Shown piece by piece: positions 1 to 64,000 of a stretch of DNA of 64,000 nt. Both the position numbers and the translations under genes were made by a program. The DNA is taken from NCBI GenBank assembly GCA_033439295.1, contig JAVTLE010000007.1:1550001-1614000 (forward strand). Direction: 5' to 3'. Each line of letters starts with the position of its first letter. The stretch's first letter is position 1. The stretch is from Deuterostichococcus epilithicus. Lineage: Eukaryota; Chlorophyta; Trebouxiophyceae; Prasiolales; Stichococcaceae. The notes under the pieces are model-generated. The model was not told where the DNA came from. It saw nothing but the letters and a program-made list of their open reading frames with translations, and did not search any database.

Positions 1-1300
1 GTGACGGCATGTGTTGCCGCCGAATGCGGTCGCTGGTGTGCCTTTTTCTGGATCTCTCTGACAACGTGGAGGCCCCTTCCAATCATGCTTACGCTCTTTC
101 ACTTCGCAGACAAATGCGCGGCGCCCAGGATATTTGCAAGTCTAAAGTGACAGGTGGGTCCCGGCTAGTACTGCGTACACCAGTGCCCGAGCCTGGTGGG
201 ACAAATTGGCCATGCATTGGTAGTCGTGTGCTCTGGACCTCCCTCTCATTTCTTTGAGGAAGATGATTCAAGCACGACTGCATGACGTCCACCGGCGAGG
301 ACGGCAAGCTGCAACCACAGCAATTGCCGGTGCCCCTTGAACATCTCATCTGTGCACCTGCGAACACAGTGTCAACGTGTGACGGTGCCATGCTGCAGCA
401 TGTACCTGGGGCTGAATCTCCAGCAGCAGAGGAGAGGGCCATCGCGCCACGCAAATGCTCGGCCCGTCGAGTTGCGCCGCCAGTCGCGTGGGGCGCGTGT
501 GTGTGCGGCAACTGGGCGGCATGCGGTTGTGAAGGCTTTCCACTGCTGATGGAGGCGTTCACCAGCAACTTCCCTGGCAGCTGGCAGGGGCTGACGGACG
601 ACCACGCTGCAGAGGCCGAAGCTGAGGGAGCAGAGGCACCCAGAGACGTGTGCGCCGGCAGCGGGGTGGGGACAAGTGACCGGCAGGTTGAGCCGCCAGG
701 ATCACAGGGGGAACTGGTATGCCAACTGTCGGTGCTTGACAGGCTGAATTGCGAGTAGACAGGCTCAGCGAGGCGAACACTGCGACCGGCTGCAGTTCGA
801 GATTATGCCGGCCTTCATTTGTAACACCCTCTGATGATGCCAGCCTGCAGAGGTCTGCCGCCTATTGCTGCCGCTGCGCCACACTGAAACGAAAACCGCT
901 TCCACACCATTTGCATACCGCTGTCCTGCTCTCAGGTAGACACGACAGTGGACCACCGTAATTATGCCTCTGAGAATGCATGGCAAACGATACTGCATAT
1001 CATCAGCCATCATTGGCGGCCTTCTACACTTTCATGTCCGCTCTCCTGTAAACCTTTTCAACTTGATCTGGCGCCAGATGTTGGTTGGCTGCACTCAACA
1101 CTTTCCGCCGTGAAAAAACCCGCCTGCATTGCATGTGAAGAAAAGCCGCCATGACCTGAACACCTACTAAGTGCCAGTGCAGATTCGTCACGGTTCACCA
1201 CAAGTAGCACCTGAACCACCCTCGAGACGCACATGCGGAATGCCGAGCATGTCACCTGGAGCCGCAGCGCGACACGCCTGCCGCTGCCGCCTCGAGCGCT
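1..1300. other. left flank, no gene supported
   Basis: Several overlapping open frames of 60-160 codons exist on both strands, the longest being 282-758 on the plus strand and 89-568 on the minus strand. None shows a recognisable domain, and they overlap each other antisense as expected in GC-rich DNA. The stretch could hold the end of a gene that lies outside the window, but I see nothing that decides it. Confidence 0.4.
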
Positions 1301-1516
1301 TCAATCAGAGTGGTCCGACGAGTGCAGGTCGGTTCGAACTGCCGCGGCTGTATCGATCTCTGACTGCAGCTTTCTGATGCGTTTCACGCCGCCCGCCCAT
1401 GAGTACATCTCCCGCAGCAGGTAAGACATCATGCAGAATAGGGCAATCGCAACAAGTGCATGCTCCAGGTTACCCAGCTCCGGGTTAGGATCATCTTGCG
1501 CGATCGATCTGGCCAT
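1301..1516 (-). CDS. possible small single-pass membrane protein
   Basis: A 71-codon frame starts with MARSIAQDDPNPELGNLEH and is followed by a hydrophobic stretch of about 18 residues (ALVAIALFCMMSYLL), then a basic, helix-like tail (GGVKRIRKLQSEIDTAAA). This looks like an acidic N-terminal segment, one membrane helix and a charged C-terminal helix, a shape common in small organelle membrane proteins. I do not recognise the family. It may instead be the last exon of a longer gene, because minus-strand sequence up to about 1760 holds further lysine-rich coding-like frames that could be spliced to it. Start and exon structure are therefore uncertain. Confidence 0.3.
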   Translation of the reverse strand: MARSIAQDDPNPELGNLEHALVAIALFCMMSYLLREMYSWAGGVKRIRKLQSEIDTAAAVRTDLHSSDHSD

Positions 1517-2204
1517 CACTTTCATCTCATGTCGTCCAACGTTCGACGGCAATCGATTGCTCGAGCTTGGCCGATTTCAATCGTTTGAGCCTGTCTTTCC
1601 GCTCGGCGCAAAACGGTTTGCAGCAAAACCAGGCAACCTGTGAAACCAGAGAAGGGCTCCCTGAGCTTTGACTTGCGCATCAATTCTGTCGGATTTGCAC
1701 GGATGACGCATGCACCCCGGTACAGACTCCGCAACTCCACGACTTTGCACATGCACCATGCGACGCCATTACTTTCTGTTGCACATCTTTTGTGTAGAAA
1801 CTTCGTCTTTGTCCGACGGTGTTTGAAGGAGATGCCACGCTCTGTCGTGCCACGGTGCCGTCATTGAGCGCCGTCATTGAGCGCCGCCAAGGGCATGGTA
1901 TGGTGTGCGGGTGCTGACTGGACGTGCGGGCCTCACGGCCGGCTGCCTATCATCAGACCGCATCATCTACTACCCTGCACTCGACACCTAGGACGCTCCG
2001 GCCACTGCAGCAGGGACTGCAGGACACCACCCTGGGCCCTGCACAAGCACTGCGCAACGTTTCATGGGACGAATGGATTGGTGCACGCGGTGCATGCATA
2101 GAGATGACATGCAGCAGTCGGCTGGCAGCGCCGTGACAGTGTCCTCACCTGGCTCTGTGGAGCCGAGTGGCTGATCGATATGGCAATGACGGGCTCCGCT
2201 GCCG
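1517..2204. other. intergenic, nothing recognised
   Basis: This lies between the possible small membrane protein and the stop codon of the ALF4-like gene. It holds only short overlapping frames. It may include an upstream exon of the small membrane protein. Confidence 0.4.
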
Positions 2205-5176
2205 TCAGGCTTGCAGTAGCTCCAATGCCCTCTCGACAGTTTGCAGCAGCCGCAGCATGGCCAACGTGGCTTCAAGATCGCCGCCGCCTGATGTCGCCGC
2301 GAGCCGCTCAGGCTCTGAATTTTCAGGCGGCTCGAGGAGCACCAAGCACCGCTGTGCATGCCACTGCAGCGGCGCCAGCACTTGCGCCACAAGGCTGCCG
2401 CCGCTGATCGAGTCCAGCATCTGCGGTGCAACATCGCCGTCATCAGCACCACGTCTGCACGTTTAGCGTAGCCATTGTCCGTATGTGGAGAGCAAGCCAT
2501 TGGGGCACCGAGGTCCAGACACAGCTCCGCGCCCCGGCTGTTCCACCACAGGCTGAAGGTGGTCGAGTCACAGCTCAGTAGCAGAAGAGACTTGGTGAGC
2601 CTCGCCTGGGGCAGCCGGTCATGTGGGGACGCCTTCAGCAGCAGGAAGCAGACGAGGTTGACGGCGGAGCTCGCCGGCTCGGCCGCCTCCACAAAGTCGC
2701 TCAGCGCCGCGGCAGTGAGACTGCCGCCCGGCAGGGGCAGTCTGCGTCCTTGCGCGCTGCCAGTGCCCTGCAGCGTGACACGCGTGCCGACGAATGGGCA
2801 ACAGCCTGCGAGACTGTGCGGCTCAGAGCATGCACATGAACAGATGATATGCAACTGATCAACTATCATGGTTTTACCTGTGCTCGCGCAGTTCACAGCC
2901 ATCTGCACCATTGCTGCCTCTGTGGAGACTCGACATGCAAGCCGCTGGCCACCCACCGGCAGCAGCTGCAGCACCGCGGCCAGCGTGACCTTGTCGGGCG
3001 GCCAGCGGGCGGCAAAGTGCTCCTTCAGGGTGTGCAGCAGCAGCGCCGACACTGAGGGCACCGGGCAGCCCAGCAGCTGTAGGATGGCTGCCAGCCGGGC
3101 GTCTGCGCGGCAGGCGTGCGCATTTCGAGCCTAGCTTCAGCATGTGAACATAGCCCGGCCAACAGGGGCGCACTGAGGGCAAGCAAAAGCAGCCTGCCTC
3201 TCCGGCACCTCCGACCCAGCTCAGACCTTGCAGGATGCCATCAAAGACGCTCCTGCTCCCATGCGCCTGCTAATTGCTTCTCGTCAGGCATGAGCCACCT
3301 GGCCATGGACTGCTAGCTGCTTCCATCTGGATCGCCAGCGAGGTGGCCTCCAGGGCATTGTCAAAGACATGGGTCCGCCTGAGACGCGTGTCGTCTTCAC
3401 ATGAATTTCGGGTTTCGGGCCCCACCTGGCTCGAGGGCAAGCAGGATGTCTTCTAGGGCGTGAAACACCGCATTGCGCACCCCCGGCGCCGGGTGCGCCA
3501 CCATGGTCTGTACCAGCAGCTGCGCGGCGTGCAGCACCGCGCCGAGCACCGCGCCGCTCGCAAGCTGGCCGGTTGTGCGGACGCCGGCGGCCGCCGCCGA
3601 CATCAGCGCCAGCGACGCCAGGCCGCACGCCTCGCTCTGCCGCTCTGCGGCCGCTGCCAGCAGCGTCTGCACAGGAGAAGCGCACACCCCTATTTCAGAC
3701 TGAAGGCTGAGCCGCACAGCCAGAAACAGCCAAAAGCCAGCAGGCGGTCCTCTGGGCGTGGACTCTGCACACTGAGCAGCAGTTGCACACGCAGGTCTGC
3801 CGAGATGCAGGGGAAGGATCCGCAGGCTGGAGCGGAGTCAAGAGGGGAACACCTCCGCTGTCGCGAGCGCCAAGTCGAGCTGCGCATCCGCCCCGTCCGG
3901 CTTCTGCAGGCGCCACCCCTCTGGCGTGCAGTATGCGACGGTCACCGCCGCCGCAGCGCCGAGGCTGGCGGCGTCGCCCGGCCCGCCCTCCTCTTCTGCC
4001 TCTTGCAGCGCCGCAGCACGCGCTGCCAGCGCCTCGCAGGAGTCAATGCCCAGCGCCGGCAGCGCCTCCAGCTGGCCGTCGGCGATGTCTGCCAGGACCG
4101 CAGGCTGCAGCAGCCGCGCCAGCGAGGCAGGCGCGCCGGCGGTCGCCGCCGGGCCCACGTCGCGGCTGCCGGCGGCGGAGGACGCCAGGAGGCAGGCGCC
4201 CAAAAGAGCGACGGCGAAATCGGCCAGGTGCGCGCGCAGCATCGCCGCCTCTGCTGCATCCGGCACGCCGGACACTGCTGCGGCGGCCTGATGCGTGAAC
4301 CGCCGCAGGTCATGTGCTAGGCGCGCGGGCTCGGCAGGCTGTGCGGGGGCGCCGGCAGCCGCGCCAGCATCGCCGCTGCCGCTGGCGCCTGCGCGACTGC
4401 TTTCACTGCAGGCGACGCTGCTGCTGTGCCCCACCGCAATGGGGGGCGTGGCCGATGCTGCTGCTGCGGCCACGCTGCTGGAGATGGCCGACTGCGCCAC
4501 GTCCAGTACCACGCCCAGTGCATCGTCCAGGAAGCGTCGCCGCTGCCGCGTCATGGCAGCAAACGCCACTGCCAACGCCGCCAGGCACATGCCGTCTGCA
4601 GCCTCCCATGGCCGGTGACGCAGTCTGTGCTGGAAGCAACGCGACGTAAGGTGACTGCCGGATTGCTCCTCAGGATTGCCGCCACGACATGACATCAGCA
4701 GGCGCAAGGGCGACGCTATATGCAACACTCAGATGTGATGCCACATAGACGAGTAGCAAAACAGAGGGGTTTGCAACGAGAGAGTTGAAACGATCCTACC
4801 CGACATGGCGGCCCAGGCAGGCCAGCAGCATGATGCCGGCCTCGCGCGGGCTGCAGCGCGCAAAGTGCTCCACCAGTGCCGTCGCCAAGCGCTCGCATGG
4901 AGGGCTCAGATTGGACAGGCTGGCGAGCGGCTCGAGCGCCTCCGTCATGATGGCATCAATTACAGCGTCATTGCTGCTCTCTTGTGATGGCGTCTGCGGC
5001 TCGTTGCTGCTCCCCGCATGCGGCAGCAGCCGCTGATATAGTGATTCCAGCAGCCGCCTCGCATGGCTATCGTCATTCCTGCATGCTTCTATGGCACGGG
5101 CGATGGCTTCAACATGTGTCTGTGCATCCTGGCCGTCGCCAAGTGCTCTCCCGAGACCGTCCAATGTTTCGTCCAT
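2205..5176 (-). CDS. ALF4: ALF4/glomulin family protein
   Basis: Six exons join in phase into a 637-residue protein: 4800-5176, 3853-4624, 3426-3666, 2957-3102, 2606-2767 and 2205-2420. Arabidopsis ALF4 is of similar length as I recall it. Family features are an acidic N-terminus, the segment CSPREAGIMLLACLGRHV (compare CSPRDML in ALF4), a long helical middle, and a C-terminal repeat region with GCPVPSVSALLLHTLKEHF (compare CPYPS in glomulin). Glomulin/ALF4 binds RBX1 and restrains cullin-RING ubiquitin ligases; in plants it controls lateral root founder divisions. Exon 2 carries an alanine/serine-rich algal insertion. The last intron needs a GC donor (after the CAG ending at 2606). The start is the first ATG of the open frame. 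It is head-to-head with the MTFP1 gene. Confidence 0.85.
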
Positions 5177-5761
5177 AGGTTCACGCCCCTCTTTTGCGAG
5201 CAGCAGTGTCAGCCAGGGTCAATATTCATAAGAACTGAAATTTTATGAGCTGGCACCATCGAAGAGCATGCGCCAGTTTCCAGCGCAAGTCTTCTCGGTC
5301 TTCAAACAGGTCACGTAAGGTGACGTTACTACCGAGTTTGCTGGCCATCCATTCTGCAAGTTGCGAAGCTCTGCCGGCCGGATTGGCGTGCGTATAAAGT
5401 TTTGTTGCTGAATTTATTGTTCGCTGCTAAGTACGGAGTCGGCAGCCACTGCTGCTCAGCGTAGACTGTTTCGAGTTGCGCCCTAGCGCAGACAGAAGCG
5501 TTTTCAGGGAAACCGAACCTGCACGCCATGCACACTTCTAAGGGTTGCATGCATGGCCAAAGGTGATTGTCCAAGATCCTCCTGACTTCATATCGTCTGT
5601 TTCTGGCACTTTCAGGATCTTACGAGCCTTGTGTTTCGGTTTGCGGGGTGCCCTGCAGGCTAATTCCATGACTTCTCGGTGTGTGCGGCAGGCTCTTGCC
5701 AGCTCCTGGCGCAGGCCAGCACGTCAGGGCGCGGGCATGCAGCCAGCCTGTTACACGGTGC
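5177..5761. promoter_or_regulatory. shared upstream region of ALF4 and MTFP1
   Basis: 585 bp separate the two divergent start codons. The stretch is richer in A+T than the flanking coding DNA, as expected for a promoter, but I could not assign a specific TATA or other element. 5' untranslated exons may lie here. Confidence 0.4.
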
Positions 5762-7904
5762 ATGAGTCACCGCAGCGAGGGCGGCCCGGGCCCGCAGAGC
5801 GCCAAGGCCACGCGGGAGTGCGGAGACGACTTCCCCAACGAGAGCCTGCAGCTCAACGCCGAGGACGGCCTGTTTCCCAGGTACGAGAGCTTTCCGGTTC
5901 AGGTTTTGTGGCGTCGCAGCGCATGCTGATCTGCGGCAGTACTGCAGCAGCAAATCCCCAGCAATGGTATGATCATTTACGATCATACAAGCCGGCCAGC
6001 TGTGCTGTAACACTCTTCGCAGCCGTGTATACTCGCACATGCGCAGACTTGAACATGAACCGTTGCCGCTGCGCAGGCGGCAACCGGGCGACTTCCCAGC
6101 GGTCGCTGTCAAGCCTTCAATAGCGCGGCGCCTGCAGAACGCGGTGTCCGCGCTGACGAACGGCGCGGTGGCAGAGGCGGTGCCAGGGGAGACCACTTCC
6201 GCTGCGCCGGTCGTGCCGGCGGTCACAGGGGAGCCGGCAGAGTATGACCCGCTGCGGGATGGCCCATTGCGCTACCTCGGCTATGCCAACGAGGTGAGGG
6301 TAGTTTAGGGTTTAGGGTTCAGGGCAAGTGGAACAGACGAGTGGAGTCCATTGGAATCAATTCGAGTCGGTGCGAGTCGGCCCTCTGATGTATGGCCCGG
6401 TGCGCTGCCTTAACCGCTTTAACCAGCTGGGGTTGGTGGCATGTCGCAAGTGGAGTCCAGTGAAGTCCAGCCTCAGTTTGAGGGTAGGCTGCAACCATCT
6501 GACGGTGGACCTGGCCACTGCCACAGCAGAGAGTTGCCTGTGCGACCTGAAGCCACACGACGGTCGGGTGCCGAGCACTGGGGTGGTGCAGAGCCACCCT
6601 GGTCAGCCTTGTGTGGAGGCCGGGGCGCACACGGCACGCGGCATTGGAGCCTGGTGCAGGAGCAGGCAAGAGCTGCGCCGGCGGACGGCATGGCTAAACC
6701 CTGCCTGTGCGCCCGCAGTGCGGCGAGGCGTTTGCGGCGTGGCTGCCGCCCTTCGGCGTGCCGCTGTCCTACGGCGTCGCCATCTCCTATGTCCTGGTGG
6801 ACACCTTCGACAAGTGGGCGCGCGCGCGGAGGCAGGCCAAGGAGGAGCTGGACTCCATTGCCCTGGACCCTGCCGTCAACGAGGGCCGGTGTGCATCTCG
6901 TGCTGTCTTGTTCTATGTGCGCCCCAGACGAGGGCCGGTGCACATATCGTGCTGTCTTGTTCTATGTGCGCCCCTTGCATTCATCAAAGATGGGCTGGCT
7001 CCTGTCAAAAGGTCTCGCCGTCAACGAGCGCCGGTGCGCAATCTGCCCCCAACACCCCCCCCCGGGGTGTCGGATTTCGCTGCTTATGTCCGAGCTATGG
7101 CGAAGATCATTGCGGATGACGAGAAGATCTGGGAGTGTCTGAGCACGAGGTCGAGCTGCAGCGCTTCCACTGCAAGAATGTGCAGTGTGGCGCAGTACAC
7201 CTCGCTGCCAGACGGCAGATAATGTCTGCCTTTGAACTGCCGCGAACTTTGTCACTCTGATCCGGGCGCAGGCTGGTGAACATGCTGGCGGCGGAGCGCG
7301 CGGTCGACACCGTCGTGTGGCAGCTGGCGGCCTCCGTCGCGATCCCGGGTTACACCATCCACACCGTGGTGGCCATCGCGCACGCGGGCCTGGCTCAGCT
7401 GGAGGTGACCGAGCAGCTGCAGGCAGGCTTCGCTGCCGCCGCGCCAGCGGTGGGCACCACTGCCGAGGTCCTGGCGGCGCTGTTCGACAAGTCGCTGCCG
7501 ACCATGATCGGTGCGTGACGGGGGGGGCTGTGGTGCCGCTCTGCATCGTCGATGCTCGTGAGCCACAATGCCTGTACACACTGGCGCGAGCCGGTTTCCC
7601 ACACAAAAAGTGCTTGCAGGCCAGCGGGAGGCTTCGGCAGGCGAAGGCGTGGCGCGTACAGACATCTCTGCATCTTGAGAACGCACCCTCAACTTGTAAA
7701 CAAGCTCACGTCCTGCCCTCGCGCGCAGGCCTGGCGGCCATCCCCTTCATCGTGCACCCCATCGACGAGGGCGTGCACGCGATCATGAACGTGAGCCTGC
7801 GACCTGCGGTCAAAAAGTTCCTGTGCGGACCGGGGCAGGGCGGCCTCGCCGGCCTTGCACTGTGCGCGGACTGCAACAAGGAGGAGTGCGAGATCGAGGA
7901 ATAG
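5762..7904 (+). CDS. MTFP1: mitochondrial fission process protein 1
   Basis: Five exons (5762-5880, 6077-6293, 6719-6888, 7272-7510, 7729-7904) join in phase to 306 residues. The MTP18 family core is clear: DGPLRYLGYANECGEAF, then VPLSYGVAISYVLVDTFDK, then ASVAIPGYTIHTVVAIA and LAAIPFIVHPIDEGVHAIM. In animals MTFP1/MTP18 is an inner mitochondrial membrane protein that promotes fission; the three or so hydrophobic segments fit. The chosen ATG is the first in the open frame; the first 70 residues are poorly conserved and could hold a targeting signal. The C-terminus is unusual, with a cysteine-containing tail ending CNKEECEIEE. Intron 3 contains duplicated copies of the exon 3 donor region. Confidence 0.9.
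6303..6325 (+). repeat. short telomere-like repeat in an intron
   Basis: Two TTTAGGG units and a TTCAGGG variant lie about 10 bp after the donor of MTFP1 intron 2. TTTAGGG is the plant and Chlorella-type telomere repeat. A related CCCTAAACCCT stands at about 10933-10943 in a CSN1 intron. Confidence 0.8.
6881..7035 (+). repeat. tandem copies of an exon 3 end plus donor
   Basis: The last bases of MTFP1 exon 3 and the first part of the intron (6881-6925) are repeated almost exactly at 6930-6974. A third, diverged copy of the exon edge, GCCGTCAACGAGCGCCG followed by GTGCGC, lies at 7018-7035. Each copy keeps a GT donor. Confidence 0.85.
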
Positions 7905-8833
7905 GCCCTCGACCTGGTTCGCACTGGGGCTGCCGGCGGGCAGCTTCCGAGGGCGGCTGCGGACGGATGGGAAAGCCGCCCAGCAGCAACTCCCTGTCGC
8001 CTGTGCGCCGTGGGCTGACGGCAGCTCGGCGTCGCTTGGGCGCAAGGCCTCGCGCCATGTGTGCGCCTGTGGCATGTTGACCGCTGGATGCGCTTTCGTC
8101 TGCTGCGGCGGAATCTGTAGCCGTAGCCGGTGGAGCACTGCTGCCGGGCAGCATGCCGTAGGCAGCCTTAAGCCGTGGCGCCACTGCCGCGTATTCCATT
8201 GCTTGAGATTTATGCGGAGGTGGTTGCTGTTTGCATCTCAGAAATCGGGAGTCGCTTGTACAGAGTGCATTGGATTGTCGGAGACAATGAGCGAATTCGT
8301 TGGGTGTAGGTAGGTCCTGCTGCGCTGCTGCTAAGCGGAGGTTGCGCAGCTCGAGCTTGATTCCTGGAGGTTTGTTGTTGGAGTATGTGACCATACTTCT
8401 TGCAGGCTTTTGTGAATGGGGACGCCTGCGACGCCTGCCAGCATCGGCCATGCACCTTGTTTGTGACAACAGCACTGCACATTCGGATGCGGCTCATCAA
8501 AATCCGCTTCGCTGTGATCGGTATACCGAACATAGATGTGCTGCTTACGGTCTCACTGCCCACTCGTTTCGACAGCCACCGCACTCGGCAGTGCTTTGAC
8601 AACCAGATCCTCCTGGCAGGCTTAAGTCCGGAGATGAAGTGGCAATCTTGCAGGGTTGCCATGCCCAAGAAGCCTGCGTCGGTTGCACGCATGCCCCCGT
8701 TCAAATCGGCCTGGCAAGCGCAAGGGGCCGCCTAGACCCCGCTCAGACACGGCGCGGGGCCACAGCTGCGCGAGGCGCGAGTGCCTGAAGGCCTCAAGGT
8801 GGTTGATCTACAGGGAGATCCATGCGCCGGCAC
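7905..8833. other. convergent 3' intergenic region
   Basis: This 929 bp stretch lies between the stop codons of MTFP1 and CSN1 and should hold both 3' untranslated regions. I see no coding signal in it. Confidence 0.5.
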
Positions 8834-10683
8834 TCAGGCGAGGCGCTCGGCCATGGCGGCGCGGGGGGCGCGCGTCGCGGTGGGCCGCTGCGTGAAGTCG
8901 TGCCGCTGCAGGTTGGCGCGCAGCAAGATGCTCTTCGTGTTGCGGAGGTACTCATCCCCTGCGGCAGCACACGTCGTGGCCTCCATGCATGTGGTGCAAG
9001 GCCCCTGGCATGACGGCATGGCAACGTTCTATGGAGAGGAGAAAAGAGATGCATTGGTGTGCAGAGTACAGCGATGCGGAGCTGCTGCGGCTGCTGACGG
9101 GCGGTGCCAAAGGGCGGCCTGCAGTGACCGTGGCAACTGCAGCCGCAGGCAGAGGGAGGGCTCGTGTGATAGCAGTTGGTTCAGCCCTGCAATAACAGCA
9201 ATTTCGGCCGGTCCCGCGGCCCAGCTCTTCCACACAGACATGGCTTCCAGCGCGGACCCTGGAAACCCAAAACCCTACCAGCCCGCAGGGCGGTCTGGAA
9301 AGTGGTGGTGCGGGTGTCGGAGCGGCGGGCATACAGCACGCCGGAGTGCGCGTCGATGCGCGCCGCCACCCGGTCGCCCACGATCAGCGCCTCCAGCTCC
9401 TTCTGCAGCTCCCTGCAACACGGGAAAGATTCATGACATTGGACATGGCACGCTCACAAGCATCTGCATACCCGCCTGTGCGGATGCAGAGCTTTCCCGG
9501 CGCAGCCCCCTGTGGCTGATGACTGCCCCGAACCTGCGGCTCGGGCAGGCGTCCCCACTCCACGGGCTGCCTCCCTCTCAGGAATCTCTGCGACATCATG
9601 GGCTCGAGACCAATGCCCCTACGTCCGCGTGCGGCCTCGCTCTGCCTTTGCTTACGCGCTTAATGTGTCGCGGCCTGACATCGGATCATGTCATCATCGT
9701 GTCTTGACCATGTCATGACCGAGAGTGCAGGACTACTGTGGCAGTTGCAGCCAGTTGCATTCCTCTGCTTCGCGGCCATGCACCGGCCATGCACATGGCC
9801 ATGAATGTCCTGCTGGACCTCCTCGTCAAGCACCCAGCCAGCCAGCTGCCACATCAGCACTCGACGATCCGGCAGCCGATGCTCGGTGTTGTCGGTGGCA
9901 GTGAGAATTCCTACACAAGCACACATCGGAGCTCACCCAACGCTAGTGGCGAAGGCGGTGGCCATGGTGGCCAGGCTGACGGAGGTGAAGGGCGTGACGT
10001 ACTGTATGAGCGCCTTGCTGCGGATTGCCGCGTACAGCGCCTCCAGGTGCGGCTGCAGGAACAGGCAGACCCCAGGGGTCAAGACACTCGTTTGCTTCCA
10101 CAGCTGAGACACGGCCGGCAGGCCACCGCCAAAGCCGCAGGGCCTCAGGCCTGCATCAGCGTCCGGCCGCGCCTTTGGCAATCCGTGCTGCGCTCCACTG
10201 GATAGCACTGCGCGGGACGCATAGCCAGGCGACAGCATGCGACCTTGAGGCAGTTGTGTCGAGTGCGCGTTGCCAATAAGGATCTCTCCTGCATGCAGCG
10301 GCACGGTGCCCGGCAGGGGAGCGGCGGCGTGACGCCAGCGCCCCGGAACGGCGAATCCAACCCGAAAGTGCGACGTATGACATCAGGGTGGCCCTCCAAA
10401 CGTGCAGGGCTCACTTGCAGGGCGCCTCAGGCGGCAGGCAGGCAGGGCGTTTCGGGGCGCTGGGGGAGTCACCTGCAGGTGGAAGTCCAGCGCCAGGTAG
10501 GGCTTGAGCGCCTCTAGGTGCTGAAGGCACGCCGCGTAGCGGGAGCCGTAGAACGCGTGCACCGTCTCCCGCACCTTCGCAACGAGGGTTCAGGGCTCTG
10601 GGCCCATGGTAAGCAGGACGTGCCCCAGGTCGTGCGGCGCCGCCCCTCGACGCCGCATCTCGGTGCTGGCCTGGGCACAGGGG

Positions 10684-10731
<48 letters not shown>

Positions 10732-12996
10732 TGTGCGAACGATGCGCAGCGAGTCTTGCAAGACGCCGGGGGATCCGCAGGCAGGTCGCCTGCGTGCGGG
10801 CGCAGCTCGGGGTGCGCCAGGTTCCTGGACAAGCCATGGCTGTGTCTGGCGCGCCGTCGGCGTGACAGAGCAAAGCATCTGTCGGCCTGGTCATGCGAAA
10901 CTTCTGTGGGTGGGAAATTGATTGGAAAAACAGCCCTAAACCCTGGAAACCACCTCCGGCATGAGCTCAAGGAACTCGCGGAAGTCGATGTTGTCGATGA
11001 TGCGGGACTTCATCTCGGGGCGCGAGAAGGAGGCCAGCGAGCACAGCGCGCCGCACAGCGCCACGTCCTGCGGCGCTGCCACGTCATTGTACTGCGCCCC
11101 CAGGTCCGCGCTCACCTGTGGCGCAGCGGCGGCGGGGTTTCGTGTAGCGGGAGAGCTCCGTGCGGAAGAGCAAGGCGAGTACTAGAGCCCGACATGTCTT
11201 TCAACACGCCGCAACACCGTTCGACTGCGCGCCCTGGTCCGCACCCACCGGCATCGCAGCGGCGGCGGGTCTGTGTGACAGCCGCTGCACAAAAACGACA
11301 TGCTGGCTGACGAAGACGAATCGACTAAACAACGGCCTTGAAGGAGTCGCTGCCCTTGGGGTCGCATGCCCGACGGCTCCGCCTTTGCGCCCGTGAGGCT
11401 TGCGTAACGCTAACAACGCGGTAGGCGAGAATTGACGGCAGCGCCGACTGAATAGACACCTTACCTCAGTGAACTTCATGGCGGCCAGCTTGTACTTTTT
11501 GGCCCTGAGGAAGGACAATGCCGCGGCGCACTTCAGCTTGGCCGTCGCCACCTTGTCATCCTGCACCCCCAGACGAGACGCATGCATCAGACGAAGGGTG
11601 TGAGTCCAATGGCCCAAGTGCTGCCCGCCTTGCGATACACAGCAACTCAATACTGATGCCCATGAGGCATGCGGACAGGGCTGCCTGGCGACGCGGCATG
11701 CGACCTCCACAGGGCCTCGGCATGCGAGTACGCTTGCAGCCCAGACCCCAGACACGAAGACCACGCGTGCTGAACCCACCGCGATGTCGGGCGTCTGCTC
11801 CGCCTTTTGAATGTAGTTGTTGACGTGCACGTAGTTACCCAGCTCGAAGCCCGCCTTGATGACCGCAAGGCACATGGCGATGATCTGCTTGCTGGTGGCG
11901 CAGTAGTCCCGCATGCGCACATAGCTCTTGAACGCATTCTGCAGGGCAGCGCAGCGATCATAGTTGCTCTGTCAGCGTGCACTCCCTCAGGGGATGCTTG
12001 GCCGGCGCGGGCGGCTGTACTACTGCACGGATGTGGCTGCCAGCTGGCTGCCCCATGCGTGTAACCATGCACAAGCCTGCGACATGGGATACGGCAAGCC
12101 TGCGCCTGCGTCAGCCGTCGAGGGAACACTGCAGACGACGCAAAGTTTGATGTTTAACGTCATTTAAAACTCCTGGCTCCAGCGGCACCTGCAGGTCGCC
12201 GGCCTGGTAGAAGAAGTCGCCCAGGTCGTTGTGCCCCATGCGGATGGACTCCTTGACCAGGTTGGCTTTGTAGGTGGCCAGATCCGCTTCCAGCTTCTCC
12301 TGCTTCGCCGCTATGCGTTGCTCGTTGGCGTCCAGCCACTGTCTGCGCAATGGGCGCAGAAAGTGTGGCTTGCACGCCACGCTTCGTGTCAGCGGGCGCG
12401 ACTCAGCACCACGACATGGCGCGTCCAGCAGCTTCGAACAGGAACGCAACAGCACTGGGTGGCACCCCGAGCAGAGATGAATCATGTAGCAGGGAAGGCT
12501 CACCTGTCCGGCACGCCAAGCCGCCCGCCGCTGCGTTCCATGATCGCATTGTACTGCGCTACGTTGCCGGCCTGCAACAAAGCCCTTCCGCCGCTCAGGT
12601 AGCAGCAGCACCGCCGTGTTTGCGCACAGTGGCCCGTTGCATGTACATGCAGGCACCACTGCTCGGCATGAACAGCGCCAGTTACGGCAATCGCACACCT
12701 GCATTGCTTCATCCAGAGCCAGGCGGAGCGCCTCGATCTGCACGCTTGCGTCCGCACTGGCGCCGGCGATGAACAGCAGGCGGTCGATCTTGGCGTGAGA
12801 GCTGTAATTCGCCGCGTAGCCCTGCCATCATGACATCAAACCATGTCAATGTCGGGCCAGCTGCGTGGTGTATGTCTGGGGTGTGACAAACCATATCATT
12901 TGTGTCGACGCGCCTGCAGTCAATCCTGCCATCACCCACCTCGACATCGAACCCAGGCTCGCCACCATTCCCAATTGCAGGCCCCTCTGGTTGCAT
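8834..12996 (-). CDS. CSN1: COP9 signalosome subunit 1
   Basis: Eleven exons join in phase to 431 residues: 12940-12996, 12699-12821, 12504-12571, 12189-12342, 11780-11938, 11465-11560, 10954-11115, 10473-10574, 9937-10052, 9279-9412, 8834-8958. The product follows Arabidopsis CSN1/FUS6 from end to end, for example IKESIRMG-type KESIRMGHNDLGDF, RMRDYCATSKQIIAMC, NIDFREFLELMPE, KALIQYVTPFTSVSL and VAARIDAHSGVLYARRS. The N-terminal half is the Rpn7 helical repeat and the C-terminal third is the PCI winged helix. CSN1 is a scaffold subunit of the complex that removes NEDD8 from cullins. The short first exon is supported by GEPGFDVE matching the plant GEPLDIEAY. One intron holds a (CTG)14 tract. 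The gene is head-to-head with an F-box gene. Confidence 0.93.
10686..10727 (+). repeat. (CTG)14 microsatellite
   Basis: Fourteen perfect CTG triplets lie in the CSN1 intron between exons 10954-11115 and 10473-10574. On the gene strand it reads (CAG)14, so it offers a series of AG dinucleotides upstream of the true acceptor at 10575-10576. Such tracts are length-unstable. Confidence 0.95.
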
Positions 12997-14055
12997 CTGA
13001 CCTACTCGACGGTGCGACGCCGTGACCTGAAACCTGCTGTCGAGCTCGCAGCGGCTATTGAGCGTTCCTTTTGTTGACAACACACGCGGACTTGCACACT
13101 GTCGTTGAAGCCAGCGCGTGCTTTTTCCAAGCTTGGGTACGATGATAAGCGTTGATGCTTGTTGCACTGCTCGGTTCGAGGCAAACAAGCCCGCTGCACA
13201 CGACCCCGCGAATCCGAGATGTTACGGCGACCCCCTGGTGCATTGTGGATGTGCCTTGTGCTGCCCACCGTGCGATGAATACCAGCACTGTGACGCTGGC
13301 AGACCGTGGGTCCGTAGCACCGTACTCGCCATGCCAAACACGAATTTGTTGGGGGAAGAACCTGTCAACTCTTCTCGGTTCTGACATCGGACTGCCACAC
13401 TGGCAGGCTGGTGTCGACTTGTGGGTTCGTACCGGCCCTCTTGTGACTCGGACGTCGGCCGGTGCGCCGGTGCGCGGACGTCGGCCGGGCGCCCGAGCTC
13501 ATGGCGGTTGATCTTGACAGCAGGCGAGCGCCTTTGCTGTTGATCGTGGTCACTTCCGGCGAGCTTGCACGCGGTACCACTGGTGGAATCGCACCACGTC
13601 GTAGTGAAAGCAATGAGTGCCACACGCGACCCGGCTGACCACAGTATGGCTGCTGTCTCCCCGTTCAGCTCAACTAGTGGTTGTCGGCGTTCATGGCCTG
13701 TATGCCAGCGCGCCACTGACTTTCGTTCGCCGTGCGAATTGCTGCGTCATAGGCTCATTTGCGCCCACGATCCGCAACCCTTTTGCCCTTGCGCGGGAGA
13801 CATCTCTAGCAGTGCTGGCTCGTGCGGCGTCTGCCGTTCCTTTGCGGACAGTGCAGCTTGGGACCAAACAAGCCCCGTGCCACTTCTGGCCTTTCTGTTC
13901 CTTCATTCGAGTCAAGTCAACCTTCTTTCCTGCAGGCAATCCCAAGCACAGTGAACTAGGCAGGTGATTGCGAGGGGACGCAGGGGCGGGGGTCCTTCTT
14001 TGCACTTCAGCGCTCATCCCGCATGCACGTTGCGCCGCGGACGCCGTGCGCTGCC
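12997..14055. promoter_or_regulatory. shared upstream region of CSN1 and F-box gene
   Basis: 1.06 kb separate the divergent start codons. The stretch has longer low-quality frames on both strands but no recognisable product, and no defined promoter element could be named. Confidence 0.35.
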
Positions 14056-17000
14056 ATGAAGCAGTCGAGCATGGAGCGCCTAGCCCTGCTGCAGTGAGTG
14101 CTCCCGGCTTCAGATGTGTCGACAGAGCTTAGTCACTACAGTGAACCCTGCCCTTGCGTGCGTCTGTCTCCGGCCTGTGCAGGGGTGTACTGTCAGCGGC
14201 GCCGTTTTGACACCTTCCTCCCACTGCTGTGCACAATGGCCTCGTCACTCAGTAGTCACGTGGCACATGGTCCCGTGCCCCGCAGGTTGCTGAGCTGCGG
14301 CTCGCTCGCAGGTGCTGCGCAAAATGGCTTTTCAAGGAACCGGTTGCTGTGCGACACGACCTTGCGTGCTCCTTCTGCAGGTCTCTGAGCAGCGACCAGA
14401 ACGGCAGTCTCTACAAGATGTACCTGGAGGACAGCCTGGCAGCCTCGCCGCAGCTGGGGACCGGCGGTGGCTGCGGCGCGCACCTCAGCACGCCGCGCTC
14501 GCTTGGCGCCTCACCACGACCGAGCGGCAATTTGAGCGACGGCGGCATCTACGGTGGCTGCGGCGGCGGCGGCGGCGACGACTTTCACCGCTCCTCCTGC
14601 GCCACGGCCTGCACGGCGGACTCCTGCGACTGGCGCGCCGACAGCACCGACGGCGAGTCGGTGGCGGCAGCCGACGCGTGCGCCGGTTGCGTCAGTGGCG
14701 GCGGCGCGGTCGCGCCGCCAGAGACGACTGCCAACGCCGCCAACTGGGCAGACCTTCCTGACGGCATCCTCCGAGAGGTGCAGCACCCATCCTCGTCCCT
14801 TCCCCTCCTCCGCTCGCGTACTATGCAGCCTCAGGCCTACTGCGCTGCAGCTGTTGTGATATGAGCGCTCCACCGTGTCGTTCCCGCAGTGTCTTCACAT
14901 CCGCACCGCATGCGCCTTGGAGGCGCCGCACATCTGCACCGGCCAGCGGGAGCTTCTGGGCCATAGCTTGACGGCAATCGACCCATGCCCGAACAGGTGA
15001 CGAGGCACATGTCGCCGTCGTACTTGCGGGTCATGCGGCTGGTGTGCCGCTCGTGGGCGGAGTTTGCCGGCCGCCACACCAGCACGCTCAAGCCGGAGCG
15101 GCTGGAGGGACTGCGTTTGGCGCTGCGCTTTCCCCACCTGCGCAGCCTGGACCTCAGTCACTGCCAGCGCATGATCGTGCACCCAAAGGTATGGGGCCCA
15201 TCATGGTCCGGCAATCCTGGGGCATTGGCGTCCCGCAGTGTCTTGTTACTCGTCTGCTGCAGCGTGTGTGGTGGGGATCCAGGGACTGCCACAAACGGTT
15301 TGCCATTGCACAGCTTGCGCCGTCGCCAACTGCAGGATGTGTGTTCCCACGGCTCCGCCCTGAGCAGCATGTGTTCACTTGCCGCGCAGCAAAACGAGCT
15401 GCGGCTGCAGTCGTCACTGACGGACGCCAGCCTGGCGTTCCTGGCGCCGCTGAAGCACCTGCGCTGCTTGAGTCTCAAAAACTGCGTCATGGTGGAAGGC
15501 GGTGGCCTGCGCCACATCACCGAGCTGTCGCTGCTGCGCACGCTGGATCTGACCGGCTGCGCGCGCCTCACCAACAAAGGTGGGCGGAATCGAAACACAC
15601 ATTTGAGAATTCAGTCAAGCGAGTATGGGTCCAGCCTGCCGTCGTTAGACCATCTTTGCTGTGCAGACTGGACCTCGCAGGCTGCGCTCGCCTTGCAAAC
15701 AAAGGTGCACTCATCGTAGGGGACCACGAACGCGCGGCATGTCAGGGCCGGTCAGCTGTTGTTCTTTTTAGACATTTGCTGCGGCGCCCGCCCCTCAGCG
15801 GCCGCTGCCTGCTGCACAACAACAACAGGGCTGACGGCGCAGAGTGGCAGGATGTATCCGCTGTTTCAATGTTATCTCTGGCCGACCTGGTGTGCTAGTC
15901 AACAGGCCGCTAGGAAGCTTTGTCACGCGATGACTACTGTACTGCCACCTCGTGGCACGTGGCATGGCGCCAGACATTCGAGCGCATTTGCACCTCACAT
16001 TGCGGTCCAGTCCTGTTCCGTTAGCCTGTCACGAGGCGTGTTTTTCATTGCTCCCCACTGCGAGTGCGTACTGACAGGAATCCTGCCTTTCAACCCTTTG
16101 CAGGCCTGGAACACGTGGCGGCGCTGGCGTCGCTGACGCACCTGAACCTGCGGGAGTGCCGGCTGATCACCAACGACGGGCTGCGACGCCTAGAGCCGCT
16201 CGCGCAGCTCAGAACCTTCTCCATGTCCAATTGCACCTCCGTCTCCGATCGCGGCTTGCAGTCCCTCGCCAAGCTGACGGGTGTGAACTCGACCTCAGTG
16301 TTCTGTCAGTTCCCATGCTGTGTGGCGCCCGTCTGCGCGGCGCCTGTCTGGGCATCCTGGCGCGTGGCTTGATGGCCTGGCGCGCTGGCCCGCAACTAGG
16401 CCAATTTTGCGGTGATGTGCTGCGGAATGTGTGCTTCCGATGTCGGCTACACCCACTCCACCTCAACCTTCACTGCGCCGCAGGCCTGGAGCACATCAAC
16501 ATCAGCCGCTGCAACTACGTCACGGATCGCGGCTTTTCCACGCTGCTTCTGTCGCCGCTGCCACACCTGAAGCGCATCGTCGTGCGCAAGTGCCCGGGTG
16601 TCACCGAGGACGGCCTCCGCGAGATCGCCGCCGCCAAGGTGCCTGCGCCCGCCTCCACCCGTTTTCTCCGCCTTCAGGCCACCTCATAATGACCGAGAGG
16701 TCCTCGCATTAGGTATCTTCACGCAGCTGAGACTGCCACGCTCGAAACCCCCAAGTGCCCAGACGCACTGCCCAAAGGCGCACTGCCTGCATGGCCCCGC
16801 TCCCAGACGCGGCTGCTGCAACCGCCGCAGGCGGCGAACGACGGCTGCCGGCTGGAGCTGCCGTCCCCGCACCCCGAGCCACGGCGCGCGAACGTAAACG
16901 TGCCCTTCATGGACGCCTGGCTGCACCAGGTGTGCAACACCCGAGGTCCGAGAGCTCTGTGGCACCTGAGTCGCACGTCAGCGTGCGGCGCCGAATGCTG

Positions 17001-17199
17001 CTACGCGGGCAGTCGGCACCATGTGCGTCCACATCCGCCGGCCCGCTATTCGTCCCCAGACCCCAAGCCAATGCTGCTGCTCAGTCGAGCAAGCAAACTC
17101 GATCTGCTGCAGGGCTTCCAGCCGGCGGCGCAGGCGCACCCGGCCGGCAACATCCACGCCGGCGCCGGCCACCTTGCGGTCAACATGGGCCCGCACTGA
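14056..17199 (+). CDS. F-box / leucine-rich repeat protein
   Basis: Six exons are well supported: 14056-14093, 14381-14777, 14997-15188, 15390-15579, 16104-16280, 16484-16638. A seventh, 16732-17199, is tentative; with it the protein is 538 residues. After a Ser/Gly/Ala-rich N-terminus comes an F-box split by an intron (NWADLPDGILRE joined to VTRHMSPSYLRVMRLVCRSW), then cysteine-containing leucine-rich repeats such as LRCLSLKNCVMVEGGGL, LTHLNLRECRLITNDGLRRL and LEHINISRCNYVTDRGF. By family, the F-box binds SKP1 in an SCF ubiquitin ligase and the repeats choose the substrate, which is unknown. The terminal exon has no domain and relies on a weak acceptor. The intron after exon 4 contains a decayed copy of the exon 4 end. 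Confidence 0.8.
15667..15704 (+). pseudogene. decayed copy of an LRR exon edge inside an intron
   Basis: This 38 bp stretch codes LDLAGCARLANK followed by a GT donor, and copies the end of the preceding exon (LDLTGCARLTNK then GT, 15542-15579). The only nearby acceptor gives the wrong phase for the repeat frame, so it is not a usable alternative exon. Confidence 0.7.
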
Positions 17200-18168
17200 A
17201 GCGGCCGAGCCGCACTGAGGCGGCCACGCGCCGACCTGCGCATGTTCCGCTGCCGTCAGCAGGTGGAAGGTTGAGGCGGCTGCGTTGATTGAGGCGGCAG
17301 CGTCGCGCGGCTTGAGCGCGACTGCGGCGCGCGCATTGCAGCCATCAGATTTTGACCTGGAGCTGGCACGGAACCGCAGCCACTGCTGCGGGTACTTCGT
17401 TTGGCTAGCTTTGCCACTGGGGCAAGCTCTGTTATGCTGAGGGTCGGTCCTTGAGCTGCAATTGCAGACGAGAGCTCGCATGGCTCCATCAAGATGCGGA
17501 TGCGCTTGTCGGCTATCGGCCTGGTGAGGGGGACTGACGAGGAATGCCCAGCACCAGAGTTGTGCATCAGAGAGATACCTGCCTGGTCTTTGTGGTTTCG
17601 ACGTGGTAGCACTCGTTGGGGGAGTGCTGCCAGATGAGGCTCTAGAGGGAGTGTTCCAAACTATGCAGCTCCAGCTAGGTAAGATGCAAGTCCGGGGCAT
17701 GTTGCTGGTCTCGTTTGGTGTAGGTGCAGCACTGGTGTCTCAGGGAGTGCTTTGTCGGAGATCTCGGGTGACGTCCAGACATCAAATGCGAGACTGGTCG
17801 AATTACCCATAGCTATGTGGTTGGTTTCGGTGATGCTGCAAAGAGAGTCAGCTGAAGCGCTCCATCCACATCTCACTGTCTGAGGCCCACATCGTGCCCA
17901 CTAACCTGAAACCACAGCAAACGTACAGACAGTCGAATCAATCGATTGCGTTCCACGAGTAGACCCCCAACGCCGCTGCAATGTCCAATCCCAAGTCTCA
18001 ATCTGCCAAGTCGCCGCCGTCGCTGTGTGGCGCCGATCCCCAGACTGCGTGCAGCTGCATGTCCCCGAAGCACGTGGGGACTGCGAGGCCCGACAAACCG
18101 GGCCGCTGCGTGCTGCAAACCGCTGGCGCCTCTGGCGCGTTTGGCAGCCGGCCTGTGCTTTCCAGTGC
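17200..18168. other. convergent 3' intergenic region
   Basis: This lies between the tentative end of the F-box gene and the stop codon of the cytidylyltransferase gene. A 240-codon minus-strand frame (16978-17700) runs through it and antisense to the tentative last F-box exon; it has no recognisable domain. I see nothing else. Confidence 0.4.
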
Positions 18169-21100
18169 TCAGGCCTGTGCCGCTGCGGCCTTGCCCTTGC
18201 GCTGGGAGCTGGACTTGTCCGCCTTGGACCCCAGCAGCTCCTTCCTCTTGGGCTTGCGCGGCCGCAGGTTGCGCGTGATGGTCGTCCGCACCGCATTCTC
18301 CAGCTTCGAGTAGCCGTCCTGTCGCGCACAAAACGCGTTGCTGAGCCAATGACCAAACGCCAGTGATGAATTGCTGAGATGAATTGCTGAGGAGAAGCGT
18401 CCTGCTGTCGTCGCCAGAACATTTGCCGAGCAGGTTGCAGACGCGCGGTGCTCAGGCACCGCCCGTCCAGCCCTGCGTGAGGTACGAATTATTGGCGCAG
18501 TATGTGCATACCAGTTTCGCAGGTCCCAGCGTCATCAAACCATATGGCACTGCGCAGGCGGGATACAGCCCCCTGTGTCTTCGAGCTGCTTTACGGCACG
18601 ACGCGACCGACCCTGTGATACCCCTCTCTACATTCCCCCAGAGAAGTGCGGCAGCCTTCTGCTGGTCCTCGCAGTGAAGGAAACAGTGCCGCACCTCGAA
18701 GTCGTGGACGAAGCCGGAGACCGGCTTGTCAGACTGGACAGGCATTGCCGTATTTGCCGATAGAGGCAAGCCGTCCATTATTTCAGTCAGGCTGGAGGGG
18801 ACCAGCCGCGTTCCGTACCTCAAAACCCGCAGATGCAGCCGCGCACCAGTCTGTCAAATACGGGACATGCTGTTCCTCAGTTCCATGAGGCGAAGAGGAG
18901 AGCCAAAGGAAAAGAAGAGGCACCTCGAAGCCGCGGATGAAGCCGGAGACGAGCTTGTCGGCGTGCTGCGTGAGCTCCAGCGCCAGGTCGCCGCTCACGA
19001 CGCGGTCCACCAGCTGCTCCACGTTCTGCGCAAAGTCCTTCACCCCCTTCTCCATGCCCTGCGCACCGATGCGGGGCAACAGTTGGAATCTCTTTGCAAA
19101 CACTTCGCGATGCAGTGTCAGTTGCTCCACGTCTGCGCAAGTCCTCCGCTCCCTTCTCCATGCCCTGTGATGGTTCCGACCGTTTTCGGATGCCCAGTCA
19201 GCAGCCAGCAGCTGCTGCTCCTTGGGGTGCTCTGAGTCTGTCCCACAAGTGCCTGCACGCCCTGTGTGCTGAGACGACCTCAATGCGCAGTCAGCAGCTG
19301 CTACTTCGTGCGCCTGCAGCAAAGAATTCCGCGCGCCCTGTTGTTTCGCCCTCTGAGCCCAGCCGTGGCGGCAGTCTGGAGCGTGCACAGGCAGCTGGAA
19401 GGCTCTGGCTCCGGTGCGTGGGCTGAGGGGGGGGTCAGTGCAGCAAAACGANGGGNGTGGGCGGTCACGGCCAGAGTTCGTGGGGTGGCTTCCTGAATGG
19501 TGACCTGTTGGTCGCGCCAGGGGAATGGGTCGAGAGATGGTCAGCAAGAAGGAGTTCTAGAAATGGCCGCACCCGAGGCAGGTTACGGACGGAGGCGACC
19601 TGCTTCTTGACCCGCGTCGACACTTGCAGCCGCTGCTTCTTCACCTGCTGCTGTAGCTGCGTGATGCTGTGCTTCGCGCGTATGCGCTTTTCCTGCGCGC
19701 ACAGCCGGCAGGCAGGGCTTCAGGGGCCACGCTCCCCTGGCGTCGAGACAGCGACAGCCAGAACGTGAGCGAGGCGCAGCACGGGCGCTGCGTCCCACCG
19801 CACAGCACTTGACTGTTGAAGCAGGGCGCCATCAAAAGATGGCTCTGTGCTGTGGAGAAGCCCAACATGGCAGCAGGGTAAGTGTGTCTCAGCCCGTCAG
19901 ACAACAGCAAGGGGGGCGAAGCAAGCGGCGGGCGCACCCGCACGAAGGACACGCCCAGGTCCTTGCGCGTGTAGCCGCGGCTGAGGTTGCGCATCACGTA
20001 GTCGTTGTAGTCGCGGATGATGCGCAGGATGATGTCGGAGGTGGACACGCCCTCCGTGCGCTGCGTCTCCTTGAAGCGCCCCATCTTTTTGACCTGCGGG
20101 CGGTGCAGGGGCGCACACAGAACGTTGGGGAATGTTTGGCCAGGGCGAAGAAGGTCCTGAAGCCACTCTGCTTGGGTGATACCGGCGTGTTTCCTTGAAG
20201 CGCTGCATCTTCAGACCTTGCGGGCAGCGTTGGGGCGGGCAGCGTTGGGGCCTGCCAATGCTGAACCACACGCCTTCACGACACTGAGCCGGGCAGCCCC
20301 CGCCAGCCTCTGCCAGGGCATCTGTGCAGCTGCTGCAGTTGTTGCCTGGACTTCGTGGAACCTGTTCAGGTCGCATGCAGGGCAGACTCGCCGAGCATAG
20401 GGGCACTGCGGTGTCCTAATTTATTATAGATTCTCATAAAACACTGGAATCTTAAGAAAAAACTCACGAAGTCGTAGACGTCGGCGGCCTGGCCGGAGGC
20501 GTCGCTGTAGGGCAGCGCATCGTGCGCCACGAAGTCGATCTTGTGCAGGTTGATGAACTCCTCGGTGATCACCCACGGGGCGCCCGTGATGATCTCGTCC
20601 ACCCACCTGCAGACAGAGGCGCATTTAGAGGACTGATCAAGCGAAAGAACTAATTTCGTTAGCGGTGCGTCTGGCTGCTGCGCCTCAGGGGACGCTGGGT
20701 TGGCCGCGGGGCAGAGGGCGTGGCGGCCGCGCTGTGCGGCGACAGGGGCGGCAGGCGGCCGGTGGCCAGCTGGCTCATTCGCGGCGTGGCTGCCTCGCAA
20801 ACTTTCTGCGTTCACGCCACTGTGGCCGCGCATGTGTGCGTCGCTCCCTGGGGATCCAGCACCACTCCTGCTGCAGAAGACATGGGCGCGGGACCGACGG
20901 CAGGGCGCCTCACTTGCAGTGGCGCAGCGACTCGTATCGCTCCGACTCCGTCAGCACCGTCTTGCCCTTGTACGCGTGCGTCACCTCGTCGCCGCAGCAG
21001 CCCACGATGAGGTGCGTGTTCGGGAACCTGCGAGTCGATGTCCGCGGCGACCGGTAAGAGCGCCTGCTCGTCTTCCGCAGTGAGCCGAGGCGCCGCATGA

Positions 21101-21587
21101 TGTCCTCTCGCAGCGCCAGCTGTGCACCATGCAGCCTCAGAGACACACGAAAATGCCTGAGATGCAAGCATGTCATCCCAGCGGAGGAGAGGCGGGAGGG
21201 ACGCACGACTTCTTGGCCTGCTCCAGCGCCTTGGCATGGCCGAAGTGGAACAGGTCAAAGATGCCTGCCGGCATCAACAGCAAGTCTCATCCGCAGCCGG
21301 AATGTCGACCGCAGTCTTCTTGTCCTTCCGATGCAAGCCCCAACGCATCTGCGATGAACTCTCACTTCAATGGACTCACCATCTGCATACACTCGCACAG
21401 GCCGGTCGGTGGGCACCGGCGCCTGCTGTACGACGCCCTTCTTTGTGGGCCCAGGCGGTGACGGCTGCCAGTTTGGCACCGTCTCCTCTGTCGTGGCGGC
21501 AACCAGGGGAGCGTCAACTGGGTGTGAGTCCGGGATGCTGGTTGTCGTTTTCTGACCGCTGCCCTTCTTGACCTTTGCCTTGACCAT
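18169..21587 (-). CDS. CCT1: choline-phosphate cytidylyltransferase
   Basis: Eight exons join in phase to about 350 residues: 21380-21587, 21207-21264, 20914-21027, 20468-20606, 19938-20093, about 19600-19692, 18924-19058, 18169-18318. The catalytic domain reads [27 protein letters not shown] (HxGH nucleotide-binding motif), [19 protein letters not shown] and [18 protein letters not shown] (RTxGVST motif). It makes CDP-choline from CTP and phosphocholine, the controlled step of phosphatidylcholine synthesis. After EKRIRAKH comes a basic helix ([20 protein letters not shown]), the expected place of the membrane-binding regulatory helix, and a lysine-rich tail ([12 protein letters not shown]) that could act as nuclear localisation signal. 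The sixth exon may instead end at 19591. Ns stand at 19452 and 19456 in an intron. Introns carry decayed exon copies. Confidence 0.93.
18687..18741 (-). pseudogene. decayed copy of CCT exon 7 end
   Basis: On the minus strand this reads like the end of exon 18924-19058: [10 protein letters not shown] followed by GT, against the true [10 protein letters not shown] followed by GT. It lies downstream in the following intron. Confidence 0.7.
19113..19178 (-). pseudogene. decayed copy of CCT exon 7 start
   Basis: On the minus strand an AG is followed by GGCATGGAGAAGGGAG and sequence close to the start of exon 18924-19058, but the reading frame drifts. It lies upstream of the true exon, in the preceding intron. 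Confidence 0.7.
20188..20240 (-). pseudogene. decayed copy of CCT exon 5 start
   Basis: On the minus strand CCCGCAAG-GTCTGAAGATGCAGCGCTTCAAGGAAAC mirrors the true acceptor and start of exon 19938-20093 (CCCGCAG-GTCAAAAAGATGGGGCGCTTCAAGGAGAC). A 15-16 bp GGGCAGCGTTGGGGC direct repeat lies next to it. Confidence 0.7.
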
Positions 21588-22253
21588 AGCTGTGCAAAGC
21601 AGAAGGCTGGTGTCGCGGCGCACTGCCGATCCAAGACACCGCAAGAATATCTGCTATGTACTACAGTGATTCTGCAGCCCTTGGTGTTGTCCAACAGCGC
21701 TGCCGCAGATTCGACCGGGCTGTAGACAGCAAAACTTCAGGCTTTTAGATGACCCACCAGCTCGCGTGTAAAAGAAGCAGAAGCGTTGCATCACATGTAA
21801 TTGCAAGCACCAGCCCCCCTGCGCCCTGGCGAGCAGCTTCGCACTGTCGCAGGGTCTAGCCAGGTGCTCAAGGCCACAAGGGACAGGCTTCAGCTCACCC
21901 CCTTCAACTCCCAGTGTACACCTTGCAATGCCAGATCGAAACACCAATGCAGAATCTGAGTGCTTCCAGTCATGATCCACCGTCGAGACAACTGCAGGCT
22001 GGCCGCATGGCCCAACAGGCCCAACACCACAAATCTGCCTCTGCAAAGAGCCTCTTCCTCCCTCCACGCGTGGCTGACAGTCCAGAGCCATGCACAAGCG
22101 CTCTCCTCACTCGATATGGCTGCCTCGTGTACAGTGAATACGAGGATGTGAATGGCGCTCGTGGGCCGAGCACATCATCAGGCTTCATTCTGTTGCCGGC
22201 AGTGTCTGGCACTGCGTCGGCACACGCGCAGGCCCTGCCGTGCCTTGCACACC
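21588..22253. other. intergenic, CCT promoter and acyltransferase 3' end
   Basis: This 666 bp stretch lies between two genes on the same strand. It should contain the cytidylyltransferase promoter and the acyltransferase terminator. No element is recognisable. Confidence 0.4.
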
Positions 22254-24642
22254 TCAGGAAATGTCCGCGGCCGCCAGGTTATTTGAGCTGGATCGCTGCA
22301 CCGGCGTGCTGCTTCGAGTGCCGCTGCCGCGCGCGTGGCCGTTCGCGAGCCCCGCCACCGATTTTGAGCTGCCACTGCCGCTGTCGCCGCCGCCGCCGCC
22401 GCCTGCGCCGCTGCCCCTGCCACGCCGCTGCTGCGGTGGCGACACCGTGCGGCAGGCGTTGAGCAGCGAGCTGCCGACCCACAGCGTGAACAGGACGGCC
22501 ACCGTCGCACGCCACTCGCCGCATGCCGCCGACGCCCACGCCGCCGCCCGCCATGTGTAGTACAGGGTGGCCAGGAAGAAGGCCAGAGAGCTGCCTGCAG
22601 CGACGGCGGCACAACACGTCTCACGTTCTACGACGAGCCTGCTTGTCCGCCGATCGAGGATCACTTCCCAGAGGCTGGCAGCTTCGCAGCGACAGGCGCA
22701 CAGCAGTGTTGCGGATCCACAGCGACATACCTACACAAGGCGGCTGTGCCAGGGCAAAGCAGCTGAGTGTCGGTGGCGCGTTCCGCACCTTGCGTGAGCA
22801 CCGACAAGATCTTGATGCTGGGGTTGTAGTAGACAGCGTAGTCCACGCCGCTGTCCTCAAATGGCTGCGAGGCCGCCCAGTCGCAGCCGTACACGCGGTC
22901 CCACTCCCGCTGCCAGGCGGCTAGGATGGCGTTGAAAAATTCCTCCGGGGTGGCGTAGTCCTGCGGGCACACATGTGGCACGGCCAGCTGAGGGACAGCT
23001 CCGGGCCTCGGACGTGTGTCTGAGACATGCGTCTAGGACATGTGCCTGCGCGCAGGCGCACTGCAGCCTGCTGGACCGCCCCTTGGTGCCGGACGCTTCA
23101 ACAGCAACTGTAAGGGCTGCCGTCAGTGGCTTGCGCGTTCGCCCGCACGCCATGGCCCTTCCATCACAACGTCCCGCCCCTACAGCCCGCGTGCCGAGCA
23201 GGCAGCGGGAAGGCTGGGGCCCAAGCCACGCACCGCCGCTTGGATGACATCGCTGTAGCCGACCAGCAGCGTCTGCCCAAAGTGCGCAGACAGGTCCTTC
23301 TCGGAGATGACGGCCTCCTTTCCGTCGGTGATGACGATCTGCACCGGCAGCCGCCGGCTGTAGGCGTAGTGCAGCATGCCCCGCCGCAGCGGCAGCGGCT
23401 CCGCTCTGGTGCTCCTGTGCCCTGCCGCGTGACGAGAATCGACATACAATTATATACAATTTAGGGTTTATATACAAAAATTGACATCAAGCTCGACCAG
23501 CCACGGATGCCATCGTGCCATGCCTGCTGCCGACTGCTGTGGCGCAAGCTCGAGACGGGAGGTGCAGACGGTCTGCATGCTCACAAGCGCCCGTGGTCGC
23601 AGGTTCACCTTCTGGGTAGACGTTCAGCCCATTCACGGGCGATCGCGCCATCATCCTGTCGATCATGCAGTTGAATTTCTGCACGATCCGGGGACAAACG
23701 TCAGCTTCAAGAGGCGCAGCACAGGAGAGGCTGAAAACATAGCACCGAAAGGCGCACTGACAGTGTGCAGATCTCAAACAGGATGTACCTCCTTATTCCT
23801 GATGGCTCCACGTTTGAAAAGAATGACGCTGCGGATGATGACGACTGAGAACATGAACATGGGGAACACAAACGCCACTGCCATCCTGCAGAGCAACCAA
23901 GCAATAGGTGTGATTGCAGGCCACTGTTCAGCATCCATTTAAAGGCTGCACAGAGAGATTAGTCCATTTCAAATGCTCCCTACATTCGCTTCATGGCGAT
24001 TGCACTACATCCTTCGTTCAGGACTAACGCATCCACATTCCTGTTCAAAACAACGCACCGGCTGAGCATCTGCGAGTCGCCCTGCGTCGTGAGGACGTCC
24101 ACGAAAAAATCTGCCCACGACCTGTGGTTGCACTGCAGCCAGCACAGGACTGATCTTGAAAAAGGAACAGTTGCAAAGCGCAAACCACTCCATACATGCA
24201 AAAGAATGCGCACAAATCGATTTTTATGAGTGGCAGGAACCTACCAGCCAGATGCATGGGCCACCCTTGTATAGTTTCGGCCCTGGCACCTGCCTGAGCT
24301 TGATGCCAAAGAGCCGCTGCAGCCCCAGGCCCCTGTGCAGAGCGTAGTAAAATCAATGTCAGTTGTGCGACAAAGAGTTAGACGAGACACATCAACGTAT
24401 TGACGGTCCTGTCCGCAATGCACACCGAATCACGTTCAGGCGCAAACAGGGATCGAACCATGCACTGCAGCGCACCAGCCATAGGCGTCATTCCGGGATC
24501 CGGTGAACTTCAGCGTCCGTATGTGACCCAACAGCATGCACAGGGGTACGCTCCAGTACATGAAGAAGACCGCCAGCAGGAAGGAAGGCAGATTTAGCGC
24601 CCTCGCGGCCAGTTTTTGCAGGCGTCGCGCCGGTGACGCCAT
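22254..24642 (-). CDS. PlsC-type lysophospholipid acyltransferase
   Basis: Eight exons join in phase to 398 residues: 24476-24642, 24245-24332, 24059-24132, 23789-23885, 23609-23678, 23234-23421, 22789-22960, 22254-22594. The acyltransferase motifs are present: CNHRSWADFF (NHxxxxD, catalytic His and Asp) and NVYPEGHRST (EGxRS type, made by joining two exons), followed by RLPVQIVIT. An N-terminal membrane helix (LPSFLLAVFFMYWSVPLCML) and two C-terminal hydrophobic segments (SSLAFFLATLYYTWR; VAVLFTLWVGSSLL) place it in a membrane. By family it moves an acyl group from acyl-CoA or acyl-ACP to a lysolipid such as lysophosphatidate; the exact substrate cannot be read from sequence. The C-terminus is a Gly/Ser/Arg-rich tail. 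It lies just downstream of the cytidylyltransferase on the same strand. Confidence 0.88.
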
Positions 24643-25260
24643 GGTGGGTGTGCCGCTGGCACACGCGACGTGCGGTCAGCCCGTGGCTGTCTTTTAGGGA
24701 GAGTATGATCTGCAAACAACTTGCGTGCAGCAGCAGAGGGATCCACTGCCGGTGAAGCTTCCGACACCAACTCAGCAATGCCTAGCCGGTGATCTGAATT
24801 TGGTATGGCATGCCTTCCGTCGGATTGACAGCAGCACCGCTTGCTTCCGATCAGCAAGCCGAACGGCGCGATGGGGGACCGCGCCGGGCAGCGAGACACA
24901 AGCTGGCACGGGTGCAGATTGCTGTGCACAACCGTCGCTGCTGCACGACACCCTTGAGTGGCGACCGTGGGCGCGGTCGAATGAGCTCAACTCACAGCGA
25001 CCTGAGACAGAAGCTATGGATCGCAGCTGCAAATTGCAATTGGTGATGATGAGGTCTGACTGGTGTGGGGTGTGGCATTTTTACAATCCATCTTTCAGGT
25101 CCACGGCTCACAGATGCGATTGGCGAAGTGGAGAGACAACGCATGGAATCATAGTGCGTAGCTCTGCACTGCTCCCCGCCGCATTGTAGACACGCAGCCG
25201 ACGGGGGTTCCGCAGGCTTCTTGCCGGCGGCGCAGCCAGCAAATGCGCAAGCAGTGAAGA
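24643..25260. promoter_or_regulatory. shared upstream region of acyltransferase and PIN4
   Basis: 618 bp separate the divergent start codons of the acyltransferase and the parvulin. No specific element could be assigned. Confidence 0.4.
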
Positions 25261-26014
25261 ATGGCGAAAAAGAAGACCGGAGCTTCAAAGGGCGACGCAG
25301 GAGGCGAGCCAAAGGGTCCCAAGCCCGCCACGCATGTCAAAGTCCGCCACATCCTCTGCGAGAAGCACTCGAAGGTATGTGCCATAACAGCTGCGCGCGC
25401 AGCTACAGAGAAACCCTGGATGGTGAAGAAGGGGATCCCGCTGTACAATCCACCTTGATGTGGCGACGTGAACTGATCACGATTGAAATACAACTGCAGA
25501 TCATGCAGGCTTTGGGCAGATTAGACGCTGGAGAGCAGTTTTCACAGGTGCGGCAAATTATGCAGTCCCAACTGGACATGTCACCGGCTGTCTGAATGTC
25601 AACAAAATTGAGATGAACAAGCGTGCTGTGTACAGGTGGCAAGTGATATGTCGGAGGATAAAGCCAGACAGGGCGGTGACCTCGGCTGGAAAACGCGTCA
25701 GGTGCACTGCACTTGGTGGTTCTGATCTTGAGTGCGAAGATTGTATTGTGTTCCTCGAAGCTACTTATAGGTATCTGTAATGCTGCAGGATGTCGTGGGG
25801 GTCTTTGCAGATGCGGCATTCGCTCTGGGGGTGAGCGCTGATTTAACCGCTGTGCTCGACTTACTCGTGCCAGGCTGTAGCAAACCATCCAGTGTAGTGC
25901 AGCAGTTTCGACTTCAGCACCGTTGCTGTGAGAATACAGGTCGGGGAGAGGTCATCAGCTCCCGTGAAATCGCAGTTTGGGTACCATCTATTAATAGTGG
26001 AGGGCAGGAAGTGA
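25261..26014 (+). CDS. PIN4: PIN4/Par14-type parvulin prolyl isomerase
   Basis: Six exons join in phase to 120 residues: 25261-25374, 25500-25547, 25636-25701, 25789-25830, 25903-25939, 25959-26014. The N-terminus is basic (MAKKKTGASKGDAGG), as in PIN4, which binds DNA and pre-ribosomes. The parvulin fold is clear: VKVRHILCEKHSK, then LDAGEQFSQ, VASDMSEDKARQGGDLGWKTR, FADAAFALG and the ending FGYHLLIVEGRK. It should catalyse cis-trans isomerisation of prolyl bonds. The piece coded by exon 5 (QFRLQHRCCENT) replaces the usual loop before PVK-x-x-FGYH and is not conserved; that exon was chosen because it alone makes the phases fit. It converges with the dioxygenase gene 198 bp away. Confidence 0.88.
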
Positions 26015-26212
26015 GCTGCAATGCTACATTGAACGGGAGCGGGGCGGATGTGATGAAGTGCGTCCATGCTATCTGCATGTTAAATTGGAGTTACGAGCGC
26101 TTTCTTCAGGATTCAACATGCAACTGCAAACAACTTCTGTCGAAATAAACCACAAACATGCACGCACTAGGTACCCAAATGAGTGTCTACCCTCCCCGAC
26201 TCACGCAGTGCC

Positions 26213-28259
26213 CTACGCCTGGTACGTCTTCTGAGGCTCATGCTTCCCCGCGACTGTGCACCGGTGCATGACGCGCAGCCCGACCTGCCAGACAAAGACA
26301 GGGTACATTTCATGAGTGGTCCACCTCAAGGTTCACCGGGAGTCAGTGGCGACATCATGCATGCTGCTGCGCTGCGGCTGGATGCTCTGAGATGCTTGAT
26401 TCACCTTTGCCACCGGGAGCTGCGTGGATGGGTGGGCCTCGTGCCCGACGGCAAGGTTGTCGGTGATGATGAAATCGCCCTGCCGCCAAACGTGCTCGTA
26501 CGTCACCTGCCTGCCGACAGGGCCACGGAACACACTGCGTGCGTGGCAATCAGAGAGGAGGTCAGCCATGCATGGAGCAGCAGGCACAAGCGAGCCAGTC
26601 GCCACGAGCGGCAGGTGGGTCACTGCAGGGGGCTGGCTGACTGGCATCGAAGAGATGGGGCGGCAAGGTACACCCCACAGGATCAGTGCAATCGAACCCT
26701 GGCCAGGTGGCACAGCATTCCTGACCTGTCGATCTCGTCGATCAGCTGGGCCGTCTCCAGCGGGCTGGCGACACGCTGCTTGTCTGTGCCACAGTCCCAC
26801 ACGAACAGGTCTGTCATCCCTGCAAGGGTGGCAGCCAAATTCATTGTAAGGTGTATGGAATGTGTGCCAGTGCATGACTCTGATGACGTGTTGGACCCAT
26901 GAATGACCCCACGTTCCAGCCAGCAGCTGGCTGGATGCGATATGCAGCAGCGTCTGCAGAAACGCACCCGTGTGGAAGCACATCGTTGGCCTGCCTGCAT
27001 CGTCAAATGGGGCTTAGATCTGAGTCAGGACTGGACCACCCAGGGCTGTACATGATACTTATAGCGTCGCTAAAGGGGGCATGGACCTGAGTCAGGGCTG
27101 ACATGCTGGAGGGCTTGCTAAGCGCAGCATCGTCACAAAGGGCACATATCTGAGTCAGGACTGGTCTACCAGGTGTAATGCATGCCGAACTCAGCAGAAC
27201 ACTACCAATTGGCACCTGTCTCCGGGTGCAGGTAGATGAGCGGGTGCACCACGCCGCTGCGGCGGTCGCTCACCGGCCACAGCCGCTCCCACTTTTGCCT
27301 CTGCTTCGCAGGCAGTGCCTGCAATGGGCAGCGCGAGTGGTGACCGATGTTCGAGTTGGGTGGCCCAGCAGCATTAAGAACACTGAACGGACACAAGGAA
27401 CCGGATGTGATACGCACCTCGACCAAGTGGTACAGCGATGCAAACACGGTTGCGCCGGCCTTGGGGACAGCCACGATGTGGTAGATAGAATGGGAAAATG
27501 GCGCTGTCATGAAACTTCCATCTATGTGGTACCCAGTGCGCCCAACGCCTGCAGATGGCGTCCACACATGTCACGAGGTGAGGGAGCAGCCACCTGCTCC
27601 CGTGCCTGCCACGAAGCCAAGCGGCAGGCGCACAGGAGAGCACCATGCCTATAGTACTGACTGACCGTCCAGAAGGGTGCGCAACGACACCTGTGCAGCC
27701 CTCGTCGCGGCTGTTGCTGACGCGGAACACGTCCGGGTGCGGGCTCTTGGGGTGCTTGTAGAAGGTGCTCTCGAGCTCGCCGAACCATGAGCTGATCCGC
27801 ACCTGCAGCGTGCATCGCAGCTCAAGGTTGGACCGCAGCTTCCCTGACGTGCCACTGTCGTGTCACTGCATGGCGCTCTCTGCAAAGTGCCAGTGCTCTT
27901 GCAACACCTGGTCTTCGCCGCTGACAATGCCCTGATCCCGGAAGATAACGATTTGGTGCCTGTGGCACACCACGCCATGATCATGGGGCTACCTATACAG
28001 CACGCTACAATTGCCACATCATTAAGACACCCTGGGCACGATGTGGCTGATGCCGCGACTCGGAAGATGTGCTTGAGACCACATGTCGAAAAAGCTGTCA
28101 AGCGCACTTTGCCACGTCCTGCTTGATGCACTCGATGGTGTCTGGTGCCAGCGGCTGCGTCAGAGGGAAGCCTTGCACCTCCACCCCGTACATCGAGCCT
28201 GGCAGCGGCTGCGTTGCGTAGGCCTGCCGTGAAATGGCTGCCGCTGTGGCGCCGCTCAT
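26213..28259 (-). CDS. TauD/TfdA-type 2-oxoglutarate dioxygenase
   Basis: Eight exons join in phase to 283 residues: 28108-28259, 27867-27959, 27691-27791, 27418-27548, 27216-27318, 26726-26819, 26405-26510, 26213-26284. Family landmarks in order: HQIVIFRDQG, SWFGELESTFYKHPKSP, VGRTGYHIDGSFMTAP (iron ligands His and Asp), ATVFASLYHLVE, VVHPLIYLHPETG, DLFVWDCGT, DFIITDNLAVGHEAHP (distal iron His) and VGLRVMHRCTVAG (2-oxoglutarate-binding Arg). All catalytic residues are kept. It is therefore probably an active Fe(II) dioxygenase of the taurine dioxygenase class; the substrate is not predictable. It is head-to-head with a flavin monooxygenase. The intron before 26819 contains three copies of a 15 bp motif. 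Confidence 0.92.
27015..27175 (+). repeat. three copies of CTGAGTCAGGACTGG in an intron
   Basis: The motif CTGAGTCAGG(A/G)CTG occurs near 27018, 27088 and 27151, spaced about 65-70 bp, inside the dioxygenase intron between exons 27216-27318 and 26726-26819. Flanks are partly shared. Its role is unknown. Confidence 0.75.
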
Positions 28260-28823
28260 GGCGCGGGCACCCTGCAGTGCCGGACTGCAACTCTGTGCAG
28301 TGCTGCCTGCGAAGGGATGCGACGATGTTTTTCTTTGTACTTCCTCTGATCTGCAATGACCTGCGTGCGCGTGAAGCAACACGGCTGGCAGGCTCCCTCA
28401 AACATGCCAACTTGAAGCTGGAATGAACTCGCCTTCAAGGCGAGAGGCAAGCACGCCCGTCGCGGAGCTGATGCGTCGGGTCAGAGAATACCAGGCAGCA
28501 CAGGAGCCGAAAGGATTGGCGGACTGATGATACACAAGCTTCAGCTGGCGTGCTGTGTGGCAAACTGCGCATGGCCGGATCATGCCAGAATAAGGAGCAG
28601 CGACTGAGCATGAGAAAATCTTGTCCGGAGAATAGATGCAGGTATCGCACAGTTTGATCTCTCTGTGAGTTGCTGTTGACTCTGCACCAGAGCACAAGCG
28701 TCCTCCGAAATAACACGTGATCTCACGTGATGTAATTTCTTTCCACCGCAAAGCAAGGCCTTGCAGCCTGCCAGTCTCAGAACTGCTGTTTGCAGGGATA
28801 TGAGAGCTGCCTTGGAACCACAG
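28260..28823. promoter_or_regulatory. shared upstream region of dioxygenase and monooxygenase
   Basis: 564 bp separate the divergent start codons of the TauD-type dioxygenase and the flavin monooxygenase. No element was recognised. The arrangement would allow co-expression of two oxygenases. Confidence 0.4.
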
Positions 28824-31800
28824 ATGGTGAACGTGGAACATTCGCGCGCCCTGCGGGTGGTGAGTTTCGCTGGCTCAAGCTGGGTGCAGTCGTGCTTCAA
28901 ACCAACACGCGGCTCGTACGTGATACACCAAACTTGCAGGGTCCATGTATCATATGCGCAGGCGGTCATCGGCGCGGGGGCGGCAGGCTTGGTGACGGCA
29001 CGTGAGCTCGACAAAGAAGGACATGCAGTCACCGTGTTTGAGGTGAATATCAGCACGATAATGCACAGCCTGAGCATCGAGTAGCCAGTGTTATGGCCCC
29101 ATCAGTCGCATTTATGAGCCGTGTTGCTCTGTGCGTAGCAATCGGACCACATCGGGGGCCTGTGGAAGTACACGCCAGACATCGAGGCAGACGACCTCCT
29201 CGGCCAGGACCCGTCCAGGCGCCGGGTGCACTCCAGCATGTGAGAGCGCGCTGCTGCTTCGCCACACCTCAGCTGCTGCTGACTCCTTGCCTTGACTCTG
29301 CCCGCCGTGAACTATGCAACCGGAAGTAAAACCAAACTGCCTGGACGTGCGTCTGCCTCCTTACCGGTGATGTTGAACCGATGAACAAATCCAGGTACGC
29401 CAACCTGCGGACCAATCTGCCGCGGGAGATCATGGGTTTCAGCGACCTGCCGTGCATTCCAGAGTGCATGGGCGGCCGTTCCCAGGACACGCGCCGCTAC
29501 CCCGGCTCTAATGAGGTGAGCGGCGTGTTGCCAACGTCTTTAGTGACTGTATTCGTGGGCAGAGAAGGATTGGAGTCGCTGCAGAAGCCAGCCGAGCATC
29601 TCGTTCAACTTTCTCTGGCGCGGATGGGGCATGCTCAGAGGGTGGCAGTGATCCTCATGCAAGCCTTGCTACATGCAGATACTGGCGTATTTCGAGGCCT
29701 TCGCAGACGCCTTTCAGCTGCGGCCGCTGATCCAGCTAGGGATCCGCGTGACGCGGCTAGAGCCGCTGGCTTTTATCTCAGCCGGCGCAGATGGCCTTCA
29801 GCAAGGCGGGGGCATCAAGACCGCTTATGGCAGTGCCAGCACTGGTGGCAGCGGCAGCGGCAGCGGCAGCAGCGGCGGCAAACCCAGTCACAAGATGCAG
29901 GAGGGGTGGCGCATTCACACAGAGCCAGCGCAGCCTGGCGGCAGCAGCAGCGGCAGGCAGTTCGAGGGCGATGGCAGCTCTGACGGCGAACGGCAGAAAC
30001 ACGCCAGAGCGTCGCATTCGAGCGGGCAGCAAGCAGATGACGCAAACGCCGACGTCCCACACTCTGGCGGCGGCGCGCACGCACAGGAGTTTGACGCCGT
30101 TGTCAGCTGCATCGGCAACTACAGGTGGGAGTCCTGAGCGTGCTTGAATCTGGAGTCCCGCCATGCCACACTGCCGCAACCTGTCAAGCATTTAAAGGAG
30201 GGCATGTAGGGATCGCCGCAGTGCACGAAGACAACCTGCAAAACCTGAAGGACTGTTCGTTTGCGGATCCACAGCGAGCCCAACATCCCAGACCTGCCGG
30301 GCATGGACGCTTTCCCCGGCCGTCAGATGCACTGCCACAACTTCAGGACGCCCTCGGTGTTTGCCGGCGAGACAGTGATGGTGGTCGGCGCCTCGTTCTC
30401 AGGCACGCCCAAACCACCTTTGAGCGGTTCACCTGGCGCTTGCCCGGCCACCCATGTGCCGCAAGCAACACAGCTGTCTGCTCTTGACGCCTCACAGCTG
30501 AGTGACGTATGCAGTAAGGCAGCTAGGCACTAGCCCCTGTCTGTCAGGATACGCTATGCTAAAACTCAGGATCTGTGCGGATGCACCTCATAGGCGATGA
30601 GATAGCCAGGCGCATCGCTTCCGTGGCATCTGATGTGTACCACAGCGCCCGCTCCTGGGAGGTACAGCCACAGCCAGGCAGCGAGCATGAGGCAGGCGAG
30701 GAGCCGGCGTCGACGCAGCAAGCGCGAGGCAATCTGCACAAGCGGCCAATGGCGGCGCGCCTGCTGCATGACGGGCGTGCGGTGTTCCAGGTGTTTGTGG
30801 TTCTCCGACATCATTGCGCCCGGCAGTGGAAAAGCAAAGCCTGCGAGCTCCTTGCTGGTAGCAGCGTGGGTTCACATTAGGCAGCGGCGGCGCCTGCTGC
30901 CATCCCATGCTGCATCGGTGGAGAAACAGTCTCAGCGCTGCTGCCTAGCTGTTGTGAGGTCCTAATCATGGTCTTCATGGCGGTTCAGGACGGCTCGACC
31001 AGCCAGGCGCTCGACAGCATCGTCTACTGCACAGGCGTGTTCAGTCACGCAGACCAGCTTTTCTGAAATGTGTTCAGGTCCTTTGTACTGTTGGCGCTGA
31101 CCGTGCAACTCCAGCAATGTTCTTGACCTGACTTCCGCGTCTCAAGATGCTACTGACAAGACAACACCCAGTCCATCTCGAGGTTTACGCCTCTCGTTCG
31201 ACTCTGCCGCAGGCTACAGATACGCGTACCCTTTCCTTGAAGAGGATGCCGGCCTCGTCGACACCGACGACAACCATGTGGCGCCGCTTTACAAGCACAT
31301 CTTCCCGCCGGCGGCCGCGCCGTCGTTGGCGTTTGTCGGCCTGCTGTGGAAGTCGCTGCGCTACATCCAGTTCGAGATGCAGGTGCGACCTTCGACGGCT
31401 TGCCCTTGCTCGTTTGCGCTGCAGGCAGCTCGTGGGCATTCGAGGCACTTCCGCTGGTTGACATGCGCTCAAGGTTAGCCCATGCGTGGCCAACACCTTC
31501 GGCTGCCAACACCTTCGGCTGCCAGCACAGTACGCCACAGGCTGATCCCATGTCTTGGAGACGTTCCGAAACCCTGGTCCCATCGTGCGCGCAGGCGAAG
31601 TGGGTGGCGCAGGTGCTGTCCGGTCGTGCCCGCCTGCCGTCCGCGGCGGACATGCTGGCAGAGTGCCGGAGCTTCGAGGCTGCGCACGTGGCCGCCGGGC
31701 TGCCGCTGCGGTACCTGCACTGCCAGGTGCGGGGCCTCCGCAGGCTCGCCTGGTGCGCAGACAGCTGCGTTGGTAGGCTCTGCATCTTGATCCCCACGAC

Positions 31801-32240
31801 CCGGGCGTGTCTACTCCGTTAAGGCGCAGCGGCCCGCAGCGCCCCCAGCACCGCATTACATCCCTTGACCATGCCCTCAGAGCTCCTCTCAGCAGCGGGG
31901 TCATGCCCCTGCCGGTGTGTGCGGGGGGAGGGGGGGCCACGTACGGGCTTCAAAACTGTCTAACCTGGCGTCTGGCGGCCTGCAGGGCAGCACACCGCTG
32001 CGGGGGCCGCTGCAGGACCAGTGGGCATACGACGACTGGCTGGCGGCGCAGTGCGGCCTGGCGGCGTCGCCGGCGGAGCCGTGGAGGCGGCGCCTAGCGC
32101 CGCTCATGCGGCAGCGCATCTTCCTGGCTGCAGACGTGTTCCGAGACGAGTTCAGCGAAGAGGAGCTGGCCCTGGCGGAACAGGCCCGGCGGGATTTTGA
32201 GCCGTACATCCGTGCTGCAAAAAACCGGGCAGCATCTTGA
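28824..32240 (+). CDS. flavin-containing monooxygenase
   Basis: Twelve exons join in phase to 551 residues: 28824-28859, 28962-29042, 29139-29239, 29395-29515, 29679-30124, 30275-30402, 30594-30661, 30719-30790, 30989-31034, 31213-31382, 31595-31726, 31986-32240. It has the FAD motif GAGAAGLVTAREL, GGLWKYTP, LRTNLPREIMGFSD, the FMO signature FPGRQMHCHNF, the NADPH motif VVGASFSG and IVYCTGYRYAYPF. By family it oxygenates nitrogen or sulfur atoms, or carbonyls, of small molecules using NADPH. Exon 5 carries a Gly/Ser/His-rich insert of roughly 90 residues that is not part of the fold. Two introns need GC donors (after 30402 and 31034), because no GT donor keeps both phase and conserved residues. 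Confidence 0.9.
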
Positions 32241-32595
32241 GCAACCGAGGGCGCAGCACTCGATCGAGAAGATTGCCGCGAGCCACTGACGTCATGAAAT
32301 CACTCTTGCATCTGGCGGGCAGGCGGGTTCTGGACACATCAGCACGCACCGGGTGCAGAATCGCCTTCAAAGATTGCGTGAGTATCACTTGAAGATATAT
32401 TGAAATATACATATGGCGAGTGCCGCCATAAGTCAGACCGAGATGGCAATTTGGACAAAGAATGTTTCTTGAAACAACACCTGTACAGACTGCAAAGTGA
32501 CAGTGGCAAGTACACACTCTCGGATCCAGGATTTTTGCATCACCCTGAGTTGTGCCGGCCTACGTGCCGGCCTGAATCCCAGCAACAGGCATGCG
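32241..32595. other. convergent 3' intergenic region
   Basis: 355 bp between the stop codons of the monooxygenase and the first SppA copy. No coding signal. Confidence 0.5.
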
Positions 32596-35500
32596 TTAGT
32601 GCACGGTGATGTCGCACACCATCTGCGGTCCAGCCGACCCCGCAGCTGCCTGCATGCTCCCTACGAGCTGCGCCGCCGCGCCGCCGCTGTGCATCGCGCC
32701 CCCGCCAGGCGACATGGCTCCCAGCAGCAGGGCGGCCGCCTGGGGCGCCGAGATTGTGGGGGTCGGCCCGGCGGCAGAGATGCTCACGTCTAGCGGCTCG
32801 CCCCGCAGGATGCTGATCAGCAGCTGCGCCGGCTTCTTCGACTTGGGGTAGTCGACCACGTCAGAGTCCTGCCGAGGAGAAGCAACAGCGTGACGACGTC
32901 GGAGCGCAGTGCCCAGGCGACATGCTCGGCTCGCTTGCTGTGGGTGCAACTATGCCATCAGCTTTGGTCCAGGCACTGCCCTGGCGGCACTGGGCTCAGG
33001 GTCAAGCATCAGGCACATTCGAGGCGCCATGACTGACAACACATCTTCAAATGATGCAATTGAGGCAAGGTAAGCTCTGCATGTGCTGCAGCGACGTGCA
33101 CCTCCTCTGACAGGCTGGCCTCCTGTCGCGCCAGCATAACTGCGTCCCGGAGGCCGCCGATCGCATCGACCAGCTTCAGCTCCAGGGCATCGGCGCCTGA
33201 AGAACGGGAAGGAAATGTTGGGCCCGTCCCCCTTGCCACGGTGTGGCCACTCGCAGAGGATGCCCGCGCATACCATGGTGCGACATTTTGCTTCCAACAG
33301 CAGGTCGTGCCTATGCACAGCTGCACTCGATGAGCGGTGTTTCTGGCCGCCCAAACAAAGTTCGACATGCCAGAAAGGCGCTTCGTACGCAAAGCGCACG
33401 TCACGACGAGCACCTGTCCACACTCGCCCCTTGGCGAGGGCATGCGTCGCCTCTGCCGTAAGGCTGCGCCCCTCCGCCACACGCTTCCTGAAGGTGTCGT
33501 AGATGTCGTCCACCATCGCCTCCGCCTGCCGCATAGACAGATATCAGGATTTGAAAGTCGTGAAGTTGCAGCAACTGAAGTCTTGCGGATGACCAGGAGG
33601 CCAGGTGGGCAAGTCAGCCGGAGTCAGGAGCATTGCAGCCAGGCCCCAATTACGTGAAGTTTGCAGTACTATCTTGCCACACGCTCCGCAGGCGCAGTTA
33701 AATGAACAACAGCACAGACATCATGTTTGACACTCCATCTTAGCTCTTGCTACCAAAACTTCGTCTAAGTCTGGGCCCTCAAGCCTGGGCTTGAGGGCCA
33801 AGCGCTGCGGCAGCGGGGGCCAGCGTCTTGCATGCCAGGTCACAGTGCTTTGATAGTAGTTGCCAGCAACAAAGTCGGGGCACACCTGCTGTCGTTGCTG
33901 CTCAGTGAAGTCGGTGAAAGGCGACAGGGCTGCAGCGTTCCGCCCCACCGACACGATGTCGGTCGTCACGCCAACCTTCGTGTAGATGATCACAAGTCCA
34001 CAAGCATCTCGCGCCCCACTCAGAGCATTGCGCGCCATGCAAGCATGGCTGCAAGCTGAGATTTCTCACACTTCTGTCAGCACTCCTGCAAAGCGAGCAG
34101 TACGCTCATTGCGTCCATCACGCCACATGGAGCCAGGACTCACGCTTCCTTCCTTTGCGCCGCAGGAGAAGTCAGATTGCTGTCGCTATGCGAGCACAGT
34201 GCAGCACCTGGTCCAGACCGCCGGCAACATTGAACTTGCCGCCAATGACGCCGATGCTGCCGGTGATCGTCGTCGGCTGCGCCAGGATGCGCGTCGCCGG
34301 ACATGCTATGTAGTACCTGCGGGTAGATCGCCATCAACAGTGAACTCTGTGCCTTGCGCTGGGAGTCGAACACGAGATGGACAGCGGTCGAGCGTTGGGG
34401 TCGTTGGGCGTCAACGATGTCATGTCGGTGTCATGCTGCAATGGACACCAAATTGATCAACCAAGTGAAGCGAGCCTGCGCACCCGCCGCTGGCAGCATA
34501 GTTGCCCATGCTGACGATGACGGGCTTGCCGGCCGCTTTCAGCAGAGACACCTCCCGGTGGATCACCTCCGATGCGACAGCCGACCCGCCTGTGTTCAGG
34601 ATGCAGTTGCAGGATCTCTGTGAGTCAGGCCTTGTGGACATCTGCTAGGTTGTGGGGCGCTTGGCAGAAGAGGTGATAAGGTGTTGTGCCACTTACCATG
34701 CATCGAGTGAACGCCGGGTGAGCTGAGAAGGGGCTATCAAGAAGGGGTTGATGGCGCACCGGGGCTGTTGATGCGCAGCACGACTGCCTTGACGACCTTG
34801 CTCTCCCGCAGCTCCCGGAGGGTCTTGCAGAGCTTGATGCTGTCAATTGTAGGGCCACCCGTGGGGTTGTTGCTGGGAGCGCCTGCGAGGCAGAATCCAG
34901 CGGCTCGGACCGCGGCCGTGCTGGGCCCGTGCAATGCAGTCCTGGGGGTGGAGGCTCCAAGGCCCAGCCTCCGCCTCCCCTCCAGGTCATCTGACAGCGC
35001 CTACAGCACATGAGCCGAGCAGCAGCATGCAGCATACGGGGCTGCGGATGTCTTACTGACGAGGATGGCGCCGTCCGCATGGACCACCGCCACCTCCGGC
35101 TTCGCCGCTTCGTTGTCCTTACTGCCGCCCTTCCTCCCGGCAATGCCGCCGAGCAGCGACATCATGCCACCCTTGCCGCTCTTTTGTGCCTCCTTTGCCT
35201 CCATGACCCGCAGGTAGCGGCTCAGCGGCACCCGCTGCGGCGGCTTCCCGTCCTGGGTGAACCCGGCCGACGCCTCCGCCACCGCCTCGTCTCTGCGGCA
35301 AGCTCAGGCTGTAAATGCTCTGCCGCTGTGACCAGCAGCTGCAAGGTCGGCGCCAGTCGAGCTGTGACCTGCCGGCGCCTTCGGAACGCCACCGTCACCA
35401 GCAGCTTCGATGTCGGTGCCAGCCAAGCTGTTGACTGGCCGGCATGCCGGCACCGTCGGACACATGCCAGTTGAGCAGAATTCTGGTACCTCCTCTCAAC

Positions 35501-37690
35501 GATTTCGGTCTCGCTGCAACCCACGTGCACGCCTCACGCTTGCGCCCGATGCCGGCGTCACCCTGGACAAGCCTGCTGTCGGCAGTTTGCACCTACTCTC
35601 CATACTAGGTTTGCACCTAATACTCTCAGCAGCAGTCTTGACAAAAGCCTTGCAGTGGCAGTGGCTCAGTGATAGACATTCAACAATCACCTGTACTTTG
35701 CGGCATCCACCAGCTGCAGCTCCACCGCCCTGTGCGCCGAAAGGGGCGCCTCGTCAATGGCCGCCTCCACCGCCTTCCGTGACAGCCCCCGTGACGCCGC
35801 AACGCCCTGCGGCATGGCCACATTGGCGTCAGCCAGCTGGAGCTGCGGGCGCGTGGCTTGCGCTGCCACGCTCGTGCGCACGCTGGTGGTTTGCGGCCAT
35901 GCCCCGAAAACCCCTACACCCTCGTCAGTGGGCTACAGCTCTCCTCCTGCCTGACAGCCAGTTCAGTGTCGTCTAACTGGACAGATGAACAGTACTCGTG
36001 CAGGGTGTGCTGACTGTGCCAATGCAACGAACGAGGGACTATTGATACTTGCACCTCTGCGACGCTGCCGACCATGGATGTCAGCAGCCGGTCCAGTGCG
36101 AGGCGCACGGGGGCGCTGTGCTTCTCCTCGGTGAAGCGTTCCGCTGCTCCCTTGAACTCCTCCCGTCGCAGAATGTGTCGCTTGACGGACCACCGGTCCA
36201 GCAGTCGGGCGAAGAAGTTGCCTTCTATTGCCAGGCCGCTGGCGCTCACCATGCCGGTGGGCTGCACATACACCTGCACGCATGACAGCGGGGTTTGGCT
36301 GTGAGACATTGGGTGCTGGAGGGCATGTCAGAGCTGGACACGCTGCACAGCAGCAGCCTTGCATCCAACGGCCGGCCGCCACCCAGAACCGGGATCAGGT
36401 GCAGCGCCGCAGACCTTGTCAAAGGCGGAGGCCAGGAAGTATGGCACGAAGCCCCCGGCGCCGGCCTCGCCGAATGTGTCCGAGTACGCAACGCACGCCG
36501 CCCGGCCGGATGCCTTCGACCTGGCAATGCACCAGCTATCAGCTATCGAGACATGATCGGACACGCTCCCGTGTCATCCGTGGTGAACGAGCGCGGTGAT
36601 GGCCACGACAAGATCAGGTGCCTGAGGGCGGCATCATGACAACCCATCGATGCACAGTCAGTTTGTGAGCATCGCTGCAGCAGCCTGGCCATGCTCTGCT
36701 CCAGTCCAGCCCGAGGGAACGCGCAGTGGCCGGCGAATGGACGGCGGGAGGCGGCCGGGCAATGGGGGAGCAGGCCAGAAATACCCGAGCTGTGAACAAA
36801 TAACCTGAAGTCCCGTACGGCCGCACGGAGTTCCTCCGCCACCGCCAGCCCGGCGCCGGCGGACGAGCTGCCGAGGTACGCCACGACGCCTCGCACCCTG
36901 TCGTCGCCGCCCGCCTCTGTCAGCGCCCGCACCACCTTGCGCACCTGGCCATCCGCAAAGGGCCCACAGAGATTCTTGCTGAAGAGCGTGTGCCTCCGAG
37001 ATGGCAACATACTACGAGTGCCTTGAGATGGCCAGCCGTGCAATCCTGCGGTTGGGCTGCTGCGCAAGCGTGCGCACCTCCAACTGCCTCGGCGCCTGAC
37101 CCAGCAGCTGCAGTGGGTTGAAGGGTACTGTCTCCACCACCTCGTGGGTTTCCAAGTCTGCAATTCAAGTCCACATATCAACAAGATGCCTGAGGGCATG
37201 CCGGGCCCGGCGCGCTTAGGGTAGAAATTTTTTCTACATCTTTTGAATTATATGTTTTTATAGACCTCACTTTATGCGTCGGTGCATTATCAGCTCCCGG
37301 CTGATTGATACGTGCTTGCTCATTACAACTAAGGGGGACGCTGCGGTGGTGCAAAACCGCACCTAGCTCCAGAAGGAATTTGTCCGGCAGCTTCATGGAC
37401 TCCTCCTGCAGGCGCTACGCCACAGAAGACGAGGCTTTGTTTAGCAGCTACAGCTACAGAAGCGCAGGGGGATTACATCGAATGTGGGATTCGTGAATCA
37501 TGTGCGCTTGTACATCGTGGCTTCTTTGAGAGCTGTTGCAGTGCACAGACTCAGGTGCGCTGGTAACTGGGTGGCCATCCACCTTTCGCAGGGGTACTAT
37601 GGTCTGAGACACAACGAGACCGCCTGCGAGTGTCGTGATCCCAACAACTGCCAGACCGTTGCGCACATAGCGCCCGGCTCTTCCGAACAT
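32596..37690 (-). CDS. SPPA: SppA-type serine peptidase, copy A
   Basis: Fifteen exons join in phase to 659 residues: 37583-37690, 37363-37405, 37078-37157, 36805-36974, 36415-36520, 36055-36273, 35697-35806, 35057-35292, 34760-34882, 34484-34589, 34208-34316, 33886-33975, 33414-33525, 33102-33196, 32596-32868. An N-terminal membrane helix (LAVVGITTLAGGLVVSQTIV) is followed by two tandem crotonase-like peptidase domains, as in bacterial and plant SppA. The general-base Lys is in EEFKGAAERF and the nucleophile Ser in SMGNYAASGGYYIA, so both members of the Ser/Lys dyad are kept. Plant SPPA is a light-induced thylakoid peptidase; location here is inferred. A glycine/lysine-rich insert sits in exon 8. 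The exon 4 acceptor is the least certain. Confidence 0.9.
35328..35460 (+). repeat. two diverged 66 bp repeats in an intron
   Basis: Inside the copy A intron between exons 35697-35806 and 35057-35292, a unit starting GTGACCAGCAGCTGCAAGG is followed by a second starting GTCACCAGCAGCTTCGATG, with shared GTCGG-GCCAG-CGAGCTGT-type interior. Confidence 0.65.
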
Positions 37691-38293
37691 TTGTGCAGAT
37701 CAAGTCCGATCTGGAAGTGGCAGCATGTGCAGTGAGCGCAATGCTCTAGACCGTGATGATGCGGACGAGACAATGGTCGGATATGAACTTTGGGTCGCGA
37801 ACGAATACTGCGCATCAGTAACGGCACCCTGCTCTTTGCGCTAGTCAACACGTGGTCGATGACGTAACCCCACCTCCAACATTCAATAAATACTGTCACT
37901 ACTGTCCCCGCAACTAAGGAAACGAGAACCAAAGTGCGAGCGGGTGGAATGCACTCAGGCGGGGTCGGCCAAGCAGCATGCATACGGCAGCACAGGCACC
38001 TGGCTCGAGGGTCAGGCTGACAGGAAGTGTCCCAGGTTTGTTAGACAGTGGCTGTAGGGACCAGTGTCAATAGACGAGGGCTATCGCAAGGTGTGTTGAT
38101 CAATGCGGTGTGCTATGCACCTAACGGCCCCCTTTAAATAAATACTGTCCCCGGACAAGGCAACGAAAGCCAAAGTGCGAGTGGGTGAAATTGATTCAGG
38201 CGTTCTCGGTCAAGCGTATACACAATTAAAAAACAGCACCTGACTCGAGGGGTTGGTGAGCTGTCTGACAAGCTTGCGATAAGCTTGGTTCCC
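37691..38293. other. intergenic between SppA copies, with direct repeat
   Basis: This 603 bp stretch is the promoter side of copy A and the 3' side of copy B. It contains two diverged direct copies of a sequence of about 120 bp, listed separately. Confidence 0.5.
37885..38252 (+). repeat. direct repeat pair in the SppA intergenic region
   Basis: A segment beginning AATAAATACTGTC and running through CCAAAGTGCGAGCGGGTG to CACCTGGCTCGAGG (37885-38012) recurs as 38137-38252 with AATAAATACTGTCCCCGG, CCAAAGTGCGAGTGGGTG and CACCTGACTCGAGG. The copies are 251 bp apart and clearly diverged. Confidence 0.75.
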
Positions 38294-41200
38294 TTAGCCA
38301 AAGTTTATGTCGCATGCAAGCTGCGGACCAGCCATTCCCGCAGCAATCGGCATGACGCCGTGCTGGGCGCATGCAGGTCTGCTGGCCGCCGCAGTCACCA
38401 GCAGCTCGCCGGCCGCCAGTGCCGCCAGCCAGCAGGCGACACCGCCGCCGCCGTCCATGCTGCCGGTCAGCATGGCGCCGAGCAGCAGCGTCGCTGCATG
38501 GGATGTCTGCATGCCAGCAGGCAAGCTGGCGGCGGCGAGGGCCGGCAGGGGGTGCTCGCCGCTCATGGCGCTGTGCACCAGCTGCAGAAAGGTGCCAGGG
38601 CGCGGGTAGTACACCACCTCTGAAACCTGCAAGCAGGGGTGACGCAGCTCTAACGAGAGGTTTCGTAACTTATATTACCGTCATTACAGTATTGGCAGTT
38701 CCGTCATTGCTGGCAATATGAGGGCAAGTGACCATGCAAAATACCTCCTTGACACGAGCATAAGTTCGAGTCTGGGTCACGGTGTCCCAATGCCCTGACC
38801 TCTGGCGTCAGGCCCGTTTCCTGTCGTGCGACCTCGACTGCATCCTGCAGCCCGCCAAGTCGGTCAACGAGCCCCAGTGCGAGCGCATCTGCCCCTGAAA
38901 CAGAGAGAAGGAGCCCGGAGATCTACTCCACTCTCTGGTGAGGCCTGATGTTGATATGCCGGCTCTTCACGTCGTTTGCTCTTCAAGCCACTGCGCACAG
39001 AATTCGGAATGCACAGCAGCTTTCTGCGGAATCTGTGCTGGCAGAGTCGCGCCTGACCAACCGCGGCCCTTTGCGAGTGCGCGCGTCGCCTCGAGGCTGA
39101 GATGTCGCCCTTCTGACACGCGCTCCAGAAAGTGGGTGTATACATTGTCCGTGGCAGCCTCTACCTGCAGCGTTGCCACCGCATGCATTGCAAGTGAGGC
39201 GTGCGCAGCTCATGAAGCAGGGTGGGGCTGGCATTGCCTTGCACCCATGAAGCGGCTTTTAAAACGGGTTCAACAAGCACTTTCAAAGGCGGTGAGCATG
39301 ATCGAACACACCTGCCAATGCCAGCAAGGCAGGCTTTGTGCACACCTGCCGTCGCTGCAGCTTTGTGAAGTCAGTGAAGCGTGACATCACCGTTGCGTTG
39401 ACACCGCCCGTTGCCACGATGTCTGTAGTGATCCCCACCTGCCATCACAGCGCAACCCCAGCAGCTGCAACTGTGTCCTCTGGTTGTCCGATGCACTGCC
39501 AGCCGGCGTGAGCCGGTGCAACAAGGACAGCCAACCGCGAAGTGCTTGTGGACGGCATCACAAGGTCAGTGCCCGTACATGTGCTTGAATTCGAACCTGG
39601 AGGAGGGCGCCAGCTATGTTCAGCTTGCCGGCGACGACGCCAATTGCGCCTGTGACGGTCGTGGGCTGCGCCACGATGCGCGTCGCGGCCGTGCTGATGT
39701 AGTACCTGTTGTATGGCGCATCCACGAGGAACAAAGAGATCACAGAGCAGGGCATCGCATTGTGGGTGCCGTTATTGTCTCGCAAGCTGCCGGGACGTTG
39801 AGACTTGATGCGGCTCACAGCAGCCAGGTGCCGAGTTCAGGTGACGGACATGGTCAGGGCTCGGACAAGGACAATTTCAAGTGTACGAATCGACCTACGC
39901 GCCACTTGATGCATAGTTGCCCATGCTGACGATGACAGGCTTGCCGCCGGCTTTCAGCAGCGACAACTCCCGATGTATCGTGTCTGATGCCACTGCTGAG
40001 CCACCTGCACTTTGCAAGCCAATCGAGCGTTTGCTAGCGCCATGCAAGTCTCACTGCACGATGCATGGCGCCAGCGGCACTGCTTCTCCAACCCTTTGCC
40101 ACATCGCTGCCGCTGCAGGGCCTGCCACATTGCACACTCATGTCGCACCACGCCAAGAGAACATGCCCCCACACAGTGGTTCTGTGTGAGGGTTCAGGTT
40201 CCTCACCTGGGCTGTTGACACGCAAGACGACTGCCTTGACAGCTGGGCTCTCCCGCAGCTGCCTCAAAACGCCGCACAACCGCCTGCTGTCCAGAAGCGG
40301 TGCGCCGCTGGGGCTCCTCCCCAGGCTGCCTGCAAACCCAAGGAGATACTGACCGACCTGTGGGCATGTTTCGCCACATGACCCTGAAGTCAGGACTCGG
40401 AGCAGTTGTGCGCAGTAGGCTGAGACAGAGGGATGATGATGACCGCTGGACCAGAAAGCGCAGGTGTCATGCAGCGGCATGCAGGTTTCTTGCACGGATA
40501 TTCATGTACCGGCCGGAGCTCGTCCGCACTTTCAGCAATGACGCCCTCAGCGTGCACGACGGCAATGTGCGGCGCTGCTGGCGCGGTGCTGTCGCTGCTG
40601 CTGGACCTGCCATTCCATAGGCTGCGCAGCTGCGGCAGCAGACCCTGCTGCGCCTGCTGCTCTGCCGCTTCGGCCTCCATGACCCGCAGGTAGCGGCTGA
40701 CTGGCACCCTGGCTGGGGTCCGACCATCCGCTGCAAGGTTGGCTGACGCCTCCGCCACAGCCTCGTCCCTGAGCAGGAGCAGCTCGGACGTGTAGACGCT
40801 CCAAGGCATGTTTGTCATTCGCATGTTTTTCGCATCTTGACAGCCCGAGCAGCTGGCAAGGACAGCACGAGATCTTAGAGCTGATGGTGTCGGGAAGAAC
40901 TGCATCACCTGTAGCATGCGCCATCCACCAGCTGCAGCTCGACTGCCCTGTCCACACGCAGCGGTGCCTCATCGAAGGCAGCCTGCACCGCTGGCTGCGT
41001 GAGACCTCGCGACACAGCAATGCCCTGCACAGATTGGAGGACGAGCGTCCAGTCATGGATCGGTGTGCAGGTTGAAATGCTGTCCACTGCCATACACATG
41101 CCTCATGCACACCAGAAACCATGGCAACACTGCCACCGGCCGACCCATCATCATCCACTAGCACCCATCTGAACCATGCTGAAGTCACGAAAATTTGATA

Positions 41201-42717
41201 CGAATTTGTAGCACCTGCGTGACGCTGTCGACCATGGAGGCCAGCAGCTGCTGCAGTGCCTGGCGCTGGGGGCCGCTGTACTTCTCCTCCGTCAGGCGCT
41301 CCACTGCCGACTTGTACTCGTCCCGAACGACGAGATGCCGGCGAATGGACCACCGGTCCAGCAGCCTGCGGAAGAAGATGCCCTCGACCGCGAGGCCGCT
41401 GACGTTGACAGTGCCCGTTGGCTGCACATACACCTGCGCCCGACAGTGGGGCCGCCGTCATGCCGATTCCGATTTGCACTCGAGCCTGCATGGCAGCAGC
41501 CACCTGGCTGAAGCATCTTGGATGAGGATGTCCGTGACAGAGCCACTCAGCGATACAACCCAGGACGGCCTAATTAAATCTCTTGCATCTTGCAGCTTCC
41601 ATGTAAGCAGTAAGCGCACTTTGTCAAAAGCGGATGCCAGGAAGTACGAAGCTGTGCCTGGCAAGCCGCCCTCGCCAAAGGAGTCCGAGAACGCAATGCA
41701 GGGGGCCCTGCCCGCTGCCTTTTCCCTGCAGGCAACATGGACCAGTGTTCAAGTTGTGCTCGGAGGACCTTGGAATAGTGCCAGCAGGGGAGTGGGACGG
41801 GCAGCAAACAAATCATTGGACAACGTTGCTCTGAACCCTGGTCAGATTTGTCAGCAACTGCAAAAGAAGCTCATTTCTCCATCTGACACCGTTAAGCAAA
41901 ATCGAACCCTGTGTTCACCTGAACTTGTGCACTGCGGCGCGCAGTTCCTGGACCACGGCCAAGCCGGCGCTGGCGGTCGTGGCATCTCCGATGTATGCCA
42001 CCAAACCCCTCACCCTCTCATCGCCGGCGGAGTGCGACAGCGCCCGCACTACCCTCCGCATCTGGTCCGCAGGACACAGCGCCAGCTCCGAGCAAGCGAT
42101 CTCACGGTTTGCGCGGCCTAAGTCAAATGTTATGCGAGTCGGCGGTAGTGCCGTGCGAACCTCAACATTTGACATGCCGAAAGCCGCGCAATTACCTCGA
42201 GCCGCCGCACATACTGGCCCAGGCATTGCAGAGGGTTGACCGGTGCCACTTCAACAAGCTCATGCGTCTCCAGATCTGCACGGCACAAATATGGTCTGAC
42301 ACGCGCAAATATCCAAGTGGACACGCTTGGAATTCTGCCGTTGACTGCGGCTTGTGATGCTTTCATCATAGGTCGCTGCCAACGTCAGCTAATGGTTGTA
42401 CAGGATCGTGGTACCTAGCTCGAGAAGGAACGTGCTTGGCAGACGCGCCTCCTGCATCTCAGGAGGACACAGCTGCTACAACATCATGTTTCCTCGTTGA
42501 CATGTGTTTTGTCATCAAATCACAGAAACATCACTCAGAAGGACGCATGATGGGTCCATTTTGGGCTCAAAGCGCGGCAGCGTGGCAACGGTGGAGATCC
42601 TGCGCTCGCCTCGCGTGAGGGAACGATGGCTTGCGACGCCAGAAAGCCACCTCCTAGAACTGCAAATCCTACGAATGCAAAGCCGTCCCGCATGTAACGC
42701 CCAGCGCTTTGAAACAT
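38294..42717 (-). CDS. SPPA: SppA-type serine peptidase, copy B
   Basis: Fifteen exons join in phase to 680 residues: 42610-42717, 42415-42451, 42196-42275, 41919-42085, 41620-41725, 41215-41433, 40909-41024, 40530-40768, 40207-40329, 39899-40004, 39597-39705, 39346-39438, 39053-39164, 38800-38894, 38294-38626. Intron positions match copy A one for one. In the 73-residue exon 6 I count 47 identical residues. The dyad is kept: Lys in DEYKSAVERL and Ser in SMGNYASSGAYYIST. The glycine after the serine-glycine pair is alanine here, a change from copy A near the nucleophile. The C-terminal exon is 20 codons longer and different. Introns 1 and 13 need GC donors. The exon 4 acceptor is uncertain. 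It is head-to-head with the PhoD-like gene. Confidence 0.88.
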
Positions 42718-43135
42718 GATTATATGCTGATGATCGGCTGATCGGACAACCTGTTGAGTGCAGCCGGCAGCTCAATATCGGTGCACGAATTGCAATGCTA
42801 ACGAGGTGCAAGTGGATCGCAGGTGGTGTTGTAACGAACCGATGATTGTGCCGGCGGTCTGTGTCACTGTGGTGCCTGACAGCATATGACATAACCATGT
42901 GAATTCACTGTCAATTCAACGTAAGCCAGAGGTGCTTCACTTTGCATTACTGATCGTCCGCCCAGTGTCTTGTCCTGTCGCTACCTGAAATCACGCCTAA
43001 CGCCCGTTCAGGCGCTGACGGCGGGAATCTTTCACCGTTCAACCTAGTACACGTTGCTCTGGTCTGGATTGCCGTTCGACAGAACACCAGATCTCCATCC
43101 TGAAGAAGTTGGTTCGACACCAGTGAGGCCACACA
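42718..43135. promoter_or_regulatory. shared upstream region of SppA copy B and PhoD-like gene
   Basis: 418 bp separate the divergent start codons. It is visibly richer in A+T than the genes. No specific element was assigned. Confidence 0.4.
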
Positions 43136-46100
43136 ATGGCTGCGCCGAATACTTTGGTGCATGGTCCTTACATCAGGTGCGTGTCCACAACTCGTCTCCA
43201 CGACTTGACAGCATCATGCCGCTGGTGCGCTGCGGAAGCGAAACTAAATGCTGCGCACTTCATCTTCAGGTTCAATGCCTTTTGGCCTGAGGACCAGCGA
43301 TGGACAGCAAGCGTACTGGTGGTGGTTCACAAAACCGTATCGGTCCAGACACGGCTGCTGGTCAAGGATGGGCCGCAGCAGCCACAGTTCCTCGGCACGC
43401 TGCTGGATACACAGGGTGTGGGTTGTGTTTTTTTAAGAATGTACTGCTGCGCTGCCCATTGGCAGAAAACTAGAAAAGGCACGCCCAGTCTCAACGTGCT
43501 GACACGCATGTAGGCGAGTTCAACTTCTGGCGCTTTGACATTGACACCGTCCTGGCCGGCACCGAGCGGGCCATCCACTACTTTGTTGACCTCGGTAAGG
43601 CTGCACCGAGGGCGGCCTGCCTGTGCAAGAGCCTCTGCAACAAGATATGCATTGCTGACCAGGCAGCTGTCCGTGTCACCCCATGTGCGACCCCCGACCA
43701 CGCAGGCGCGGGTGCATCGGCGGGCCAGGAGTGGCACACCGTTGTGCTGCCGCCAGCGGGGCAGCCATGGCACTGGGGCTTTGCTAGCGGCGCCGCCTTC
43801 TCCTCGGGTGCGATGAGCTTCTTTCACATCGCTGGCGAGTTTCCTAGATGCTGGGTTGCAAGCCTGCGTTCAGCAGCCTCAGTACCCGCTTGCTTAAATG
43901 ACGCAATGGCATGGCAAGCATGCCGCTGCACCTCGCCCGTCCTTCAAGCTGCAAGTCCGGGAGTGTTAGCCTCCCATTCTGCATGTGCGAAGCTCTCACC
44001 TGATCAGGATCGGACGCTGAATGCCACAGGCCGGACGCCGGCTGCGGAGTGGGGCAGCGCGGCGCCGTTGTGGCAGTCCATGCTGCGCAGCCATGCACAG
44101 CGGCCCTTGCATGCCCTGCTGCGCGGCGGCAGCCAGATCAACGGCGACGCCGTCTTCGAGGCGCGTCTCAGGCTGCCAGACGCGCGGTGCCCTTTCGCTG
44201 AGCAGCTGTGTGCCAACAGCTACAATATGAGGGACAGGTCCGGCTGCCGGGCGCCCTGCCGCGCCGGCGGGGCAAGGCTCATGGCCGTTTTCGTGCCCTG
44301 CTGCTACAACGCGGCGGTGAATGTGCCCGAGGTCTCACCGAGCCCTTCCATGGCTGGCGCAGACGCCGGCCGTATCGCAGTGGGCGAAGCTGCCGCGGGC
44401 GGAGCGCGAGAGCGCGCCGCTGTCGCCTGAGGCGTCGGCCGCCGCCGCGCACGCCTACTTCCAGCTCTACACCCAGCGCTTCGGCGAGGAGGGCGTGCGC
44501 GATGCGCTGGCCTCCATCCCCCAGGTGTGCAGGTGTTCATCTCGGGGGTGTGAGGAACCTCTCATGGCTACACTTGACTAAGATGAAGCGCAGTGCACAC
44601 GAAATCGCATCGCAGTTGCAGTGCAGCAATGCGCGTGACATGGCTACCACAAGGCATCTGGCAGAGACCAGCAGCAGACCCCCTCAGTCCGAGTTGCCTA
44701 CCTTTAATGTTGCGCGGGTGAACCTTATATGTTGTGCAGGTGAACATCTGGGACGACGAGGACATCTTCACGCTGTGGGGTTCCTTCCCCACGGCCACGC
44801 AGCGGTGCCCCGTCTTCCGCGGGCTGTTCGACAATGCAAAGCGCTTCTACCTCCTGTTTCAGCACCACACGACGGGCGCTGCGGCCGCCCGCCGGCACAC
44901 CTTTCTCAGCAACACGTGCGCCGCCCTTGGAAGCCCTTCATGCATACAGACGTGGTGCAGCACTGGATTGTGGGTTGCCTCTGTATGACATCTGGCCCGC
45001 ACAACTGGGGTCTCCACAATGAGCACATAGCTGCGAGGGACCTCTGAAACCTACGGAAGCTCTGTGGCGAGACACGTGTCCAGTCCTGTTCGACCAGACA
45101 GGGGGTTGTTCGATGACGAGTGTGCTTTTTGCTGTGCAGGAACCTGTCGTTCACCAAGCAGCTGGGGCCGGAGACAGTCGTCGTGGCCATCGACGCGCGC
45201 TCGGAGCGCACCCGCGAGCAGGTCCTGGACACCCCCTCCTGGCTGGAGGTGTTCCACCGCGTCGGCGGCCTGCCGTGCAGCACGCGGCACGCCATCGTGC
45301 TCCTGCCGCCGCCGCTGCACTACCCCTCGGTGCTGCCTTCACCCCGGCTGCTGCGCGCTCAAGGGTTGCACACATCCGATCTGCCCGTGGCTTTGGAGTG
45401 CATGACTTGCGGCATGCGCCGCCAGGAATGGCATCAAGGCTTGCGAGCCGAGCGCACAGGCAGACAGCTGTGTCAGCGTGTTGAGTAGCTGCAGACATAT
45501 TTCTGGGTGCAGGTGCCGCTGGGGGACCGCGCCGCGCTGGCGACAAGCCGCTTCGCGCAGTGGGACCGTGGCGCCGTGCTGACCAACCTCATCAGGCCGG
45601 CGGGCCCGAACCCGGACGGCGGCTTTGACGAGGCGGTCGACCAGTGGGCCGCCTCCAACCACTGGCAGGTGTGGCTTGATTCTCATTTCTGCAATTTCAT
45701 CGCCGACATGCCTGAGCAGGAAGCCCGGACACAGCACAGTGGATGCTGCGCTGGCTTGCTCGTCAACGTGCCTTGCTCGTCACATCTTCGATGAGATGGC
45801 CGCAACTTCTCAACCCACTGACCCATGGCATGCGACCAACTGCAAATCGCTTGCTGCCTGATCCTGGGGCAGAGCTGCGGCACATGCACGACCAGGACTC
45901 GTCGTTGCCCCAGTCCCCACCGCACTTTGTGTCACCTGAGCACTGACTGCCTGCTGTTCATCCGGGGGCGCAGGAGCGGCGGCGCGTCTGCGAGCAGTTC
46001 CAGGCGCTGACGGACGAGAAGGAGATGCGCGTGACCTTCCTGTGCGGCGGCACCGGCGCCGCCGGCGTCGCGCAATTCTACAGGTGACTGGCGAGAGACG

Positions 46101-48840
46101 CGCAGACAGCAATTGTGTGGCCGGCAGCACCTGCAGGCTGCGCCTGGAGACGCAGCTGTGAAAGATCCCCCTCCCAGAGTTGCCGCGTCAAGCTTGAGTG
46201 TCATGTGCTGTCATGTGCACTGAGTGTCATGTGCCATGGACAACACAACACACGACTCTGGCAGCATTTGCTGGTCCGCTACGCTGGTAAAACCGGCGCG
46301 TCGATGTGGGCCACCGTGACCGAGCGCTTCAGGCTCTGCAAGATCTTGGATTTTGTGCAATTCCAATTGGCTGCATCGCGGCCAAACGCCTAATCGGCGA
46401 TGCCCATTTCCTCACGTGCTCCGATGCAGCTGGCCCAAGGCAGTGGACATGGAGCACGACCACAGGTTCATGGCTCAGATCGTGGCGCCGCCGGTCGTGG
46501 ATCGGCCCGCCAGCGAGGCGGCCGCCCGCGCGCTGCAACTGTTCTCCGTCGCGTCCCAGGGCGTCAACAACCTGACCAAGGTGCCGATGCGCAGCGGTTC
46601 CGTTCATCTCGCTCCTCCAGTTTCTGCTGTGCGTGGCAGCTGCAGCACTGGTGGCCTGTTCACACACTCGGCCCTCCTGATGCTCGTGCGCTTGGTGCGT
46701 GCACTTGAGTGTCCGGGCTCTGCCACTCTGATCCCCCCCCACATCTGACCACTGGGGGAAGCGCCTTGTTTTCTCCTGTGGACCTCAAAGACCACCCGCC
46801 TGCTCTAAGTTTTTTGCAACATCTATATATACATATACATATAATATTAAGAGTGAAGATGTAGGGTTTGTGTATCACATTATAGGAGAAAATGGTGCGG
46901 CTGTTTGGCGTCGCACACCCGGGCCTCGCCAAGGTGCTGCCGCGGCGCGGCTGGGTGGAGGCGGCGCAGCTGCCGGCGGGACGCTACGTCGCCGCGCACA
47001 GCCTGCGGCCGACGCAGCGGTCGCACTCGGGGCGCGCGCCGCCGGAGGGCTTCGCTGGCAAGGCCGGCGCGCTGCTGGGGCGCAGCGCGTCGCTGGTGAA
47101 GAAGACGTACCGCGAGGCGAAGGGCGAGAAGGTTCTGGAGGAGGAGGACCGGGTGCGGCCCCTGCAAAACCCTAGGACCCACCTCATCAACCCTTGAGAA
47201 GTGGTGCACCCGCCTTGCAGTGGCTGGACATTGGGATGCAGGTCCGGCCCCAACCAGCCTCCCCACGTATGACCAGCCGTGGTACCAGCATTTTCTCTCG
47301 CTTCTGCACCCCCCCCCAAGCCTCCAAGAGGCAGACGTCAGAAGCATATGTGGGAGGCTGCACGGGGTTCTCCCAGTCGGCGACGCTCAAGTGCAAGCTC
47401 AAGTGCTGCGCCGCCGCGGTCTGTGCGCAGGTGATCGTGCTGCCGCCGTCGCCGGGGTGCATCATCTTCACGCTGCACCTGGAGCCGGCACCCGGGCAGA
47501 CAGCTGAGATGGAGTGTTTCGATTACGTGGTGCCGCCATTCCGCGGCTCCCTGTCGCCGGGCGAGATGCCGCCTGGCTCCGGCCATGTGCGTGACTGCAA
47601 CTGGAAATACAATGTTAAGTTGGTCAGGTCGGCGCATGCTTGTGCGCAGCCGCAGTCAGACAGATGTCCTGCAGGATCTCGTGTCTGTTGCGGCAGTATT
47701 CTTACGCTGACGACCTGTGCAGCCTCCGGTAGGAGACGGAACTGGGCTTTAACGATGTACCAGGACACCATGCCATGTGTGGAGTGGTTGAATCTGCCCT
47801 TGGGCCCAGCGTTGGCTGCTATTGAGCACTGTTCGTTGTCTTCCGCAGGGGCTCCAGCGGCCCAGCCATGCACCCAGCAGTGCCTCCAGTGTTGACGGTG
47901 CTGCACCAGCCGCGCCAACGTCGCAGCACACTGGTACGACACAGCACGCCGGCGCGCAGCCCACGGCGCCGGCGGCAGCTCCTCCGCCGCCGAGCGGCCT
48001 GGCGCAAGGCTGGTCAAGGCCGGCCGCCACACCCTACCAGATGCCCATGACATATGCGGAGGCCGGAGGGCCGCCAGCAAACAGCGCTGCAGCCGGCGGC
48101 CCTACAGGCCGCCCCCTGGGCGGGCGGCTGCCGGAGCCCAGCCCGCAGCCGGCGCCGGGCGCGGCGCCAGGGCGCCGGCCTCTGGCTTCCGTTGCCCCGC
48201 TGGGCAGCGCCCAGNAGCCCACCGCCGGCAGCACGGCGGCCGGCAGCGGTTTGCCCGGTGGCGGTGGCCGGCCCGGCCGCGTCGCCGTGAGCAGTGACCC
48301 ATTTGACATGGGTGCTACGGTGCCGCCGCCAAGCGCGGGGTTCGGACCCCAGCCCACGCCGACGGCAAGCGGCCAGGGCGCCCCGCCGCAGTTCAGCTCG
48401 GCGTTCCATGCGCTCTACGGCGACGGCGTGGCGTCAGCGGGAGGCGGCGCGGCGCCACAGCCCGGCGCGGCACCGGCGCAGCCCAGCGACGACCCATTCC
48501 AGACAGGTGGCGGCGGCGGCGGCGGTGCTGCGCATTACGCTGGCATCTACGGTGCCAAGAGCATCGACGGCAGCCCTGCCAGAGGCCACGGCAGCGGCGT
48601 GTGGCGGCCTGCGTATGGTAATGTGCCGTCAAGCGGTAGCGGGGGCGGCGGCGGCGCTGTCGCGGCGACCACCGGCGGCGCAGGGTCCGCGAGGCCGTAC
48701 GAAAAGGCGTACAAGCAGTACCTGTCGCAGCACCCCTGCGACACCAGGCAGGCGCAGGGCGGCTGCGGCCTGCCCTCCCGCCCCTCGCATCCGCCGAGCG
48801 GCGATGCAGTTGCCCACCCTGGCGCGGAGCATGGCGGCGG

Positions 48841-48877
<37 letters not shown>

Positions 48878-49275
48878 CGGCCGGCGCAGTGGCAGGCTTC
48901 AGGTGATCTTCATGTTACCTCTTGCGCCTGAAGCGACAAGTGTGGCATTGCGATGAGTCTCTCGTGCCTCCCTGCAGAAACTATGAACATCGCCATGAGA
49001 GGCTCTCAACTCTGTACTGACGAGCTCGTCTTGCTGGAATTTGTAGGTTGCTGTCAATCAATAAGTTCCAGTTCACCGCACTTTGCAATGCAGGGCCGGG
49101 GCAGACTGAGACGGCAGGTGCAGAGCAGCCTGCTGCGGCCGCGACATCGCAGCAGTCTGCATGGGCCGCCACTCCTGCTGGCGGCAGCAGGCCGCAGCCA
49201 ACAGGTGGTCGTTGCTTGCGTTCTGATCATTTGCACCTACGCCTGCATGTTGCAACCATACCTGACCTGATGTAA
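43136..49275 (+). CDS. PhoD-like metallophosphatase-fold protein, probably inactive
   Basis: Fifteen exons join in phase to about 1034 residues: 43136-43176, 43270-43415, 43514-43594, 43706-43807, 44030-44160, 44363-44524, 44740-44915, 45140-45329, 45513-45668, 45974-46083, 46430-46580, 46886-47152, 47431-47586, 47849-48902, 49094-49275. The first 620 residues follow the fungal-type PhoD-like family: GPYIRFNAFW, FNFWRFDIDTVL, VNIWDDEDIFTLWGSFP, NCPVF-like RCPVFRGLFDNAKRFYLLFQ, VVVAIDARSERTREQV and DMEHDHRFMAQIVAPP. Metal-binding positions are changed: GGDQ reads GGSQ, WDDHD reads WDDED and SGDVH reads CGGTG. The last 400 residues are Pro/Gly/Ala/Gln-rich and disordered, with an N at 48215. 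Exon 5 needs a GC donor; the last exon and the first splice of the tail are less certain. Confidence 0.78.
48842..48874 (+). repeat. (CAG)11 coding for polyglutamine
   Basis: Eleven perfect CAG triplets code a glutamine run in the low-complexity C-terminal tail of the PhoD-like protein. Confidence 0.95.
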
Positions 49276-50192
49276 GGTGCCAGCTACATATAACCAGCAT
49301 ATCTCATGCTGCCTGCAAGCTGAACATGTGCGTCCTGTATCCGTGCAGGAGAGAGTGCAAATCCGACGGCGACAATGGCCTTTCTGGCAAACCTCAGGAT
49401 GCAGGATGGGAAGCAGTAGAGAGGGTCGCGGACTCCCAACCAGTTCGAACATTCGTCATGTATAGCAGGCTGCTGGCACCTGACCTCTGGGTGTTACCCA
49501 TATTGGATCGTTCTGGAGGTCGTTACAAAGACAGCTTTGGGAGGTTGCGCGCAAGCAGATGTGCGGTCAGCTTGCCTCATGAAATAATTTGCAAATGCCC
49601 AGTGCCCTCATCAAACCCAGTTGCCTCATGAAATCCAAAACCTATGAAAGCGGCATCAACGGACAACACGGTTGCAACATGACTGTGCAACACCCCTCTC
49701 ATTGTGCAACACCCCCTCAACCCTCTGCTGGTCAACGACTCGGTGTGGTGTCAAATGGCGCCGCGTGAGTGTGTCAATTGTCGTCGCCATTGTGGCCAGG
49801 CTGCTGCACTGATGGACAGGAGCTCTGTGGCGATGCTGGGTCCCTCTGCAAGCAGGTTCAGAAAGTCAACTCAGCTGCTGGCAGCTCAGGCTGCTCAACC
49901 TGTGCGCGCCTGGCTGCCGTTCAGCATGCCGTTGGTGCGCTGTGGCGCTCCATTGCCACCCTCCTCCTGCAGCAGCACCAGATGATCTATCAGTGCCTCA
50001 CAATGCCTCTCTATTGTGAGCAATCAGCAACCCACCACAAAACAGCTCCAGCCTCCCGCAGCCGCCCACAGGCTCACGTGGAGGCGGGTGTGAAGCAAGG
50101 CCGGCAGTTCATCTGCCGGCGCCTCGCAGGGAGCGACATGTCCAAAAGGGTCGCTACACTGTGATGATGCATGCGCGCGAGCCACCCGAACC
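49276..50192. other. convergent 3' intergenic region
   Basis: 917 bp between the end of the PhoD-like gene and the stop of the coiled-coil gene. TGTAA, the green-algal polyadenylation signal type, overlaps the PhoD-like stop at about 49272-49276. Short frames only; further small exons of the PhoD-like gene could lie here. Confidence 0.4.
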
Positions 50193-53100
50193 TCATGAGA
50201 GCAAGGCAGGCACCTGCTCGGCGGCCACCTCGGCTCCCAGGAGCGCGAGCGTGCTTGCCGCCGCCGAGCGCGCTGCCTCCTGGGCGGAAAACACTTCCCC
50301 CAGCTGCTGCCGCAGGCCGCTGACCACGTCTTCTGCAGCGAATCGCGCCCCCCGCTCCGCCTCCAGCTCGACGGCCGCCCTGCGGGGAGCGGTTGGAGGC
50401 GCGTCGGTGCACGAGTCTGATGTGTCTGCAGAGCCCACCCCCGGTTGTATTGCCGCGTCTCCGCGCAGGCAGCATCAGCGAAGTCGGCAATGAGCGGTGA
50501 TGCGAGTGCGGTAAAAGCGCCATTTGGTCAAACGACAGGCAAGCGTGCCGGATTGGCAACCGGGCGAAGGTCTCCATGCGATTATATCGAGGCTGACTCC
50601 GACAGCCAGTTATGCGTTGCAAATCATGAACGTCGGCATCCAAGCCTAGCAAACCCCCCGACCGCAGGTGCAACAGGCACTGAGAGCCTCCGCCGCGGCA
50701 AGGCCTATGCACTTCGGATGTTGGTCAACAACCCAATATGTCTTGTGTGTTTGTTGGATGGGAAAGAGCGCACTTGGAGTATGCGGTCCGTGCCTGCTCG
50801 ACCTCGCGCTGCAGGTTGACGACGTCGCCCCCCTGCGTCCCAGATCAGCGTCGGTGCTCAGGCCAAACGGCACGCCATTATGTACGACAGCGATGCAGTC
50901 GTTGCCCGCGGCACATTGAGGGTTGGCTGAGGCGCTCTGCGCCGCTGGGCGGGATGCTCCGATATTTCATGGCGGCAGGCGAACCAGCTGTGAGCAGGGC
51001 TTGCAGCCCGGACTCACCAGCACATGCTTGGCGGGCCAAGGGCTTCCACCCGGACAGGCTGCTTAGGGCAGGTCGCTGAGTGCGCGGTCTGCCGGCACTG
51101 GATGCGATGCCCCAAGGCTCCCTGCCGTCCCGGCACACAGCCGGCAAAGCAGCATCTGCTCGAGCGACACATCTCAGTGACGAGGAGTCGCACCTGCTCG
51201 GAGCCGGCATGGGCGGCCATGACGCGGAGGGACAGCGCCTTGATGCGGGAGGACAGCTCCTCACGCTGCGTGTCCATCTTGGCCTGCAGCGCCTCATTGC
51301 TGCCCTGCAGCTGCGACGCCCTGCCCGATGTGATCGCCACCTGCAGGCGGGGTTTTGCACGTGTCACCGGAAACGTGTCGCTCTGGCTGGTTCGGCACAC
51401 ATTCGCAGGGTTGGCAGGCGGAACCATGTTTGGCCTCTAGTCGGTGCGCTTCGCCCTTGGCGCCCATGTCCCTTCAGGGGTTCTCCATCTGTGCCACTCA
51501 AGAGTTGGATTTTCCAGGCCCAAGGGCGTATACAGCCGCACCCGTACAGCTGCACACACTGCGACGCCAGCCGCTCCGGTCGCGTTGCGCCTGCAGCCTG
51601 ATCGTGTGACCCAACTCGACACAACATGGATGCCGGAGCTCGGTCAAGTTGAGCTGCGGCGCACTCACCTGACGCCGCCCACCCCCTCCAGGGCTTTGCT
51701 GACCCCTTGACGCTGACCCCTCTGACTCTCAACTGAACGCACCTGGGAAATGAGGTCGTTCACGCGGGACTTGAGTTCGGTGACTTCGCAGCGTGCCGCC
51801 TCACTGGCACCCTTCTCCGCTTCCAGCTGCTTCTGCGTCGCTGCCACCTGCAGGCGGAGTTTTGCACATGTCCCCGGAGACTGGCTGATTTCAGTACATG
51901 TTCGCAGGGTTTCTCGGTCTGTGCCACTCAAGAGTTGGAAAAGTGTTTTCCAGGCCCAAGGGCGCATACAGCTGTCTGCACCATCCGTGTTGCTGCCACC
52001 TGCACAGCTGCGCAGTGCCTCTGAAGCAGCGAGCAACACGCACTGCGCCCCTGGCCGCTCCCGTCGCGCTGGGCATCAGTATTGCTCCCCGTCCGCTGCT
52101 GGCACTGCGCTGTGCCTGCCACCTGACCCTGTGACCCAACTCGACACGACAAGAGGCTGGAGCTCGGTCAAGGTGAGTTGCGGCGCACTCACCTGACGCC
52201 GCCCACTCCCCCCAGGGCTTTGCTGACCCCTTGACGCTGACCCCTCTGACTCCTCAACTGAACGCACCTGATCATTGAGGGCGATCACGCGGGAGTAGAG
52301 GTTGGTGATTCTGGAGCGCGCCGTCTCGCTTGCGCCCTTCTCCACCGCCAGCTGCTTCTCCGTCCTCGCCACCTGCAGGCGGGGTTTTGCACATGTCACC
52401 GGAAACGTGTCGCTCTGGCTGCTTGCAGTACATGTTCGCAGAGATGGCAGATGGAACCATGTTTAGCCGCCAATAGGTGCGCTTTGCCCTTGGCGCCCGA
52501 TGCCTCTTCAGGGGTTCTCCATTTGTGCCACCCAAGAGTAAGTTCTTTCCAGGCCCAAGGGCACAGACAGCTGTCTGCACCATCCGTGTTGCGGCCACAG
52601 CCCAGCTGCGCAGTGCCTTTGAAGCAGCGAGCGATATGCACTGCGCCCCCGGCCGCTCCCATTGCGCTGGGCACCAGTACTGCCCCCCGTCTGCTGCTGG
52701 CACTGCGCTGCGCCTGCCGCCTGACCGTGTGACCAAACTCGACACAACATGGAGGCTGGAGACCGGTACATTTGAGCTGCGGTGCACCCACCTGACGCCG
52801 CCCACCCACTCCAGGGCTTTGCTGACCCCTTGGCGCTGACCCCTCTGACTCTCAACTGAACGCACCTGGGACATGAGGCTGCCCACGCGGGAACTGAGTT
52901 TGGTGACATCAGAGCGCGCCGCCACGCCGGCGCCCTTCTCCGCCTCCAGCCGCTTCTCCGTCTCCCCCACCTGCAGGCGGAGTTTTGCACATGTCACCAG
53001 AAACATGTCACTCTGGCTGGTTTCTGTACATGTTTGCAGGGTTGGCAGGTGCGCTTCGCCCCATGCCTTTTTCGGGGTTCTCCGTCCGTGCCACTCAAGA

Positions 53101-56100
53101 GTTGACTCTCTCCAGGCCCAAGGGGATGAACAGCTGTCTGCACCATGAATGTTGCTGCTACATGCCCAGCTGCGCAGTGCTTGTCAAGCAGCGAGCGATA
53201 TGCACTGCACCCCCGGCCGCTCCCATCGCGCTGGGAACGATTACTGCTCCCCGTCTGCTGCTGGCACTGCGCTGCGCTGCAGCCTAACCGTGTGCCCCAA
53301 CTCGACACAACATGGAGGCTGGAGCTCGGTCAAGCTGAGCTGCGGCGCACACACCTGACGCCGCCCATCCACTCCAGGGCTTTGCTGACCCCTTGACGCT
53401 GACCCCTCTGATTCCTCAACTGAGCGCACCTGATCATTGAGGGCGATCACGCGGGAGTAGAGGTTGGTGATTCTGGAGCGCGCCGTCTCGCCGGCGCCCT
53501 TCTCCACTGCCAGCTGCTTCTCCGTCCTCGCCACCTGTAAGCGGGGTTTTGCACACGTCACCGGAAACATGTCGCTCTGGCTGGTTTCAGTACATGTTCG
53601 CAGGGTTGGCAGGCGGAACCATGTTTGGCCGCCAGTTGGTGCGATTAGCCCTTGGCGCCCAATGCCTCTTCAGGGGTTCTCCATCTGTGTCACCCGAGAG
53701 AGTTGATTGTTTCCAGGCCCAAGGGCACATACAGCTGTCTGCACCATCCGTGTGGCTGCCACAATCCCAGCTGCGCAGTGCCTGTGAAGCAGCAAGCAAT
53801 ATGCACTGCGCTCCCGTCGCGCTGGGCTCCATAATGCTCCCTGTCTGCTGCTGGCACTGCGCTGCGCCTGCTGCCTGACTGTGTGACCCATCTCGACAGA
53901 ACATAAAGACTGGAACCCAATCAAGCTGAGCTGCGGCGCATTCACCTGACGCTGCCCACCCCCTCCAGGGCTTTGCTGACCCCTCTGGCTCTCAACTGAA
54001 CGCACCTGGGACGTGAGGCTGCCCACGCGGGACTCGAGCTTGGTGACATGGGAGCGCGCCGCCACGCCGGCGCCCTTCTCCGCCTCCAGCCGCTTCTCCG
54101 TCTCCCCCACCTACAGGCGGGGTTTCGCACATGTCACCAGAAACACGTCGCTTTGGCTGGTTTCAGTACATGTTCGCAGGGTTGGCAGATGGAACCATGT
54201 TGGCCGACGGTTGGTGCGATTCGCCCCATGCCTCTTTCGTGCTTTTCCGTCTGTGCCACTCAAAAGTGAGTTGTTTCTGGGCCCCAAAGCGCATACAGCT
54301 GTCTGATCCATCCGTATTGCTGCCACATGCCCAGCTGCGCAGTGCCTCTGAAGCAGCGAGCAACACGCGCTGCGCCCCCGACCGCTCCCGTCGCGCTGGG
54401 CACCAGTATTGCACCCCGTCTGCTGCTGGCACTGCGCTGTGCCTGCCACCTGACCGTGTGACTTTACTCGACAAAACACGGAGGCTGGAGCTCGGTCAAG
54501 TTGAGCTGCGGCGCACACACCTGACGCCGCCCACCCCTCCAGAGCTTTGCTGACCCCTTGACGCTGACCCCTCTGACATTCAACTGAACGCACCTGATCA
54601 TTGAGGGCGATCACGCGGGAGTAGAGGTTGGTGATTCTGGAGCGCGCCGTCTCGCCGGCGCCCTTCTCCACCGCCAGCTGCTTCTCCGTCCTCGCCACCT
54701 GCAGGCGGATGTTTGCACATGTAACCGGAAATGTGTCGCTCCGGCTGGTTTCAGTACAAGTTCGCAGGGTTGGCAGGCGGAACCATGTTGGGCCGCCAGT
54801 TGGTGCGCTTTGCCCTTGGCACCCAATGCTTCTTCAGGGGTTCTCTGTGCCACCCGAGAGAGTTGATTGTTTCCAGGCCCAAGGGCACATACAGCTGTCT
54901 GCACCATCCGTGTTGCTGCCACAGCCCAGCTGCGCAGTGCCTCTGAAGCAGCGGGCAATATGCACTGCGCCCCCAGCCGCTCCCGTTGCGCTGGGCACCA
55001 GTACTGCTCCCTTTCTGCTGCTGGCCCTGCGCTGTGCCTGCCGCCTGACAGTGTGACTAAACTTGACAACACGGAGCCCGGTCAAGCTGAGCTGCGGCGC
55101 ACTCGCCTGACGACGCCCGCCCCCTCCAGGGCTTTGCTGACCCCTTGGCGCTGACCCCTCTGACCCTCAACTGAACGTACCTGGGACGTGAGGCTGCCCA
55201 CGCGGGACTCGAGCTTGGTGACATTGGAGCGCGCCGCCACGCCGGCGCCCTTCTCCGCCTCCAGCCGCTTCTCCGTCTCCCCCACCTACAGGCGGGGTTT
55301 CGCACATGTCACCAGAAACACGTCGCTTTGGCTGGTTTCAGTACATGTTCGCAGGGTTGGCAGATGGAACCATGTTGGCCGACAGTTGGTGCGATTCGCC
55401 CCATACCTCTTTCGGGGTTCTCCATCTGTGCAACTCAAAAGTTGGTTCCTACCGGGCGCAAGGGCATATCTGCTGTCTGCTTCATCCGTGTTGCTGCCAC
55501 ATGCCCAGCTGCGCAGTGCCTGTGAGCCAGCGAGCAACACGCACTGCGCCCCCGGCTGCTCCCGTCGCGCTGGGAACTAGTACTGCTCCCCGTCTGCTGC
55601 TGGCACTGCGCTGTGCCTGCCGCTTGACCGTGTGGCGGAACTCGACGAACAATGAAGGCTGGAGTGTGGTCAAATTGAGCTGCGGCGCACACACCTGACG
55701 CCGCCCACCTCCTCCAGGGATTTGCTGACCCCTTGACGCTGACCCCTCTGACTCCTCAACTGAACGCACCTGATCATTGAGGGCGATCACGCGGGAGTAG
55801 AGGTTGGTGATTCTGGAGCGCGCCGTCTCGCTGGTGCCCTTCTCCACCGTCAGCTGCTTCTCGGTCCTTGCCACCTGCAGGCAGAGTTTTGCACACGTCA
55901 CTGAAACAGGTCGCTCTGGCTGCTTGCAGTACATGTTCGCAGGGTTGGCAGGCGGAACCATGTTTGGCCGCCAGTAGGTGCGCTTTGCCCTTGGCGCCTA
56001 ATGCCTCTTCAGGGGTTCCCCATCTGTGCCACCCGAGAGTAAGTTCTTTCGAGGCCCAAGGGCGCAGACAGCTGTCTGCACCATCCGTGTTGCTGCCACA

Positions 56101-59100
56101 TTCCCAGCGGCGCATTGCCTGTGAAGCAGCGAGTAACACGCACTGCGCCCCCGTCCGCTTCCATCGCAATGGGCACCATATTGCTCCCCGTCTGCCGCTG
56201 GCACTGCGCTGCGCCTGCCGCCTGACCGTGAGACAAACTCGACAAAACAGGGGGGCGGGGGCGGGGGGGGGGGTTGGAGCTCGGTCAAGCTGAGCTGCGG
56301 CGCACACACCTGACGCCGCCCACCCCCTCCAGGGCTTTGCTGACCCTTTGACGCTGACCCCTCTGACTCTCAACTGAACGCACCTGGGACATGAGGCTGC
56401 CCACGCGGGACTCGAGCTTGGTGACATCAGAACGCGCCGCCGCGCCGGCGCCCTTCTCCGCCTCCAACCGCTTCTCTGTCTCCCCAACCTGGGTGACCGG
56501 AAACACATATATGTCACCCTGGCTGGTTTCAGTACATGTTCGCAGGGTTGGCAGATGGTACCATGTTTGGCCGCCAGTTGGTGCGGTTTGCCCTTGGCGC
56601 CCAACGCCTCTTCAGGGGTTCTCCATCGGTGCCACCCAAGAGGAAGTTCCTTTCAGGCCCAAGGGCGCATATGCACCATCCTGTTGCTGCCATATGCCCA
56701 GCTGTATAGTGCCTCTGAAACAGCGAGCAACACGCACTGCGCCCCCGGCCGCTCCCGTCGCGCTGGGCACCAGTACTGCTCCCCGTCTGCTGCTGGCGCT
56801 GCGCCGCGCCTGCCGCCTGACCGTGTGGCAGACCTCGACAGACAATGGAGACTGTAGCCCGGTCAAGTTGAGCTGCGGCGCACACACCTGACGCCGCCCA
56901 CCCCTCCNGGGCTTTGCTGACCCCATGACGCTGACCCCTCTGACTCTCAACTGAACGCACCTGATCATTGAGGGCGATCACGCGGGAGTAGAGGTTGGTG
57001 ACTCTGGAGCGCGCCGTCTCGCTGGTGCCCTTCTCCACCGCCAGCTGCTTCTCTGTCCTCGCCACCTGCAGGCGGGGTTTTGCACACGTCACTGACCCCA
57101 GGTCGGCTGATTTCAGTACAAGTTCGCAGGGTTGGCAAATGGTACCATGTTTGGCCGCCGGTTGGTCCGCTTTGCCCTTGGCGCCCAATGCTTCTTCAGG
57201 GGTTCTCTGTGCCACCCAAAAGTAAGTTCCTTCCAGGCCCAAGGGCGCAGACAGTCGTCTGCACCATCCTGTTGCTGCCACATGCCCAGCTGCGCAGTGC
57301 CTCTGAAGCAGCGAGCAATACGCACTGCGCCCCGGCAGCTTCCATTGCACTGGGTTTGAGTATTGCTCCCCGTTTGAGTATTGCCTGCCACCTGACCCTG
57401 TGACCAGCATTCAGCCGTACATGGAGGCTGGAGCTCGGTGAAGGTGAGCCGCGGCGCACACACCTGATGCCGCCCACCCCCTCCAAGGCTTTGCTGACCC
57501 CTTGACGCTGACCCCTCTGACTCTCAACTGAACGCACCTGGGACATGAGGCTGCCCACGCGGGAACTGAGTTTTGTGATATCGGAGCGCGCCGCCACGCC
57601 GGCGCCCTTCTCCGCCTCCAGCCGCTTCTCCGTCTCCCCCACCTACAGGCGGGGTTTCGCACATGTCACCAGAAACACGTCGCTTTGGCTGGTTTCAGTA
57701 CATGTTCGCAGGGTTGGCAGATGGAACCATGTTGGCCGACAGTTGGTGCGATTCGCCCCATGCCTCTTTCGTGCTTTTCCGTCTGTGCCACTCAAAAGTG
57801 AGTTGTTTCTGGGCCCCAAAGCGCATACAGCTGTCTGATCCATCCGTATTGCTGCCACATGCCCAGCTGCGCAGTGCCTCTGAAGCAGCGAGCAACACGC
57901 GCTGCGCCCCCGACCGCTCCCGTCGCGCTGGGCACCAGTATTGCCCCCCGTCTGCTGCTGGCACTGCGCTGTGCCTGCCACCTGACCGTGTGACTTTACT
58001 CGACAAAACACGGAGGCTGGAGCTCGGTCAAGTTGAGCTGCGGCGCACACACCTGACGCCGCCCACCCCTCCAGGGCTTTGCTGACCCCTTGACGCTGAC
58101 CCCTCTGACATTCAACTGAATGCACCTGATCATTGAGGGCGATCACGCGGGAGTAGAGGTTGGTGATTCTGGAGCGCGCCGTCTCGCCGGCGCCCTTCTC
58201 CACCGCCAGCTGCTTCTCCGTCCTCGCCACCTGTAAGCGGGGTTTTGCACATGTCACCGGAAACATGTCGCTCTGGCTGGTTTCAGTACATGGTTGGCAG
58301 GCGGAACCATGTTTGGCCGCGAGTTGGTGCCTTTCGAGCTTCGCCCTTGGCGCCCAATGCCTCTTCAGGGGTTCTCCATTTGTGCCACCCAAGAGTAAGT
58401 TCTTTCCAGGCCCAAGGGCACAGACAGCTGTCTGCACCATCCGTGTTGCTGCCGCATGCCCAGCTGTGCAGTGCCTCTGAAGCTGCGAGCAATATGCACT
58501 GCGCCCCCAGCCGCTCCCGTCACGCTGGGAACCAGTACTGCTCCCCGTCCGCTGCTGGCACTGCGCTGCGTCTGCCGCCTGACCGCGTGACCAAACTTGA
58601 CATATCATAAAGACTGTAGCCCGGTCAAGCTGAGCTGCGGCGCACTCACCTGACGCCGCCCACCCCCTCCAAGGCTTTGCTGACCCCTTGACGCTGACCC
58701 CTCTGACTCTCAACTGAACGCACCTGGGACATGAGGCTGCCCACACGGGAACTGAGTTTGTTGATATCGGAGCGCGCCACTACGCCGGCGCCCTTCTCTG
58801 CCTCCAGCCGCTTCTCCGTCTCCGCCACCTGCAAGCGGAGTTTTGCACATGTAACTGAAGTATGTCACTTTGGTCAGTTTCAGTACCTTTTCGTAGGGTT
58901 GGCAGGCAGAACCATGGTCGGCCACCAAGTGGTGCGCTTCCGCCCATGCCTCGTCAGGGGTTCTCCGTGTGTGCCACTCAAGTAAGTTCTTTCCAGGCCC
59001 AGGGGCGTACACAGCTATCTGCACCATCCGTGTTGCTGCCACATGCCCAGCTGTGCAGTGCATCTGAAGCAGCGAGCAATATGCACTGCACCCCCTGCCG

Positions 59101-62100
59101 CTCGCGCCGCGCTGGGCACCAGTATTGCTCCCCGTCTGCTGCTGGCACTGCGCTGCGCCTGCCACCTGACCCTGTGACCCAACTCGACACAACATGGAGG
59201 CTAAAGCCCGGTCAAGCTGAGCTGCGGCGCACACACCTGACGCCGCCCACCCCCTCCAGGGCTTTGCCGACCCCTTGACGCTGACCACTCTGACTCTCAA
59301 CTGAACGCACCTGATCGTTGAGGGCGATCACGCGGGAGTAGAGGTTGGTGATTCTGGAGCGCGCCGTCTCGCCGGCGCCCTTCTCCACCTCCAGCTGCTT
59401 CTCCGTCCTCGCCACCTGCAGGCGGAGTTTTGCACACGTCACCGGAAACATGTCGCTCTGGCTGCTTGCAGTACATGGTCGCAGAGATGGCAGATGGAAC
59501 CATGTTTGGCCCACAGTTGGTGCGCCTTGCGCTTCGCCCTTGGCGCCTAAGGCCTCTTCAGGGGTTTCCCATCTGTGCCACCCAAGAGTAAGCGCTTTCC
59601 AGACCCAAGGACGCATACAGCTGTCTGCACCATCCGTGTTGCTGCCACATGCCCAGCTGCGCAGTGCTTGTCAAGCAGCGAGTAACACGCACTGCGCCCC
59701 CGGCCGCTCCCGTCGCGATGGGCTCCCCGTCTGCTGCCGGCACTGCGCAGCGCTGCCGCCTGACAGTGTGACCAACCCCGACACAGCATGGAGGCTGGAG
59801 CCCGGTCAAACTGAGCTGCAGCACAGTCGCCCACCCCATCCAGGGCGTTGCTGACGCCTTGACGCTGACCCCTCTGACTCTCAACTGAACGTACCTGGGA
59901 CATGAGGCTGCCCACGCGGGAACTGAGTTTTGTGATATCGGAGCGCGCCGCCACGCCGGCGCCCTTCTCCGCCTCCAACCGCTTCTCCGCGTCCCCCACC
60001 TGCAGGCAGAGGTTTGCACGTGTAATCGGAAATGTGGCAATCTGGCTGGTTTCAGTACATATTCGCAGGGTTGGCAGGCGCAATCATGTTTGGCCGCCAG
60101 TTGGTGCTTCTCGCCCGATGCCGCTTCAGGGGTTCTTCATCTGTGCCACTCAAAAAATCGATTCGTTCCGGGCCCAAGGGCGCATACAGCTGTCTGCTTT
60201 ATCTGCTGTCTGCTTCATCCGTGTTGCTGCCACATGCCCAGCTGTGCAGTGCCTCTGAAGCAGCGAGCAACTCGCACTGCGCCCCCGACCGCTCCCATCG
60301 CGCTGTGCACAAGTATTGCTCCCGTCTGCTGCTGGCACTGGTCTGCGCCTGCCGCTTAACCGTGTGACTTTACTCGACTGACAAGGGAGCCCGGTCAAGT
60401 TGAGCTGCGGCGCACACACCTGACGCCGCCCACCCCCTCCAGGGCTTTGCTGACCCCTTGACGCTGACCACTCTGAGTCTCCACCGAACGCACCTGGGAA
60501 TTGAGGGCGATCACGCGGGAGTAGAGGTTGGTGATTCTGGAGCGCGCTGTCTCGCTAGCGCCCTTCTCCACCGCCAGTTGCTTCTCTGTCCTCGCCACCT
60601 GCAGGCGGGGTTTTGCACATGTCACCGGAAACATGTCGCTCTGGCTGGTTTCAGTACATGTTCGCAGGGTTGGCAGGCGCAATCATTTTGGCCGCGAGTT
60701 GGTGCCTTTCGAGCTTCGCCCTTGGCGCCCAATGCCTCTTCAGGGGTTCTCCATTTGTGCCAGCCAAGAGTAAGTTGTTTCCAGGCCCAAGGGCGCATAC
60801 AGCTGTCTGCACCATCCGTATTGCTGCCACATGCCCAGCTGTGCAGTGCCTCTGAAGCTGCGAGCAATATGCACTGCGCCCCCAGCCGCTCCCGTCACGC
60901 TGGGAACCAGTACTGCTCCCCGTCCGCTGCTGGCACTGCGCTGCGTCTGCCGCCTGACCGCGTGACCAAACTTGACATATCATAAAGACTGTAGCCCGGT
61001 CAAGCTGAGCTGCGGCGCACTCACCTGACGCCGCCCACCCCCTCCAGCGCTGACCCCTTGACGCTGACCCCTCTGACTCTCAACTGAACGCACCTGGGAC
61101 ATGAGGCTGCCCAAGCGGAAATTGACTTTGGTGACATCGGAGCGCGCCGCCATGCCGGCGCCCTTCTCCGCCTCCAGCAGCTTCTCTGTCTCCGCCACCT
61201 GTAATCGGGGTTTTGCACGTGTAACTGAAACATGTCACTCTGGCTGCTTTCAGTCCAAGTTCGCAAGGTTGGCAGGCGCAATCATTTTGGCTGCCAGATG
61301 GTGCGCTTCGCCCCATGCCTCTTTCGGGGTCCTCCGGCTGTGCATCTCAAGAGTTGGTTCCTACCGGGCGCAAGGGCATATCTGCTGTCTGCTTTATCTG
61401 CTGTCTGCACCATAGTGCTGCTGCCTCATGCCCAGCTGCGCAGTGCTTGTCAAGCAGCGAGTAACACGCACTGCGCCCCCGGCCGCTCCCGTCGCGATGG
61501 GCTCCCCGTCTGCTGCCGGCACTGCGCAGCGCTGCTGCCTGACAGTGTGACCCAACTCGACACAACACGGAGGCTGTGAGCTCGGTCAAGTTGAGCTGCG
61601 GCGCACACACCTGACGCCGCCCACCCCCTCCAGGGCTTTGCTGACCCCTCTGACTCCTCAACTGAGCGCACCTGGTCGTTGAGGGCGATCACGCGGGAGT
61701 AGAGGTTCTTCATTCTGGAGCGCGCCGTCTCGGCGGCGTCCTTTTGCACCGCCAGCTGCTTCTCCGTCGCTGCCACCTGCAGGCAGAGGTTTGCACATGT
61801 AACCGGAAACATGCCACTCTGGCTGATTTCAGTACATGTTCGCAGGGTTTGCAGGCGAAACCATGTTTGGCCGCCAGTTGGTGCGCTTCGCCCTTGGCGC
61901 CCGATGCTTCTTCAGGGGTTCTCCATTTGTGCCAGCCAAGAGTAAGTTGTTTCCAGGCCCAAGGGCGTATACAGCTGTCTGCACCATCCGTGTTGCTGCC
62001 ACATGCCCAGCTGCGCAGTGCCTGTGAAGCAGCGAGCAATATGCACCTCCCGTCGCGATGGGCACCAGTATTGCTCCCCATCTGCTGCTGACATTGCACT

Positions 62101-64000
62101 GCGCCTGCCGCCTGATCGTGTGACAGACTCGTCAAAGCAGGAGGGCTGCAACCGCCTTTTGCTTCGCATGCGGAGCTTCGGCCCTCTCTGCGCTCCGCCT
62201 CCAGAGCATCCAGCAGCGGGCGCCGGACTGCCGCCTCTGCGCGCTGGGCTGGGCGCATGGGCCTCGGTGCAAGTCAGCGCAACCTCAGAACCGCCACGGG
62301 CGCCCGTCGGGCTTTGGGTGCGGCTGCAGCAGGGGTGCAGCCGAAGGGGCGACGCTCACCCGCACCGTGCGGTCGGTGTGCAGCCAGGCGCCCGCACCTT
62401 GCGGGACATGCGGTCGGAGGAGGCCTGCGCCTCTGCGCGCAGCTTCTCGCTGAGGGAGCGGTACTCGTCGACCGCCGCAAGCGTGAACTGCAGCCGCTGC
62501 TTCAGGTCCACCACCTCCAGCCTCTCCTTCAGGTCCGCCACCTGCTTTGCCTCCTGCGCCACCAGCTGCGGCTCCCGCCTGCGCGTGGCAGCAGGAAGCA
62601 GCATCAGATCTAATGAACGTACACAACCTCGGGACTCGGACCTTGACGGGTAGGGGCTTCGAGGAGCTGCACGTGGCGCCCGCCTTTTATGCGACAGCTC
62701 CTGCCTGCGCGCAGCCGCCGGAAGCAGGCTGGCAGACGGCAGCATTGTGAGAGAAGAAAGAATGCTCGCCATTGCACGCTTCCCACTGCAGCAGTTGCCG
62801 CCTGACTGCTTGACAGCGGGAAAAGCATGCAAGTTATCTCCACCTTGACGTGCGTCTTGTTGTCCAGGCCTTTCCGAGCAGACGCAGCCAGGGCACATCC
62901 GGCATGCCATGCTCAGAGCTTGCCACTGGATCAGAATCAGCGCCCCGATGGGTTCCCTGTCAAGCATTTGCCCCAAGAGCATGCGCGAGCAGAGAGGCAG
63001 AAGGGTGCTTACTTGCTCTCTGCCTCGATCTCTGCCTCGACACCCTCGGCCTCCTTCTCCTTAGGCTTCATCAGATACAGCAGCCCCGCGAGCGATCCCG
63101 CTGCGAGAAGGCCCGGTGCTTTCTGCAAGAGCCACAGCCAGGGCATCAAGGACTGTGGAACAGCCAGCCTTGCAGCCATAACCAAGAACACTGCGTCTGA
63201 GAAACCAGTTCCAGACATGTTATGCAGAAACTTGGGGTAGCTTTGATTCCATTTATATTCTTGATATATCAAAATTAGAAGACGTTTGCGCCAGTTGCCA
63301 GCATCATCCCGCAGACGACAGGCTGAACAGCTGTACCTCCATTTCCTCGACCCGTGCGCTGCCGAGCGTTTTGACACATGCCATGCTGTCGTGTCCGCAG
63401 ACCACGGCATTGGAGCCTGTACCTAGAATAGCACACGCACTGACAGCGCACCAGCAGATCAAAGGGGTTGAAGCCGTCTTCGTCCTGTTCCGCACTCGGC
63501 GCGGTGGCTGGCTTAGGCTCAGGCTTGGGCTGTTGGCGCGCCGACTGGATGTCAGCACGCGGGTTGCCCGATGCTGCTGGCTTGTCCTGCGAATCACGGT
63601 GCAGGGTTTGTGATGACGCTGGCCTCCTGTCCTTCTCTGCATGGGCACATGCTGCACACTGCAGATGAGTCTTAGCATCCGTTTTAACATGCTTGCCTGC
63701 TTCGCAGAGGGCGCCTGCGCCTGCTTCGCAGAGGGCGCCTGTGCCTGCTTCGCAGAGGGCGCCTGCGCCTGCTTCAAAGAGGGCGCCTGCGCCTGCTGCG
63801 GGGCTGCTGCCGGCGCCTCAGCCTTGCGCGCCGCCACTGCCTTTGCTGCCGACGCCTCCGCCTCAGCCTTGCGCGCTGCCATTGCCTTTGCCGCTGACGC
63901 CTCCGCCTCTGCCTTTACCCGCTGCGCGTTAGCGGCCTGCGCCGCAGCTCGTGCCTGTTCCGCCTCCTGCGCCTCAGCCGCTTGACCCTCCGCCGCACGC
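50193..64000 (-). CDS. large coiled-coil membrane protein with amplified 35-residue exons (5' partial)
   Basis: I do not recognise the family. Exons that join in phase, from 5' to 3': 63697 to beyond the window end, 63441-63586, 63337-63385, 63013-63122, 62398-62578, then eighteen 105 bp exons (61672-61776 down to 51743-51847), then 51194-51340, 50774-50832 and 50193-50379 with the stop. The visible protein has an Ala/Lys/Glu-rich region with KAEAEASAAKA and KQAQAPSA repeats, a Pro-rich piece, one likely membrane helix (APGLLAAGSLAGLLYLM), a 60-residue coiled-coil exon (AQEAKQVADLKERL), 630 residues of repeated heptads, a 49-residue exon and a coiled-coil C-terminus ending EQVPALLS. The intron after 63697 needs a GC donor (CAG then GCAAGC). 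The link between exon 62398-62578 and the array is in phase, but an extra exon near 62200 is possible. Role as a membrane-anchored tether is inference. Confidence 0.72.
51194..62135 (-). repeat. tandem array of exon-intron units coding heptad repeats
   Basis: Eighteen exons of exactly 105 bp: 51743-51847, 52268-52372, 52866-52970, 53430-53534, 54006-54110, 54594-54698, 55181-55285, 55770-55874, 56384-56488, 56961-57065, 57538-57642, 58126-58230, 58724-58828, 59311-59415, 59895-59999, 60494-60598, 61094-61198, 61672-61776. They start 525-614 bp apart. Type A begins VGETEKRLEAEKGAG and ends VGSLMSQ; type B begins VARTEKQLAVEKGAG and ends VIALNDQ. They alternate strictly except that the 3'-most exon is a third variant (VAATQKQLEAEKGAS, ending VNDLISQ). 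Every exon is flanked by phase 0 introns with AG before GTG at the acceptor. Introns of about 460-510 bp are recognisably the same sequence throughout, and part of it continues before 61776 to about 62135 and after exon 51194-51340. An N stands at 56908. Confidence 0.92.
56248..56275 (+). repeat. poly-G tract in an array intron
   Basis: A run of G broken only by a few C bases lies in one intron of the coiled-coil array and is absent from the sister introns. Confidence 0.85.
63697..63950 (-). repeat. short repeats coding KQAQAPSA and KAEAEASAAKA
   Basis: On the minus strand four tandem 24 bp units code AQAPSAKQ-type repeats (about 63697-63792), preceded by two 45 bp units coding KAEAEASAAKAxAAR (about 63830-63930). 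Both lie in the exon that runs to the window end. Confidence 0.85.

What the first reader, a model, noticed from the sequence alone, without database searches (positions are those of the whole stretch)
51743..61776. A coiled-coil rod built by amplification of one exon module
Eighteen consecutive exons are each exactly 105 bp, phase 0 on both sides, and each codes 35 residues. Two types, A and B, alternate, so the amplified unit is two exons plus two introns, about 1.18 kb. Introns are as obviously related as exons, which argues for recent or ongoing amplification rather than ancient internal repeats as in tropomyosin or spectrin. Because all junctions are phase 0, any number of modules keeps the frame, so rod length could vary between strains or by exon skipping. 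I know of no described algal gene of this form.
Basis: partly seen in the sequence, partly recalled or inferred. Interest (0 to 1): 0.88.

Follow-up and report, generated by a model that had tools for sequence, protein, structure and literature searches.

The report
Rod gene with eighteen alternating exons
A eukaryotic gene, probably from a green alga, encodes a long coiled-coil rod with eighteen equal 35-residue exons of two alternating kinds whose introns are nearly the same throughout, so the two exon kinds appear to be kept apart while the DNA between them is shared.

Summary
On the minus strand, 61776-51743, there are 18 exons of exactly 105 bp, all phase 0 with GT-AG junctions and no stops, strictly alternating B and A (the last is A-like but divergent). 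The array is coding: no indels in 1,890 exon bases, and substitutions within types are constrained. Each module is five heptads; a COILS-type score puts position a at the first residue of all 18 modules. So frame and heptad register both survive any change in module number.

New here: introns scarcely distinguish the exon types. Net A/B divergence is 18.8% in exons and 1.6% in introns. There are 16 fixed A/B differences in 105 exon sites (15 amino-acid-changing) and none in 482 intron columns. The protein differences fall on the outer b and c positions (9 of 10) and spare the core (a/d: 1 of 10).

Best reading: a two-exon unit amplified by recombination in introns. Introns kept exchanging, also across types, while selection kept A and B distinct and alternating. 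The nearest case found in print is spider MaSp2 silk genes. No relative was found, but no algal genome could be searched. Variable rod length and exon skipping remain untested. Positive selection on A/B is suggested, not proven.

The parts
61672..61776 (-). module exon 1, type B (VAATEKQLAVQKDAAETARSRMKNLYSRVIALNDQ); diverged end copy
61094..61198 (-). module exon 2, type A
60494..60598 (-). module exon 3, type B
59895..59999 (-). module exon 4, type A
59311..59415 (-). module exon 5, type B
58724..58828 (-). module exon 6, type A
58126..58230 (-). module exon 7, type B; identical to exon 13
57538..57642 (-). module exon 8, type A
56961..57065 (-). module exon 9, type B
56384..56488 (-). module exon 10, type A
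55770..55874 (-). module exon 11, type B
55181..55285 (-). module exon 12, type A
54594..54698 (-). module exon 13, type B
54006..54110 (-). module exon 14, type A
53430..53534 (-). module exon 15, type B
52866..52970 (-). module exon 16, type A
52268..52372 (-). module exon 17, type B
51743..51847 (-). module exon 18, A-like, divergent end copy
51341..61671 (-). the 18 introns that follow the module exons, one sequence family, 402-509 bp each (interleaved with the exons)
   Evidence: alignment; profile built from them finds all 18
61777..62397 (-). intron before module 1; its last 432 bp (62208-61777) belong to the intron family, the rest does not
62398..62578 (-). upstream exon, coiled-coil by score over about two thirds of its residues, ends phase 0 into module 1
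   Evidence: gene model
63013..63122 (-). upstream exon with a short hydrophobic stretch APGLLAAGSLAGLLYLM, a possible membrane anchor (read by eye, no predictor run)
63452..63586 (-). upstream exon (linker ending FNPFDLL)
63697..63999 (-). Ala-rich upstream exon, incomplete: runs off the window end; proposed GC donor
51194..51340 (-). downstream exon, 147 bp = 49 residues = 7 heptads in length, phase 0
50774..50832 (-). downstream exon, 59 bp
50193..50379 (-). proposed last exon with stop codon TGA (end of the proposed 1,003-residue partial protein)

Best explanation
The gene encodes a long coiled-coil rod, possibly membrane-anchored near its N-terminal side. Its middle, 630 residues, is 18 modules of 35 residues, one exon each. 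Shown from sequence: the modules are coding and constrained; each is exactly five heptads with position a at its first residue, so adding or removing modules keeps both frame and coil register; two kinds alternate strictly; their differences lie mostly on the outer face (b, c) and spare the core; the introns are one family, hardly sorted by exon kind. Inferred: the array grew by unequal recombination in the introns with a B-intron-A-intron unit; gene conversion keeps mixing introns, also between A and B contexts; selection removes exchanges that would blend the exon kinds or break the alternation. Inferred function: a rod of about 94 nm (0.1485 nm per residue, recalled) whose core is uniform and whose surface repeats every 70 residues, about 10.4 nm, giving a periodic set of lateral contacts for packing or for a partner; module number sets its length.
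For: 18 equal phase-0 exons and gene model. Constraint: 0 indels in 1,890 exon bases against 50 gap intervals (27 merged) in 8,542 intron bases; no stop and no broken AG/GT, P = 0.0005 in a neutral star-tree simulation of 17 modules; omega within types 0.16 (F3x4) or 0.52 (equal codon frequencies). Coil: 93% of array residues at P>0.5, register a at the first residue of 18 of 18 modules, 0 of 100 column permutations of the first 6 modules reach the score; single-module helix, pLDDT 95.1. Alternation: exon tree separates types with 1 change over 17 exons, intron tree 2 changes over 16 introns, P = 0.0018. Exons split, introns not: net A/B divergence 0.188 (0.124-0.254) in exons, 0.016 (0.010-0.022) in introns; fixed differences 16 of 105 against 0 of 482. 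Intron exchange: 12 of 153 intron pairs hold significant shared tracts, 4 of the 12 across types; exon and adjoining intron distances agree clearly in only 1 of 4 comparisons. Outer face: A/B replacements at b/c 9 of 10, elsewhere 6 of 25, P = 0.011 after allowing for the choice of positions.
Against: No transcript, no second strain and no relative was seen, so splicing, copy-number change and function are inferred. A plain hydrophobicity Fourier test gives only weak support for period 3.5 (P = 0.16 and 0.055); with a binary scale 3.89 is stronger. The COILS matrix was written from memory; the core has weak places (E at d, G at a), only 46% of the array reaches P>0.9, and the downstream exons score lower (48% above 0.5, none above 0.9). 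Four cross-type intron tracts are few, two have P of 0.022 and 0.048, and three of the four involve intron 17, which has a long deletion. B exons and the introns after them do correlate (r = 0.43, P = 0.009), as joint duplication would give. The hydrophobic stretch was not scored by a predictor. The gene start lies outside the window.
Confidence: 0.72

Rival explanations
1. The A/B split is old. The exons simply kept ordinary accumulated differences, while intron conversion wiped out intron differences between types; no positive selection and no special outer-face function is needed.
For: Cross-type intron tracts exist (4 of 12 significant). With codon frequencies modelled (F3x4), omega on the A/B branch is 0.83, not above 1 (P = 0.81 against 1). 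Fixed replacements per replacement site against fixed synonymous per synonymous site: 15 of 78 against 1 of 27, P = 0.065, not significant. Low homology between A and B exons would itself stop conversion at exon edges (inference).
Against: Synonymous sites sit among the changed ones, yet only 1 of 16 fixed differences is synonymous, against 22 of 54 within-type variants (P = 0.013; non-singletons 9 of 17, P = 0.0066). A/B dS is 0.19 while dN is 0.39.
Confidence: 0.4
2. Introner-type origin: an old intronless A/B repeat gene received copies of one mobile intron at each repeat boundary.
For: Introns are nearly blind to exon type, and cross-type divergence falls from 0.357 in the last 35 exon columns to 0.076 in the first 30 intron columns. 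Introners are reported mainly from fast-evolving lineages such as green algae (PMC9860276, two passages).
Against: The intron profile finds no copy elsewhere in the 64 kb; other junctions of the same gene give no match to it (against the model); introns keep some type signal; exons within a type are also recent copies. Exact searches of two collections for a conserved intron piece found nothing, but these hold viral and prokaryotic contigs.
Confidence: 0.08
3. A length-polymorphic or alternatively spliced rod in which module number or exon choice is the point, for instance by exon skipping.
For: All module junctions are phase 0 and every module is five whole heptads, so any skip keeps frame and register.
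Against: Nothing shows skipping. Strict alternation over 17 exons suggests that single-module changes are rare or rejected.
Confidence: 0.2
4. Array miscopied by genome assembly, or a decayed non-coding array.
For: Long similar repeats are hard to assemble; a single N lies at 56908; exons 7 and 13 are identical and their introns 99%.
Against: No two introns are identical; no module carries a stop, indel or broken AG/GT; variants within types lean modestly to third positions, 16, 14 and 24 by codon position.
Confidence: 0.05

Closest known systems
Argiope MaSp2 dragline silk genes (PMC9779670, abstract and passages seen)
   Same: Structural protein gene of similarly sized exons separated by homogenised repetitive introns; in some copies two exons plus two introns form the repeated core unit.
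   Different: [quoted passage not shown] average intron similarity within a gene 97.6%). Here exons alternate sharply while one intron family serves both, at about 85% identity. Coiled coil, not silk; no homology claimed.
Flagelliform spidroin genes (named in PMC9779670 as having repetitive, homogenised introns)
   Same: Repetitive homogenised introns between repeat exons.
   Different: Not compared by sequence; protein type unrelated.
Nebulin, expanded in units of seven domains (PMC1553488, passages)
   Same: A multi-exon unit is the amplified block of a long structural protein, with the same exon pattern per block.
   Different: Exon junctions are under-represented in the linkers between nebulin domains, whereas here each 35-residue module is one exon; two-module rather than seven-module period.
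Fibrillar collagen 54-bp exons; tropomyosin and myosin rods (recalled, no call)
   Same: Exon or repeat length tied to the structural period of the protein.
   Different: Recalled as ancient repeats without intron homology between repeats.

Membership tests
Long coiled-coil proteins (structural class) | Continuous heptads with a hydrophobic a/d core | tested here: met
   register a at the first residue of 18 of 18 modules, 93% of array residues P>0.5, GCN4 and myoglobin controls as expected; matrix recalled. The Fourier test is weaker.
Intermediate filament / crescentin / spectrin / ATG16 and other Pfam coiled-coil families | Score above the curated Pfam cut-off | tested here: not met
   three pieces (upstream exons, modules 1-6, modules 17-18 plus downstream exons; modules 7-16 not sent): Rod_CreS 19.5 against 100, Spectrin 15.3 against 29.9, Filament 14.5 against 40, ATG16 27.6 against 33.7. 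The best 25 of 50 and 25 of 27 families were shown; the upstream piece matched none.
Phage_tail_NK (PF16532) | Tail-needle family match over the profile | tested here: not met
   29.1 bits exceeds the cut-off of 27, but the best stretch matches only profile positions 3-32 of 175; taken as coiled-coil cross-match in a eukaryotic gene.
Genes with homogenised repetitive introns (spidroin-like organisation) | Introns of one gene more alike than expected and exchanging | tested here: met
   one intron family, 12 of 153 pairs with significant shared tracts. Organisation only, not homology.
Genes with homogenised repetitive introns (spidroin-like organisation) | Alternating exons accompanied by alternating intron types | tested here: not met
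   0 of 482 intron columns fixed between contexts, against 16 of 105 exon sites; only weak intron type signal.
Introner elements | Copies of the intron family inserted in many genes | tested here: inconclusive
   none elsewhere in this 64-kb window; the rest of the genome is not held.
Thylakoid or envelope anchored coiled-coil proteins such as MFP1 (considered from memory) | N-terminal plastid transit peptide and membrane anchor | not testable with these tools
   The N-terminus lies beyond the window end; the hydrophobic stretch was read by eye only.

The most novel reading that the evidence does not exclude
A and B are two surface states of one coiled-coil module, driven apart by positive selection on the outer face (b, c) while core and introns stayed common, and locked in strict alternation. 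The rod would be a molecular ruler or lattice element with a surface period of about 10.4 nm, and intron exchange would lengthen or shorten it without disturbing frame, register or pattern. It would then be a natural case in which selection on exon order can be read directly against freely mixing introns.
Probability: 0.3. Interest if true: 0.8.

Novelty: new variant of a known kind. Interest (0 to 1): 0.6.

Why it matters
Amplified exon modules are known, and in the spider silk genes read here exons and introns are homogenised together. In this gene neighbouring DNA behaves in two ways: introns mix across the array, exons stay in two alternating kinds whose fixed differences are nearly all amino-acid changes, mostly on the rod surface. 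That makes it a clean place to separate recombination from selection within one gene, and to test whether rod length changes by whole modules. It also shows exon length fitted to the heptad (five whole heptads per exon), so length can evolve without loss of coil register.

Tried and rejected
First gene model included a 91-bp exon at 62243-62153. It broke the frame, and its 3' part belongs to the intron family; dropped.

Codon-model searches were wrong: a clade-selection error counted part of the data twice. They are replaced and not used. One search ended in an error after printing its earlier parts; its tree-label test was redone. Its self-BLAST reported no hit of 200 bp at 95%, which I put down to the settings (with other settings lists long hits of lower identity).

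The tract test on exon plus intron (23 of 153 pairs, 4 cross-type) is confounded, because same-type exons share type-diagnostic sites. The intron-only test is used instead. It does not flag introns 2/6 and 7/13, because it scores runs against each pair's overall likeness.

Considered and rejected: the conserved first 74 or so intron bases being coding. Indels of 1, 5 and 14 bases there break the frame in several copies (alignment).

No relative found: viral contigs with a two-module peptide (37 pattern stretches, none confirmed), genome contigs with the 62578-62398 exon plus module 1 (129 stretches, none confirmed), PDB sequences with that exon plus modules 1-5 (0), Pfam with three pieces. These collections hold viruses and prokaryotes, curated families or solved structures; no algal genome was searched. 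Foldseek of the one-module helix against viral models gave 0 matches, uninformative for a single helix. No Rfam family at gathering score and no tRNA in the window. For the neighbours, 30 of the 130 stop-to-stop ORFs of 150 aa or more were sent to Pfam; three had a match at E up to 0.001. A further ten pieces (six ORFs, one of them sent before, and four S49 fragments) followed.
Full report
Observation. The array is on the minus strand. Scanning for AG-105 nt-GT stretches open in frame 0 lists many chance stretches (160 in the window); read by eye, 18 of them are related exons from 61776 down to 51743, each exactly 105 bp, each beginning with V and ending with Q, phase 0 on both sides. They alternate B, A, B, A; the 18th is A-like but divergent (75-79% to A exons, 71-76% to B exons). 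The 18 following introns are 402-509 bp and form one family. A profile built from them finds all of them, the last 432 bp of the 621-bp intron before exon 1, and nothing else in the 64 kb at E up to 1. The other junctions of the gene give no match to it.

Gene. Splice-consistent exons on both sides extend the frame: an Ala-rich exon that runs off the window, a linker exon, an exon with a short hydrophobic stretch, a 181-bp exon that enters module 1 in phase 0, then after the array exons of 147 and 59 bp and a last one with a TGA ending at 50193. The partial protein is 1,003 residues, of which 630 are the array. No transcript was available, so the model rests on frame and splice sites.

Is it coding? 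Introns carry 50 distinct gap intervals (27 after merging overlaps) in 8,542 bases; the exons have none in 1,890 (P = 1.6e-5, or 2.5e-3 with merged gaps). Simulating neutral change at the intron rate, 17 modules with no stop and no broken AG/GT occur with P = 0.0005; stops alone are a weaker test (P = 0.057 for none). Variants within types by codon position are 16, 14 and 24, a modest lean to third positions. Within-type omega is 0.16 with F3x4 and 0.52 with equal codon frequencies. Taken together the array is under protein-level constraint.

Is it a coiled coil? With the COILS matrix written from memory, 93% of array residues have P>0.5 and 46% P>0.9. The best register puts a at the first residue of all 18 modules. 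Permuting the 35 columns of the first 6 modules never reaches the score (0 of 100). GCN4 scores high and myoglobin does not. The downstream exons score lower (48% above 0.5, none above 0.9) (all). AlphaFold2 on the 18-module alignment gives one helix, residues 2-34, pLDDT 95.1 (the first GTG is read there as M in most rows). Against this, a Fourier test of hydrophobicity is only weakly significant at 3.5 (P = 0.16 with Kyte-Doolittle, 0.055 binary), and 3.89 is stronger on the binary scale. Pfam, given three pieces without modules 7-16, shows only generic coiled-coil likeness; of the families shown (25 of 50 and 25 of 27) one passes its cut-off, a short cross-match to a phage tail needle family. 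I take coiled coil as likely, about 0.9.

What differs between A and B. Fifteen of 35 residues differ between the type consensuses. By heptad position: a 1, b 4, c 5, d 0, e 2, f 1, g 2. So 9 of 10 b/c positions differ, against 6 of 25 elsewhere; allowing for the choice of the best pair of positions, P = 0.011. The register (a at the first residue) had been assumed before one search returned the same one. The core is shared; the outer face alternates.

Exons against introns. For modules 1-16, the net divergence between types is 0.188 in exons (bootstrap 0.124-0.254) and 0.016 in introns (0.010-0.022). Sites with no base shared between types: 16 of 105 in exons (8 A and 9 B exons, exon 18 left out), 0 of 482 intron columns (8 and 8 introns, columns with at least 6 letters in each) (Fisher P = 4e-13). 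By a looser rule of 75% in each type, 20 exon sites and 4 intron columns differ. Cross-type divergence is 0.357 in the last 35 exon columns and 0.076 in the first 30 intron columns. Introns are not wholly without type signal: the intron tree needs 2 type changes, fewer than shuffled labels (P = 0.0018), and even separations are on average slightly closer than odd ones. A two-exon, two-intron unit was therefore most likely the amplified block.

Exchange. In an intron-only run test, 12 of 153 pairs show significant shared tracts of 50-141 columns; 8 are same-type and 4 cross-type. The clearest cross-type case is introns 1 and 4, which also share an 11-base deletion (alignment). Three of the four cross-type pairs involve intron 17. 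Introns 2/6 are 98% and 7/13 99% alike over their length. Exon distances and adjoining intron distances correlate for B exons with the following intron (r = 0.43, P = 0.009) but not clearly in the other three comparisons (r = -0.07, -0.34, 0.33; P = 0.53, 0.90, 0.07), so exon and intron histories are largely uncoupled.

Selection on the split. Fixed differences are 15 replacement and 1 synonymous; within-type variants 32 and 22 (P = 0.013; non-singletons 8 and 9, P = 0.0066). Modules are not a population sample, so this is an analogue of the McDonald-Kreitman test, not the test itself, and the one synonymous call lies in codon 26, where the base-by-base A consensus is a mosaic of different A codons. 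Against the numbers of sites alone the excess is not significant (15 of 78 against 1 of 27, P = 0.065). Mean dN and dS between types are 0.39 and 0.19. In a branch model, omega between types exceeds omega within types (0.83 against 0.16, P = 0.03 with F3x4; 4.9 against 0.52, P = 0.001 with equal frequencies), but it exceeds 1 only with equal frequencies (P = 0.015; with F3x4 P = 0.81). Positive selection is thus suggested, and an older split with intron homogenisation is not excluded.

How it most likely works. Recombination in long similar introns adds and removes whole modules and spreads intron variants. Five whole heptads per exon keep the coil in register. Selection keeps A and B distinct and alternating. 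The result would be a rod with a uniform core and a surface period of 70 residues. The first sentence rests on shown similarity and tracts; the selection on order and the use of the surface period are inference.

Setting. Neighbouring minus-strand genes include a COP9 signalosome subunit 1 and two diverged tandem S49 peptidase genes. They point to a eukaryote. The best-scoring solved CSN1 chain (4lct) is, as I recall, from Arabidopsis, and GC-rich GTGCG donors with CTGCAG acceptors are, as I recall, usual in green algae. The organism stays unidentified.

Literature. Ten searches of an open-access library; four listed nothing. The nearest case is the Argiope MaSp2 genes (PMC9779670, abstract and passages), whose authors know of no other eukaryotic gene with two alternating homogenised intron types. 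The present gene has the complementary arrangement: alternating exons, one intron family. PMC1553488 (passages) gives nebulin's seven-domain unit. PMC9860276 (two passages) was looked at for introners. Other papers were seen only in search listings.

Noticed in passing
window, roughly 33500-38000 and 39300-42700, minus strand: Two diverged tandem copies of an S49 peptidase (SppA-like) gene, 5.2-5.4 kb apart; minus-frame pieces up to 72% identical; PF01343 in 2 of 4 pieces of the first copy.
   Followed up: partly
window 11201-12827, minus strand: COP9 signalosome subunit 1 gene: PF10602 in two ORFs; all 7 PDB sequences matched by 11201-11971 are CSN1.
   Followed up: partly
introns of the array, about 74 bp after the donor: A decoy donor-like site inside a GC-rich potential hairpin. 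GTGAGTG stands there in 3 of 9 introns after A exons and 1 of 9 after B; GTGTGTG in 2 of 9 and 8 of 9; the others differ or lack it. Its use would shift the frame.
   Followed up: partly
first ~90 alignment columns of the introns: The 5' part of the introns differs by only 6-8% between copies; other blocks range from 8% to 28%. Splice sites alone would not explain so long a conserved stretch; function unknown.
   Followed up: no
window 63694-63925, minus strand: Short internal repeats in the Ala-rich exon: a 24-bp unit in 4.3 copies (PSxKQAQA) and a 45-bp unit in 2.3 copies.
   Followed up: no
window 14967-15719, plus strand: Weak leucine-rich repeat matches, below Pfam cut-offs.
   Followed up: no
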